Shown here in pieces: positions 1 through 47,498 of a DNA stretch of 47,498 nt. A program made the translations under genes and the position numbers. Each line of letters starts with the position of its first letter. Positions within the stretch are counted from its first letter, which is position 1. The DNA lies in IMG/VR virus record IMGVR_UViG_3300037227_000088, positions 1-47,498 of that record; one strand, written 5' to 3'. The DNA is from a virus. The notes beneath the pieces are model-generated. The model was not told where the DNA came from, ran no database searches, and worked only from the letters and a program-made list of their open reading frames with translations.

Positions 1-581
1 TGCAGGTCAATGGAGACGCTGCCGCGTTGCTGGGGTTGACCCCAGGAAGCGTGGCTCACGGGCTTGATGCTTGGGGGCGGTTGATTTTAGAACAACCCCT
101 CTACATGTTCACAGACCCGTGGGGGCTGGAGACCGACTTCTACAAGGTTAGGTTGTTCAACACCAACGTTGCCGCTTCCGGTCTCAGCTACACCCCAGTT
201 CCTGGAGCACCGCGTGGTGGCCTTGGTGCGCAGCATCTGATTGAAGGGCACATCCAGTTGTTTGATCTGACTGGTCGACCCGTCGAGAACGTGTTGGTCA
301 GTTTGTACGCGTCCCAGCGGATCTTTCCGCCAGATGGTTGGTCCGGAGAGATGCCCGCCACCGTCAACATCAGGACCGATCGGATGGGCAGGGCCGCCAC
401 CCTACTGGTTCGCGGTGCCCGCCTGACCATGTCGATCTCCGGTACCAATTTGGCGCGTGAGATATTGGTTCCATCGGATGGTCAGTCTTTCGACCTATTG
501 GACCCCGACATCAGTCTGGACAACGACGCATACAAAGTTCAGGTGCCCAACATTTTGGTGGGGGAGCGGCGAAGCCTTTGA
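1..581 (+). CDS. Structural/adhesin protein, 5'-truncated
   Basis: The reading frame is open to the left edge, so this is the C-terminal part of a longer protein; an internal TTG at 27 is not convincing as a start. About 193 residues are visible. The central part (IEGHIQLFDLTGRPVENVLV and what follows, up to a stretch ending in RGARLTMSI) has the pattern of a carboxypeptidase-regulatory-like or Ig-like beta-sandwich: a polar strand, a V/G turn, a 'TDRMGRA' loop and a following strand. The next but one gene has the same kind of domain. Such domains decorate phage tails and baseplates and bind cell-surface carbohydrate; that role is inferred from position in a structural run. The stop overlaps the next start by 4 nt. 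The real start lies outside the window. Confidence 0.7.
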   Translation, partial: QVNGDAAALLGLTPGSVAHGLDAWGRLILEQPLYMFTDPWGLETDFYKVRLFNTNVAASGLSYTPVPGAPRGGLGAQHLIEGHIQLFDLTGRPVENVLVSLYASQRIFPPDGWSGEMPATVNIRTDRMGRAATLLVRGARLTMSISGTNLAREILVPSDGQSFDLLDPDISLDNDAYKVQVPNILVGERRSL

Positions 582-826
582 ACGATACCATCACGATCAT
601 GTGGCACGACGCACGCGATCCAGCTGCCGAAACGGTGTGGCAGCAGGTCGTAGTTCCGTACTGTCGTGGTCGGAAGATCCAGCATTACCTGCAAGAGCAA
701 CAAGGATTGATGTCCAGGAGGATGCGGATGTCTCTTCGTTGTTACTCACAGGGCAGTTGGTCCCGCGTCCGTATGACCCACATTCCCCAAGCTGGCGATG
801 CAATCGCTTTGGTGCCGAGGAACTGA
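578..826 (+). CDS. Small protein, possible ubiquitin-like (beta-grasp) fold
   Basis: 82 residues starting at a TTG that overlaps the previous stop (TTGA), matching the stop/start overlaps used elsewhere here; an in-frame ATG at 599 is the alternative. The C-terminal two thirds read like a ThiS/MoaD/ubiquitin-type fold: a central 'RKIQHYLQEQQGL' helix and a C-terminal strand-turn 'IPQAGDAIALVP', a common closing turn of beta-grasp proteins. There is no C-terminal Gly-Gly, so conjugation is not suggested. It sits between two adhesin-like genes, 1 nt before the next start. Fold assignment is by pattern only; a small tail component is equally possible. Confidence 0.55.
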   Translation: MNDTITIMWHDARDPAAETVWQQVVVPYCRGRKIQHYLQEQQGLMSRRMRMSLRCYSQGSWSRVRMTHIPQAGDAIALVPRN

Positions 827-827
827 C

Positions 828-1709
828 ATGCCGTATCTACCGGTCGACATCTATCTGCTGAATCAAAGTGCTGGCAACGCCCCACTGACTGGCGTGTTGG
901 TCCGCCTACTGGATCGAACCGGCCGGTTGATCTACACGCAAGCGTCTACCGATAGTTTGGGTGTCGCGCACTTTCTCCTGCCCACCGAGCTGTCCCCCTA
1001 CCAGGTGCGTTGCTACAAGCAAGCGGTTGCGTTCAGCAGCCCGGTCAGCATCGACGTGGTGGGCGCGGCTGCCAACCAGTTCAACGTGTACGGTTGCACG
1101 ATCGCACCACCCGTATCCCAAGATCCCCGTATTTGTGTGGCCTACGGGTACTTCAGAGACGGAACAAACAGTCCGTTTGCGGGCTGCACCCTTCATTTCA
1201 TCCCAACGTTCGACCCGTTGATCATCGACGGGTCGGCCGTTTTGAAAGAACGGACGCTCGCCCGCTCCGACGAGGATGGCTATTTGGCGATCGGTCTGAT
1301 CCGTTGTGCCAAGTACGACGTGCTGATCGAGGGGATGGAAGATCAAAACAGAACCATCTACGTGCCCGACCGGCTGAACGTCAATCTACCGGATCTACTG
1401 TTCCCGGTCGTGGATCACGCGGACATGCCTGCTTGGAACGGTAGGTTGGCGATTGGTGAGGAACAGATCATCGTGCCGGTCGTGTGGTCAAGTTCTGGTC
1501 TTCAGTTGTGCGGTACGGCCAGACGAGACGTTCGTTGGAGTTCCAGTGACCCTACCGTCTTCGCCTGTACGGTTCAGCCCGACCAGTTGATTCTAAGGGG
1601 CATGAGCTCAGGTGTCGCGCAGCTTCAAGGCGTTCGCTACGACAATTCAATCATCCGCATTCCCAACACTACAATTGGGGGGCAACCAATAACCGTAACG
1701 GTTTCGTAG
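828..1709 (+). CDS. Structural protein with carboxypeptidase-like and Big2-like domains
   Basis: 293 residues. The ATG at 828 is chosen because it follows a GAGG site at 817-820 and the preceding stop by one base; longer in-frame starts would overlap the previous gene. Residues 1-90 and 100-190 look like two carboxypeptidase-regulatory-like beta-sandwiches ('GVLVRLLDRTGRLIYTQAST', then a second with a 'RSDEDGYLAIGLI' turn). The C-terminal ~100 residues resemble a bacterial Ig-like group 2 domain, with the typical 'WSSSDPTVFACTV' strand and a following 'GMSSGVAQLQGV' strand. Such domain strings are usual in phage tail fibres and baseplate adhesins. No catalytic motif is visible. Inferred role: host-surface binding or tail decoration. 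Confidence 0.75.
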   Translation: MPYLPVDIYLLNQSAGNAPLTGVLVRLLDRTGRLIYTQASTDSLGVAHFLLPTELSPYQVRCYKQAVAFSSPVSIDVVGAAANQFNVYGCTIAPPVSQDPRICVAYGYFRDGTNSPFAGCTLHFIPTFDPLIIDGSAVLKERTLARSDEDGYLAIGLIRCAKYDVLIEGMEDQNRTIYVPDRLNVNLPDLLFPVVDHADMPAWNGRLAIGEEQIIVPVVWSSSGLQLCGTARRDVRWSSSDPTVFACTVQPDQLILRGMSSGVAQLQGVRYDNSIIRIPNTTIGGQPITVTVS

Positions 1710-1715
1710 AGGAAC

Positions 1716-2270
1716 ATGAACCACAAAGAACTGTTCGCAGATGGTTTGTTGATGCGCATCCCAATGGCCGCCATCACCATGGGGATCAATCTGGCGATGG
1801 AACACGTGCCCGAGCAGTACGTGGTTGGCCATCAAGCATTCAAGAGGCTGCACACGTGGATATTCTCGGGAAAGGGGAAGGACAAGCTTATGGTGCTGCG
1901 CTTCACCCTGCACGATGAAGTGGAACGTGCGCGCAAGTTGTTCGTCGCATGGAGCGACGCTAGAGAAAAACAACCACCGGCAATCAACCAGCTGGATGAC
2001 CGAAAAGGTAAGAAAAAGAACAAGCAGTCGGAAGGTGAAGGAATGCAGCCGCTATACGGCTACATGGCGCTTCGTGCGCTTGAATGCGCGGTCAATGCCG
2101 CGATAGGCGGAGACACAGCCGAACTGGTCGACCTGTTGGAGTGCTTGGATGCGGTTCCGTGTGTGGCGGGTGCCGATCCAGGAAAAGTTGAATCGCTGAC
2201 GGCCGTGCTACAATCGTTGAACGACATCTTCGACCAACGGAACTGGAAGGCCATTGTAGAAGCTGCATGA
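1716..2270 (+). CDS. Unknown protein, possible tail assembly helper
   Basis: 184 residues; ATG at 1716 follows 'TAGAGGAAC', a GAGG site about 5 nt upstream. The protein is mainly helical by composition. Residues ~85-112 form a charged linker (DDRKGKKKNKQSEGEG) between two helical halves; the second half has a 'YMALRALECAVNAAIGGDTAELVDLLECL' alpha-helical region (split at several Ala/Leu heptads). It is not recognised. Its stop overlaps the start of the next gene (ATGA), and both lie directly upstream of an 880-residue structural gene, the usual place for tail assembly chaperones; that role is only suggested by position. Confidence 0.7.
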   Translation: MNHKELFADGLLMRIPMAAITMGINLAMEHVPEQYVVGHQAFKRLHTWIFSGKGKDKLMVLRFTLHDEVERARKLFVAWSDAREKQPPAINQLDDRKGKKKNKQSEGEGMQPLYGYMALRALECAVNAAIGGDTAELVDLLECLDAVPCVAGADPGKVESLTAVLQSLNDIFDQRNWKAIVEAA

Positions 2271-2827
2271 GAACCTCCACTGCTCTGAAACTGGTGGACG
2301 AACCAATCGAAGAGAAAGGTGTGGAAGTGGCGGAGCCTGCCGACCGAGATGCAGAATTCGACTTCGACTACTTCCAGTACTATGTGTTGGGGGTCAGAAC
2401 CCTGTGGATTGAGGTGATCCGAAGGGCTGCGTTCGATTGGGTGTTGTATAAGAACAGCCAACGGATGCCCAAACGGTTGCTCGCACAAGATGCCTACAAC
2501 TGGCTGTTTGTGGAGGATCAGGACCACCCCAATTGGGCTGTGCGCGTCAAAACGGACGGCTGCACACTGTCGTCGTTCATTGGCATCTGTGAGGCATTGG
2601 GCCTGGACCCCGACACCATCCGGTTGGGCATCCTGCATCTGACATCCACCAAAATCAAAACGTTGGGCAAGCTACCGATGCGCCGATCTAAAGGCGGATC
2701 CACCGCCGAACACGGCCACGACGATTTGGAATTCAGGATGTCGTGTGCGGCCGACGCCGCCAAGTTCATCCAAGAGATCAAATCGGTCGGTACGTTGTTC
2801 GATGATGGCAAAGATCTGGATTGGTAG
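2267..2827 (+). CDS. Unknown protein upstream of large structural gene
   Basis: 186 residues, starting at an ATG inside the ATGA overlap with the preceding gene, which indicates translational coupling. The N-terminal ~35 residues are acidic and probably disordered. Residues ~40-140 contain a Trp/Phe-rich alpha/beta stretch ('FDYFQYYVLGVRTLWIEVI', 'DAYNWLFVEDQDHPNWAVRV') followed by 'SSFIGICEALGLDPDTIRLGIL', which reads like a helix-turn-helix (EALGLDPDTIRLG), so DNA binding is possible. A poorly conserved basic tail follows. Not a family I can name with certainty. It may be a regulator carried in the late operon or a tail assembly factor. Confidence 0.7.
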   Translation: MRTSTALKLVDEPIEEKGVEVAEPADRDAEFDFDYFQYYVLGVRTLWIEVIRRAAFDWVLYKNSQRMPKRLLAQDAYNWLFVEDQDHPNWAVRVKTDGCTLSSFIGICEALGLDPDTIRLGILHLTSTKIKTLGKLPMRRSKGGSTAEHGHDDLEFRMSCAADAAKFIQEIKSVGTLFDDGKDLDW

Positions 2828-2832
2828 GGCCC

Positions 2833-5475
2833 ATGGGCTACACACAGGACGACATCACGGCGGCGGTCGGACAACTGCTCAACGCAAACATCCGATATCC
2901 AGTAGATCAACAAACGGGCGGCCGGCAGATCGCCACCACGTTCAATGACGTACAGGAGACGGCCGCCGCCACGTTTGTGATGTTTCCGGAGGCCATGCTG
3001 CACGTGGCCGAACTGTCGGCCCGCATGCTCATCACCAGTATGACGTCCTACCAGGCTGGTGTTGTTGCGCTGATCTCGGCAGTGGGGTCGGTCAACCGAC
3101 AGGTAGACGACGCGCAAGCAATAGCTCCGATGGCCAACATGTCGTCGGCGCTGATCGAGTTGGATGGTGTGGTGTCGAATGGGCGGTACAGCGGTCTTCA
3201 ATCAATACCGTCCTATCAACGGTTCATAGCCAACGCGTCCAGTTTCCTGTCGGTAGTGAAACCCGCCATCGTGGTGGGAGGTGACGTCGTTCCATCCAAG
3301 CGGCAGGTTGTGGCCTCGTTGCCCAATCAAGTGGCCGCCCTTCCCGGGGCGTTCTCAACCGTTTGGCACGGCAGCAGGAACTTCGCTGCAGCCGTTTCCA
3401 ACTACCAGTCGCTCAATCTACCGACCGTGTTGGTGCAGAACGTTGTTAGTCGGGCCAACGCTTTGTTGTTGTCACAGCACACCGATATGTCGGGCATGTC
3501 GGTGGAGCAGCAACAAGCGCTCTTGTACGACGCCACGTTGAGCGTGTTGTCCACCAAGGGTTTGTTGGGATTGATGGAGTCGTTCTCTCCTCCACCCGAA
3601 CAGTACGACGAAGTATCGGGGACGATCTACGCGTATGCCGATGCCAACCACCCGGTCGCAACTGTCGGATCGGTCACGGCCTCGTCCGCTGGTCCGTATT
3701 TCTTTCGCTACGGTGTCAGCGATTCGTTGTACGTGCAGATCGACAACAGCCCGACTGCCAACTTCCACATGGTTCTGCCTGCCATCTCGTCCACCTATTT
3801 GGAGGGATCGGTACCGGCCCCCTACGTGTTCGATCTGGGGGATGTGGCGCGTATCGACAACACCATAGCGGGCGACTACACGTTCGCGACCGACCAGAAT
3901 CTGAAGTTCTTGCTCGAAGCCACGGTCAACGGGGTCTACCAAAGCTGGACGATCGATTTCCCTATCGCGGCTGGAGTCCATACGGTCATCGAAGTGTACG
4001 AGGGTCTGTCCGCTTTCATACTGGCGCAGACCAGTAGCACGTCGTTCACCGCCATCACGTTGGTGGGGGCGGTTGCGTTTTCGATCATCAGTACGGTACT
4101 GGGCGCCAACTACAAGATCACCATGTTGGACGGTTCGGCCAACAGTACGCTGGGGTTCCAAACGGGTGCCAGCTCGGTTGGACGCAGTAGAAACGACCAG
4201 CTGCTCGTCACCTACAAGAGTGCGCTGGTCACCACTCCCATCAATTTCATCATCACGTTTCCGACAGGGGCGCAAACGATTGATCAAGCCGTGGCCGTCA
4301 TCAATTCGTCCAGGCCCCCACAGTTGGTCAATCTGCTGCATGCCGAACCGCATCAATACCTGGTTGGTGGCGGCACTAAAACGTTCTGCAGGCTGGTGGT
4401 GGACGACCTATCGGTAGATGCCGACATGGTGGTGACCGGTGCGATAGTGACCGGGCAGGTTCCAAACTCCGGTATCGGTCTGGGCGGAGAGGTCACACAT
4501 TTGCCAATCACAACGCAAAGAACTGCCGATTTCATAAACGCTTTTCCGCCCGCATCGACCGTTCCGCCTCCAACCCCACCACCGAAATTCTCCGACTACG
4601 CGGTAGCCGATGTCGTGACGGATCAAACAGGCAAACAGTATTTGCGCATCTCGTCGAAGAACAAAAACTCGTCTGCCACTGAAGTGCTGTTGCAAGGCAC
4701 GGCCGTGGCTGTGATGTTCGGTCAACCACAAGCTGTGGGGTTGGGCACATCCAAATGGTACCGGATGTCTGACAGCAATCCGGTCATCACCGTAGGAGAC
4801 ATCATCGAATTGCACGACACGGATGTGAATGACGCGACCGTCCAGTCAGTGACCAGTGACGGTCTGCTCTACACCGACTTGCCGATGGAGTTCTATCGGT
4901 CCTATCAGTTTGGCCATGCTGGCGCCTACTATGCGGTAGCGGTAAGAGGGGACAGGAAATCGTTCGAGCAGGTGATCGCCGATGAAACGTTCCAGCAGTT
5001 TCTGTCTAACGATCACAGCTCTTTTTTCAGCAATTTGAACCGATACACCAACATGATGTTGGCGGACAAGAATCCGACAGAAGCAGAGATAAACATTGTG
5101 CTGGGCGAACTGTCCACCCACTTGGCAGAGTTGACCTACGTGATCGCACTGCTGTCAGAGTTCCACGCGTACCCGTGTCCGGCTGTGGATCGTTTGTTCA
5201 AACTTATGAACGAGAAGGGCAGCGATCGGGCGGTCGACACACTGCTGCAGTGCCAGTTCTCGGAGTTCTTCGGTCTCAACGTTGACACAAGTTCCTATGC
5301 CGGTACGGTCATGTCGGGATTGCGCACAGTAGTTCAGCAGGACCTGCCTGTGGCGAAGTTCGATCGCCCCAAAGGCGGTCGTTCCGTTATATCCGCAGCC
5401 GCCAGCGCCGACTACGACTCGGATCTATCTGACGTCGCACCCGACGATAGCAAATACAACATCGACAAAGTCTGA
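2833..5475 (+). CDS. Large structural (tail/baseplate) protein
   Basis: 880 residues from the ATG at 2833; a TTG at 2821 in frame would overlap the preceding gene. The first ~270 residues are helical and rich in Ala, Val and Ser, the next ~400 are beta-rich. Around residues 390-470 is a flagellin/hook-like module with the pattern 'TAITLVGAVAFSIISTVLG' then 'DGSANSTLGFQTG', and near residue 490 'GAQTIDQAVAVINSS'; the same type of module recurs in the baseplate-J-like protein at 12317. The C-terminal ~180 residues are helical again. There is no enzyme motif. Size, composition and position suggest a virion component, probably of tail or baseplate; exact role unknown. Confidence 0.75.
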   Translation: MGYTQDDITAAVGQLLNANIRYPVDQQTGGRQIATTFNDVQETAAATFVMFPEAMLHVAELSARMLITSMTSYQAGVVALISAVGSVNRQVDDAQAIAPMANMSSALIELDGVVSNGRYSGLQSIPSYQRFIANASSFLSVVKPAIVVGGDVVPSKRQVVASLPNQVAALPGAFSTVWHGSRNFAAAVSNYQSLNLPTVLVQNVVSRANALLLSQHTDMSGMSVEQQQALLYDATLSVLSTKGLLGLMESFSPPPEQYDEVSGTIYAYADANHPVATVGSVTASSAGPYFFRYGVSDSLYVQIDNSPTANFHMVLPAISSTYLEGSVPAPYVFDLGDVARIDNTIAGDYTFATDQNLKFLLEATVNGVYQSWTIDFPIAAGVHTVIEVYEGLSAFILAQTSSTSFTAITLVGAVAFSIISTVLGANYKITMLDGSANSTLGFQTGASSVGRSRNDQLLVTYKSALVTTPINFIITFPTGAQTIDQAVAVINSSRPPQLVNLLHAEPHQYLVGGGTKTFCRLVVDDLSVDADMVVTGAIVTGQVPNSGIGLGGEVTHLPITTQRTADFINAFPPASTVPPPTPPPKFSDYAVADVVTDQTGKQYLRISSKNKNSSATEVLLQGTAVAVMFGQPQAVGLGTSKWYRMSDSNPVITVGDIIELHDTDVNDATVQSVTSDGLLYTDLPMEFYRSYQFGHAGAYYAVAVRGDRKSFEQVIADETFQQFLSNDHSSFFSNLNRYTNMMLADKNPTEAEINIVLGELSTHLAELTYVIALLSEFHAYPCPAVDRLFKLMNEKGSDRAVDTLLQCQFSEFFGLNVDTSSYAGTVMSGLRTVVQQDLPVAKFDRPKGGRSVISAAASADYDSDLSDVAPDDSKYNIDKV

Positions 5476-5498
5476 CGGTCAACACAACGGACACAACG

Positions 5499-5528
5499 TT
5501 GACACATCCGAACACATCAAGATAGAAC
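5499..5528 (+). promoter_or_regulatory. Candidate sigma70-type promoter before lysin gene
   Basis: A perfect -35 TTGACA at 5499-5504 is followed after 18 nt by TAGAAC (5523-5528, 4 of 6 matches to TATAAT). It lies in the 142-nt gap after the structural gene and about 90 nt before the lysin start. No experimental support; the weak -10 keeps confidence low. Confidence 0.35.
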
Positions 5529-5617
5529 TGCATCCATCGGCTCCCTGCAGTTTGCCGTCTGGTGTGCTGCCGGATCTTTTTCTTATCGGCGAAATACAAC
5601 AACGAAGGAGCACTACA

Positions 5618-6340
5618 ATGCGAGAACTGATCATCTTATGGATCTTGTCTGCCATGAACGTGATGGCGCCTCCGCATCGACACCACTACGAGGTGTTGGC
5701 CAATGAATCGTACGAACAGGCGGATGCGCGTTATCGCGAGATTGCAGAAGCAATCGTGGATGAGTCGTTTGCGGGCACCCCCGTGTTCGATGGGCGACAT
5801 GCCAGAATCAACACGTCCATGTTGGTCGCCACCATGTTCGTGATGGAGAGTGGACTGCGTCGTGACGTGGACTTGGGGATTGGGTCGGCTCGCTTGCGGC
5901 ATGCCGGTTTGAACGACTTTGGCAGGTCGTGGTGTATGGGGCAGATCATGCTGGGGTACAAACGTATGGTCGACCCAAACGATCCAGACGAGTCGGTCGA
6001 CACCAGCATCAAGACGACACCAGAAGGGTGGACTGGGCCCGAGTTGGTGGCGGACCGTCGAAAGTGTGTTCGCGCCACCATCAACGCGTTGAAGCGTTCA
6101 ATGTCGACTTGTTGGAAGTTGCCGGTTGCCCAGCAGTTGTCGGTCTACGCCGCGGGCAACTGCGAATCGGAAACAGGAAGGAGACTTTCGGAACGTCGCA
6201 TGAATGTGTTTCTGCGCTGGCAAACACGCGATCGTCCCAAATTGGTGGACGAAGATGTGATCAAGGAGTTACGAGATGGAACCATCCCACTGGCAAACTC
6301 GGGAACAGCAACGACAACAACAACGTCAGGAATACTATGA
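5618..6340 (+). CDS. Lysozyme-like/lytic transglycosylase endolysin
   Basis: 240 residues from the ATG at 5618, preceded by AAGGAG at 5605-5610; the longer in-frame start at 5552 has no ribosome site. Residues 4-17 (LIILWILSAMNVMA) are hydrophobic and look like a signal or signal-anchor segment. The core fits the lysozyme/transglycosylase SLT superfamily: catalytic-type Glu77 in 'FVMESGLRRDVD', the 'GRSWCMGQIMLG' strand near residue 105, and a later 'WTGPELVADRRKCVRATI' segment and 'LSVYAAGNC' motif seen in many phage and bacterial members. It would cleave the glycan strand of peptidoglycan, for lysis or for tail penetration. The C-terminal TTTTTT-like Thr tail is unusual; the 3' end overlaps the next gene by 65 nt. 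Confidence 0.8.
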   Translation: MRELIILWILSAMNVMAPPHRHHYEVLANESYEQADARYREIAEAIVDESFAGTPVFDGRHARINTSMLVATMFVMESGLRRDVDLGIGSARLRHAGLNDFGRSWCMGQIMLGYKRMVDPNDPDESVDTSIKTTPEGWTGPELVADRRKCVRATINALKRSMSTCWKLPVAQQLSVYAAGNCESETGRRLSERRMNVFLRWQTRDRPKLVDEDVIKELRDGTIPLANSGTATTTTTSGIL

Positions 6341-6521
6341 GTATCTGCTGGCCTGCTGGTCACAAGAATGCCAACAGGCCGGTATTCAACCTCCCATCTA
6401 TATGCTTTCGGTTACGTGTCACGGCAACGGCATGGTCAGCTACGTGGTAGGAAAAGAGCCGCCCGGCCCCTGCATTCAATTGACCTACCGGTCGGGCGAT
6501 CTGCTTCCCCCACCAGAATGA
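6276..6521 (+). CDS. Small Gln-rich unknown protein
   Basis: 81 residues. The ATG at 6276 has a good AAGGAG at 6263-6268 lying inside the lysin gene, which supports translation despite the 65-nt overlap in another frame. The N-terminus is Gln/Glu-rich and helical (REQQRQQQRQEYYEYLL), followed by a short beta-like region with three Cys (two of them near the helix end). No transmembrane segment or lipobox is seen, so a spanin or holin is not supported. Its place directly after the lysin suggests a lysis-associated role, but this is inference. Confidence 0.65.
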   Translation: MEPSHWQTREQQRQQQRQEYYEYLLACWSQECQQAGIQPPIYMLSVTCHGNGMVSYVVGKEPPGPCIQLTYRSGDLLPPPE

Positions 6522-6549
6522 CGGCCCAGCCGTCACAAAGGAGACGATC

Positions 6550-7845
6550 ATGCACGTTCTAGTGGAACTTCAGGAATTGCTAGCTGTTGTGCGTGCAGCG
6601 ACCGAACTGAAACAAGATGGACCCGAGTACTGCAAACAGCCGACACACGTTTCCATGCGGATCGAGAACGGACTGCTTCGTGTTGAATCGCAGGTGCAGT
6701 GGACCCGAATGGTTGCGTGGTTGCCGGTGGAGGACCTATCCGAGGACACCAGCACGGTGTCGGTGGCGTTGGTGGAGGCCGGCAGGTTGGATCATTTGCT
6801 TGCCCAGCAGTCTAGGCATTCGGTGGAAATAGTACTGACGGGCCACACCCTGCAGGTGGGCCGTGCTGGTTCGTTGCCGCTACAGTTTCCACAGCACATC
6901 GAGCTCTACGGTGACGTTGAGGTCCACCCTATCGCAACTGTCGGTACGGACCTGTTGGGCAAGATCCTGCCGTTGGCCATCGAGTTCATGTCGGGCAGTG
7001 TTGACAAAGAATGCTTTGGCTTGCACGTGGAACCAAGTCCAGATGGACGACCGTATCTGCGATTTTGTGCGACCAATGGGTGCGGCTTGCTGGTCGCGGA
7101 CCTTCAGGAGGGCGTCGGTCATGTTGCCGACGGTTCGGTCATGCCGGACGGTTTGTTTGTGGAACGCCCAACCATCCAGGCGGTGCTTTCTTGTTTGTCC
7201 CTGTGGGACGGCCATCCTGGTGATTGCGAACTGCGCGTTGGCCACCGGTCGCAGTTGGAACCGGTCGTGTGGTTTGATCTAGCTGGTGCGGGCCAAAGGG
7301 TGGCCATCTCCACGACCCAACGGGGCCGTTTCAATAACTACCGTAGCGTTCTCTATGGAAGTGAGCGACCGGGCGTGTTCCTGTGGGCCGACGCACAGGA
7401 GATCAATCAATTGGCGAAAGACGCAATTGTGGCGGGCAAGCAGAAGCGAAAAGGTCACGGTCGAGTGGGATTTCGTTTTCTATACGGACAGGACGGTGCG
7501 CCGTCCGTTCAGGTTGGCTATGCCGTCACTATGAAGGGGGAGGAAAAAGAAACCTGTCAGCACCACCCACTGCCGAGCAGCAAGGTGGCGGTTGTAGGAC
7601 AAGGATTGGCCGAGCCTCGAGACAGCAGGGAAAGCCAACAGACCAACGACTACCCGTCCAGCTACAGGGTCGTTACATTGGACGCCAAATACTTGTTGGC
7701 GATCAGTAGGCAGCGGACCGGCATCCTGACGTTCAAGTTTCATGGATGTGTCGATCCCATCGAAGTCATATCAACAACCGGCCCGGACCGCCTGTATCAT
7801 GTGCTCATGCCGATCAGAAACGGCTTTGGCGCGGAGGAACTGTAG
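6550..7845 (+). CDS. dnaN: DNA polymerase III beta-like sliding clamp
   Basis: 431 residues; ATG at 6550 follows AAGGAG at 6538-6543. The protein shows the DnaN plan of three repeated clamp domains. Residues ~175-185 carry 'FCATNGCGLLVADL', matching the 'ATDGHRLA' strand that begins after the first domain boundary of bacterial clamps. The C-terminus 'TLDAKYLLAISRQ', then 'GILTFKFHGCVDPIEV' and the terminal 'YHVLMPIR' match the closing strands of DnaN ('YVLMPM' type), which form the pocket for client peptides. It is longer than the usual ~365 residues and diverged. It would encircle DNA and hold the phage polymerase at the fork. It lies among lysis and nucleotide genes, far from the polymerase on the other strand. 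Confidence 0.8.
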   Translation: MHVLVELQELLAVVRAATELKQDGPEYCKQPTHVSMRIENGLLRVESQVQWTRMVAWLPVEDLSEDTSTVSVALVEAGRLDHLLAQQSRHSVEIVLTGHTLQVGRAGSLPLQFPQHIELYGDVEVHPIATVGTDLLGKILPLAIEFMSGSVDKECFGLHVEPSPDGRPYLRFCATNGCGLLVADLQEGVGHVADGSVMPDGLFVERPTIQAVLSCLSLWDGHPGDCELRVGHRSQLEPVVWFDLAGAGQRVAISTTQRGRFNNYRSVLYGSERPGVFLWADAQEINQLAKDAIVAGKQKRKGHGRVGFRFLYGQDGAPSVQVGYAVTMKGEEKETCQHHPLPSSKVAVVGQGLAEPRDSRESQQTNDYPSSYRVVTLDAKYLLAISRQRTGILTFKFHGCVDPIEVISTTGPDRLYHVLMPIRNGFGAEEL

Positions 7846-7846
7846 G

Positions 7847-8149
7847 ATGAATCAAGAAACCAAACTGGCGCTTCAGTGCGGCGCCCGCCTCAGGCAGGTC
7901 GTCACCGACATCCTGGGGTTGATCGAGTACGTAGACACGAAACAAAACCATCACGATGCGGTGCTGCAACGGGAGCGGCTTCGTCAGGCTGTTGACGAGG
8001 TCAAGAAGCTGTTGATGGACAACGGGTTGTTCGAACGGGTCTACCCATTGGAGCCGTTCGACAACGAGCAGTTTCGACAGGCTTGTGTCAGGACGTTTGG
8101 CAATTGGATAACCTACGAGGTGCTGGGCAACAAGGAGACGAGCAAATGA
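7847..8149 (+). CDS. Small helical unknown protein
   Basis: 100 residues. The start is the ATG at 7847, preceded by GGAGG at 7833-7837 and overlapping the clamp stop region by one codon spacing; an upstream in-frame start would lie wholly inside dnaN. The sequence is predominantly helical with a charged segment (QRERLRQAVDEVKKLLMDNG). The stop overlaps the thyX start (ATGA), so it is translationally coupled to it. Not recognised; no cysteines or nucleotide-binding motif. Between clamp and thymidylate synthase it may be an accessory to nucleotide metabolism, but nothing in the sequence proves it. Confidence 0.7.
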   Translation: MNQETKLALQCGARLRQVVTDILGLIEYVDTKQNHHDAVLQRERLRQAVDEVKKLLMDNGLFERVYPLEPFDNEQFRQACVRTFGNWITYEVLGNKETSK

Positions 8150-9015
8150 AACTAGTACAAGCCGGCTACCGTATTGATGACATGCCTGATGGCGACGCGG
8201 CGTTGGCCAAGATCGAACGGCTCGGAAGGATCGCGTACAAATCGGAGGGGTTGATTGACGATGGGCGCGTTCGCTGTGAAGGCTGTGACATCATGGCCGA
8301 GGCACGAGGTGGCGATAGGAATTTTGAGTGTGCTTGTTGTGGGGGCAGCGGTTGGCTACAGGTGCGAGAACCCTCATCTCACAAGTTCGTCAAGAAGATC
8401 CTGCAGGCTGAGCGCAAGGCCAAGATGATCATCGATACCGAGTTGTACCTGCGGGACGCCCCCATCACTCACAGTAACCAACGACGTGCCAACGAACTGG
8501 TCGACAACATCGTCAGCTACATGCAGCAAAATCCAGCGCACGAGTCCGTCATCGAGCATTGCAGTGCAACGGTAGTGTTCACGACCAATGTCGGTGTGAC
8601 GCACGAGCTGGTTCGACATAGGATTGCAAGCTACACGCAGGAAAGCACCAGGTACTGTGCGTACAACAAGGACAAGTTCGACAATCAAGTGTCGTTCATC
8701 GAAAGGGTGTTTTGGGGCAAAGTCACAGATGAGGAAAAGATCAAGGCCGGCTTTGCTGTCTGGCGTAAGGTCATGGAGACGTCGGAGTGGGGGTACTTGG
8801 AGTTGTTGAGATTGGGATTCGAACCTCAAATCGCACGAGATTGCCTGACCAAGGCGACCAAGACGGAGATCGCCACGACCGCAAATTTCAGAGAGTGGAG
8901 AACAATCTTCGGACTGCGGGCCGTTGAACGTGCCCATCCAGACATGTGGCGTGCTCTCATGGTCCCGCTGCGTTATGAGTTCAGAAAGCGCATCCCAATC
9001 ATCTTCGACGAGTAG
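8146..9015 (+). CDS. thyX: Flavin-dependent thymidylate synthase with zinc-finger insertion
   Basis: 289 residues starting at the ATG in an ATGA overlap; AAGGAG lies at 8132-8136. It converts dUMP to dTMP using FAD, NADPH and methylenetetrahydrofolate. The ThyX signature RHRxxSxxxxSxR is complete at residues 157-169 (RHRIASYTQESTR), preceded by 'HESVIEH', a conserved ThyX segment. Residues ~40-72 form an insertion with C44-x2-C47 and a C62-x2-C65-x-G-x-G motif, like a DnaJ-type zinc finger, not a normal ThyX feature. The C-terminal 'LTKATKTEIATTANFREWRTIFGLR' region (spread over residues ~232-258) matches the family's active-site strand with NFREW and the FL.LR-type end. Position with a clamp and RNase H indicates phage DNA synthesis. 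Confidence 0.93.
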   Translation: MKLVQAGYRIDDMPDGDAALAKIERLGRIAYKSEGLIDDGRVRCEGCDIMAEARGGDRNFECACCGGSGWLQVREPSSHKFVKKILQAERKAKMIIDTELYLRDAPITHSNQRRANELVDNIVSYMQQNPAHESVIEHCSATVVFTTNVGVTHELVRHRIASYTQESTRYCAYNKDKFDNQVSFIERVFWGKVTDEEKIKAGFAVWRKVMETSEWGYLELLRLGFEPQIARDCLTKATKTEIATTANFREWRTIFGLRAVERAHPDMWRALMVPLRYEFRKRIPIIFDE

Positions 9016-9023
9016 GAGGACCG

Positions 9024-9422
9024 ATGGACAGAGCGTTCTTCCTGAAGAATTTGTGGCGCTGGGCCGCGGGTCTTCCGGAGCTTCCCGCCCCGCCTACCAA
9101 CAGGCTCACCTACCAGGAGGCGGCGGACTGTTGGTTCCCCGGGTTCATCCAGTTGATGCACAATCGAATGATCCAGGGGGCGTTCCGGTACGGTGACTTT
9201 CGAGATCCCAATCAGTTGAAATATGACCGGCTGGCCGCGATGTTCCGGCACATCCACGCCTACGAGCAGACGGGCAACACCGAACATCTGGTTGACGCGG
9301 CCAACCTGTTGGCCATCGAGTTTGAGGTAGGGGTCCATCCACGCAAGCATTTCGCTGCCGTGGATGATGACCCCGACATGCACGTGCAGGTACTAGGAGG
9401 TGGCGATGTCACGCAAGGCTGA
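9024..9422 (+). CDS. Possible MazG-like/all-alpha NTP pyrophosphohydrolase
   Basis: 132 residues; ATG at 9024 is preceded by AGGAGG. The region 'KYDRLAAMFRHIHAYEQTGN' followed by 'TEHLVDAANLLAIEFE' has the arrangement of a phage family whose members carry an Arg/His helix, then 'HL.DaaN' and a Glu-containing helix, ending in 'HPRKHF'. All-alpha NTP pyrophosphohydrolases (MazG/DUF5664 type) use comparable acidic helices for metal. It would then hydrolyse nucleoside triphosphates, for example to feed dUMP to ThyX next door. The motif match is partial (few of the MazG ExxE residues are clear), so the enzymatic role is an inference. It overlaps the next gene. Confidence 0.6.
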   Translation: MDRAFFLKNLWRWAAGLPELPAPPTNRLTYQEAADCWFPGFIQLMHNRMIQGAFRYGDFRDPNQLKYDRLAAMFRHIHAYEQTGNTEHLVDAANLLAIEFEVGVHPRKHFAAVDDDPDMHVQVLGGGDVTQG

Positions 9423-9591
9423 AACAGAACAAGACGAGACGAAGGAACCGAAGGAGTTCGACGAGCTGCAGGCGATGCGTCGGATGGATACGCTGTTGCG
9501 GATGGCACCGGATGATCAGACGCGTCGCAGGATCACCAGATGGCTGTTCGCCAAGTGGGGAGAGCCCGATGAGCAAGGCAAATCCGTCTGA
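9406..9591 (+). CDS. Small charged protein, unknown
   Basis: 61 residues. The ATG at 9406 has an ideal AGGAGG at 9395-9400; a GTG at 9400 is part of that site. The N-terminal half is acidic and probably disordered, the C-terminal half 'MDTLLRMAPDDQTRRRITRWL' is a helical, basic segment of a kind often seen in small phage proteins of unknown role ('D..RRR...WL'). It overlaps the 3' end of the previous gene and the 5' end of the RNase H gene, so it is part of the same translation-coupled row. No function can be assigned. Confidence 0.65.
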   Translation: MSRKAETEQDETKEPKEFDELQAMRRMDTLLRMAPDDQTRRRITRWLFAKWGEPDEQGKSV

Positions 9592-10273
9592 AGGTGAGGC
9601 GTTCTACCGGCAGGTCGTGGCTCCGTGTAGATGGGTTGTCGGGTTGGATGAGGTTGGAACGGGCGCGTTTGCCGGACCCATCTACATGGCCGCCACCGTG
9701 GTGGCGCCTTCGTTCACGTACAGTGGATTGTGCGACTCTAAGGACACGACCGAACGGTCGCGCGAGGAAGAACACGATCGTCTGGTTGCTTCGATCGGAC
9801 CTGGCAGGGTGTTCGTAGCATGCCACAGCTCCACCTACTTGGATCGCAAAGGTCTGCATCCGACCCTTCTGGACCTGATCGCCCAATTGATAGACCGAGC
9901 CGCCGCCACGTTGTCGCCGGATTACGAACCATCACTGTTTGTCATTGATGGGAAGCTGGGGCCGGGCATCCTGCAGGTTCCGAACGCCAGCCTGTTGATC
10001 ATACCTAAAGCCGACACGTTCGTGCCCGCCTGTATGGCGTCGGCCAACATTGCGAAGGTCTGGCGGGATCGATACATGCGGGCGATCGAACAAGATGAAC
10101 CCGCACCGCACGAGCCACCGTATCGGAATTTTGGGTTTTCCGGAAACAAAGGCTATGGCACGAAACAACACCAACTGGCGTTAGAACGGTTTGGTGTGAC
10201 GAACGAGCATCGACTTAGTTACCGGCCGGTCGGTGCCATTGCGGAGGCAAGAAGGAGACGACCATGCGGTTGA
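9569..10273 (+). CDS. rnhB: Ribonuclease HII/HIII-type
   Basis: 234 residues from the ATG at 9569, preceded by GGGAGAG and inside the previous gene's end. It cleaves RNA in RNA-DNA hybrids, for example removal of primers. Family motifs: 'VVGLDEVGTGAFAGPIY' with catalytic Asp27 and Glu28; 'LFVIDGKLGPG' with the next catalytic Asp; 'IPKADTFVPACMASANIAK' and 'VWRDRYM' (K and D of the active site); and 'NKGYGTKQHQLALERFG' followed by 'NEHRLSYRPV' near the C-terminus, as in RNase HII. The usual GRG of HII is GTG here, as in RNase HIII. No N-terminal TBP-like domain is present, so the layout is HII with an HIII-type motif. It shares a short overlap with the next gene. Confidence 0.92.
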   Translation: MSKANPSEGEAFYRQVVAPCRWVVGLDEVGTGAFAGPIYMAATVVAPSFTYSGLCDSKDTTERSREEEHDRLVASIGPGRVFVACHSSTYLDRKGLHPTLLDLIAQLIDRAAATLSPDYEPSLFVIDGKLGPGILQVPNASLLIIPKADTFVPACMASANIAKVWRDRYMRAIEQDEPAPHEPPYRNFGFSGNKGYGTKQHQLALERFGVTNEHRLSYRPVGAIAEARRRRPCG

Positions 10274-10863
10274 AAGAGGCGATCAAAAAACTGAAAGGCA
10301 ATTGGAAGCAGTTCGAATCGTTCTGTTGGTCTGACCAACCCGACAACGCCGAGGATTGGTGCATCGTCTACACGCACCACCGAGATTCGCCCATTAAGGA
10401 CCTGTCCAACGCCAGCTACTTTCGCAAGAAGTTGAATCCTTTGGTCGACAGGACGAAAGATGTGATCGATTTCAGTGCCAACCATTGGGCTGTCGGTCAC
10501 ATAGATGGCTGGGCCGTCAGGGTTGTGGATGCCAGGGGATTGGCCACCATGTCGTTCAGGCGACTCGTCAGCATCCTGACCATGCAGGAAGAACACGTGT
10601 TGCTGGACACGGTTGACTACGACGAGCGCGTGACCCGCGCCAAATGGAAGAACATCGAGTTCTACGCCAAATCTTGCCTGCCCAAAGGGCACTACCTGAA
10701 GGATGCGCTACCAGCTGATTGGGTCGACCAGGTGGACGAGCTACTGCACATAATCGACCCCAACTGGGAAGACGACCTGGACGAAGAAGGCGCACCACGT
10801 CCCAGAATCGACAATCTGGTGGAAGCGTTGAAGCGGGCGGACCTGTTGGAAACAGAAGAGTAG
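10264..10863 (+). CDS. Unknown protein, last gene before terminator
   Basis: 199 residues; ATG at 10264 follows AAGGAG at 10253-10257 and overlaps the RNase H stop by 10 nt. It begins with a basic helix (LKEAIKKLKGNWKQF) and has a mixed alpha/beta middle rich in Trp, His and Asp; the C-terminal ~60 residues are acidic (WEDDLDEEGAP). No nuclease, helicase or zinc motif is visible. A terminator hairpin follows at once, so it closes the dnaN-thyX-rnhB row and is likely co-transcribed with it. Function unknown. Confidence 0.75.
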   Translation: MRLKEAIKKLKGNWKQFESFCWSDQPDNAEDWCIVYTHHRDSPIKDLSNASYFRKKLNPLVDRTKDVIDFSANHWAVGHIDGWAVRVVDARGLATMSFRRLVSILTMQEEHVLLDTVDYDERVTRAKWKNIEFYAKSCLPKGHYLKDALPADWVDQVDELLHIIDPNWEDDLDEEGAPRPRIDNLVEALKRADLLETEE

Positions 10864-10868
10864 GAAAT

Positions 10869-10894
10869 ACAAAAGGGCCGGTTGGTCCTTTTGT
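10869..10894 (+). terminator. Intrinsic terminator hairpin
   Basis: Perfect 8-bp stem: ACAAAAGG at 10869-10876 and CCTTTTGT at 10887-10894, loop of 10 nt, with the T-rich right arm and TTT beyond it acting as a tract. It lies 6 nt after the stop of the preceding gene and would end transcription of the metabolism block. Confidence 0.6.
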
Positions 10895-10935
10895 TTAGCC
10901 ACCAGCACGATAGAAAATAAAGCGAATAAAAGAGC

Positions 10936-10965
10936 TCGACACCTGCCTTGTGCGGAGTCTACACT
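10936..10965 (+). promoter_or_regulatory. Candidate leaderless promoter
   Basis: TCGACA (10936-10941, 5 of 6 to TTGACA), 18-nt spacer, TACACT (10960-10965, 4 of 6). The next base run is only 6 nt before the ATG at 10972, so transcription would begin at or beside the start codon. No Shine-Dalgarno site is present in that gap. Confidence 0.5.
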
Positions 10966-10971
10966 TTCAAC

Positions 10972-11283
10972 ATGCCGACTGATCGGAAGCTGCAGGAAGA
11001 TGCCAACACCAACATCCGGGTGTCTGTGGACAACGCCTACGGGTTCATCAAGGGGATGGAGACGACCACCAGCTTCTATGCCGTCACTTTCGAAGAGATG
11101 GTACAGCAGCAGATGGATCGGCTGACTGGAAACAATCTCGGGGGGCGATCTGCTATCGAACGGATGACCAAGATACGAAACGAACTGACCGGCGCCATCC
11201 AGGCGATCAAGAGTATTCCGCCCGACCAGATGTTCAGCCAGGAGGATAACAATGCTACGTGCGTCAACACCCCCGAGCAGTAG
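10972..11283 (+). CDS. Small helical unknown protein, probably leaderless
   Basis: 103 residues from the ATG at 10972. No ribosome site precedes it; a promoter -10 lies 6 nt upstream, consistent with a leaderless transcript. A TTG at 10948 is in frame but would put the promoter inside the gene. The protein is helical and acidic/polar (EEMVQQQMDRLTGNN, 'RMTKIRNELTGAIQAIKSI'), which looks like a short two-helix or coiled-coil protein. It overlaps the next start by 32 nt. Not recognised. As the first gene after a terminator with its own promoter it may be expressed early, unlike the tail genes downstream. Confidence 0.7.
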   Translation: MPTDRKLQEDANTNIRVSVDNAYGFIKGMETTTSFYAVTFEEMVQQQMDRLTGNNLGGRSAIERMTKIRNELTGAIQAIKSIPPDQMFSQEDNNATCVNTPEQ

Positions 11284-11488
11284 AGCTGAGGAACCGCACG
11301 CCGAACAGTTAGACGTGTTCGGTCGACGATTCAACGTGCAGGTAGAGTGTCGAGATCGACTTCGCTACGTCACCTCCAACACCCACTCGCTGAAAATCTT
11401 CGGCTACTCGAAAGCACATGCCCTGTCCAACATGCACCACGCAATCGTCTGCCTGACCCATATCGAAGCGCATCGTAGAAGCAGTTAG
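11252..11488 (+). CDS. Small unknown protein
   Basis: 78 residues. The ATG at 11252 has a strong AGGAGG at 11239-11245 inside the previous gene, which decides the start and shows coupling. After ~20 polar residues comes an alpha/beta segment 'FNVQVECRDRLRYVTSNT' and 'LKIFGYSKAHALSNMHHAIV' with several His and Cys. No known metal motif is clear. It ends the small two-gene unit that precedes the structured leader of the tail operon. Function unknown. Confidence 0.65.
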   Translation: MLRASTPPSSRAEEPHAEQLDVFGRRFNVQVECRDRLRYVTSNTHSLKIFGYSKAHALSNMHHAIVCLTHIEAHRRSS

Positions 11489-11489
11489 G

Positions 11490-11588
11490 GGTTGCACCCT
11501 GTCAGATCCCGTGTTACCTGCAACCAGTCGTCTCCGTGTTTGCTGGTGGAGTGACGTACTAGGCCGACTGGGTAACCAGTCGGCCTAG
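11490..11588 (+). promoter_or_regulatory. Structured leader with alternative hairpins (attenuator-like)
   Basis: Four pairing segments can be seen. GGTTGCA (11490-11496) pairs with TGCAACC (11519-11525). The overlapping segment CCAGTCG (11524-11530) can instead pair with CGACTGG (11565-11571). That same segment is the inner left arm of a perfect 13-bp hairpin (left 11559-11571, loop GTAA, right 11576-11588). The arrangement is like a 1-2-3-4 attenuator. There is no strong T tract after the last hairpin. No tRNA-like fold is seen in 11489-11647. Confidence 0.45.
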
Positions 11589-11647
11589 GCGTTTAACAGC
11601 CGGTCAGGTTGTTCGGCATTTTGGCCCTGAAGGTGGTAGGGTAGGGC

Positions 11648-12307
11648 GTGGCGATCGATCTACAGGTCATCTACCCGCAAGATTCAATCCAACTGTCACA
11701 GGTTCGGTCCTTGTCGGGCTATTCGCCGCCCGCCTTATTGGTTACGGGCGAGGACTTCAGCTCGGTAGACGAGATATGGGTTAACGATAGCCAGGCAACC
11801 AACTGGACGGTCGTGAAGGCCAAGACCTTGGTCCTGCAGGTGCCCGATCCACAGGTCGGTCGACCCATCACCTCGTTGGAGGTGCTGTCCAATCGGTTGA
11901 CCATTGGACCGCAAAGCCGTCTGACCTATCAGATCCTTCGTGGAGGTAGACGAGTCTCCGGTATCATGCGGTTGGTTCAGTTGTACGTGAAGGTCTTGCT
12001 CACCACGCCCGGTACCGACATCTTTTCGCCGCAAACCGGCGGGGGTCTGCTGACCAAGGTGGGCCAGCAGGTCAGTCTGCATGATGGCGGGAAAGACGTG
12101 ATTGGCGATCTGGTGCTGTCTTGCAACAGCACGACCAAGCAGATCGTCGCCACGCAAGCAAAGGACCCGTCCATCCCGCCGGTGGAACGACTGCTGTCCG
12201 CCAACGTCGAGAATGCGGTGTTCGATCGCGACAGCCTGGGGGTTCGGGCTAACATCCAGGTGATCAGTCATTCGGGTGCACGGGGCTACGCCAACATGAT
12301 GCTGTAG
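11648..12307 (+). CDS. Baseplate protein, gp25-like with IPT/TIG-type N-terminus
   Basis: 219 residues starting at GTG 11648; a GGTAGGG run stands just upstream as ribosome site (or a TAGGGT -10 with 5-nt spacing). Residues ~20-90 fit an IPT/TIG Ig-like domain ('ALLVTGEDFSSVDEIWVND' then '...LVLQVPDP' and a final strand). Residues ~105-219 look like the gp25/baseplate wedge lysozyme-like family: 'RLVQLYVKVLLTTPGTDIF', 'SPQTGGGLLTKVG', and a C-terminal stretch with 'NAVFDRDSLGVRANIQVIS'. The next gene is a baseplate-J-like protein, as expected for a baseplate wedge pair. It is the first gene of the long tail operon after the structured leader. Exact family call is by pattern. Confidence 0.6.
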   Translation: MAIDLQVIYPQDSIQLSQVRSLSGYSPPALLVTGEDFSSVDEIWVNDSQATNWTVVKAKTLVLQVPDPQVGRPITSLEVLSNRLTIGPQSRLTYQILRGGRRVSGIMRLVQLYVKVLLTTPGTDIFSPQTGGGLLTKVGQQVSLHDGGKDVIGDLVLSCNSTTKQIVATQAKDPSIPPVERLLSANVENAVFDRDSLGVRANIQVISHSGARGYANMML

Positions 12308-12316
12308 GGTGAATAC

Positions 12317-15300
12317 ATGGCGCTCAAAGACTTCGAAGCGTTCTGCCGTGAAAAGCTACTGCAATGGGATTCGACGCAAGATGTCTCGCCCGGCAGTCCG
12401 CTGGATACGAAGTTAATTCAACCGCTGTTGGGTCGTATCGGAACCGACCCGTTCTCCACCAACTTGCCGCTGTTCGTTAGAGAACGGCTGGCGCAGGAGT
12501 TTCCGCAGCTTGCGTTGAAAGAAGGGGATGCGTTGATCGACCTGTTGGTTAAGGGCACGGAGCTGCTGCTCGATCCCATCACCAGGGAGACGAATCGGAT
12601 CGCGCTTGGTCAGTCGTTTCGAGATCCCAACTTGCTGACGACTGACGAGGCGGAGGCGCTAGGCGCCAATCTGTTCGCCTATCGGAAGAAAGGCGATTTC
12701 GCCTACGTGACCGTCAGGGTCTACTTCGCGACCCCCCGGGACAAGACGGTCAGCCCTGCGGACTACGCGATGTCCAAGAACGGTCTGCTGTTCTACCCGA
12801 CGTCCAAACAATCGATCAAATCCAGCGAGATGCTGTACAACCAGGAGGGCAGCGTCTTCTATTTCGATGTCGCGTTGGTGTCGGAAGCGCCGGGCGATCA
12901 ATACAGCATCGGACCTGGTGAGATCGTTTCGATGCCGACCATTACGGATGCGGCCCGCGTGACCAACAAGGCGAGGGCATCTGGTGGGATCCGTGCAGAG
13001 ACCGCCCCGGAGTTCATTACGCGGGCCGAACAGGAGTTGTCGGAGAAGAGCCTGAATGCCATTCGAGGGATTGTCAGTCGTTTGACCGCCTCGTTTCCGG
13101 CCATCACTAGGATTGCGGTGGTGGGATATCGCGATCCCGAGATGCTTCGCGACGAGGTGGTTGGTGGTAGCGTCGGATCGGTTGCGTCTGAGGGATGGCA
13201 AGGCAATCCGTTTCCTGATGGAAAGAACGGGGCGGTGACCCTTCGGCTTCGTGTCGACGACAACGTCGATTTTCGTCAACTGATTGCTGCACCAGGTCCA
13301 GTAGATGGTTTCACCGTCACGTTGGTGAACGCCTGGGGGCCGGGGGTCAAATCCATACGAGACATCGAGATCTCGCAGGTGCTGGACGACAAAACACTCG
13401 AGCTGGCGCCTCCCGCACAGATTTCGGTGGGATCCAATCGATTCCAATGGGCGCTTCGGCAACAAGATTTGACTTTGTCCGGCATTCCTGGCGGCATCAT
13501 CTTCCCTGATGGCCCAACCGGCACGGTCAGCATCGCACAGAACGGCATTCACATTGGCGGCTGCACCGACGTGTACATCAAAGGTGCGGCCTTCGACTCA
13601 CGTAGTTTGACGATCGACGACGTTGCGGACGACAACCCGATGTTGTTTGGTCGACACGGACAAGTTGTGGAGGTCAATTGGTTGGCATTGGAGGACTTCT
13701 GGGACGATCCCGCCACCATAGGGAGTGGTGGTTACAGCAGACAATCGTTCTCCATTTTGGAAACCGATACGCTGTATCGGCAGTTAGAATCGGCCGTCAC
13801 CAACGGCCACATACTCGACATCATCTACCCGGCCGCAATCGCCGGTAAGTACAAGGTAACGCGCATCCATTACGGCTACGTGGGTTCGCCACATTCGCCG
13901 GTGTTGGAGATCAAATCGGTGGATGGGAGCGACATGGATCTGACGACTGGTGAGTCGGTCGTGTGGAAGATCCAAGATGTGATTGACGTGGAGCTGACGG
14001 AACCGAAAGAGCAGAAGTGGGAGGGCTACGACCTGCAGACGTATGTCGGCACCAACATCGTCGACACGGCCGAGACCGTCGACTTCGACACGTTGGGCGT
14101 GTCAGAAGGAGATGTCCTTCGTATCCTGGACGGCAACGACAAGGGCGACCATGTGATTGAAGGATTGGGAGGGGCGTTCAACGGAGAGATCTTGCTGTCC
14201 CTGCCGCTCAAGTCTTCAGCCGCCGGTCTGCACTTTGTGGTGTTTCGAGCCAACAAATCTGGAGGTCTTGATCTGCCACTCGTCAGGGTGACGGAAGTGG
14301 ATCTTCTGGACGCCGGGTCTCAGCCGATGGGTTCTACCGTTCCGTTTGGCGCCCCGGTCTTCTGTCTTTCGGAAAAGTTCTCGGATGGCGGGATCGGTAC
14401 CAAAGTGGAGTTGCTGGACGCTTGTTGCGGAATCGTCGGTGGTCCACTCGCGCTGGACACGGTCAGCGGGTTGTACAAAGCCAATGTTGGCGGCAAGTCA
14501 TTGCGGATCGGTTGGATGGAGAGCGGCACCCTCACGTACGCGCCCATCTGGCAGATCGTTCACGTCAACTTCAGTGCCGGACCGGTTGCTCAACCTATCC
14601 AATCGATTGTAGATCAGATCAACACCGCGTTGAAGAATGCGGGCGCGCCCAGCGCCGCCTACATACTCAACGGCAATCGAATTGGCATCGCTCCCATCGC
14701 GCCCTACACCTGGGTGGATGAGGGAAGGGACCCCGCAACACTAGCGCCTAGCTGCTATGTGACGTTGTTCGGCGACACCACCGTAGATAGGTGGCGCACC
14801 CCAATGACGTCCAGGGATCTCAGGTCCGACTACATCAGCAACAACTATCAGGCGGCTGGGTGGGGGGATCCACGTTTGAACATCCAGTACCAACAGGATG
14901 CCGTCGATCTGGTGACAGGCGTGCAGGTCGGGCACTATGGTTTGCTACAAACCCCATGGTCGTTGTTCTTCAGCACGGTCGTAACCCATCCGGCATTCCC
15001 TTCGATGTCGGTGGTGCAGCGATCGCGATTGCTATTGACTCAAGATCTCAATCCAGAAGAGGGATTGCACGTTCGAGTGGGCAACCGTTCGATCGGGTGG
15101 GCGCGGGTCTTTTTCTTGGATCCCGTGACCATCGAGTTCGGTACCGATTCTAGATTCACCGTGCAGTTGGAACAAGGCGGCCAGTTGCAGTTCATGCCGG
15201 ACCCCTGGATAAATGCCGTCCGAATCCCCGCCCATCCGGCTGTCGGGGCCATACAGGATGGTGTGTTCATCAGCTACGACGCTTCAACTCAAACTGGCGA

Positions 15301-16534
15301 GTTCCAGAGCACCACGCCGAACGCTCACTTTCTGGACAGCGGCATCCGTGCGGGCGATATCTTGACCGTAACCTGCCAGACGATCGTGGGCGAGGTGGTG
15401 TTGGCCGACCAGGTGGTAGATCTAGCCGGCAAGACCTTGGTCATGGCGGTAAACGACTCGAGCGACACGATCGTCACGTTCACGGCCGACCCCAACCTCG
15501 CGACCGTCACGGTCCAACACGTGGCCGACCAAATCAATAGGGCGGTCGGGTTGGCAATATCGTCGATCGACCAGGCCAACAGGTTGACGTTGTCGGGCGA
15601 CTATCCGATTGTTGTGCGACAGTACGGCAGTGCCAACGCATTGTTGGGCCTGGCCAGCAGCGGTGTGGACGTCAACAACCAAAGTACCAATGCCGGCACC
15701 TACCTGATCCTTGAAGTGACGAGCTCGAGTTCTGGCGCACCTCCGGTCTGGTGGGAGAAAGTTCGGTATCGTGTGATCGACGTGACCCCGATCACCGGTC
15801 TACTGAATCAGCACTTCACAGTGTCGAGGCCCGGTACCCAGCGGATCGGTTCGACCGAGATGGCGGCCAACAAGACGATCTCCGGCCTGTACTATTTCGA
15901 CGTGCAACTGGCTTCTGTAGGGATCGGCCCGCTCTGGAACATATCAGACGAAAGTGAGATGAAAACGTCTGGGTTCTTCACCTACGGGTACTCCTTGTTC
16001 ACTAACGACCCCAACATGACGTTTTCGATGGGGGAGAAACCTTGGATCAGTCTGCCGGCCGTGTACTTTCCGGTTGGCACGTCTGATGACCTGTCCACTG
16101 CGGTCAACCTGGCGGGGCAGAACCTACAGATCAACTTCGACAGTTCCGCATTGATCGAGGAGGTGCAGAACTTCATGATGGACGAGTCCGAACGGGTCAC
16201 CTGCTACAGCCCGTTGGTTCGGCATCTCGTGCCATTCTTCACCAGGCTGGACGTCACCTATGATGGCGGCTCGAAAGCATCGATCGTTCAGACCGATGCG
16301 GTCAACTACATCCGAAACCTGTATCCCAGTCAACCGCTTGATGCCGCAAACGTGCAGAAGTTGGTGACCAACAGAGGGGCCACTTCGGTGGACAATCCAG
16401 TCGATTGTATGGCGGTGGTCCATCAGGTGGACCGAACCGTGTGGATGGAGTGGTCACGTGACCGAGTAAACGCGACCGGCCGGTTGGCCGCGTTCTTCCC
16501 CGACGTCACCACGTTTACTCGTCGGACGGCTTGA
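12317..16534 (+). CDS. Baseplate J-like wedge protein, giant
   Basis: 1405 residues; ATG at 12317, 10 nt after the previous stop. The N-terminal ~270 residues match the baseplate-J/gp47 plan: a helical N-terminus with 'ALIDLLVKGTELLLDPITRE', 'GDQYSIGPGEIVSMPTIT' , 'ARVTNKARASGGIRAETAPE', then 'FITRAEQELSEKSLNAIRG' and 'AITRIAVVGYRDPEMLRDEV'. Known members of this family form the wedge ring of contractile-tail baseplates. The rest (~1100 residues) is beta-rich with insertions: two flagellin-like modules near residues 755-830 ('PIQSIVDQINTALKNAG') and 1040-1120 ('VTVQHVADQINRAVGL'). The great length is unusual. The 3' end overlaps a convergent gene on the - strand by 20 nt. Confidence 0.85.
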   Translation: MALKDFEAFCREKLLQWDSTQDVSPGSPLDTKLIQPLLGRIGTDPFSTNLPLFVRERLAQEFPQLALKEGDALIDLLVKGTELLLDPITRETNRIALGQSFRDPNLLTTDEAEALGANLFAYRKKGDFAYVTVRVYFATPRDKTVSPADYAMSKNGLLFYPTSKQSIKSSEMLYNQEGSVFYFDVALVSEAPGDQYSIGPGEIVSMPTITDAARVTNKARASGGIRAETAPEFITRAEQELSEKSLNAIRGIVSRLTASFPAITRIAVVGYRDPEMLRDEVVGGSVGSVASEGWQGNPFPDGKNGAVTLRLRVDDNVDFRQLIAAPGPVDGFTVTLVNAWGPGVKSIRDIEISQVLDDKTLELAPPAQISVGSNRFQWALRQQDLTLSGIPGGIIFPDGPTGTVSIAQNGIHIGGCTDVYIKGAAFDSRSLTIDDVADDNPMLFGRHGQVVEVNWLALEDFWDDPATIGSGGYSRQSFSILETDTLYRQLESAVTNGHILDIIYPAAIAGKYKVTRIHYGYVGSPHSPVLEIKSVDGSDMDLTTGESVVWKIQDVIDVELTEPKEQKWEGYDLQTYVGTNIVDTAETVDFDTLGVSEGDVLRILDGNDKGDHVIEGLGGAFNGEILLSLPLKSSAAGLHFVVFRANKSGGLDLPLVRVTEVDLLDAGSQPMGSTVPFGAPVFCLSEKFSDGGIGTKVELLDACCGIVGGPLALDTVSGLYKANVGGKSLRIGWMESGTLTYAPIWQIVHVNFSAGPVAQPIQSIVDQINTALKNAGAPSAAYILNGNRIGIAPIAPYTWVDEGRDPATLAPSCYVTLFGDTTVDRWRTPMTSRDLRSDYISNNYQAAGWGDPRLNIQYQQDAVDLVTGVQVGHYGLLQTPWSLFFSTVVTHPAFPSMSVVQRSRLLLTQDLNPEEGLHVRVGNRSIGWARVFFLDPVTIEFGTDSRFTVQLEQGGQLQFMPDPWINAVRIPAHPAVGAIQDGVFISYDASTQTGEFQSTTPNAHFLDSGIRAGDILTVTCQTIVGEVVLADQVVDLAGKTLVMAVNDSSDTIVTFTADPNLATVTVQHVADQINRAVGLAISSIDQANRLTLSGDYPIVVRQYGSANALLGLASSGVDVNNQSTNAGTYLILEVTSSSSGAPPVWWEKVRYRVIDVTPITGLLNQHFTVSRPGTQRIGSTEMAANKTISGLYYFDVQLASVGIGPLWNISDESEMKTSGFFTYGYSLFTNDPNMTFSMGEKPWISLPAVYFPVGTSDDLSTAVNLAGQNLQINFDSSALIEEVQNFMMDESERVTCYSPLVRHLVPFFTRLDVTYDGGSKASIVQTDAVNYIRNLYPSQPLDAANVQKLVTNRGATSVDNPVDCMAVVHQVDRTVWMEWSRDRVNATGRLAAFFPDVTTFTRRTA

Positions 16535-16832
16535 TTATGGGGACGACCGGCGGGACGGCCGCTCGATTGCCCATCTCCACCAACAACCCGGAGAACGGAT
16601 CGAACAGTGCCTTGCAGTCGCAGCAGCGCAGCAACGCCCTGGCGATCACGTGGTCGCCGTTGCCAGCAAACGCATGGTTCCGATTGAATTCCTTGTGGTA
16701 CTGCCCGCCACACCTGTTGCACACGAACTGTCTGTAGAATGCCTCGAGCTTCAGGTTGTCGCCTTCCAGGACGTTTTCGTGGCCTTCGATTGCTTTTCGT
16801 ACGAGTTCGGCCGGCATGGTGACGTACGCCAT
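16515..16832 (-). CDS. Zinc-ribbon protein on opposite strand (moron-like)
   Basis: 105 residues from the ATG at 16832, chosen because a promoter -10 (TATCAT) ends 6 nt upstream and no ribosome site is visible, so the mRNA looks leaderless; a longer in-frame start at 16892 would run through the promoter. A helical N-terminus is followed by a zinc ribbon: 'CNRCGGQYH' and a later 'CCDCKALFDPF' (CxxC pairs), with an aromatic/basic stretch between. It is the only - strand gene inside the + strand tail operon and overlaps the baseplate gene tail-to-tail. Own promoter and opposite strand make it a moron-type insertion; it may be made outside the late programme. Function unknown (a transcription or nucleic-acid-binding role is plausible). 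Confidence 0.7.
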   Translation of the reverse strand: MAYVTMPAELVRKAIEGHENVLEGDNLKLEAFYRQFVCNRCGGQYHKEFNRNHAFAGNGDHVIARALLRCCDCKALFDPFSGLLVEMGNRAAVPPVVPIIKPSDE

Positions 16833-16838
16833 GCCCAG

Positions 16839-16866
16839 ATGATAGTCTAGGGGTCGACGGTGTCTA
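16839..16866 (-). promoter_or_regulatory. Candidate leaderless promoter
   Basis: On the - strand: TAGACA (16861-16866, 5 of 6 to TTGACA), 16-nt spacer, TATCAT (16839-16844, 5 of 6 to TATAAT), then 6 nt to the ATG at 16832. It is the best promoter match seen in the window. Confidence 0.6.
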
Positions 16867-16885
16867 GCAACATCCGGGAACAGAC

Positions 16886-19342
16886 ATGACATCTTCCTAC
16901 AGTGCCCAATTTCAAATCGACCAACCGGACGGTGCAGGCTCGGGCACGCCAGGTATCGCGCGAACTGATTTGTGGCGGGCCACGCGCGTCAACCTGACGC
17001 CTACGAACTCTCCTCCAGGGGCCACTCACAAGTGGAGCATGACCAGACCGAAGGGTTCTGCTTCAGCGTTTCTAGACCCGCTCACCGGCCTGCCCAATCC
17101 TACGTGTACCAACCCGTACATCTTGCAAGATCGTTGGGGCACCTATCTGATCCAGCACTCCATCAACGACGGGGTCTACACGGACGAGTTGGTGGCGGCC
17201 GTCAAGTTTGACGATGACGGTACGCTTTTGAAATTGGGATGGCGCTATCCTGCGTTGAATGAAGGGTGGTTGAGCGCATCCGATCCCAACGGTTGGAAAC
17301 AGCCGATCGAGGACATCTTCGACAGTCTCTACACGGTCATCTCGAGTTTGGATAATCACGGTGGCTACTACGGGGATGATGGCGGGGAACGACGAGCAGG
17401 AGATCCTACCGTTCAGGCCGAACGTCGTGTGCGTTTGCGCGAACTTGGCAACACGTTGGATCAGTACGGCACCTACACGATATCGAGCGTGCTGGACCAA
17501 AAGCAGATTGCGCAAACCGTCATCCAGTTGGTGGCGTTCGAAGGTGAACTTCCTTCAGGACCGATCCACAAGTTTTCGGTCGCGCCTGGGTCACAGTACG
17601 GTTTGATGATCGTGGATGCGCTGTTGGAGCAACCTGCCCAGGCCATCCCATTCACCATGTTGGCCGGCATACTGGACAACATCGAACCGTTGAGCATTCA
17701 GACGTACGGCACGCAAGTGGCCGTGGTGTTCACGGAAGCGGTGGTGGTGTTTGAGTTGGCGCAGGTACTGGAGATCGGCATCACAAGTATGGTGGATTGG
17801 CCCGACATCACGGTCGTGACCAACCCCGACATGAGTGATGGGTTTGGTACGGAAAGCAGGGTGGCGTTTGCGTTGGATCGGGGGATTGCCAGGATATTCG
17901 TGACCGACAAGGATCTCGACAAGATCTATTCGGCACGAATCGATATGCCGGCTCGAATCGGTTCGACCGTGCCGATGACAGTCCTCAGTATCGCGGCAGA
18001 TGTCGTGTGGACGGGTCAAGCAGGCGATCATCCGCACGGCATCGTGATGGACGACTCGGGTGGTTGTTGGGTGGCGTTGCAGGGTGCCGGGCGGATCGTT
18101 CGATTCGCCGTCAAGGTGGTGGACGAGCAGCACGTCACGTTGGTCAAGAAGGACACGTTTGTTGACCAACAGCACCCAACCGAGCTGGCGTTTGATGGCG
18201 TGTTTGTAGTGGCGACCCACAGCTACGCGGATCCAGACGGTCCGGTGTATCTGCGTGATCGCCTGACGATACCGGCCCTGCCTGTACTATCCGATCTGAT
18301 CACGAGCATTGCGGTTGGATCTACTGCCGTCAAACAATCGACCCTGTCGGTGTACAACGGGGTGACCGGTACGGTCGATCCGTTGACCGTCAACTACGGA
18401 CCTGGCTGCATCGCACTCAGTCGAGATCACATTTGGTTCTCCTGCTCCACCTATATGGTGAGCGGCGGTGCAGGGTTTACCGGTATGGTTCCGGTCCGAT
18501 ACAACCCCGTTTCAGGCAAATGCTCGCCAGGGTGGTCCATCCAGCAGTTCGCCGACTACCTGTACGGCTATTTGGGCACCCCCGCCATATTGATGACACC
18601 TGGCACGTTGGCGATCGATGGAGTGGGAGCGCTTTACTGTGCGTTCGTCATCAGCACGATAGTGCCGGGAAGTGCGCTAGGGCTGGGCATCGTTGAAGAG
18701 GTCGACACCGTTCATGTCCTTCGAGTCCCAGCGATCCAACAGCTGACAGAAGTCGATGATCTGGCCGTCAGGTCGATTGGCTTGCTTGGTGGCATCTTGG
18801 TGGCGCTGCCATCTACACAAGACGGAATGTCTACGGAGAGCAGGGGTCGTGGTGTCGTATCGGCGTTGACCGGAACGGATGATGGCGACACGGTCGTGTG
18901 GGATGCGGTACATGATACGTGGAAGGTTGGGGCTGGCGGTACGCCTCCCACTCCGGTGGGCAGCAACAGCCTGGTCGATGTGAAGCCCGCTGGAGAAGCG
19001 CTGTACGCGGGCGATCCCGTCTATATCAACTCGTCTGGTTTGGCCATGCGGGCAGATGCCAGTGTGTTGGCCAAACAAGAAGTGCACGGCTTGGTGCAGG
19101 ACGCCACTTCGCTAGGTGATGACGCCACCATCACGGTTTCGGGCATCCACGCGTACACCGGGTTGGCCGTGTTGCCTGCGATCGACACAGTTTTGTACCT
19201 GGCGGTAGGGGTTGGTGGGGGTAGCCGGTGGAGCGCCACCCCTCCGGTCACCACCACACCAGGGGTTCGAATCACCCGATTGGGACAGGTTCGCGCCAAC
19301 AACAGCATCATGGTTAGGGTTCAGGTGATCGCTCAAACATAG
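16886..19342 (+). CDS. Tail fibre/adhesin with beta-propeller-like middle
   Basis: 818 residues from ATG 16886; the ribosome site is weak. The N-terminal ~60 residues are polar, then residues ~90-230 are helical/beta with an 'IEDIFDSLYTVISSL' helix. Residues ~230-620 consist of repeated Asp/Gly/Val-rich strands ('HGIVMDDSGGCWVALQGAGRI') of the kind found in beta-propeller or NHL-like regions. The last ~120 residues ('EALYAGDPVYINSSGLAMRA' to the end, with 'VHGLVQDATSL' and 'GIHAYTGL') are a small beta domain also common at fibre ends. No enzyme active site. It lies directly after the baseplate gene and before two more fibres, so it probably forms a host-recognition fibre or its connector. Confidence 0.7.
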   Translation: MTSSYSAQFQIDQPDGAGSGTPGIARTDLWRATRVNLTPTNSPPGATHKWSMTRPKGSASAFLDPLTGLPNPTCTNPYILQDRWGTYLIQHSINDGVYTDELVAAVKFDDDGTLLKLGWRYPALNEGWLSASDPNGWKQPIEDIFDSLYTVISSLDNHGGYYGDDGGERRAGDPTVQAERRVRLRELGNTLDQYGTYTISSVLDQKQIAQTVIQLVAFEGELPSGPIHKFSVAPGSQYGLMIVDALLEQPAQAIPFTMLAGILDNIEPLSIQTYGTQVAVVFTEAVVVFELAQVLEIGITSMVDWPDITVVTNPDMSDGFGTESRVAFALDRGIARIFVTDKDLDKIYSARIDMPARIGSTVPMTVLSIAADVVWTGQAGDHPHGIVMDDSGGCWVALQGAGRIVRFAVKVVDEQHVTLVKKDTFVDQQHPTELAFDGVFVVATHSYADPDGPVYLRDRLTIPALPVLSDLITSIAVGSTAVKQSTLSVYNGVTGTVDPLTVNYGPGCIALSRDHIWFSCSTYMVSGGAGFTGMVPVRYNPVSGKCSPGWSIQQFADYLYGYLGTPAILMTPGTLAIDGVGALYCAFVISTIVPGSALGLGIVEEVDTVHVLRVPAIQQLTEVDDLAVRSIGLLGGILVALPSTQDGMSTESRGRGVVSALTGTDDGDTVVWDAVHDTWKVGAGGTPPTPVGSNSLVDVKPAGEALYAGDPVYINSSGLAMRADASVLAKQEVHGLVQDATSLGDDATITVSGIHAYTGLAVLPAIDTVLYLAVGVGGGSRWSATPPVTTTPGVRITRLGQVRANNSIMVRVQVIAQT

Positions 19343-19352
19343 GGTAAAAACG

Positions 19353-20243
19353 ATGGCACAAGCACTATGCCTTTCAAGTGGGTTGGTTGCACAGATCGGG
19401 TTGTCTACGCTCAATTTCAGTACGGCCGATCCAGCGGCAGCAGGCACCTTGGCGCTTGGCGGCCCCAACGCCACGCAGGTGAACGTAGGAGTTGACAACG
19501 CGACCACTGGGATGAACGTGGGGACTGGTACTGGACTGCTGACTTTGGGGATCGGCACTGGTGCGATCGCAAAAACCATCTCGATCGGTGTGGGGACCGA
19601 TACGATCCACGTGGGTCCGGCGGCCAGTAACACGGCAACGATCGGGCTACACGGAAGCATAGACCTTGGCGATGGAACGAACGGCATTCACTTCGCTGCG
19701 GCAGCTTCCCCCCCTACGTTGGCGGCCACCGGCACGGGCGTGATCAACCTGAACGTCAACGCGACAAGAAGGTGGGCGATTGACGGCACGTTGGTTGGAG
19801 CGAGCGGTCAGGCCAGTATCACGGCTGCCAATTTCGACAAACTGTTTGATGGCAGTTTGGTCACGACCCACGGGCACAGTGGTCTGTCTGGCGCAGACGT
19901 TACCGTCCCGGTAACCACGGACGGCTCCACCACCACCTACGTGGTGTACGCGACCTCAGCCGATGCCATCGCATCTGCCAAGGCCGACGCTATCGGCACT
20001 TCAAAATTGTTGGGCGTGAAAACGGCAACCGGCAAGGTCATGATAGCGGGGGTGACCACCTGCACGATGGAAGGGGCGTTGACCGCTGCAATCGGCGACG
20101 ACCTCTACTTGTCCAACGTGACGGCCGGACGTGTCACGAACGTGGCGCCCACCACCGGGTTCTTGGTGTACGTTGGTCAGGCCAAAACGGCCGGAGCCAG
20201 TCCGAGCGTGTATGTTCGGCCTGCACGTCCGCTCGCCCTGTAG
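19353..20243 (+). CDS. Tail fibre protein
   Basis: 296 residues; ATG at 19353 is 11 nt after the previous stop, with TAGGGT at 19341-19346 in between. The first ~115 residues are Gly/Thr/Ala-rich short repeats ('NVGTGTGLLTLGIGTGAIAK') like a beta-helical shaft; the middle contains a 'FDKLFDGSLVTTHGHSG' segment; the end 'AIGDDLYLSNVTAGRVTNVA' with 'TTGFLVYVGQAKTA' is a small fibre-tip or connector domain. Similar short domain ends occur in many tail fibres, including the neighbouring gene. Function: likely part of the adsorption apparatus; binding target unknown. Confidence 0.7.
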   Translation: MAQALCLSSGLVAQIGLSTLNFSTADPAAAGTLALGGPNATQVNVGVDNATTGMNVGTGTGLLTLGIGTGAIAKTISIGVGTDTIHVGPAASNTATIGLHGSIDLGDGTNGIHFAAAASPPTLAATGTGVINLNVNATRRWAIDGTLVGASGQASITAANFDKLFDGSLVTTHGHSGLSGADVTVPVTTDGSTTTYVVYATSADAIASAKADAIGTSKLLGVKTATGKVMIAGVTTCTMEGALTAAIGDDLYLSNVTAGRVTNVAPTTGFLVYVGQAKTAGASPSVYVRPARPLAL

Positions 20244-20261
20244 TTCACGTGGAGATGACCG

Positions 20262-22886
20262 ATGACTGAAAAGGCCCTGACCATAGATTCAACCACCAAA
20301 TTGGTCGCTCGCGTTGGAGATGCCACAGCCCTGCAGGTTGGCACTGGTGTTCAGTCTAACACCGGCGGGATCACCGTAAGGCCGTATGCTGATTCCACGA
20401 GTGGGGTAGGTTTGGCCAACGCGGCGGGCACCGCTGTCGTGCTGGTCGACACGTCAAACGCTAGGCTGCGTGTCGGTGACAACTCTGTGCCGGTCGCTAG
20501 GGTCGACATCAAGGGTGGTGCCGGCACCGTCCCGCCCGTTGTTGTTGGGTCGGGTGCGCTTGTCAGTCCGGTTATTGATGGCGCGCTCGAGTACGACGGC
20601 ACGAACCTGAGTTTCACGTTCGGAGCGAAGCGACACAGTCTGTTGACCGACGTGTTGATGGGCTACACCGACGCGGTATCCCCGTGGAACACGGCGTTGG
20701 GCTACAACACCGGTGCGCATCCTCCTTCTGGCACGTATAACGTGTGTCTTGGTAGCGGGGCGGGCGCCAACGTTTCGTCTGGGGGCGGCAACACACTGGT
20801 GGGTGGGTTGGCTGGCGGGGTCATCACTACGGTCAGCAATACCGTGGCGGTCGGGTACAACGCGTTGGCGGCCAACACTTCCGGTACGGCCAACACGGCA
20901 ATTGGCTACCAGGCGTTGATGACCAACATTGTAGGATCTGCCAACGTGGCGATAGGGTTGTCAGCCCTTACTTTGTGCACGACTGGCAACAACGTGGCGG
21001 TCGGGTACAACGCGTTGGTCGCCGCCACCACCGCGACCAACAACGTGGCGGTCGGTTCTGATTCAGGATCCAGTATCACGACCACAGGATTCAACGTGTT
21101 GGTGGGGCGTGGTACCGGAACGCTGGATGCGGTGGGTCGGACGGCCGTTGGCTACCAGGCGCTTAACGTGTGCTCGGCCAACGGGACGGTCGGGATCGGC
21201 TACCAGGCTGGCGCAAACATCACGGGCCTGCACAACGTTTGTGTGGGCTACCAGGCGGCCACTGCCATCACCTCTGGTTCTGAGAACACCGCAGTAGGTT
21301 ATCAAGCGCTTTCTGCGGCAACCATCGGTACAGGCAACACCGCTATAGGTTACGGCTCGATGGTTGGGTCGGGCAATGGCGGCAACAACGTGGCGGTTGG
21401 TTGCGCTGCTGGCGCGTCCATCACCAACGGTAGCGGAAACGTTTTGTTGGGCATGAATTGCGGTTTCACCGCCACCACCGCCAGCAACACGACGGGCGTG
21501 GGGTTGAACACGTTGTTCTACAACACGGCCGATGACAGCACGGCTGTTGGTTTTCAGTCCGGTATGAACAACGCGGGTGGCGCGCACAACACGTTCGTTG
21601 GGGCCGAAGCCGGCATGACCAACACGGTCGGTGCAGAGCTTTCGTGTTTGGGCTGGCATGCTGGATTGTATCTGACGGGTTCGAACAACACGGCTGTCGG
21701 TTCGGGCGCTATGTTGGGGTCGGCAGGCAGTAGTTCGGGTACCGGCAACACGGCCGTTGGTGCTGGTTCGCTATCCAGCGTCACGTCCGGTGGTAACGAC
21801 GTTTGCTTGGGCTACGGGTCTGGCAGTTCCATCACTACCGGTAGCGGCGTGATCTGTGTTGGTTGTGGAGCGGGCAGTGCCATGACCACCAACGGATATG
21901 CCACGTTGGTGGGCCACAGTGCCGGCCACCTAAACACGGCTGCTGACAATACAGCTGTCGGGCATAACGCATTGGCCAGCAACGTGGCCAATGTGGGCAG
22001 TACTGCCGTGGGTAGTGGTGCGTTGGGTAGCAGTACGGGCGCTAACAATACAGCCGTCGGTATGGGCGCGGGCGCCACCGTGGTGGCCGGGTCCAATGGC
22101 GTGTACATCGGAAATGGCGCCGACGCACTTGCCGTGGGTAATGTTGGCGATGTCGCGATCGGTTACTCTGCCATTGCCGGTAACGGTGCGATTGCGATCG
22201 GGCCCAGTGCATCCGCTGCGGCTACCGGAACGGTGGTGGGACCAAGCGCATCGACTACTGGAGCAAACGGAGTTGCCGTAGGCAACGGCGCCACTACCGG
22301 GGCGGTTGGTGCGACAGCGGTCGGTTATGGTGCCACCGCCTCGGTGAACAGCAGCATAGCGATTGGCAATGGCGCGATCGCCAACACGACCACGGGCAAC
22401 ATTCAGTTGGCTGCCGGAACCAACAGCTCGGCCACCCGTGACCTTCAGATTGGTGACGTCTCCAATCAATACAACGCCAGGTGTACCGCTTGGAACGCCT
22501 ATTCGGACGCCAGGCACAAGACCAACGTCCGGCCGTTGTCCGAACAGGAAGGCCTTCATTTCATCGATCGCCTGACTCCAGTCAGTTTCAACTGGAAGCA
22601 GTGGGATCAGGAGTTCTTTAGCCGACCTCGCTTCGGTCTGATTGCCCAACAAGTCAAGCGCGTGATGGTGCGGGACGGAATGGCCCCGCACGCCCTGTAC
22701 CACGAGGCAGCTGGCAAAAAAGACACGTGGTCGATCGACTACAACATGCTGGTCGCCCCATTGATAAAAGCCGTCCAAGAGCTGCACGAGAAAGTACAGT
22801 CGCTACAAGCAGAAGTGCGATCGTTGAAACGAGGACAGCGACAAACCAGGCATCTGGTTGCTGGAAGATCTATCGGCACACGCTGA
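20262..22886 (+). CDS. Tail fibre with YadA-like head repeats and S74 self-cleaving chaperone
   Basis: 874 residues; ATG at 20262 after 'GTGGAG'. Residues ~145-690 are a long row of Gly/Asn/Ala repeats of about 14-25 residues with a core like 'NVAVGYNALVA' or 'NTAIGYQAL', the pattern of the trimeric left-handed beta-roll in YadA-type adhesin heads. The C-terminal ~127 residues are an intramolecular chaperone of the peptidase S74 type: 'YSDARHKTNV' with Ser748 and Asp749 at the expected cleavage point, 'FGLIAQQV', 'WSIDYNMLVAPLIKAVQEL', and a final coiled coil. Known members fold the trimer and then release themselves. It is the clearest receptor-binding candidate in the window. Confidence 0.88.
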   Translation: MTEKALTIDSTTKLVARVGDATALQVGTGVQSNTGGITVRPYADSTSGVGLANAAGTAVVLVDTSNARLRVGDNSVPVARVDIKGGAGTVPPVVVGSGALVSPVIDGALEYDGTNLSFTFGAKRHSLLTDVLMGYTDAVSPWNTALGYNTGAHPPSGTYNVCLGSGAGANVSSGGGNTLVGGLAGGVITTVSNTVAVGYNALAANTSGTANTAIGYQALMTNIVGSANVAIGLSALTLCTTGNNVAVGYNALVAATTATNNVAVGSDSGSSITTTGFNVLVGRGTGTLDAVGRTAVGYQALNVCSANGTVGIGYQAGANITGLHNVCVGYQAATAITSGSENTAVGYQALSAATIGTGNTAIGYGSMVGSGNGGNNVAVGCAAGASITNGSGNVLLGMNCGFTATTASNTTGVGLNTLFYNTADDSTAVGFQSGMNNAGGAHNTFVGAEAGMTNTVGAELSCLGWHAGLYLTGSNNTAVGSGAMLGSAGSSSGTGNTAVGAGSLSSVTSGGNDVCLGYGSGSSITTGSGVICVGCGAGSAMTTNGYATLVGHSAGHLNTAADNTAVGHNALASNVANVGSTAVGSGALGSSTGANNTAVGMGAGATVVAGSNGVYIGNGADALAVGNVGDVAIGYSAIAGNGAIAIGPSASAAATGTVVGPSASTTGANGVAVGNGATTGAVGATAVGYGATASVNSSIAIGNGAIANTTTGNIQLAAGTNSSATRDLQIGDVSNQYNARCTAWNAYSDARHKTNVRPLSEQEGLHFIDRLTPVSFNWKQWDQEFFSRPRFGLIAQQVKRVMVRDGMAPHALYHEAAGKKDTWSIDYNMLVAPLIKAVQELHEKVQSLQAEVRSLKRGQRQTRHLVAGRSIGTR
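20844..21018 (+). repeat. In-frame direct repeat inside the fibre gene
   Basis: A 25-nt identical segment (GTGGCGGTCGGGTACA then ACGCGTTGG) occurs at 20844-20868 and again at 20994-21018, exactly 150 nt (50 codons) apart and in the same frame. It encodes the 'VAVGYNAL' core of the beta-roll. Recombination between the copies would delete 50 residues without a frameshift, a possible way to change fibre length. Confidence 0.7.
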
Positions 22887-22952
22887 AATGGTTTGCCGCC
22901 AGGATTTTACTGTGCCACTTTGTATAGACTCTTACCGGTACAAGGAGCGGCG

Positions 22953-23270
22953 ATGAAAAAGAACACAACAAAGCTAGTGGCCGTACTCAACACAGAGGAT
23001 CCTTCGGCCGTACAGGTGAAGGCATCGGATCAGCAAGCCATTCAAGAACTCATCTCGGACTTGGCCAACACCACCGATGCGTTGACCAACGTGACCCTAC
23101 AGATTTGTGATCTGGAACAACGCCAACAGCAACTCGCCCAGCGGCTCGGTGCCATGAAAGTTGGCTACGTTGAGCACGTTCGAAAGACCGCTTTGGCGTA
23201 CGGGTTGGATCTGGACCACCAGAGCTGGGATTTCTACCCCCACAAGATGTCCTTCTCGAAGAAGAGTTGA
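22953..23270 (+). CDS. Small coiled-coil protein
   Basis: 105 residues. The ATG at 22953 is chosen for the AAGGAG at 22942-22946 upstream; an earlier in-frame start at 22893 has none. Residues ~25-75 form a probable coiled coil ('QQAIQELISDLANTTDALTN' and 'LEQRQQQLAQRLGAMKVGYV'). The N-terminus is basic (MKKNTTKL). No domain is recognised. Between two tail genes, it may be a chaperone or scaffold for fibre assembly, as small coiled-coil proteins often are next to S74 fibres; that is inference. Confidence 0.7.
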   Translation: MKKNTTKLVAVLNTEDPSAVQVKASDQQAIQELISDLANTTDALTNVTLQICDLEQRQQQLAQRLGAMKVGYVEHVRKTALAYGLDLDHQSWDFYPHKMSFSKKS

Positions 23271-23338
23271 TGCGGTAGTCTGGGCCTAAGGCCGCCCAAC
23301 TGCAGACTGCAGCAAGATGGTCGGTCAGGACGCCAAGC

Positions 23339-26300
23339 ATGCCGACATGTACACCGCCAGGTTGGAGTAGCTCAGGTTGGGGCTGGGATGCGTGGGGCGG
23401 TGGTGGCCCGTTACAACAAGACCTGCCCGTACACCTTCCGTTCGATGTCTATTGTGTCGGACCTTGTGAAGAGATCGGACACATCTTCGAATTCTTCCTG
23501 GTTGGAGGTTCCGGCAGTCTACAGACCGATCCGCTCACGGGCAATCTTTGGTTTGACAGTGGGGGTCAGGGTTCGGCCGCGTCAGAAGAGTGGTTGGAGA
23601 TCACCAAAACGATCCCCTCCACGTGGACGCTAGAATACACGGTCAAGTTTCACCATCTACCACCGCAGCTGACGTCCATCCAGCAGGCAATGGGGCACGT
23701 ATGGGTTGGCGTGTGGAACGAGCAGGGGGCGTCGGCCGGTCTGTTCTTTTCTGCCGCCGGCATCGGCTACGCCGCCCACCAGGACGACCCCATCATACCC
23801 ATTCCCAATAGTGAAAACCTGATCGACGAATCGAACTACTGGACCGTCAGGGTGGTGGGCAGCACATCTACCGGCGCACTTTTCATCTACGTGACGAAGA
23901 GTGCCGATCTGGATGCTGGCGGCGGTCACATGCTCCGATTCGTCCTGCCCGTTCCAGCACAGACCGGATCCCATCAGGAACACACCTACGTGAGTGTGCT
24001 GGGAACCCCGCAGATCCATAACGAACTGGAACTGCAGGGCATCTGTCTGGCGTCCAGTCCGGTCATTCCAAACATGCCGCCCATAGCCGACGCGGGCAAC
24101 GACCAAGAGTTGAGGCTCTGCACGATCGGGCAGCTGGACGGCTCTGCCTCGTACGATCCCGAAGGCGCGCCAGTCACGTGCTACTGGCGGTTGACCGACG
24201 TGCCGGTCACCAGCAGCAGTTGTTTCGAAGGATACGATGGCTGGACAGAAGCGGACCCCAGCGGTTTCGTCAACGAACTGCACACACGAAACAGCCTCGA
24301 CCCATTGGCGGGTGGCCGCACCGTATCGATCGGGGACGTGTTGGTGGTGAAGGGAGGGGCCTACACGATCCAACAGGTGATCACGACCGACCCTCTAGAT
24401 CAGATCGTGCAGATCGACGGCTACTATCTGCCGGCTGGTGAATCGTTCCCCCACTACTTCAAACTGGTGCAGCAGCAGACGCTCAACGGGGCGACCAACA
24501 CCAAACCCACATTCTACCCGGATGTCGCAGGATTCTGGCGGTTCGACCTCACCGTATCGGATGGTCAGCTATCCAGTGAACCGGCCGTCGTGGTGGTGTC
24601 GGTTCGTGAAAGTCCGGTGCCTCGAGGCTACACGCCAGACGTATCGTTCATTTGGAGCTATCTAAGCGACTTCTGGAAGTTGGTGGGTGACAAAGATTCC
24701 ATCACGACCGTGTGGAGTGCGGTCGCACAGATCGTAGCGTCTGAGTTGTTGAAGTTGTGGCAGGTCGACTACAACAAGAGTCTTCGGGACATTCAGCGGA
24801 CGATGGTGCGCAAGTGGCTGTACTACGACGTGATGGTGCAGGAGCCGTTCTTCGATTTGACTACCGTGCCGTGCCTGAACGTTACGAACGGTATGCTGAG
24901 TGGATCGGGTGGGCAGATACTACCTGCGCAACCACCGCCACCATGGCCCGCCCAACCTCTACCCTTGCAGATGAATCCGTACGGTTATCGAACTAACGTC
25001 CGGTTGGACGACAAAGGGATTCAACGAGGCGACCTGTTGGTGTTGAACGGACAGGCCTATCGGATCGACAAGCTTCTGCCACTACGTCCACACGAACCAC
25101 TGCATGGTGCGTACAGGGGCGAGTTGGTGCTGCTCGATCCGATCTACGAGATTCCATCAACCGATCCGCTTCCTAGCTGTGCCGATTGGTCAATCGTCAA
25201 GCCCACCACTTCCAGTCAGATCGATTTCTGGGGTGGGTTGGTTGTAGGATCGGCCACCGGGCAGCTGGGCGATGATGCGGTCGTCGAGGTGCTGGACAAG
25301 CAGACCGGGGCCTACCAGTTCATCAAGTGTAGGGTCTTGGGCGTCTGTTCTCAGATGCCGCACGGCATGGCGATCGATCCTACCGATTGGTCGGCATACG
25401 CGTTGGACCAGACAGGTCGATACGAACTGTACTTCGTGTCGGTGTTTCGTCGTCACTACCTGCCGATCAGTGATCGCATCCGGGATATTCCGTACCTGCA
25501 GCAACAAATCAACAACCCACCAGTTGATGAAGTGCTGCATCGAAATGTCGATTTCTTCATTGAGACGTTTCGAGGTAGATCGTGCATTCGTTTTGCAGAC
25601 GTGTGGAAGTATCCGGTCGATGACGGCCAGGGTGGAACCACCTGGCAGGACGACCCGACCCCTCCAGCTAGGCTGTGGGGCGAGTTCAACTACATTGAGA
25701 ACCTGTCGGTAGTTGAATCGAATTTCGGTGGGCCAGCCGGTTTGACGGTGGACGGATTGGCGCAGGTGTCCGCACAGATGCCTGGAGACGTGGACTATCT
25801 GTCGGCCGTGCAAGGTCTTTGGTACGTCTACTTCAACTCAGCCAGTCCGTACAACATCAGGGTTGGAGCACAGATTCTGTTGGGTCTGCCGTTTGCTGAA
25901 TCGGACGGAACCATCACGGAGATCATTCCGAACCTCAACGTGTCGGCCACCAGAATGCTGGTCAGCGATGCTGACGCCAACGGGATCGTTCGTGCGTACG
26001 ACTTTCCAGATGGTCTGAATTTGGAAACCAATCCAGAGACAGGCGCGGCATACGCGGTTGGCGACAGCATCAAACAGTTCGCTCCTATCTCGACTGGCGT
26101 GGATGTAGTCGACTACGTCAAAGACCCGTATTGGATCGCGCCGTACATCGGTCAGGGGTCTTTTTCCGAGATCCAAAAGTACTTCTACTTCCCCGTTATC
26201 ATCGAAGATGCCGCGTTCACTTTGGCAGGCGCGCTGCTGACCCGCACGTTGGTCCTCAACGTCAAGCCCAGCTACACCTATCCGATTGTGGTGGCCAAGT

Positions 26301-27337
26301 TTGCACCCGATGAGGTCGACATTGATGTGGAAGAGGACCTCATCATGACGGTCAGTATGAAGCTGCATGAAGGTCCTTGTACGCACTTTGCGCAATCGCA
26401 TCCGCACATGTGGAATGCCGGAGATACTGGACCCGTTACGGTCTTTCCTCATCCAGACGACACAGACACGTCGTTGACGTCGGTGTGGCACCGACACGAG
26501 TCGTATCCAGGCTGGTGCTCCAGCTGGAAGAGTCAGTACGGGATCAAGAACTATCCGGATGTTGGTTACGCCGACTTCTACGAGACGGACGTCTCAGGCG
26601 TGATGTTCCCGTACGATCTGCCAACCATGCCGGCACCAGATGGCTCGTTTGTGATGTTCGTACAGGCGCAGCCATACGATTTCACACCACAAGCTCTGTA
26701 CGTGGAGGTCACGATCAACACGCCCGAACCCGATCCGATCTACACGATCGAGTTGTTGATCGGAGGGGTTTCGTTCGTACCGCCCTTTACCGCCACGTTC
26801 AGTGCGGTGCCGCCCCCCGGCAGTAGGACGTTCAACACGACCGTTACGTTTCCGACGGCCGTGCCGGTTGCCGGGGATCAGCCGATCACCGCGCAATTGA
26901 CAGTCGGGCCTGGTGGCAGTGGGCAGATCGATTGGGTGGCGTGCCGATTCATCCTGTACGTGACCTACCTGTACACTTCACCGAATTGGTGGGGCCACTA
27001 CACGGGCAGCAATCAGCAGTACGACTGGCCACATGGCCAACATCCCCCGCATGGCGGCGGCGATGTGTTGTGCCCAGAACAATCGTTGGAGCTCACCACC
27101 TACGCGGATTGGTCAGCTTCAGCTGTCGTGCAGTACGGCAGCATCTTCATGTTCGGCACCCCAGTCTACCCCGCCTACGTGGACACCAGTGGGTTGACAC
27201 CTATCCTTGTGGTGGATTGGGCGTCACCTACTCACAGTGTTGCCCCAGGAACTGGCGATCCTGGTTGGAGCTTCGGTCAGACGCTTGACCCACCGGATCC
27301 CCCTTATACTGGCTACGTGTCGCACAAGTTCGTGTGA
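23339..27337 (+). CDS. Giant tail/baseplate protein with PKD domain
   Basis: 1332 residues; ATG at 23339 with AGGA about 9 nt upstream. It opens with a Trp/Gly-rich peptide ('GWSSSGWGWDAWGGGG'), followed by a beta-sandwich resembling a LamG/concanavalin-type domain (residues ~45-230). Residues ~245-425 hold a PKD-type domain split by an insertion: 'PPIADAGNDQELRL' , 'LDGSASYDPEGAPVTCYWR', later 'FDLTVSDGQLSSEPAVVVV'. After it comes a conserved-looking helical motif around residues 445-500 ('ELLKLWQVDYNKSLRDIQ' and 'RKWLYYDVMV'). The rest is beta-rich and Tyr/Pro-rich with no enzyme motif. PKD and LamG-type domains bind surface polymers in adhesins. Structural role in the tail is inferred from position and size. 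Confidence 0.7.
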   Translation: MPTCTPPGWSSSGWGWDAWGGGGPLQQDLPVHLPFDVYCVGPCEEIGHIFEFFLVGGSGSLQTDPLTGNLWFDSGGQGSAASEEWLEITKTIPSTWTLEYTVKFHHLPPQLTSIQQAMGHVWVGVWNEQGASAGLFFSAAGIGYAAHQDDPIIPIPNSENLIDESNYWTVRVVGSTSTGALFIYVTKSADLDAGGGHMLRFVLPVPAQTGSHQEHTYVSVLGTPQIHNELELQGICLASSPVIPNMPPIADAGNDQELRLCTIGQLDGSASYDPEGAPVTCYWRLTDVPVTSSSCFEGYDGWTEADPSGFVNELHTRNSLDPLAGGRTVSIGDVLVVKGGAYTIQQVITTDPLDQIVQIDGYYLPAGESFPHYFKLVQQQTLNGATNTKPTFYPDVAGFWRFDLTVSDGQLSSEPAVVVVSVRESPVPRGYTPDVSFIWSYLSDFWKLVGDKDSITTVWSAVAQIVASELLKLWQVDYNKSLRDIQRTMVRKWLYYDVMVQEPFFDLTTVPCLNVTNGMLSGSGGQILPAQPPPPWPAQPLPLQMNPYGYRTNVRLDDKGIQRGDLLVLNGQAYRIDKLLPLRPHEPLHGAYRGELVLLDPIYEIPSTDPLPSCADWSIVKPTTSSQIDFWGGLVVGSATGQLGDDAVVEVLDKQTGAYQFIKCRVLGVCSQMPHGMAIDPTDWSAYALDQTGRYELYFVSVFRRHYLPISDRIRDIPYLQQQINNPPVDEVLHRNVDFFIETFRGRSCIRFADVWKYPVDDGQGGTTWQDDPTPPARLWGEFNYIENLSVVESNFGGPAGLTVDGLAQVSAQMPGDVDYLSAVQGLWYVYFNSASPYNIRVGAQILLGLPFAESDGTITEIIPNLNVSATRMLVSDADANGIVRAYDFPDGLNLETNPETGAAYAVGDSIKQFAPISTGVDVVDYVKDPYWIAPYIGQGSFSEIQKYFYFPVIIEDAAFTLAGALLTRTLVLNVKPSYTYPIVVAKFAPDEVDIDVEEDLIMTVSMKLHEGPCTHFAQSHPHMWNAGDTGPVTVFPHPDDTDTSLTSVWHRHESYPGWCSSWKSQYGIKNYPDVGYADFYETDVSGVMFPYDLPTMPAPDGSFVMFVQAQPYDFTPQALYVEVTINTPEPDPIYTIELLIGGVSFVPPFTATFSAVPPPGSRTFNTTVTFPTAVPVAGDQPITAQLTVGPGGSGQIDWVACRFILYVTYLYTSPNWWGHYTGSNQQYDWPHGQHPPHGGGDVLCPEQSLELTTYADWSASAVVQYGSIFMFGTPVYPAYVDTSGLTPILVVDWASPTHSVAPGTGDPGWSFGQTLDPPDPPYTGYVSHKFV

Positions 27338-27358
27338 ACGGTGTAGGATACAGAAATC

Positions 27359-28078
27359 ATGCGAAGCCTGTTCAGTCGTCTGTTTGGCCCTCGTGGTAGG
27401 TTGCTGGAGCACTTGGAGGTCAAGCAGAACCTCAAGTTAGTGGCACGCGAACGAGGAAAGATCGTGGCGGTGCGCGACACCCACAACATCTTTCTGGATG
27501 TTGGGCGCGATTGGCTGTCCCATTTGATATCGTTGGCCAGCATGCCGCCGTACGCCACGTTCGCGACCGATGCCAACTACTACCAGCCGCACCGGTTGGT
27601 CAGGTACATGTGCATGGGGGTGGGCGGCAACAAACAGGTCTACCCGAAGGCCGCGTTCAACGTGGCACCACTCAATCTGTACGCAGCTGGCGGGGCGGTG
27701 TGGCCCCCACCGTTTGCACAGACCGATACGGACCCGGCGGTATTTGCGTTGGAAGCGCCGGTCATCACGTTGATGAACGGCCATGCCGTACCCGAACAGG
27801 GATGCAAGTGGCTGGCTCAAATTGCCGTACCAACCTTTCCGGGCACCAGTCCGGGCGAGGTCACGTTCACGCACGTGTTTCTGGAGACTGAACTGTCTGA
27901 CGCACCGTTCGATCTCATTCCATTGAGCGAGATCGGACTGTTTGTCGATGAAGTGTCGGCAACCTACCCCGTGACCATGCCGACCAGTCCGGGTTCTATG
28001 ATCGCGTACAACACGTTCAACACCCTTTCGAAAACCAACGCCATTGCCATCCAGGTCGACTGGACGTTCCGCTTCTGA
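27359..28078 (+). CDS. Tail protein, unknown family
   Basis: 239 residues; ATG 27359, with TAGGAT (27344-27349) as a weak ribosome-site-like stretch. The N-terminus is basic (MRSLFSRLFGPRGRL). The region 'VAVRDTHNIFLDVGRDWLSH' and 'VRYMCMGVGGN' is a pattern known from tail proteins that start 'THN...G...L..LI' and then have a 'GVG' loop; the remainder is a beta-rich domain ending in 'QVDWTFRF'. It is likely a structural tail piece linking fibres to baseplate. The stop lies 8 nt before the next start, so it is in the same operon. Confidence 0.65.
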   Translation: MRSLFSRLFGPRGRLLEHLEVKQNLKLVARERGKIVAVRDTHNIFLDVGRDWLSHLISLASMPPYATFATDANYYQPHRLVRYMCMGVGGNKQVYPKAAFNVAPLNLYAAGGAVWPPPFAQTDTDPAVFALEAPVITLMNGHAVPEQGCKWLAQIAVPTFPGTSPGEVTFTHVFLETELSDAPFDLIPLSEIGLFVDEVSATYPVTMPTSPGSMIAYNTFNTLSKTNAIAIQVDWTFRF

Positions 28079-28086
28079 GGTTGAAG

Positions 28087-30843
28087 ATGACGACCCCCAA
28101 GTTCCATAGGTTGACCGCTCCATCGTCTACTGGCGATTACGTACGCGACGTTGGCGATGTCGATTGGATGAACAATGATCCGGCTGACCCCAGCACGCAG
28201 GCGCCAGCTGATGGTGCGGTTGTCAATCCAGCCAATCCCTACGTGGGCACCCGATTCGTTGCCGGTACGGAAGATGCTGTTGATGTGTACGCCAATAGAC
28301 CGCACAACGCCTTGTCTTGGAACACCGATCAGCTGGACAACGCGATCAGACGGGGGATTGCCAAGTTGGAACGGATCACCTGGACGGTGGGGGCGCCGAC
28401 CGATACGTTCAGCGGGTTCGACCCCGGTACACTAGTGTGGACGGGTGCGGGCGTGCCGGCTCAGAACATCGAGTTGGTTCGGCAGTCGGACATGTCCAAC
28501 TTGGTAACGAGTGTTGGTGGGAAGGTGCAGGCCAGCTCGTGGGTGGTGGCGGCAGACGATGCGGCTGGTTTTGGTGAAATCACCAGCGTGACGTTCAACG
28601 AGACGATCCCAGCCGGCACCTACTACGTGTTTTATGGAGCAAAGACGGCGGTGGCCGAGTTGGATAGGGATGCCATGTTCGCCTATCTGTTGCACGGCAT
28701 TCCACAGATTGCTCCGAAGGTGCAGGTGTTGTTTCAACAGTTGCACGCTCCCGTAGGTTCAGCGTGGCAACAGCTGTGGGACGATGCTTGGGGCACGACC
28801 ATCGAGGAGCTGGCCCGAAGCGGGTTGAACGAACGGTATGGCCGTAGTCACTACGCCAACGCACTGATGACGCCCAACCCGTACGATACCGTCACGGCCG
28901 TGGATAATGGCTGGCCGCTGTCTGATTCGGCCGACACCCCCGGTTCAGGTGGTTGGATACTTCGACGCGGACCCGCCCCTACTGTGGTGAGCAACCGGGT
29001 GGCTGGTTCGCCACTACTGACCGACAAGCTGAACGCGTGTTGGCGGACCGTCATGTCCGATGCCTACGCGACCCACGGTGGATCGGTTGGGGTGGCCATA
29101 CAGGGCGCCAGACCGTTGTTCGACGATTCACACCAACGAGGACCGGGTTTGGCCGCTCAGTTGACTCATCGACCCTGCAGAATGCAGCTTGGCGAGTGGT
29201 ACTCCACCGATGGTTGGACGGTCATACCAGATGGCGGCAACGCTTCTGTCACGTACGGCACGGTCGGCGGGAACACAGAATTGGTCTGCACACTCACCGA
29301 TGTGGGCGCCCATTTCTTCCTGACCTCGGGGGGCAACTACACGGCCATCACGACCGGCATGGACATGTTGGAGTTGGTGGATCCGGCGGATGGAACGGCG
29401 AAGTTCTGGGTGATCAACCAGTTGACCGACGCGACCCATTGCACGTTGCGCCAACTAAACGGCGACCTTGCGCCAGTCGGTAAGGCCAACGGGGGCTACG
29501 TCAATGGTTCACCCACGACCGTGACGGTCACGTGGCACACGCCCATCAGTTCGACCAGCGATGGGGCGGCCGAACGCCAGCTGCAAGTGGCCTGCGCCAA
29601 CAGTCTGTACGACCCCGGCTACCTGGCGCTGCCCGCCCCCATCAACTACGGGACCGTCTTCATGGCTGGGTTGCCCTACTTGGGGTTGACCGAGAACATG
29701 TCGACCGGTCAGATCCAACAGTTCGACCAGTCGGTCGTGTCGATCTTTGGTTCGGTGGTGGGTGGCTCGCCCGTCCCCCATCCCGACACCGCCCTTCGGA
29801 TTGGCTGCAGGTCCGCAACGGTCGATCCGTTGGGGCAATCAGCCCCGACCGTTTACGCCACCATCTTGTCGAACGGGTTCACTTACCTGCCCAAGCTGTT
29901 CGTTGGGGCGATCGGTATGTACGACGTGATGGCTGAAGACATAACCGTCGAGTCCTCACTGCTTTTTCCAGGAGTCGGTTCATCGATCGTATTGCAAGGA
30001 AACAACGCCCTATTGCACCTGTTGGGCACCGATGCACACCTGACTATGGCAGGAATACGCGCGGCATTGTCGTTGTCGGGCAACAATGCCAGCATCACGA
30101 TGCCAGGCAGCGCCGCCTCTATACAGATGTTGGGTGCCTACGCGTATATCGAGGTCCCGACCGTGGTGATCGATACGGTAGAGACTCTTGGGTCGGCTGG
30201 ATTACTGTTCCAAACGGATAGAAGCAACAACCACAACTACATGCAACTCAGCGCCGATATGGCGCAGATATCGCTATCCAGTGATGTCGGTCAAGTGATG
30301 TTGAACTACCAGAACGCCACCACCATCTTGGAGGCGAAGGGTGGGATTGGCTACGGATTCTGTGACACGTTAGGCTTTAGGAACAGCACGGTCACGCACA
30401 AAAATTTAGAAGTGAATGTGGAATCTGCGAACACAGACGTTTATGTAGATGTGCGCCTGACCACCACACTAAACATCAACAAGTGGGATTACGAAGTCAA
30501 CGCCGCCAACCTACACATCAAACTGCTGGGTGCTGGACTGTTGGCAGATCCAGACGTGAACAACGGCTACACCTATCGGTTGTGTGTCTACTTTGATCCA
30601 GAAGGCAGTCTTCCGGTGCAAGATGCCACGTTGACGATGACGTTCGAGGCGGGGGATAGCGCCGTATCGGTTGGAACGGCCGGTCCATACACACTGTTGT
30701 ACGATAGCGATACCAGCATCCCGCTCTACTACATGCGGGTGTTCGATGTGTTCGTAGGATTGAAGCTGCCCAACAGCGCGCCAACTATCGTGAACGTCGG
30801 CGTGTTCGGAGTTGGTGATGGAATGTACAATGTTCCCGCATAG
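28087..30843 (+). CDS. Large tail fibre/structural protein
   Basis: 918 residues from ATG 28087, with GAGG at 28077-28080 placed 6 nt upstream; a TTG at 28081 in frame is less likely. Residues 1-300 are mixed, with helices near 200-245 ('IAPKVQVLFQQLHAPVGSAW'). The middle has Gly/Thr-rich strands. Around residues 620-700 are short regular repeats of hydrophobic strands ('IVLQGNNALLHLLGTDAHLT', 'GNNASITMPGSAASIQM') that look like a beta-helix. The C-terminal ~180 residues form a separate beta domain. Likely a fibre or tailspike; no catalytic residues of a depolymerase were recognised. Confidence 0.7.
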   Translation: MTTPKFHRLTAPSSTGDYVRDVGDVDWMNNDPADPSTQAPADGAVVNPANPYVGTRFVAGTEDAVDVYANRPHNALSWNTDQLDNAIRRGIAKLERITWTVGAPTDTFSGFDPGTLVWTGAGVPAQNIELVRQSDMSNLVTSVGGKVQASSWVVAADDAAGFGEITSVTFNETIPAGTYYVFYGAKTAVAELDRDAMFAYLLHGIPQIAPKVQVLFQQLHAPVGSAWQQLWDDAWGTTIEELARSGLNERYGRSHYANALMTPNPYDTVTAVDNGWPLSDSADTPGSGGWILRRGPAPTVVSNRVAGSPLLTDKLNACWRTVMSDAYATHGGSVGVAIQGARPLFDDSHQRGPGLAAQLTHRPCRMQLGEWYSTDGWTVIPDGGNASVTYGTVGGNTELVCTLTDVGAHFFLTSGGNYTAITTGMDMLELVDPADGTAKFWVINQLTDATHCTLRQLNGDLAPVGKANGGYVNGSPTTVTVTWHTPISSTSDGAAERQLQVACANSLYDPGYLALPAPINYGTVFMAGLPYLGLTENMSTGQIQQFDQSVVSIFGSVVGGSPVPHPDTALRIGCRSATVDPLGQSAPTVYATILSNGFTYLPKLFVGAIGMYDVMAEDITVESSLLFPGVGSSIVLQGNNALLHLLGTDAHLTMAGIRAALSLSGNNASITMPGSAASIQMLGAYAYIEVPTVVIDTVETLGSAGLLFQTDRSNNHNYMQLSADMAQISLSSDVGQVMLNYQNATTILEAKGGIGYGFCDTLGFRNSTVTHKNLEVNVESANTDVYVDVRLTTTLNINKWDYEVNAANLHIKLLGAGLLADPDVNNGYTYRLCVYFDPEGSLPVQDATLTMTFEAGDSAVSVGTAGPYTLLYDSDTSIPLYYMRVFDVFVGLKLPNSAPTIVNVGVFGVGDGMYNVPA

Positions 30844-30852
30844 GAGATGACC

Positions 30853-31104
30853 ATGACGACCAGCAAGGATAATTGGGATGCATTCGTTGCGGCGGGGGCC
30901 GAGTACATGACTTTTGCGAACAATCGACAGCCGGGAGTGTCCCCGAGTGGATCAGAGGTTACGGCGTTGGCCTCCTGGCAGACTGCCTACACCTATCTGC
31001 TCACGTCAGACCAAAAGGCACAGTATGCTGCCATGGGTGGTCCAAATGTCATTCTTCGACACGCGCAATCGATAGGTGGCTTTAGAAACACCCCTCCCGG
31101 ATGA
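30853..31104 (+). CDS. Small unknown protein in tail operon
   Basis: 83 residues. AGGAG at 30842-30846 sits directly next to the ATG at 30847 but 6 nt from the ATG at 30853, so the second ATG is chosen. The protein is short, helical and aromatic ('WDAFVAAGAEYMTFANN', 'ASWQTAYTYLLTSDQ'). It resembles no family I know. Probably a small tail or head component. Confidence 0.65.
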   Translation: MTTSKDNWDAFVAAGAEYMTFANNRQPGVSPSGSEVTALASWQTAYTYLLTSDQKAQYAAMGGPNVILRHAQSIGGFRNTPPG

Positions 31105-31155
31105 TTCGTCAACTACCCCTGACTGAAGGCAGTGGCTTGAAGGAAAGCAAAGCTG

Positions 31156-32031
31156 ATGCGATCTAACAGGGGAAAGCAGTTCAGTTCCAGTAACAGACAG
31201 CAACAGCAAACCACTGATGCCAACGACCACAAGCGCGAAGAGCAGATGAAAGCAACTGATTTCTGTTTCAACATCGGTCCCGTGTTTTCACCGGACAGAC
31301 AGGCGGCAATCGTCCAGGCGGTGGCGTCCGGCCAGTACCTGCCGATCTGTTGGGAGCCGGTGATCGCACGACACCCAGATGGCCGAACCTTCACCCTGTG
31401 GGTGGCGAACGATTGCCTGAAGATCGGTGAGCCGGACGATTTCGTTCGAATCAACTGCTCCCACATGGATGCCCAACGGATCGCCGACCTGTTGGACTGT
31501 AGATTGCCGACCGAACGGATGGTCGACCTCATCCACCTGCAGGCTGACATGTCGATCGAACCCTGCACCAGCCAGGCGGACGCCCAAATGGCGTCGACCA
31601 GTAGGATGCAGCAGCATTCCGCTGCCGTGTCAAAGAGGATTGGCCCGCCCGAACGGCTCAATCCTCTGGTCTGTACGGTCGGAAAAGATTGGGTGCTGAC
31701 CAATCGGTATCCAGACAACAACACGGCCGCCAACTACGGGTGGCACACCAAATTGGCATCCGACCCCAACCACCCAGAAAACGGCCCCTACGTCTGTCGG
31801 GTCGGCTACGTGTGGCAGCCCTTGAGCTTCAGGCACAACATACTGCACTGCGATTATTCACAGACCTTCCGACCTATCGGGCGATTCGTAGATGTGGCGG
31901 ACCTTGAGGGGGCGGTCACCCAAATGGAATTGGACTGCTTGTTGGTCGACCCGCTACTGGCCAACCTGTTCAGCTATGAGGGGCCGCTAAAATGGACCCG
32001 TCATCCGGGTGTTCCAAAAATCAATGGCTAA
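31156..32031 (+). CDS. Unknown protein with conserved His/Asp motif
   Basis: 291 residues from ATG 31156 (AAGGAAAG upstream); a second ATG at 31246 is possible, because the first ~30 residues are polar, Gln/Ser-rich linker. Two parts follow. Residues ~40-130 form an alpha/beta domain ending in 'AQRIADLLDCRLPTERM'. The second part has striking conserved-looking motifs: 'NYGWHTKLASDPNHPENG', 'YVWQPLSFRHNILHCDYSQT' and 'LLVDPLLANLFSYEGPLKW'. Pairs of His plus Asp in such loops could bind metal. The combination may be an enzyme acting on the cell envelope, but I cannot name the family. The gene lies among tail genes and may be carried as a virion or accessory protein. Confidence 0.65.
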   Translation: MRSNRGKQFSSSNRQQQQTTDANDHKREEQMKATDFCFNIGPVFSPDRQAAIVQAVASGQYLPICWEPVIARHPDGRTFTLWVANDCLKIGEPDDFVRINCSHMDAQRIADLLDCRLPTERMVDLIHLQADMSIEPCTSQADAQMASTSRMQQHSAAVSKRIGPPERLNPLVCTVGKDWVLTNRYPDNNTAANYGWHTKLASDPNHPENGPYVCRVGYVWQPLSFRHNILHCDYSQTFRPIGRFVDVADLEGAVTQMELDCLLVDPLLANLFSYEGPLKWTRHPGVPKING

Positions 32032-32126
32032 CAAAACGGTTCTGGCTGGTGGGCTTCCAATAGCAGGCCACCACGCTGTAGGATAGGACAACAGCTTGTG
32101 CGGCGGTGCCGCCAGGAGGATACGCA

Positions 32127-33542
32127 ATGAGTTCGAAATCGATGAAGGGAAAGGGCCCGGCGGTACCGCATTTGGCTAGCAAGCCGGGCGGTTGGCAGGG
32201 CGAAATCTGGGATCTTCGTAACGACGCTGATGAAGCGTTCGTCAACTTGGAGACCCCTGGCAACGGCGGCACCGGTGTGATGGCCGTTCAAGAGTGGACC
32301 ACCCCGTTGGCCGCCAACGCCACCTACGTGCTGGGCGCAACGTCCGCCACTACCGTGGCCAAGACGGTCTCGACCTTCACGCACGCGACCCTGCCGCACG
32401 CACGATCCATCGACGTGGCCTGCACGGTCACGGGCGTGGGTGCGGGTTCGGTAGTGGTGCACGGCACCGATATTGACGGTCTTGCCAAGAGCGAGAGCTA
32501 CACGGTTCCAGCTGCAACCGCGACGGTCAACGGCAATGGCGCGTTCGCTACCATCACGTCGGTGGTCCTTCCCCCAACAACCGCTGGCATGTCTGCCCTG
32601 TCCATCACGGTAGGGTCGGGCGCCAAACTTGGGTTGTGCAGCAAGGTCAAGGTTCGCAACGGCACGCCCGCCATCTGGGTGGAGCTGGAAAGTGGCGTGG
32701 CCGTTGGTGGTGCTGGTGTGGTGGCGACCGCCACCAACCAGACGACCATCGCGACCAACAACACGGAGTCGGCCCACACGCACGTGATCTCGAGCGCCAC
32801 CCCCATCATCACATGTGCCAGTAGCTACAAACAACAGGCCCACACGCTCAAAGCGCCGGGTGGCAACTACCACGCGCAGTTTGCAGCAGGTGCGGCCATC
32901 GACCACGCGATCAGCGGGGCCGAGCAATTGATCATCTGCACGCCCCCCCGTACCGTGCAGATCGCTCGAGGTGGTGCCGGTGCCGCTACCGTCTATACAG
33001 TGACGGGCACGGACTACGCGGGCAACGTTCTGATCGAAACGATCAACTCAAACGGCGCCTTTACGGTGCAGGGCACCAAGGCGTTCGCCACCATCACGCA
33101 CTTCGCCTCCAACGTGGATCCGACTGTCACGACCGACCTGCAGGTTGGCAACGGGTTCAGTCTTTGCTGCACGCCCAGCAGCATCGACAGTCTTGGCGAA
33201 GATGGTGTTGTGGCCGTCATCGTCAGTTCGGATCTTACGACCGGTACGGTCGTGCCGACCACCGTACCGAACGCCGCCCACACCTACACGGTCAAGTTCA
33301 GGGTGTTGCCGACCGCCACACAGGCGGCGCACGACCATGGAGCCGCGACCGCTGCCGGTTCGGCCCACACCCACGTGCAAGTGACCCACAACCACACGCA
33401 AGACCCCCACAGCCACGGCGGCACGACCCCCGGAACCGTCACGGCACCGGCGGTCGGCCTACCGTATGGCTGCTACATCCCGACCAACGCACCCAACGCT
33501 TCGCGCAACTACGCGCTTGTTTTCGAGCGGGATTTGACCTAA
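32127..33542 (+). CDS. Fibre protein with duplicated domain and HxH-rich tip
   Basis: 471 residues; ATG 32127 follows AGGAGG at 32114-32119. After a short head segment come two copies of one beta domain (about residues 60-175 and 265-355), seen as 'YTVTGTDYAGNVLIETI' with 'GTKAFATITH' in the second copy and 'VVVHGTDIDGLAKSESY' with 'GNGAFATITSVV' in the first. Residues ~402-433 are His-rich with four HxH motifs (HDH, HTH, HNH, HSH); another HTH lies near residue 220. In phage T4 gp37, HxH motifs bind iron along the fibre tip, so a metal-stabilised tip is inferred. The protein ends 'NYALVFERDLT'. It is the last gene of the + strand tail operon and converges with the - strand operon 12 nt away. 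Confidence 0.75.
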   Translation: MSSKSMKGKGPAVPHLASKPGGWQGEIWDLRNDADEAFVNLETPGNGGTGVMAVQEWTTPLAANATYVLGATSATTVAKTVSTFTHATLPHARSIDVACTVTGVGAGSVVVHGTDIDGLAKSESYTVPAATATVNGNGAFATITSVVLPPTTAGMSALSITVGSGAKLGLCSKVKVRNGTPAIWVELESGVAVGGAGVVATATNQTTIATNNTESAHTHVISSATPIITCASSYKQQAHTLKAPGGNYHAQFAAGAAIDHAISGAEQLIICTPPRTVQIARGGAGAATVYTVTGTDYAGNVLIETINSNGAFTVQGTKAFATITHFASNVDPTVTTDLQVGNGFSLCCTPSSIDSLGEDGVVAVIVSSDLTTGTVVPTTVPNAAHTYTVKFRVLPTATQAAHDHGAATAAGSAHTHVQVTHNHTQDPHSHGGTTPGTVTAPAVGLPYGCYIPTNAPNASRNYALVFERDLT

Positions 33543-33554
33543 CGGGTCGGTCTG

Positions 33555-33715
33555 CTACGGGAACGCGAATCGTTCCGCATACCTAGCTACCTCTTGATCA
33601 TCGCCTTCTGGAACGGGCAGGCCTGCCGCCCGCAGGCTGGCCCGGATGTCCAGACCAACCTGCACGATCTCATCCGGACGTGGCGGCCGGCACCCATCCC
33701 AACAGGCGACTAGGC
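33555..33715 (-). CDS. -1 frame extension ORF after frameshift site
   Basis: Open -1 frame after a slippery heptamer (see the frameshift site) continues for 53 codons to TAG at 33555-33557. It has no upstream ATG; an in-frame GTG at 33665 with a preceding GGATGAG is the only separate start. The residues read like real protein: a short Cys/Pro stretch, then 'DEIVQVGLDIRASLRAAG' and 'DDQEVARYAERFAFP'. It could be a C-terminal extension made by ribosomal frameshift of the upstream 208-residue protein (fusion of about 260 residues), or a 36-residue separate gene from the GTG. The space between it and the + strand operon is only 12 nt. Confidence 0.55.
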
Positions 33716-34336
33716 TTTTCCCGATGATTTGAACGCGTCATCGATGAACTGGGGGGCTTCCGCCCCACCGATGACGGACTCGCCAATCTGCCCGAGCATC
33801 CACACGATGGCGTCGAGCTTTTGGTTGACGGTGGTCTGTTGTTCGCCGTAGCGAAGAAGATCGAGCATGTTCTTGCCCATCCCTTCGACATTCGCTTTTA
33901 CGACCTGCAGGTCATCACGAAGCGCCGCGATCATTCCGAGTGCTTGTGGGTCGACCTGTTGGGCCGGCGGTGTCGATCCAGTTGCGGGCGTCTGACTGGC
34001 CGCGGAGTTACGGGGCTTTCGGCCAGAAACCGCCGGTGTGGTGGTCGGTTGGGTGGGGGCGGCTGCTTGTGCGGGGGATTGTGGAGCAGCAGGTTCTGGC
34101 GTGGTGGGTGCGGCTTGTGCCGGTGCCCCACCGTTCTTGGCGTCGTAGGCCTTGAGGGCGGCGACCACCTGTTCGGCCCGTTCGGTTCGGGGCAGCCGTT
34201 GAAATGCCGCGTGTACTTGTTCGTCCGGCAGCATTCCGATCGATTCGGCAAACTTCAACAGCTCGTAGTTGCTGTGCTGACACAGTTCGGGTACTCCACG
34301 GGGTGCGGTTGCGATTTCGAGAATTCTTGAGCTCAT
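33710..34336 (-). CDS. Unknown protein with Pro/Ala linker and coiled coil; frameshift donor
   Basis: 208 residues from ATG 34336 (GGAG about 7 nt upstream on this strand, inside the ATGA overlap with the preceding gene). Residues 1-75 are an alpha-helical globular part ('VPELCQHSNYELLKFAESIG', 'PDEQVHAAFQRLPRTERAEQ'). Residues ~75-135 are a Pro/Ala/Thr/Gln linker. Residues ~135-195 are a helical/coiled-coil region ('LRDDLQVVKANVEGMGKNML'). It ends two codons after a G GGA AAA slip site. Not recognised. As the last gene of the replication/recombination operon it may be a DNA-binding or scaffold protein; the linker plus coiled coil suggests a partner-binding adaptor. Confidence 0.75.
   Translation of the reverse strand: MSSRILEIATAPRGVPELCQHSNYELLKFAESIGMLPDEQVHAAFQRLPRTERAEQVVAALKAYDAKNGGAPAQAAPTTPEPAAPQSPAQAAAPTQPTTTPAVSGRKPRNSAASQTPATGSTPPAQQVDPQALGMIAALRDDLQVVKANVEGMGKNMLDLLRYGEQQTTVNQKLDAIVWMLGQIGESVIGGAEAPQFIDDAFKSSGKA
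33716..33722 (-). other. Candidate -1 programmed frameshift site
   Basis: On the - strand, the codons TCG GGA AAA GCC TAG give the heptamer G GGA AAA, the exact X XXY YYZ form, with the same P-site glycine codon as the phage lambda G-GT slip site (G GGA AAG). It sits two codons before the stop, and the -1 frame beyond it is open for 53 codons. No strong downstream stem-loop is evident, only a short GC-rich stretch. Confidence 0.5.
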
Positions 34337-34752
34337 TTGTTTCTCCTGCGTTGTTCAATCAAGTGTTGGTTGGGCGCGTTCTGAATGATGCAGCACATGA
34401 CCTGTGCGTCCGTGCAGGTCCGGCAGGCTATTCTACCGGGCGGAAGCCCGGGTTTGCGTCTTGGTCCGTAGTCGACACCAACCTGCTGGGTGGTGGGTCG
34501 TTCGGTCCAACACTCCAGTTCTTTGGCCGGGCAGTCGATCTGACCGCGCGCCATCATCCAGTAGTCGAGTAGGAAGTCCATCAGGGCGTTCCGCCACGAG
34601 TCAATCGGGTTGGCGTCCTCTTCGACCGCCTCCTCCTCGCCGGTCAGCAGTTTGGCCAGCCGTTCGTTCGGCAGTCCAGGCCGCACATTGATGCCAGCTT
34701 CCCGGCAGGTTTGCAACAGTTCGGTTTCATTTGCCCGACTCCAGTCGAACAT
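34333..34752 (-). CDS. Unknown protein with Cys-containing C-terminus
   Basis: 139 residues from ATG 34752, which is 5-6 nt after GGAGG; a GTG at 34755 in frame is too close to that site. The N-terminus 'NETELLQTCREAGINVRPG' followed by 'PNERLAKLLTGEEEA' looks like a SAP/HeH-type small helical domain, often DNA-binding. The middle is helical and acidic; the C-terminal part has 'CRTCTDAQVMCCIIQNA', a Cys cluster that could bind zinc. Overlaps the next gene by ATGA. Probable nucleic-acid-binding phage protein of unknown role. Confidence 0.65.
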   Translation of the reverse strand: MFDWSRANETELLQTCREAGINVRPGLPNERLAKLLTGEEEAVEEDANPIDSWRNALMDFLLDYWMMARGQIDCPAKELECWTERPTTQQVGVDYGPRRKPGLPPGRIACRTCTDAQVMCCIIQNAPNQHLIEQRRRNK

Positions 34753-35231
34753 CACCCCCTCCTATCTTTTGTGTTACCCAGCACCAGTACGATCTCTTCT
34801 TGTTGCGCATCCCAGAACGTCACTTCTGTTTTCGGTGTTCCTTCCCGTTTACTGACTATGACGTCGAAATACTGGGAGTCGTCCCGACCCGTCAATTCCG
34901 CTATGGAATCGAACAGTAGCTTGGTTCTGTTGTGCCCGTCCACTATCTTGTACTTTGTGTTTGTTTTATTCGGGTAGCCTTTGTTTATCAGCTCCTCGAA
35001 ATAGAAAATACACCAAACAATGAAAGGCGTGTTGGCCTTTTCTTTGAAGAACTGCAGTTCGTCAATGTGGTGGCGGGCCAGGTGGTTGGTGACCTCCAGT
35101 TTGAACGTTCTGCCGGCTTCCGACAGGCGTCTCCCCCCTCCAACGATCTTGCCGCCGCGCCGGACCGTCGGGACGTTTTCGTACGCGTGGTTCTCCGTTG
35201 GGGGTAGGAATGGCAGGTGGAACGTGATCAT
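34752..35231 (-). CDS. rusA: RusA-like Holliday junction resolvase
   Basis: 159 residues; ATG 35231 overlaps the preceding gene's stop (ATGA). RusA endonucleases resolve Holliday junctions as dimers using metal bound by aspartates. The key region 'KIVDGHNRTKLLFDSIAELT' followed at once by 'GRDDSQYFDVIVSKREG' fits the family: the first Asp of the DxxN/K pattern, a second Asp in the helix, the paired DDSQ aspartates and the terminal Lys of 'V.K..G'. The length (RusA is about 120 residues) is larger because of an N-terminal extension (VRRGGKIVGGG). It lies beside a RecA-like and two PD-(D/E)XK genes, a recombination cluster. Fits debranching of replication intermediates before packaging. Confidence 0.8.
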   Translation of the reverse strand: MITFHLPFLPPTENHAYENVPTVRRGGKIVGGGRRLSEAGRTFKLEVTNHLARHHIDELQFFKEKANTPFIVWCIFYFEELINKGYPNKTNTKYKIVDGHNRTKLLFDSIAELTGRDDSQYFDVIVSKREGTPKTEVTFWDAQQEEIVLVLGNTKDRRG

Positions 35232-35821
35232 CTGGCATACCGCCTCATGTTGGCCGGCATGTTGCCGTCTCGGCGTTCACCCGAGAACTCTTCCTTCCGG
35301 ACTTCAACCTGGCGGCTGACGGCCTTTAGGTTTTGCTCCGCTTCCTCGTACTCCTGTTCCAGCAGCAGTTTCAGCCATTCGTACTTGGCCTTGCCAAGTT
35401 CAATTTGTTCGTGGTGTGGTTGTATGCCGACCCGTTCCTTCAGTTCCTCGACGCTCAGTTTGGTGGGGTTGAGGCTGCGGTTGGTGTGTTTGATCTTGCG
35501 CTCCAACTCAGCCTCTGCGTATTCATGACGTTTGAACGTCACCTTCACGTCAGTCAGGTGTCGGCGAACTTCGTTGCACCAGTTCAACCTGATCGTGTAG
35601 ACGTCGGAGTAGTCGGTCGGTCCGATCGTCATGAGTTCTCGACCCGATAGCGGCTTTGGTCGTTGCTCTCTAGGGCCCAGACGTTCGTCAACCTGTTGAT
35701 GGGCCCATGCTTCCGCTTCATTCCACTTCGCAATCACATGCTCGTATTCGGAGGTTGACACCGTGGCGGTTGCATCGAGCTTGAGGCCCCCATGTGTTGG
35801 GTTTCTGACTTCAGACACCAT
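35228..35821 (-). CDS. Coiled-coil unknown protein
   Basis: 197 residues from ATG 35821 with GGAAGG just upstream; it overlaps the end of the preceding exonuclease gene by 11 nt. It is highly charged and helical, with a coiled-coil-like second half ('SLNPTKLSVEELKERVG', 'KAKYEWLKLLLEQEYEEAEQ'). No zinc or nuclease motif is visible. In this operon, between an Fe-S exonuclease and RusA, it may act as an accessory recombination factor. Not recognised. Confidence 0.7.
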   Translation of the reverse strand: MVSEVRNPTHGGLKLDATATVSTSEYEHVIAKWNEAEAWAHQQVDERLGPREQRPKPLSGRELMTIGPTDYSDVYTIRLNWCNEVRRHLTDVKVTFKRHEYAEAELERKIKHTNRSLNPTKLSVEELKERVGIQPHHEQIELGKAKYEWLKLLLEQEYEEAEQNLKAVSRQVEVRKEEFSGERRDGNMPANMRRYAR

Positions 35822-36662
35822 CCACCTTCCTTCCGTACCGCTTCCTTGTCGCTATGGTGGAGGGAGGAAGCGATTTGGGTTGTCGGTTGCGTACACCAAC
35901 CGGCTGGCAGGTCCACCTGTAGGCGCACCACTCGCACCAGATCCCTACCTCTCGATCGGGCAGGACGTCACCCTCCATCTCTAATAGGTCGTGCCAGTGG
36001 TTGAAACGGTCGGCCAGTTGGTTCCATACGCCGTGTTGGAACGGCACGAAGAACTGACCGCGACTGGGCGTGGTGTTTTCGTTGCCCTTGTTGTAGTAGA
36101 GCAACCAAAAGCACGGCACATCTAGACACGCCATGTAGGTGTGGACCTGTTCGATGTGTTCGTTCTTTGGACCGGTCAACTTCTCGTACTCGGCCGGTGA
36201 AGCCGTTTTGATCTCCAGACCGACCCGTACGGCATCGACCCATCGGTCCGACTGATCCTTCACCTTGATGGTGAAGATGCCATCACAGCTCGAGTAGATG
36301 TTGAACTGTCTGGCGATGTCGCTGTTGTACGGGTTGATTGGCACTTCGTCTTGGAAGCGGAGCTGACCGCCCAGGCTGTCCGTCCAATCGTGCATATCAC
36401 GTTGGAGACCGGAATGAACCCAGTGGCCGTGTCGAAACTTCTGCAGCCACATGGTGTCGGGTTTGTCCAATTTGGGCACCCCTTTCATCGTGTAGACGGC
36501 GCGCCTGCCGCAGTTCGATATCTCGGACGCGTGGATGCCGGCCGGCCGTTCGTGTTGTTCTCGACCTCTCCACTGTCCGTACATGGTGGAGATCTCTTGG
36601 GCCAGGGCGATCATCTGGTGGACCCCGTCGGTCTCCAGATCAGCGATTCGTAGAAGCGTCAT
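35811..36662 (-). CDS. PD-(D/E)XK exonuclease with Fe-S cluster motif (Cas4/RecB-like)
   Basis: 283 residues from ATG 36662, preceded by GGAGG on this strand and overlapping the previous gene. The nuclease fold signature is 'SCDGIFTIKV' (Asp), then 'VGLEIKTASPAEYEKL' (the ExK of PD-(D/E)XK), and 'HIEQVHTYMACL' (Gln motif). Four cysteines have the Fe-S 'staple' spacing of Cas4 and AddB: Cys51 in 'ISNCGRR' and a C-terminal 'CEWCAYRWTC' (C-x2-C-x5-C). It would resect DNA ends, cutting single strands, for recombination with the RecA-like protein next door. Family membership is clear in motif terms; it could equally be called a RecB-family phage exonuclease. No adjacent cas1/cas2 or CRISPR repeats were seen. 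Confidence 0.82.
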   Translation of the reverse strand: MTLLRIADLETDGVHQMIALAQEISTMYGQWRGREQHERPAGIHASEISNCGRRAVYTMKGVPKLDKPDTMWLQKFRHGHWVHSGLQRDMHDWTDSLGGQLRFQDEVPINPYNSDIARQFNIYSSCDGIFTIKVKDQSDRWVDAVRVGLEIKTASPAEYEKLTGPKNEHIEQVHTYMACLDVPCFWLLYYNKGNENTTPSRGQFFVPFQHGVWNQLADRFNHWHDLLEMEGDVLPDREVGIWCEWCAYRWTCQPVGVRNRQPKSLPPSTIATRKRYGRKVDGV

Positions 36663-37155
36663 GCCACCTCCTCCACACCGCGAACGGGATGAGCACCCAC
36701 TCGTCCCGTGGCCGCAGGGTCTTGTCCATGAATGTGATTTGGAAGGCCGGTTCCTCCGTGCTCACGCACTCCGATCTGATTTTCACCAGATCGTCGTACT
36801 TGACCGTGTAAGAATTGGCCTTCGTGTATTTGGCTTCCACCCGAAGGATCCCGTGTTTGCGAACATCTCCTTTGGCGTGGGCCATAGAGCCAGACGCCTT
36901 TTGTCGTTGGCCTTTTATCGCTCGGGCGATCTTCTTCTCTTGCCTGTCCGACACCCTCTTCATCTGTCTGGTGACTGGTTGTCGACGGATGGGCGCCAGA
37001 ATGTACGCGACACCGTCGATCTCACAGCGGCGGCACAACCACTGAGAAACCGACGTGCCTGAGGTGATGCGTGTGGTCGAGCAGTTGGTCGTTCCACACG
37101 CACCACACGTACCGCCATCGGGTGCGAATTCGGTCGTTATAGCTTGTATGGGCAT
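36640..37155 (-). CDS. Hjc/VRR-like PD-(D/E)XK endonuclease with zinc ribbon
   Basis: 171 residues; ATG 37155 lies inside the end of the recA gene. Residues 17-44 are a zinc ribbon: CGAC (17-20) and CRRC (41-44). Residues ~75-160 fit a phage Holliday-junction-resolvase-like nuclease: 'RQEKKIARAIKGQRQKASGS', 'AKGDVRKHGILRVEAKYT' (Asp of GDV and the E-x-K of EAK), then 'YTVKYDDLVKIRSECV' and the strand 'EPAFQITFMD'. Known members cut branched DNA. With RusA-like and Cas4-like genes in the same row, it makes three different nucleases in one operon. Overlaps the next gene by 23 nt. Confidence 0.75.
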   Translation of the reverse strand: MPIQAITTEFAPDGGTCGACGTTNCSTTRITSGTSVSQWLCRRCEIDGVAYILAPIRRQPVTRQMKRVSDRQEKKIARAIKGQRQKASGSMAHAKGDVRKHGILRVEAKYTKANSYTVKYDDLVKIRSECVSTEEPAFQITFMDKTLRPRDEWVLIPFAVWRRWHDASTNR

Positions 37156-38360
37156 GGTGCACCGGCGGCCGCCAAGATCTCATGGCGTACGGCCATTTCA
37201 AACTTGGTGTCGCCCCGCATCCGTTCGACCAGCGCGTCCGTGCCAGACACGCCCTTGTCCCATAGTTCATCGCTGTTGGCCTTGTAGATGCCGATCACGC
37301 CACGGCTCTCTCGAAAGATCGCGTGTTGGAAGCCTGGCGCGATGATCGACTTGACCAGATCGATTGGCGAGATGGCGAAGTCTCCTGGAGGCGTGTAGTA
37401 CTGTTCGATTTCGCCACGGATGTTGTCGTGGGTGCCGGCCTTTCCCTTCTCAACATCCCAACACAGCCGCTTGCCTACTATCACCCGCTTGCCAGATTTC
37501 TCTTTGGCGATGTTCTGTCCGTCGTAGACCAACACGCTGATTTGGTAGCCGTGCCGTCCCGACCAGTCTTCGGCCGGTTTCCATTTGCGGTCCCACTGGC
37601 CCCCACCCATGTTGGCGCGGGCCTGTCCGAGCATCAACAGGGTGGTGTAGTTCGGGTAGTCCAGGTTGCACACGAGATTGTGGTACTGATCGAAGAACCG
37701 GTTCTTCATGGCGGCTTTGGCCGCGATCTTCGCATCATCATCCAGGTCTTTGGCGAGCTCGGCTTCAGGCGCCACCCGTGTGATCGAATCGATCCCGATG
37801 ATGCCGAACAGATTCTTCTTGGTCTGTTCGATCACGTTGCCCAACAGTTGCTCACCCGGCATGCCCCCGCACACCACTATCTCGCCAACCTGGTGTTTGA
37901 ACCAGGCGCGCTCTTCTTTGGTGAACTTGGGCATGCCCCTGGTTGTGCGTTCGCGTTCACGATCCTCGATCATCTTGTCGGGGATGCGCACTTGCACGCC
38001 GCACTTCCGCATGAACCACAGGTCCGGGTAGCTCTCCGTCACGTAGTGGGAGATGAACGACTCGTTCCCGTAGATCTTCTGGTGCATGGCGTAGAAGTAG
38101 TTGAGCAGCATGGTCTTGCCCACGCCCTCCGGCCCGGAGATCTTGACCTGGCAGCCGGCTGGAAACCCACCACCAATGTCCAGGTCGAACTGCATGATCC
38201 CGCTGGGCCGTCGAAGGTTGAACGTCTCGGGCACGTGGTCGGCCGTTGTCATGACGGTGTGGCCCGCGTCCTCGTTGGACTTGCTGATCAACGCGGCAAG
38301 TGTGCGACGTCGGTCAGCCAGGTCCTTGTATTCGTTGGCTTGCGGTTCGCGTTTTGCCAT
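37137..38360 (-). CDS. recA: RecA/UvsX-like recombinase
   Basis: 407 residues; ATG 38360 with AAGGAG about 8 nt upstream overlapping the previous stop codon. It would form filaments on single-stranded DNA and pair strands with ATP. Walker A is at residues 76-83 (GPEGVGKT), preceded by 'LDIGGGFPAG', the usual RecA strand. A Walker-B-type strand is 'LFGIIGIDSITRVAP', and further on 'TLLMLGQARANMGGG' fits the L2-proximal Gln region. C-terminal half is diverged from bacterial RecA, so it is a phage type. It is surrounded by nuclease genes that would supply ends and resolve junctions. Longer than E. coli RecA (353) by an N-terminal and internal extension. Confidence 0.9.
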   Translation of the reverse strand: MAKREPQANEYKDLADRRRTLAALISKSNEDAGHTVMTTADHVPETFNLRRPSGIMQFDLDIGGGFPAGCQVKISGPEGVGKTMLLNYFYAMHQKIYGNESFISHYVTESYPDLWFMRKCGVQVRIPDKMIEDRERERTTRGMPKFTKEERAWFKHQVGEIVVCGGMPGEQLLGNVIEQTKKNLFGIIGIDSITRVAPEAELAKDLDDDAKIAAKAAMKNRFFDQYHNLVCNLDYPNYTTLLMLGQARANMGGGQWDRKWKPAEDWSGRHGYQISVLVYDGQNIAKEKSGKRVIVGKRLCWDVEKGKAGTHDNIRGEIEQYYTPPGDFAISPIDLVKSIIAPGFQHAIFRESRGVIGIYKANSDELWDKGVSGTDALVERMRGDTKFEMAVRHEILAAAGAPCPYKL

Positions 38361-38363
38361 CAG

Positions 38364-38522
38364 CTACTCCTTTGCTTGCTCGAACGGGGCGGTCCCGCAG
38401 TTCTCGCACATCAACACGTTGCCGTGCCTGATGACCTTGCCGCCGCACACCGGGCACTTGTCGGACGCCTGTTTTTCCAACTGTTCGTCGTTTCGACTTT
38501 CATCGACACCAAACTTTTCCAT
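38364..38522 (-). CDS. Small zinc-ribbon protein
   Basis: 52 residues; ATG 38522 with AAGGAG upstream on this strand. The C-terminal half is a zinc ribbon: 'CPVCGGKVIRHGNVLMCENC' (CxxC x16 CxxC). The N-terminus is acidic and helical. It is in the same operon as recA (3 nt between). The longer frame to 38636 is discarded because it runs through a large hairpin and has no ribosome site. Small zinc ribbons of this sort in phages are often transcription or replication modulators; function unknown. Confidence 0.65.
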   Translation of the reverse strand: MEKFGVDESRNDEQLEKQASDKCPVCGGKVIRHGNVLMCENCGTAPFEQAKE

Positions 38523-38541
38523 ATCGGTTCTCCTTAGGTTG

Positions 38542-38604
38542 GTTGAAGGGTGTAAGGAAATCCTACACCCTTCAACAATAACGTCAGCCAATCTGACGTT
38601 ATTG
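38542..38604 (-). other. Two abutting long hairpins upstream of recA unit
   Basis: Hairpin A: GTTGAAGGGTGTA (38542-38554) pairs with TACACCCTTCAAC (38564-38576), with GGA/TCC inside and one bulged A. Hairpin B: CAATAACGTCAG (38576-38587) pairs perfectly with CTGACGTTATTG (38593-38604), loop CCAAT. They share base 38576. They lie between the small gene upstream and the zinc-ribbon gene; the stop of the small ORF is inside hairpin B. Role may be termination, RNA processing or mRNA protection; T tracts are absent. Confidence 0.6.
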
Positions 38605-38730
38605 TCTTTGCATGCCGCGCAACACCTCCACCACACTAGCCAACCACTTGAGTTGCAGGACTGGGGTGCCGTCGTTGTGTTGTTTGGCCGTGTCGTACAG
38701 ACGACCGCATTGTCCGCCCTTCTCGGTCAT
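38599..38730 (-). CDS. Small ORF, possible frameshifted start
   Basis: 43 residues from ATG 38730 to TAA within hairpin B. The sequence reads as a genuine protein with the codon usage of the region: 'MTEKGGQCGRLYDTAKQHN' then 'LQLKWLASVVEVLRGMQRQ'. The open frame extends further upstream, with basic residues (KTKRSRNRIRW), up to a TGA near 38773. The best ribosome site (TAGGA, about 6 nt before ATG 38776) belongs to another frame that ends at 38636. A +1 shift would join them. Low confidence in the exact form. The rest of 38605-38846 holds only this and the hairpin at 38803. Confidence 0.4.
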   Translation of the reverse strand: MTEKGGQCGRLYDTAKQHNDGTPVLQLKWLASVVEVLRGMQRQ

Positions 38731-38802
38731 ATCCCAGCGGATGCGGTTTCGTGATCGTTTCGTTTTCAGTCGTCATTGTTTTCCTATCTGTTGGTTGAAA
38801 AT

Positions 38803-38835
38803 ACAAATGGTGTCGGTCGTAACGACACCATTTGT
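38803..38835 (-). terminator. Terminator-like hairpin after HU-like gene
   Basis: Perfect 13-bp stem: ACAAATGGTGTCG (38803-38815) and CGACACCATTTGT (38823-38835), loop of 7 nt. On the - strand it follows the stop of the HU-like gene by 11 nt and is trailed by ATTTTC, a weak T tract. Confidence 0.5.
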
Positions 38836-38846
38836 GATTGCGCCGG

Positions 38847-39104
38847 TTAGCCGGCCGTGTCGGACGGCACTTCTTTGCCTACATGTTGCAACTGAATGGC
38901 CTGCTCCAAAAACTCGGACGGCTGGAACCGCACTTTCCCGTCCACCACGTCCAACTCGCCCAAGTGCTCGAGTTCGATTCGTTGACCGGCCACCAGTCCC
39001 TGCAGGATGGCCAACTCAAACGTGTCGGTCACCTGTTGGATGTGGTCGAGTGACGTCACGCCCATCTCTTCTGCCACGCTTCTGTGCAGTTCTTCGATGT
39101 TCAT
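38847..39104 (-). CDS. Small HU/IHF-like candidate protein
   Basis: 85 residues from ATG 39104 (AAGG upstream); an upstream start at 39248 would overlap polA. An N-terminal helix pair (EELHRSVAEEMG, 'LDHIQQVTDTFELAI') is followed by 'GLVAGQRIELEHLGELDVVD' and 'KVRFQPSEFLEQAIQ', the shape of the HU/IHF body: helical hairpin, a 'G..V.L..LG.L' beta strand, and a final 'V.F.PS..L' helix. The long DNA-binding arm of HU is missing or short. Function may be DNA bending or phage nucleoid packing; the family match is suggestive only. It lies directly after polA in the operon and is followed by a terminator. Confidence 0.5.
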   Translation of the reverse strand: MNIEELHRSVAEEMGVTSLDHIQQVTDTFELAILQGLVAGQRIELEHLGELDVVDGKVRFQPSEFLEQAIQLQHVGKEVPSDTAG

Positions 39105-39115
39105 CGTTACCTTCT

Positions 39116-42100
39116 TTACTTGGCCGACGACCAATTGTCGGCAATGCCCAGCGAGATGCTGAGCGGAATGGCGAAGTCCTCGGGAAACGCGTGCTCCATG
39201 CATTCCTTCGCGACCTCCGCCGCCTTCTCGACCGTTTCGTTCGGGCACTCAAACACCAGTTCGTCGTGCACCTGCAACATCATGATGCAGCCGAACCGTC
39301 GTTTCAGTTGGGCGTCGTGACAACGGATCATCGCGACCTTCACGACATCGGCCGCGCTACCTTGGATCGGCAGGTTGGACGCCTGCCGTTCCGCTCTGGC
39401 CCGGTCTTCTTTTCCGACCGCATCGATGTCTGGAAGATAACGGCGTCGACCCAGCACGGTAAAACTGAATCCCGTCTCCTGTGCCGTTTTGATGGCCGTG
39501 TTGAAGTAGTGTTTGACCGCTGGGTAGCGGGTCATGTAGGCGTCGATCTTTGCCTGTGCTTCGTCGGGTGTGCAGCCCAGCCGTTTGGCCAGCGTCCACT
39601 TCTGCATACCGTAATTTAAGCCGAAGCCGACCGTCTTGGCATCTTGTCGGGCGCGAAGGCAGTGTCGAAAGTAGTCGGCCTGATCTTTCGACAGGGCGGC
39701 CCACTCCTCTTCCTTCATCTTCTTGGCCCGCTTGATGTCGTCGTACGGAAGGTCGAACACGAGCGAGGCGTTGCCCATGTGGATGTCGTGACCCCGCAGG
39801 AAGATGTCGAGCATGTCTTGTTCACCCGCCATGATGGCGAGAAGTCGCATTTCCAACTGCTCGAAGTCGCCTACTATTAGTGACTTTCCTGGTGGTGCGA
39901 TGAACGCTCGACGAATGTTATAACGGTCGGCCTCCTTGTCTTCGTCGGGACGGGGGAGGTTTTGCATGTTCGGCTCACTGCTCGAAAGGCGCCCAGTGTT
40001 GTGCGTGACGATCCCACCAGTAACGTGTGAATGGTCATCGGCAACCAGCATTCCGTACGTTTCTTCCGGCAATTCTGCATCAACAGAAACCACACGACTA
40101 CTGTGGAAAGACGCATACTTACCCTCAATGTGATCTTCGTCTTGCCATCTTCGGTATGCCCAAACATCTCGAATAATTCCGGGGGACACGCCGTATTCGT
40201 TGGCCAGTTCCGTTGCAGTAGGTGTGCAGCCAGTCGGAGTAGCCCACGTTCTGTCCTTGATGATGTTGTCTATTGATTGGAATGAAACACTGTGCTGTCT
40301 TGCTAGCGCTGTTTTGCCTACACCTGTAGCAAAGTCGTTACGAATCTTTTGTGCTGTAGCGTAGGATAGTTTAGCAGTGCAGCTGGGTGGTTGTCTGGGT
40401 CTTCCTAGACGTCGGATGCGCACCACATCCTTTTCGCGCAGCACTGATTCGCCAGATCTTCTTTTACTCATCGTGCCGTGGCGCATCGCATCTTGTCTGT
40501 TTTCTGCAAGTGTGCCGCATTGCAGATTTTGTAGCGTGTTGTCCCAAGCTATACCGTTCAAGTGTCTAGTTTCCTTTCCGGGTTCCCAACGCCCGAACGT
40601 TTCCAACACTAGTCGATGTACTGGGATGTCTTTTCGATCTTCTCCTCTTATCTGAGATCCGTTTCGGTACAAGCACACTTTGAGATGTCCCCATCTCCCT
40701 TTGGGTTTTTGTGCAAGAGAACGGCCAGTTTTCTTGTTGCGTACTCGCCCCCAAGAAGATACCTCAAAGTCGCTCCATTTAGGTACCTGACTCCAAACTT
40801 CTGGTTCCGAGTATACGGTGACTTCTTGGCCTATTTGAAGGTCAGTAGCTTTTGTCCAAGTATCCACAGTTCGATACTGGTGTTCTCCGTTGGTGCGCAA
40901 CGTCAGCCCGTTGGACAGCGTGACCTTGTATATGGGTTCTGCTGGACGTCTAGATGTTTCCACCACTGGTTTGGTACTGCCGGTGTGTGTTATGACCATG
41001 TCGCCCGTGCGTACTGTTTCTACGGAGATGTATCCGCGGTTGGTTAACACCAGTTCCCCAGCAGGCATACACACAGCAACGTGCTGGTTGTAGTTTGTGT
41101 GTACGCGACCGGTTGGTTGTACCTGTTCCAACATACCGACCACGTAGGTGCCGTTCAGCTTTTTGATTTTGCCGTATTGACTCTTCAACGACAGCACTGC
41201 GTCCTCCGGGTGTTCCTCTTCCAGTCGTTCCAGCACGGTCTTGTCCACCGCAGGTGACCGCAAACCAGCCTTTCCACCATTCGTCATCTTTCGGATCGGA
41301 TACTTCATCACGTCGAACAGGTAGTGCTGCAGTTCTTTGTTCGAGTTGATGTTCATGATGGGGGAGCCGGCCTTGTCGGTCACGTGCGTGACCTCCCTGG
41401 CCAGCGCGTCCATGTCATCGTTCATCGGACGATCAAGCGATCGTAGGTACTCCTGATCGATCATCACGCCTTCTCGCTCGCACTCGAATAGCACGCGCGT
41501 GAACGGAAGTTCGACTCGGAAGTACAGGTCCGCCACCGTCTCGAACTCTTTGACGATCCACTCGGGTGTCGGCTGCATGCACGATTCGGTGGGCGTTTCA
41601 CACAGTTGCTTGAACAGGTTCTTGTAGATGGCGTACGTGCCCCACGCGTCATTGGTCGAGTACTCGATCAGTTTGGCCAAGTCATTTCGGTGACACCACA
41701 GGATCGCATCCTGCACGGTCCTGAAGCTTCCGCCAGCCGCCACCTCCTCGGTGGTGGAGTTCTGTGTCAACTTGCCTGCTTTGTTGAACCGAAACGTGTC
41801 TTTGAAATCGTTCCACCGGTAGCCTAGTACGTGTTCGGCCATGCTTTTGAGATCATGCGGCATGTCTTCGTACAGCATGGAGTGCATGACGATGACGTCC
41901 AAAAGCTCGCCCTTCACGTGCATCCCTACGTTAGCCAAGATGGCGCAGTCGTATTTGGCGTTGGCGAAGATCCATTGGCGGTACGGGTCTTCGAACAGAT
42001 CGACGAAGTACCGTAGGGAGTTGGACGGCATGCAGACGCGACGTTGTCGTTGGTCCGCATCCTCCCAGGCGAGTGACCAGAATAGCGGTAGGTCCTGCAT

Positions 42101-42247
42101 CTTGTTCAGACCGGTCGTTTCCGTGTCGATCGCCACCAGTGCGGTTGTCTTTAGTTCTTCGACCAGTTGGATGATGGCCTGCAGTTCGGCCGGTCTATCA
42201 GGGTCCAGCCAACAGGCGTTAGGCAGTTCGATGTTCCATTTGGGCAT
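39116..42247 (-). CDS. polA: Family A DNA polymerase interrupted by an HNH intein
   Basis: 1043 residues (685 after intein removal) from ATG 42247, chosen for the GGAG about 6 nt upstream; the longer frame to 42298 has none. A 3'-5' exonuclease domain comes first: Asp41 and Glu43 in 'ALVAIDTETTGLNK', 'WIFANAKYDCAILANVG', and 'YSTNDAWGTYAIYKNL'. Polymerase motif A is 'VGDFEQLEMRLL' with Asp794, motif B 'RQDAKTVGFGLNYGMQKW' (Lys, Phe, Tyr as in Pol I), and motif C 'LQVHDELVFE' with Asp995. The intein occupies residues 393-750, immediately before 'TGRLSSSEPNMQNLPRP', a conserved site. No 5'-nuclease domain is present. It copies the phage genome together with the helicase, primase and the clamp of the other strand. 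Confidence 0.95.
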   Translation of the reverse strand: MPKWNIELPNACWLDPDRPAELQAIIQLVEELKTTALVAIDTETTGLNKMQDLPLFWSLAWEDADQRQRRVCMPSNSLRYFVDLFEDPYRQWIFANAKYDCAILANVGMHVKGELLDVIVMHSMLYEDMPHDLKSMAEHVLGYRWNDFKDTFRFNKAGKLTQNSTTEEVAAGGSFRTVQDAILWCHRNDLAKLIEYSTNDAWGTYAIYKNLFKQLCETPTESCMQPTPEWIVKEFETVADLYFRVELPFTRVLFECEREGVMIDQEYLRSLDRPMNDDMDALAREVTHVTDKAGSPIMNINSNKELQHYLFDVMKYPIRKMTNGGKAGLRSPAVDKTVLERLEEEHPEDAVLSLKSQYGKIKKLNGTYVVGMLEQVQPTGRVHTNYNQHVAVCMPAGELVLTNRGYISVETVRTGDMVITHTGSTKPVVETSRRPAEPIYKVTLSNGLTLRTNGEHQYRTVDTWTKATDLQIGQEVTVYSEPEVWSQVPKWSDFEVSSWGRVRNKKTGRSLAQKPKGRWGHLKVCLYRNGSQIRGEDRKDIPVHRLVLETFGRWEPGKETRHLNGIAWDNTLQNLQCGTLAENRQDAMRHGTMSKRRSGESVLREKDVVRIRRLGRPRQPPSCTAKLSYATAQKIRNDFATGVGKTALARQHSVSFQSIDNIIKDRTWATPTGCTPTATELANEYGVSPGIIRDVWAYRRWQDEDHIEGKYASFHSSRVVSVDAELPEETYGMLVADDHSHVTGGIVTHNTGRLSSSEPNMQNLPRPDEDKEADRYNIRRAFIAPPGKSLIVGDFEQLEMRLLAIMAGEQDMLDIFLRGHDIHMGNASLVFDLPYDDIKRAKKMKEEEWAALSKDQADYFRHCLRARQDAKTVGFGLNYGMQKWTLAKRLGCTPDEAQAKIDAYMTRYPAVKHYFNTAIKTAQETGFSFTVLGRRRYLPDIDAVGKEDRARAERQASNLPIQGSAADVVKVAMIRCHDAQLKRRFGCIMMLQVHDELVFECPNETVEKAAEVAKECMEHAFPEDFAIPLSISLGIADNWSSAK
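39998..41071 (-). other. Intein with NUMOD4 and HNH homing endonuclease
   Basis: 358 residues, from Cys1 (codon 41069-41071) to the terminal His357-Asn358; the next residue is Thr of the polymerase. Splicing blocks visible: N-terminal 'CMPAGELVLTNRGYISVETV', block B 'TNGEH' (60-64), and the C-terminal 'DDHSHVTGGIVTHN'. Residues ~90-128 are a NUMOD4-type DNA-binding motif ('WSDFEVSSWGRVRNKKTG') and ~150-200 an HNH nuclease (His152, His170, Asn178, with 'NGIAWDNTLQNLQCGTLAEN'). Two helix-turn-helix-like pieces follow. It is therefore likely a mobile, bifunctional intein that splices itself and homes into the polymerase gene. Confidence 0.9.
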
Positions 42248-42264
42248 GGCAACTCCAGGGTGTG

Positions 42265-42296
42265 GGTGGTGGGCTGGGGACGGCCAGCCCACCACC
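42265..42296 (-). other. Intergenic hairpin before polA
   Basis: Perfect 13-bp stem GGTGGTGGGCTGG (42265-42277) and CCAGCCCACCACC (42284-42296), loop GGACGG. It fills the gap between the Cys-rich gene and polA. No T tract; it may lower polA expression, mark an RNA cut or stabilise the mRNA end. Confidence 0.55.
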
Positions 42297-42303
42297 AAAT
42301 GGA

Positions 42304-43503
42304 CTACTGACCGCCGCCCCGGTTGTACTCGGACGCGGCTGGATGTCGCGCGCCATCACCAACCGCAGCCGGTCCCTTCCAATCGGGCGCACCCGGCCCG
42401 CCAGCACCAAACAGACGGTTCTGTGTGGTCAAGTCGGTCGGCTGAATCAATTTGGGTAGATCCATAGGCACCCGGAAGTTGTCGGCCATGTTCTGGTTGT
42501 AAGCGGCGATCTCGGGTGGCACGAAGATGCCGTCGTAGCCCTCTTCCCAATCGTCGATCTTCAATTCGGTCCCGACCTTGCCGTCCATCGTTTCCCTGTG
42601 GACGTGTAGTACGACGTCGAACAGTGTGGCGGGTTCGGGGTTGTCCCCACACTTCATACACTTGTTGTATTGCCTGGGGAAGTCGTAACCACCGCAGACC
42701 GGACACAACATCCTGTCGCTCACCGTCTTCATGATCTCGTCTTCCTTGATGCGTGTTTCGCCATGTCGGAAGAACGGATGCTCACAATCTTCGTTCGCGC
42801 ACACGAACGCATCCCACGTCAGGCTGTTGCGCGTTTTACAACTCTTGCAGCACAATCGAAGGGCCTCGTCCTTTTTCAACAAGGTGTTGTGGTGGCTGAT
42901 CCCCATGTCCCAGTGCAGCTTGCGAGCGGGCAGCGTTAGCTTTCCGGCCGCGCAGTGCGGACAACCATCCAGTTCGCATCTGACCCACGTGTAGAACGGC
43001 TCGCCCTGGTTGTTCTTTTTGACCGCCCCGTCATCGTCCAGTTGTTCGATCCGGTGATAGGGGAAGTAGTGGATGATGCTGAACGAGAACATGTTGCGTT
43101 TGCTCATCGGGCCGAACACGGTCTTGCCCTTCTCGTCTCGGTGCATCAGTCCGAAGAACAGTTCGCATCCACGACACGGCTGTGCCTTCTTCTTGCTGCC
43201 ACTCCATGGGCCCGCACTACACACCGACGATTTCTCGTGGTTGTTGTCTCGGTGCTCGGTCCAGCTCCACCACGGAAACGACACCTTCACGAGCGTCTCG
43301 TTGTTTTCCGCCGGTATTTCGGTCGTGTAGTTGGCGTCCATGATTCGGACGACATCAGGACGTAGGTGGTTTTCGGTCGGCACGTACTTGTCCACCCACA
43401 CGGGCCTAGGTCCCGTGTTGTGTTTCTTCGACATCGATTTGCGTTGTACCCCGCCTCGTTGTGTCAGGGATGCGTGTGACCCCACTGTCGGTCTTCGTTC
43501 CAT
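42304..43503 (-). CDS. Cysteine-rich multi-zinc-ribbon protein, candidate ssDNA-binding
   Basis: 399 residues from ATG 43503 (GGGAGAG about 5 nt upstream), overlapping the primase gene by 40 nt. It has many paired Cys: 'CRGCELFFG', 'CELDGCPHC', 'CCKSCKT', 'CANEDC', 'CPVCGGYDF' and 'CMKCG', so at least three zinc ribbons are possible. The N-terminal part is basic, the C-terminal ~70 residues are Pro/Gly-rich and acidic in places. It sits between primase and polymerase, where many phages have their single-strand DNA-binding protein; that is the basis of the guess. A zinc-containing polymerase accessory protein is the alternative. No family name is safe. Confidence 0.6.
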   Translation of the reverse strand: MERRPTVGSHASLTQRGGVQRKSMSKKHNTGPRPVWVDKYVPTENHLRPDVVRIMDANYTTEIPAENNETLVKVSFPWWSWTEHRDNNHEKSSVCSAGPWSGSKKKAQPCRGCELFFGLMHRDEKGKTVFGPMSKRNMFSFSIIHYFPYHRIEQLDDDGAVKKNNQGEPFYTWVRCELDGCPHCAAGKLTLPARKLHWDMGISHHNTLLKKDEALRLCCKSCKTRNSLTWDAFVCANEDCEHPFFRHGETRIKEDEIMKTVSDRMLCPVCGGYDFPRQYNKCMKCGDNPEPATLFDVVLHVHRETMDGKVGTELKIDDWEEGYDGIFVPPEIAAYNQNMADNFRVPMDLPKLIQPTDLTTQNRLFGAGGPGAPDWKGPAAVGDGARHPAASEYNRGGGQ

Positions 43504-44483
43504 TTTTCTCTCCCGGGTTGTTTTGGTGACCACATTTGGAAAAGGACCGCCTTCTCTATTGCGTGATGCACCTCTTCTTCTAACAGGTCGTCTGGTTGTT
43601 CGTCTTCTGGTGGTCTGACCACCTTCACAAAAAGCGATTTCTGTAGGATTCTGCCACTACTCAACGTACCGGTTCGTCCAGCTAGATCGCCATCTAGCAT
43701 CAGTATGACGGGCACGCCCAACTGCTCGAGGATCCATTTCTGTTCGATGTTGATCCGGTTGGTCATCAGTGCCGCCACGTTGGTCAGGCCCGATTGCCAG
43801 ACCCACATGCAGGCCTTGAATCCCTCTACCAAGATGATGGGCTTATTTGCCAGTACGCATTCAGGCCCGGCCCGATGAATGTTCCACAGCAGTGCCCCTC
43901 TACTCGGTTCCTTTCGTGCGGGCAGCCCCCAGGTCTTGTACTCATTCGTGTAGATCTTGTATCGAGGACCAGTCCCTTCCATCCTCCTTCCGCTGATTCC
44001 CACTAGACGGCCATCAACATCTCGGAGCGGGAACGTCATCATGTTGTGGTAGAAATCGAACCCGATGTCGAAATGCCGCAAGGTAGCTTCTTTGAATCCG
44101 ACGTCGCGCAGTCTGGTCGGGCAGTAGTCGAAAATGCCAAGTAGGTTTTCAGGTAGTCGTTCGCCAGCCTTAGGGTCGAAGTTTTTGATGTCCTTGGCGG
44201 GGGGTGCTGCAAGACGCAGTCGTTCGACTAGGGCGTCGTACTGCAGTTTGATTTCGTATGGCGCGACCCCTATGTCCCGTAGAAAACGACCAAGATTGCC
44301 GGACGCGTTGCACGAGAAACAGAAGTAGATGCCCTTGGACAATGACATCGAGAAGGTTGTCGATCCTTGCGGATCGTTGGACATGTGGAAGGGACAGGAC
44401 GCCATGATGTTGTCCGGGCCCGACCGTTTGACCTTGCGTAGGTACTGTCTGGCTATTGCGTAGACGGTCTCGTAGTCACTCAT
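43464..44483 (-). CDS. dnaG: DnaG-type DNA primase
   Basis: 339 residues from ATG 44483, 4 nt after the helicase stop; no ribosome site, so translation is coupled. A zinc-binding domain comes first: Cys30-Pro-Phe-His33 and Cys55-Phe-Ser-Cys58 (CHCC type). The Toprim core follows: 'PIILVEGFKACMWVWQSG' (Glu) and 'PVILMLDGDLAGRTG' (the DxD-type Asp pair). The C-terminal ~60 residues are short and carry no helicase-binding domain of the usual length. It synthesises RNA primers on the lagging strand with the adjacent helicase. Known of family: Toprim metal site with acidic residues. It is shorter than E. coli DnaG (581). Confidence 0.88.
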   Translation of the reverse strand: MSDYETVYAIARQYLRKVKRSGPDNIMASCPFHMSNDPQGSTTFSMSLSKGIYFCFSCNASGNLGRFLRDIGVAPYEIKLQYDALVERLRLAAPPAKDIKNFDPKAGERLPENLLGIFDYCPTRLRDVGFKEATLRHFDIGFDFYHNMMTFPLRDVDGRLVGISGRRMEGTGPRYKIYTNEYKTWGLPARKEPSRGALLWNIHRAGPECVLANKPIILVEGFKACMWVWQSGLTNVAALMTNRINIEQKWILEQLGVPVILMLDGDLAGRTGTLSSGRILQKSLFVKVVRPPEDEQPDDLLEEEVHHAIEKAVLFQMWSPKQPGREKWNEDRQWGHTHP

Positions 44484-44487
44484 GACA

Positions 44488-45987
44488 TCACTGTATCGTT
44501 TGTTTGTTTTTCGGTACCCGTTTCGGTTTGATCCCTCCGAACGTTGCTGCAATCTGTTGGTCGACCACCTGCTTGTGCATTTCACTGACCGCACGTGCCC
44601 GTACGTTCGTTTCATTGCCGCTGTTGTTTACGGGCTGACGTTTTGGTTTCGCCTCTTTCTCGTCTGAATCCAACTCTTTGGCCTTCAGCATTTCGGCGAC
44701 CGTCACGGTCTCGACAAAGCTGAAATCGTCGGCCGGCTCACCAACGATTCGGATGCCATCCAGCGACCACTCACGCGCTCCTGCCGTGCCCAGCAGCAAA
44801 GTGTTGACCTCCCGACCGTTCACCAACCGTTTGGTGTTTTCGTTGATGACGCGGAACGCGGCGGTCGTATCTTGACTGACCGCATCAGAGAAAGCGATCT
44901 CGTCCAGTTCGGCAGCATTGTGTTTAGCGGCCGAACGAGTGGCCTGAAACGTAATGACGATGGGAACGCACAGGTCCAGCGAGATCATTCGCAGTTCCCT
45001 GCTGATCGCCTGCACTCTGGAGTTGTCCTTCTGGTAGGACTTGGATGTGTTGAGCAGGTAGGCCCCGTCGATAAACACTATGTTGGGCTTGTACTTCTGG
45101 ACTTTGCTGCGAATCCAAGCGGGCGTATCCGTACCCGTTCCATCCTGAGAGCTATGAAGATTGCCTCGAAGGCAGATCAACCGGTCTTTGTTGAATTCCT
45201 TCTGTGATTGCAGCAGCACGTCTTGAAAGGCCAGTTCGTCGTATCGCTCCAGTTTGCCGTGCCTTAGGGCTCGATACTGCACACGTGCGATGCAGGCGGC
45301 TATCCGCTTGAAGATGTTGTCCGGGCCCATCTCCTTTGTGTAAACGAGAATGCGTAGAGGCTGCCCGCAGATCTCCTGTTCGTACAGATTGGCGATCATG
45401 TAGGCCAATATCCACGACTTGCCGGATTTGGGCCTTCCGTAGAACACGATGTAATCGTCAGGAGCGATCCCCAAGGTCTCGTCATTCAATGCCGGCCAAG
45501 GATACGATATCGGGTAGAACGCGCCACCGTTTTTGGCCACCTCGTACTGCTGCCAAAGTCGTGGCATGGCATCAGAGAATCTGACATCTCTGCTACCGGA
45601 TGCTCCTAGTTCCAGCAGTGTTTGGATTTCTTGTTGATGTCTGGATAGTGCGGCCTCAGGATCTCCTGCTTCGGCCGCGTGCATCATGGCCTCGGCCGAT
45701 ATCCTTGAGTCCACGGCCAACCTGTGACACCTGACCATCATGCACAGTGATGGCGTGGTCATGCCGGGGTCGTCACACTCGACGAAGGTGGGCATCTTCT
45801 CTCTGAATGCCTGCACCCCCATGATCGCACCTCTCGAACCCGGGTGCGTGTAGAAACCGTACAGTTGGTTGAATGCCCCCACCCCCCAATCGCTTTTGAA
45901 GTCGTTGACCGTGATGCCCCATTCCAACACTTCCGTTATGTTGCCTGTCCTGATGATCCGGCTGATCAGCTGTTGTTCAGCATCCAT
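44488..45987 (-). CDS. dnaB: DnaB-type replicative helicase
   Basis: 499 residues; ATG 45987 with GGAG about 8 nt upstream. The N-terminal ~130 residues are helical, and the C-terminal RecA-fold ATPase has Walker A at residues 184-191 (GRPKSGKS), followed by 'LRILVYTKEMGPDNIFKRIA' and Walker B 'PNIVFIDGAYLL' with Asp307. 'VITFQATRSAAKH' fits the motif-3/4 strand of DnaB. After residue ~430 is a charged, probably disordered tail. It unwinds DNA at the fork and recruits the primase encoded next. The arrangement helicase then primase in one operon is common in tailed phages. Confidence 0.88.
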   Translation of the reverse strand: MDAEQQLISRIIRTGNITEVLEWGITVNDFKSDWGVGAFNQLYGFYTHPGSRGAIMGVQAFREKMPTFVECDDPGMTTPSLCMMVRCHRLAVDSRISAEAMMHAAEAGDPEAALSRHQQEIQTLLELGASGSRDVRFSDAMPRLWQQYEVAKNGGAFYPISYPWPALNDETLGIAPDDYIVFYGRPKSGKSWILAYMIANLYEQEICGQPLRILVYTKEMGPDNIFKRIAACIARVQYRALRHGKLERYDELAFQDVLLQSQKEFNKDRLICLRGNLHSSQDGTGTDTPAWIRSKVQKYKPNIVFIDGAYLLNTSKSYQKDNSRVQAISRELRMISLDLCVPIVITFQATRSAAKHNAAELDEIAFSDAVSQDTTAAFRVINENTKRLVNGREVNTLLLGTAGAREWSLDGIRIVGEPADDFSFVETVTVAEMLKAKELDSDEKEAKPKRQPVNNSGNETNVRARAVSEMHKQVVDQQIAATFGGIKPKRVPKNKQTIQ

Positions 45988-46022
45988 CCGTCAGTCTCCT
46001 ATTCTAGAGTGTATGAAGAAAC

Positions 46023-46049
46023 GGTTGGGGGCGCTCAGCGCCCCCAACC
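46023..46049 (-). terminator. Strong hairpin between gene blocks
   Basis: Perfect 12-bp GC-rich stem: GGTTGGGGGCGC (46023-46034) and GCGCCCCCAACC (46038-46049), loop TCA. On the - strand it follows the stop of the 46055 gene by 5 nt, and is trailed by GTTTCTTC. A TACACT box lies just beyond, 21 nt before the helicase start, but no -35 could be matched. Confidence 0.6.
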
Positions 46050-46054
46050 CGCAC

Positions 46055-46387
46055 TCAGACGGGTGGAGCGTCTTCACCACCCAGGAATTCACCGAGTCCG
46101 GTCATCCCCTGGTTGGAGATGTTGCGCTGTTCAGGCGGCTGTCCGTCTTGTGTGTGGCTGTCGGCGAACACTTCGCGTCCGATCGACTGCTCCATCACGT
46201 CGATCAGTTCTCGAAGTTTTGTCAGGACCTCTGGGGTCCATCCGCCAATCATGATGGTGGCGACCGTCTGGCCACTAGTGGAATTGACCAACTTGGCCTC
46301 TGCCGTGAATACGTTGGGCAGCTTGGTTAGATCTACTTGGAGTCCCGCTACCACGATCCCATCAGCGCGAACCTGTCCTCGAACCAT
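46055..46387 (-). CDS. Unknown protein
   Basis: 110 residues from ATG 46387, chosen because GGAGG lies 6 nt upstream; a start at 46420 has none. A beta-rich first half (VRADGIVVAGLQVDLTKLPN, 'AKLVNSTSGQTVATIMIGG') is followed by a helix 'LTKLRELIDVMEQSIGREVF' and a disordered acidic tail. It overlaps the preceding gene by 26 nt and ends at a strong hairpin, so it is the last gene of a short - strand unit. Not recognised. Confidence 0.7.
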   Translation of the reverse strand: MVRGQVRADGIVVAGLQVDLTKLPNVFTAEAKLVNSTSGQTVATIMIGGWTPEVLTKLRELIDVMEQSIGREVFADSHTQDGQPPEQRNISNQGMTGLGEFLGGEDAPPV

Positions 46388-46688
46388 CAGGACCTCCAGA
46401 TGTAGAGAAGAGCTCACCACCCTGCAGCAACTGGTTCATCCCGTCAATAGCCATGGAGTTGGCGGCGGCAAACGCCGCACGGAATGCTTGTTCCAGTTTG
46501 TCTGCTTCTTGGTCGCACGCTAGCGTGATCGTGACGGTGCATTTGGTCTGGCCGTAATCGGTAGCATGACCGGCCGACACACTGATGGCGGCCGCCCCGT
46601 TCTTCATGATCAGTCCAGCCGGATCAGGTCCTTGAAAGAAGTCGGACCGCGCCACACCGTCTTTCAAAGTGTGTCGATTGGCCGTCAC
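46362..46688 (-). CDS. Unknown small protein, GTG start
   Basis: 108 residues from GTG 46688, whose GTGA overlaps the preceding stop (translational coupling). The first ~30 residues are polar; then a beta strand region ('TVTITLACDQEADKLEQAF') and a helix 'RAAFAAANSMAIDGMNQLL'. A short polar tail ends it. No family recognised. The three small genes 46055-47152 form one translation-coupled group between uracil-DNA glycosylase and the helicase. Confidence 0.7.
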   Translation of the reverse strand: MTANRHTLKDGVARSDFFQGPDPAGLIMKNGAAAISVSAGHATDYGQTKCTVTITLACDQEADKLEQAFRAAFAAANSMAIDGMNQLLQGGELFSTSGGPDGSRTGSR

Positions 46689-47152
46689 GGCAGCACCGCC
46701 ATCTTCTTGGGTTTGTCGTAGTTGGCCGATCTTTTGACGAATGTTCGTTGTAGCGCGACCGGTACGGCCCCCCGGTCGATCAACGACTCCATCATGCGGG
46801 CGTCCACCTCGTTGATCCTGACCGTCTTGATGACACCGCCCAATCGCTGGAACTCAGCATCGTTGTTGCCCAGTTCGTTCAGAAGGGCATCGCCGTTGTA
46901 CTTGGTGGCGAAATGTTTGAACTCAAACGGTCCACAACTGATGCCTGCCATGGCATCGTCGCAATGGGCACGAAGTGCTTTGTCAGCAGCTTCTAGCGCG
47001 TCGTTGTACCGCTCCACTATTTCGGCGTACTGGTCGATCGTTCGCTGGTGGTGCTTGATAAACGCGTACAGCTCACCCTGTGCATTGACGAACCTAAGGA
47101 CCTCAGGCACTTGCTCAACCTCCAGCTTCTTTTTCATTGTCTTCAGAGTCAT
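46685..47152 (-). CDS. Unknown protein with helical N-terminus
   Basis: 155 residues; ATG 47152 with GGAGG 9 nt upstream, inside the end of the glycosylase gene. The first ~75 residues are charged helices of coiled-coil type ('YAFIKHHQRTIDQYAEIVER'), followed by a Cys-containing loop ('MAGISCGPFEFKHFATKYN') and a beta/alpha end with 'GGVIKTVRINEVDARMMESL'. The C-terminus is basic (KRSANYDKPKKM). Unrecognised. Could be a nuclease inhibitor- or DNA-binding-like protein, but there is no motif to support it. Confidence 0.7.
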   Translation of the reverse strand: MTLKTMKKKLEVEQVPEVLRFVNAQGELYAFIKHHQRTIDQYAEIVERYNDALEAADKALRAHCDDAMAGISCGPFEFKHFATKYNGDALLNELGNNDAEFQRLGGVIKTVRINEVDARMMESLIDRGAVPVALQRTFVKRSANYDKPKKMAVLP

Positions 47153-47498
47153 CGTTCAGTACCTCCGCATCCGAGTTGCCCGACAATGCTGTGCCGTGGG
47201 CCTCGAGCATGTAGCGTTCGTACACTTTGATCGCGAACCTGATGTCCGCAGAGAACTGTCGGAATGGCGAATCTTTAGAGTCGTCCGTGGCCTTTCTAGA
47301 CACGTACGCCGGATGGATCGTCGGGATGACCGTGTAGTCGACCTTCGCCTTGTTGGTCGGCATTACGAATCCGGTTTCCTTGTTGTAGCTACGTATCCAT
47401 GCCCTTCTCGTGTCCGTATAGGAAGGTTCAAACCCGACCCCGTCGATCTTGGCGGTCTCTGGGTTGCCGCGTTCTTGTGTGATGTGGACACTGTGGCC
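47115..47498 (-). CDS. Uracil-DNA glycosylase family 4-like, 5'-truncated
   Basis: The frame is open to the right edge; about 127 residues of the C-terminal part are visible, and a methionine at 47363 is only an internal codon. The visible part shows the end of a family-4-type uracil-DNA glycosylase: 'SVHITQERGN' (strand with RG), 'YTVIPTIHPAYVSRKA' (the HPA motif with the His that lines the active site), and a C-terminal helix 'FRQFSADIRFAIKVYERY'. It would remove uracil from DNA. Known family members are iron-sulphur proteins; the cysteines would lie outside the window. An acidic tail ends it. It overlaps the start of the next gene. Confidence 0.7.
   Translation of the reverse strand, partial: GHSVHITQERGNPETAKIDGVGFEPSYTDTRRAWIRSYNKETGFVMPTNKAKVDYTVIPTIHPAYVSRKATDDSKDSPFRQFSADIRFAIKVYERYMLEAHGTALSGNSDAEVLNDDSEDNEKEAGG

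Follow-up and report, generated by a model that had tools for sequence, protein, structure and literature searches.

A candidate -1 ribosomal frameshift signal and a strong predicted RNA hairpin at the end of a phage replication/recombination operon

The last gene of a minus-strand replication/recombination operon, which encodes a 208-residue protein, probably carries a signal for -1 programmed ribosomal frameshifting at its 3' end. The window, which is the whole 47,498-nucleotide stretch analyzed here, is a virus contig, and a single metagenome contig is its sole sequence source. At a suitable spacing, a slippery site precedes the strongest predicted RNA fold of the genome, so that a fraction of the ribosomes probably slips one base backward. 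It is an even call that this operon makes one protein in two forms by means of the heptamer G_GGA_AAA and a 111-nt, 45-pair hairpin, which itself encodes most of a 53-residue extension. The signal is self-contained in fewer than 200 bases.

The zero-frame gene (33710..34336, minus strand) ends with the residues ...DDAFKSSGKA* and has the ribosome-binding site AGGAG (-7.4). Its 208-aa product did not match any known family. A low-confidence model of this protein has a helical N-terminal part, a Pro/Ala/Thr linker, and long C-terminal helices. The operon that it closes contains genes for an intein-containing family A DNA polymerase (polA), a RecA/UvsX-like protein (recA/uvsX-like), a Cas4-like exonuclease, and RusA (rusA), and a DnaG-type primase and a DnaB-like helicase are encoded farther upstream of these. 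The intein splits the DNA polymerase A gene (39116-42298, minus strand) at residues of about 409-767 and has HNH/NUMOD4 features. Apart from the replication operon, the plus strand carries a ThyX-like thymidylate synthase gene (8083-9015) and an RNase HII-like gene (9512-10273).

The slippery heptamer G_GGA_AAA (33722-33716, minus strand) is in the zero-frame phase of the 208-codon gene, which ends in TTC AAA TCA TC[G GGA AAA] GCC TAG, so that one codon (GCC) separates the heptamer from the stop. The minus-strand context of the heptamer and the stretch downstream of it reads GACGCGTTCAAATCATCGGGAAAAGCCTAGTCGCCTG. GGGAAAA occurs once in the window, compared with 5.0 +/- 2.3 copies in shuffled sequences. 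In-frame heptamers of the form X_XXY_YYZ with Y=A/T number 11 per 14,158 codons of the listed genes, and among those 11 only G_GGA_AAA is no more than a few codons away from a stop. No Shine-Dalgarno-like stimulator was seen upstream of the heptamer. The initial annotation had described G GGA AAA in perfect zero-frame phase near the stop, and its coordinates and facts are correct; it had also placed the locus at the end of a replication/recombination operon and not at a tail chaperone site, with which the gene content of the operon agrees. According to a study in E. coli, AAR codons in the A site and all-purine heptamers slip well, a rule that GGGAAAA fits (PMC4066793). The same study states no efficiency for the exact motif GGGAAAA, and G_GG.A_AA.A is absent from its 18 motifs chosen as both underrepresented and more than 0.10% efficient in E. 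coli when unstimulated (PMC4066793).

A spacer of 5 nt, GCCTA (33711..33715, minus strand), leads from the heptamer to the base of a predicted RNA stem. This is a long branched hairpin with a small side arm (33600..33710, minus strand), a candidate frameshift stimulator of 111 nt and 45 pairs, 8 of them G-U, with a predicted energy of -76 kcal/mol. The segment that starts exactly at 33710 on the minus strand ranks lowest in both raw energy and GC-corrected score among the 94,776 windows of 111 nt on both strands, and the z-score relative to shuffled versions of that exact element is -7.7. Among the 27 in-frame heptamers of the listed genes, the downstream z-score is -5.8 at spacer 5 here and between -1.3 and +1.6 for the other 26. 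An Rfam search gave no match. Because 8 of the 45 hairpin pairs are G-U, the same stretch folds less stably by 24 kcal/mol as plus-strand RNA (-52 versus -76 kcal/mol). These G-U pairs and the far weaker plus-strand fold indicate that the fold belongs to the minus-strand transcript, which points to a structure maintained in that transcript.

Bacterial stimulators generally begin 5-8 nt downstream of the heptamer; hairpins of the IS3 family average 0.452 kcal/mol/nt, and in an examined set every stimulator spanned 17-131 nt and exceeded its surroundings by at least 0.09 kcal/mol/nt (PMC4066793). Branched stimulators such as that of IS911 are also known (PMC5009743). The predicted fold lies 5 nt downstream, within the roughly 5-9 nt expected of a stimulatory RNA structure, and has an energy of 0.685 kcal/mol/nt, an excess of 0.245 kcal/mol/nt over the local mean. 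Its spacer, size, and energy per nucleotide thus fit the known bacterial stimulators, and its strength may be enough to act as a roadblock to ribosomes.

Several other hairpins were found in this genome. Perfect palindromic hairpins of 12-14 bp lie in or near intergenic gaps at 11557-11590, 38538-38610, 38803-38835, and 46023-46049; their two strands are about equal and most are not followed by a U run. The site at 38538-38610 is a pair of adjacent hairpins that precede a likely ATG with AAGGAG. The gap hairpins of the genome are short, with G-U pairs absent or nearly so, in contrast to the long, G-U-containing, strand-biased fold at 33710-33600. A second strong fold, similar in size, was predicted at 37112-37003 on the minus strand (-62 kcal/mol), with a z-score of -6.0 there and of -0.9 on the plus strand. 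It consists of two hairpins on a closing stem near the start of an ORF of 171 codons (36640-37155), 24 nt past the stop of the recA-like gene. No slippery heptamer was found at this fold, and therefore strong folds in this operon can serve another purpose, for which processing or translational control can be considered.

This second fold is relevant to the main rival explanation of the locus, judged unlikely, in which the minus-strand operon has the hairpin as a non-coding element at its 3' end and the heptamer and open -1 frame are coincidental. Such an element could stop transcription, act as a barrier to RNase, serve as a processing site, or be a small stable RNA, placed where the two operons converge. 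The converging genes end at 33542 (plus strand) and 33710 (minus strand), and the hairpin occupies the gap between the two operons, where RNA 3'-end structure is expected anyway. Further strong hairpins are present in other gaps of the same phage, and GC-rich paired sequence is easily free of stops (p about 0.2 of being open). However, the gap hairpins are short, perfect, and strand-equal, whereas this one is long and strand-biased. The end of the stem is followed on the minus strand by GATCAAGAGG, which has no U run, and the terminator scan was silent here; both speak against a canonical intrinsic terminator on the minus strand. A canonical plus-strand terminator was rejected, because the plus-strand fold is weak and TTTTCCC, the complement of GGGAAAA, is separated from the stem by about 6 nt. 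In addition, the chance that an in-phase heptamer of the A/T type would fall 4-9 nt before one of the roughly three top structures is about 0.5%, as estimated here from the heptamer count and the scan of 111-nt windows. Non-coding paired sequence would likewise not be expected to show the codon usage seen in the -1 frame.

The -1 frame extension (33555..33716, minus strand) comprises 53 sense codons and a TAG, giving a 260-aa fusion if ribosomes slip. After the slip, the frame would read AGC CTA GTC ... CCG TAG, with the stop at 33557-33555. Upstream of the heptamer, the open stretch of the -1 frame is only 7 codons long. An open frame of 53 codons has a chance probability of about 0.21 at this composition, and therefore its openness alone is weak evidence; the predicted fold 5 nt past the heptamer and the codon usage of the frame are what set it apart from chance. 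The codon score was assessed against a null that keeps the hairpin, with base pairs shuffled inside the unchanged structure, and gave a p of 0.009, or about 0.001 jointly with openness. The -1 frame is therefore more phage-like in its codon usage than the hairpin imposes, an effect that is modest and comes from one sequence. A test of G-U pairs against codons did not discriminate between the reading frames. The claim of the initial annotation that this frame is open for 53 codons and has no ATG of its own was confirmed by reading the minus strand, and its description of the content as protein-like agrees with the codon score.

AlphaFold2, run on the 54-residue stretch as a single sequence without an alignment, predicted three helices, with a mean pLDDT of 83.1 for the best model. 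This was the one confident model of five, as the others had a pLDDT of 63-70. The prediction suggests that the extension probably forms three helices. No homologue of the extension was detected, and fold-match searches with its model gave no match.

The coding-like -1 frame, which starts straight after the heptamer, would also be expected from a real one-base indel at the A run, arising from an error in sequencing or from recent mutation. The true gene would then be one frame of 260 codons, and the fold would lie inside ordinary coding sequence; predicted genes of this operon do contain strong folds, as the one at 37112-37003 demonstrates. The single metagenome contig as the only source also leaves room for such an error. 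On the other hand, four consecutive A are a weak hot spot for errors, and it would be a coincidence for an indel to fall exactly on a canonical in-phase heptamer with a canonical spacer; this explanation is very improbable.

The only common start codon in the downstream part of the -1 frame is the GTG at 33665, from which a separate small gene of 36 codons (33555..33665, minus strand), perhaps coupled to the upstream gene, could be read. GGATGA lies upstream of this GTG, partly in an unpaired loop. Its predicted ribosome-binding energy is -3.3, whereas most minus-strand genes have values of about -7 to -13, and the GTG is paired within the hairpin stem. Some of the coding-like -1 frame also precedes the GTG. 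A gene of this kind, which had been offered earlier as the alternative, is not favored and is very unlikely because of the weak ribosome-binding site and its burial in the stem. The frameshift reading first proposed for the locus is partly supported, and it has gained a predicted fold of record strength at a 5-nt spacer and the coding-like codon usage of the -1 frame. It has thereby moved from plausible to somewhat favored, though short of proof.

The following mechanism is proposed for the frameshift reading, where slipping, its rate, and a function for the extension are inferred. The majority of ribosomes would read ...TCG GGA AAA GCC TAG and terminate, releasing the product of 208 residues. 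On G_GGA_AAA, two tRNAs could re-pair one base back. The predicted hairpin, which begins 5 nt farther on, would meet the mRNA entry site while the heptamer occupies the P and A sites; it would slow the ribosome and thus promote the slip. Slipped ribosomes would melt the hairpin and translate 53 further codons. The outcome would be a minor protein of 260 residues with an added C-terminal segment, probably of three helices.

In lambda G-GT, the heptamer is G_GGA_AAG. The heptamer described here is of the same class. In that type of system, slippage close to the 3' terminus of the gene gives a minority product an additional C-terminal domain (PMC5009743), as it would here. Unlike lambda G-GT, the present locus is in a replication/recombination operon with no adjoining tape-measure gene. 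Membership in the G-GT tail assembly chaperones was rejected on this location, as the gene does not lie just upstream of a tape measure among tail genes. A large downstream structure is a further difference from tail chaperone systems, as a stimulator seems to be lacking in certain tailed phages (PMC5009743). The IS3 family, including IS911, resembles the locus in combining a heptamer with a large, sometimes branched hairpin of up to 131 nt that begins about 5-8 nt on (PMC4066793, PMC5009743). In contrast, the gene here is no transposase, and the upstream Shine-Dalgarno-like stimulator of those elements was not seen.

Bacterial dnaX is similar in having a stem-loop just past a slippery heptamer in a DNA-replication gene that yields two isoforms (PMC5009743). 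However, the slip in E. coli dnaX shortens the product (PMC4066793), whereas a slip here would lengthen it, and the 208-aa gene has no dnaX homology. Gene 10 of T3/T7, Lactobacillus phage A2, and Listeria phages also place a frameshifted C-terminal extension on a fraction of the product (PMC5009743). Those capsid and tail extensions belong to virion proteins, whereas the gene here is a member of a replication operon. According to a review, the cases of frameshifting in tailed dsDNA phages whose role is known involve tail chaperones and virion proteins (PMC5009743). The mechanism itself is known, and the unusual aspect of the present case, if real, is the kind of phage gene that is involved. 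Frameshifting in tailed dsDNA phages would then extend to early genes. If it is a true stimulator, the hairpin would rank with the more stable of those predicted and would share its bases with the coding sequence that it makes accessible.

No relative covering the locus at 33555-34336 was found in scans of viral contigs and genome contigs or by tblastn against annotated phages. The queries for the viral-contig scan were the 208-aa protein, the RecA/UvsX-like, Cas4-like, and DnaB proteins, alignments of the 42304-43533 protein and of PolA, and two degenerate patterns; several proteins of the window served as queries for tblastn. The only true close relative found was L002 (IMGVR_UViG_3300043540_000175), with a protein identity of about 65-78%. 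It matches the upstream half of the operon, and its contig ends inside polA, short of the frameshift locus. Upstream of its dnaB, L002 carries a helicase-like gene (5249-6952), with SGKT and DEGH-type motifs recognized by eye, and a gene that resembles uracil-glycosylase by eye (7364-8245); neither has a counterpart in the window. The polymerase of L002 is the same as the polA product of the window but is free of the intein.
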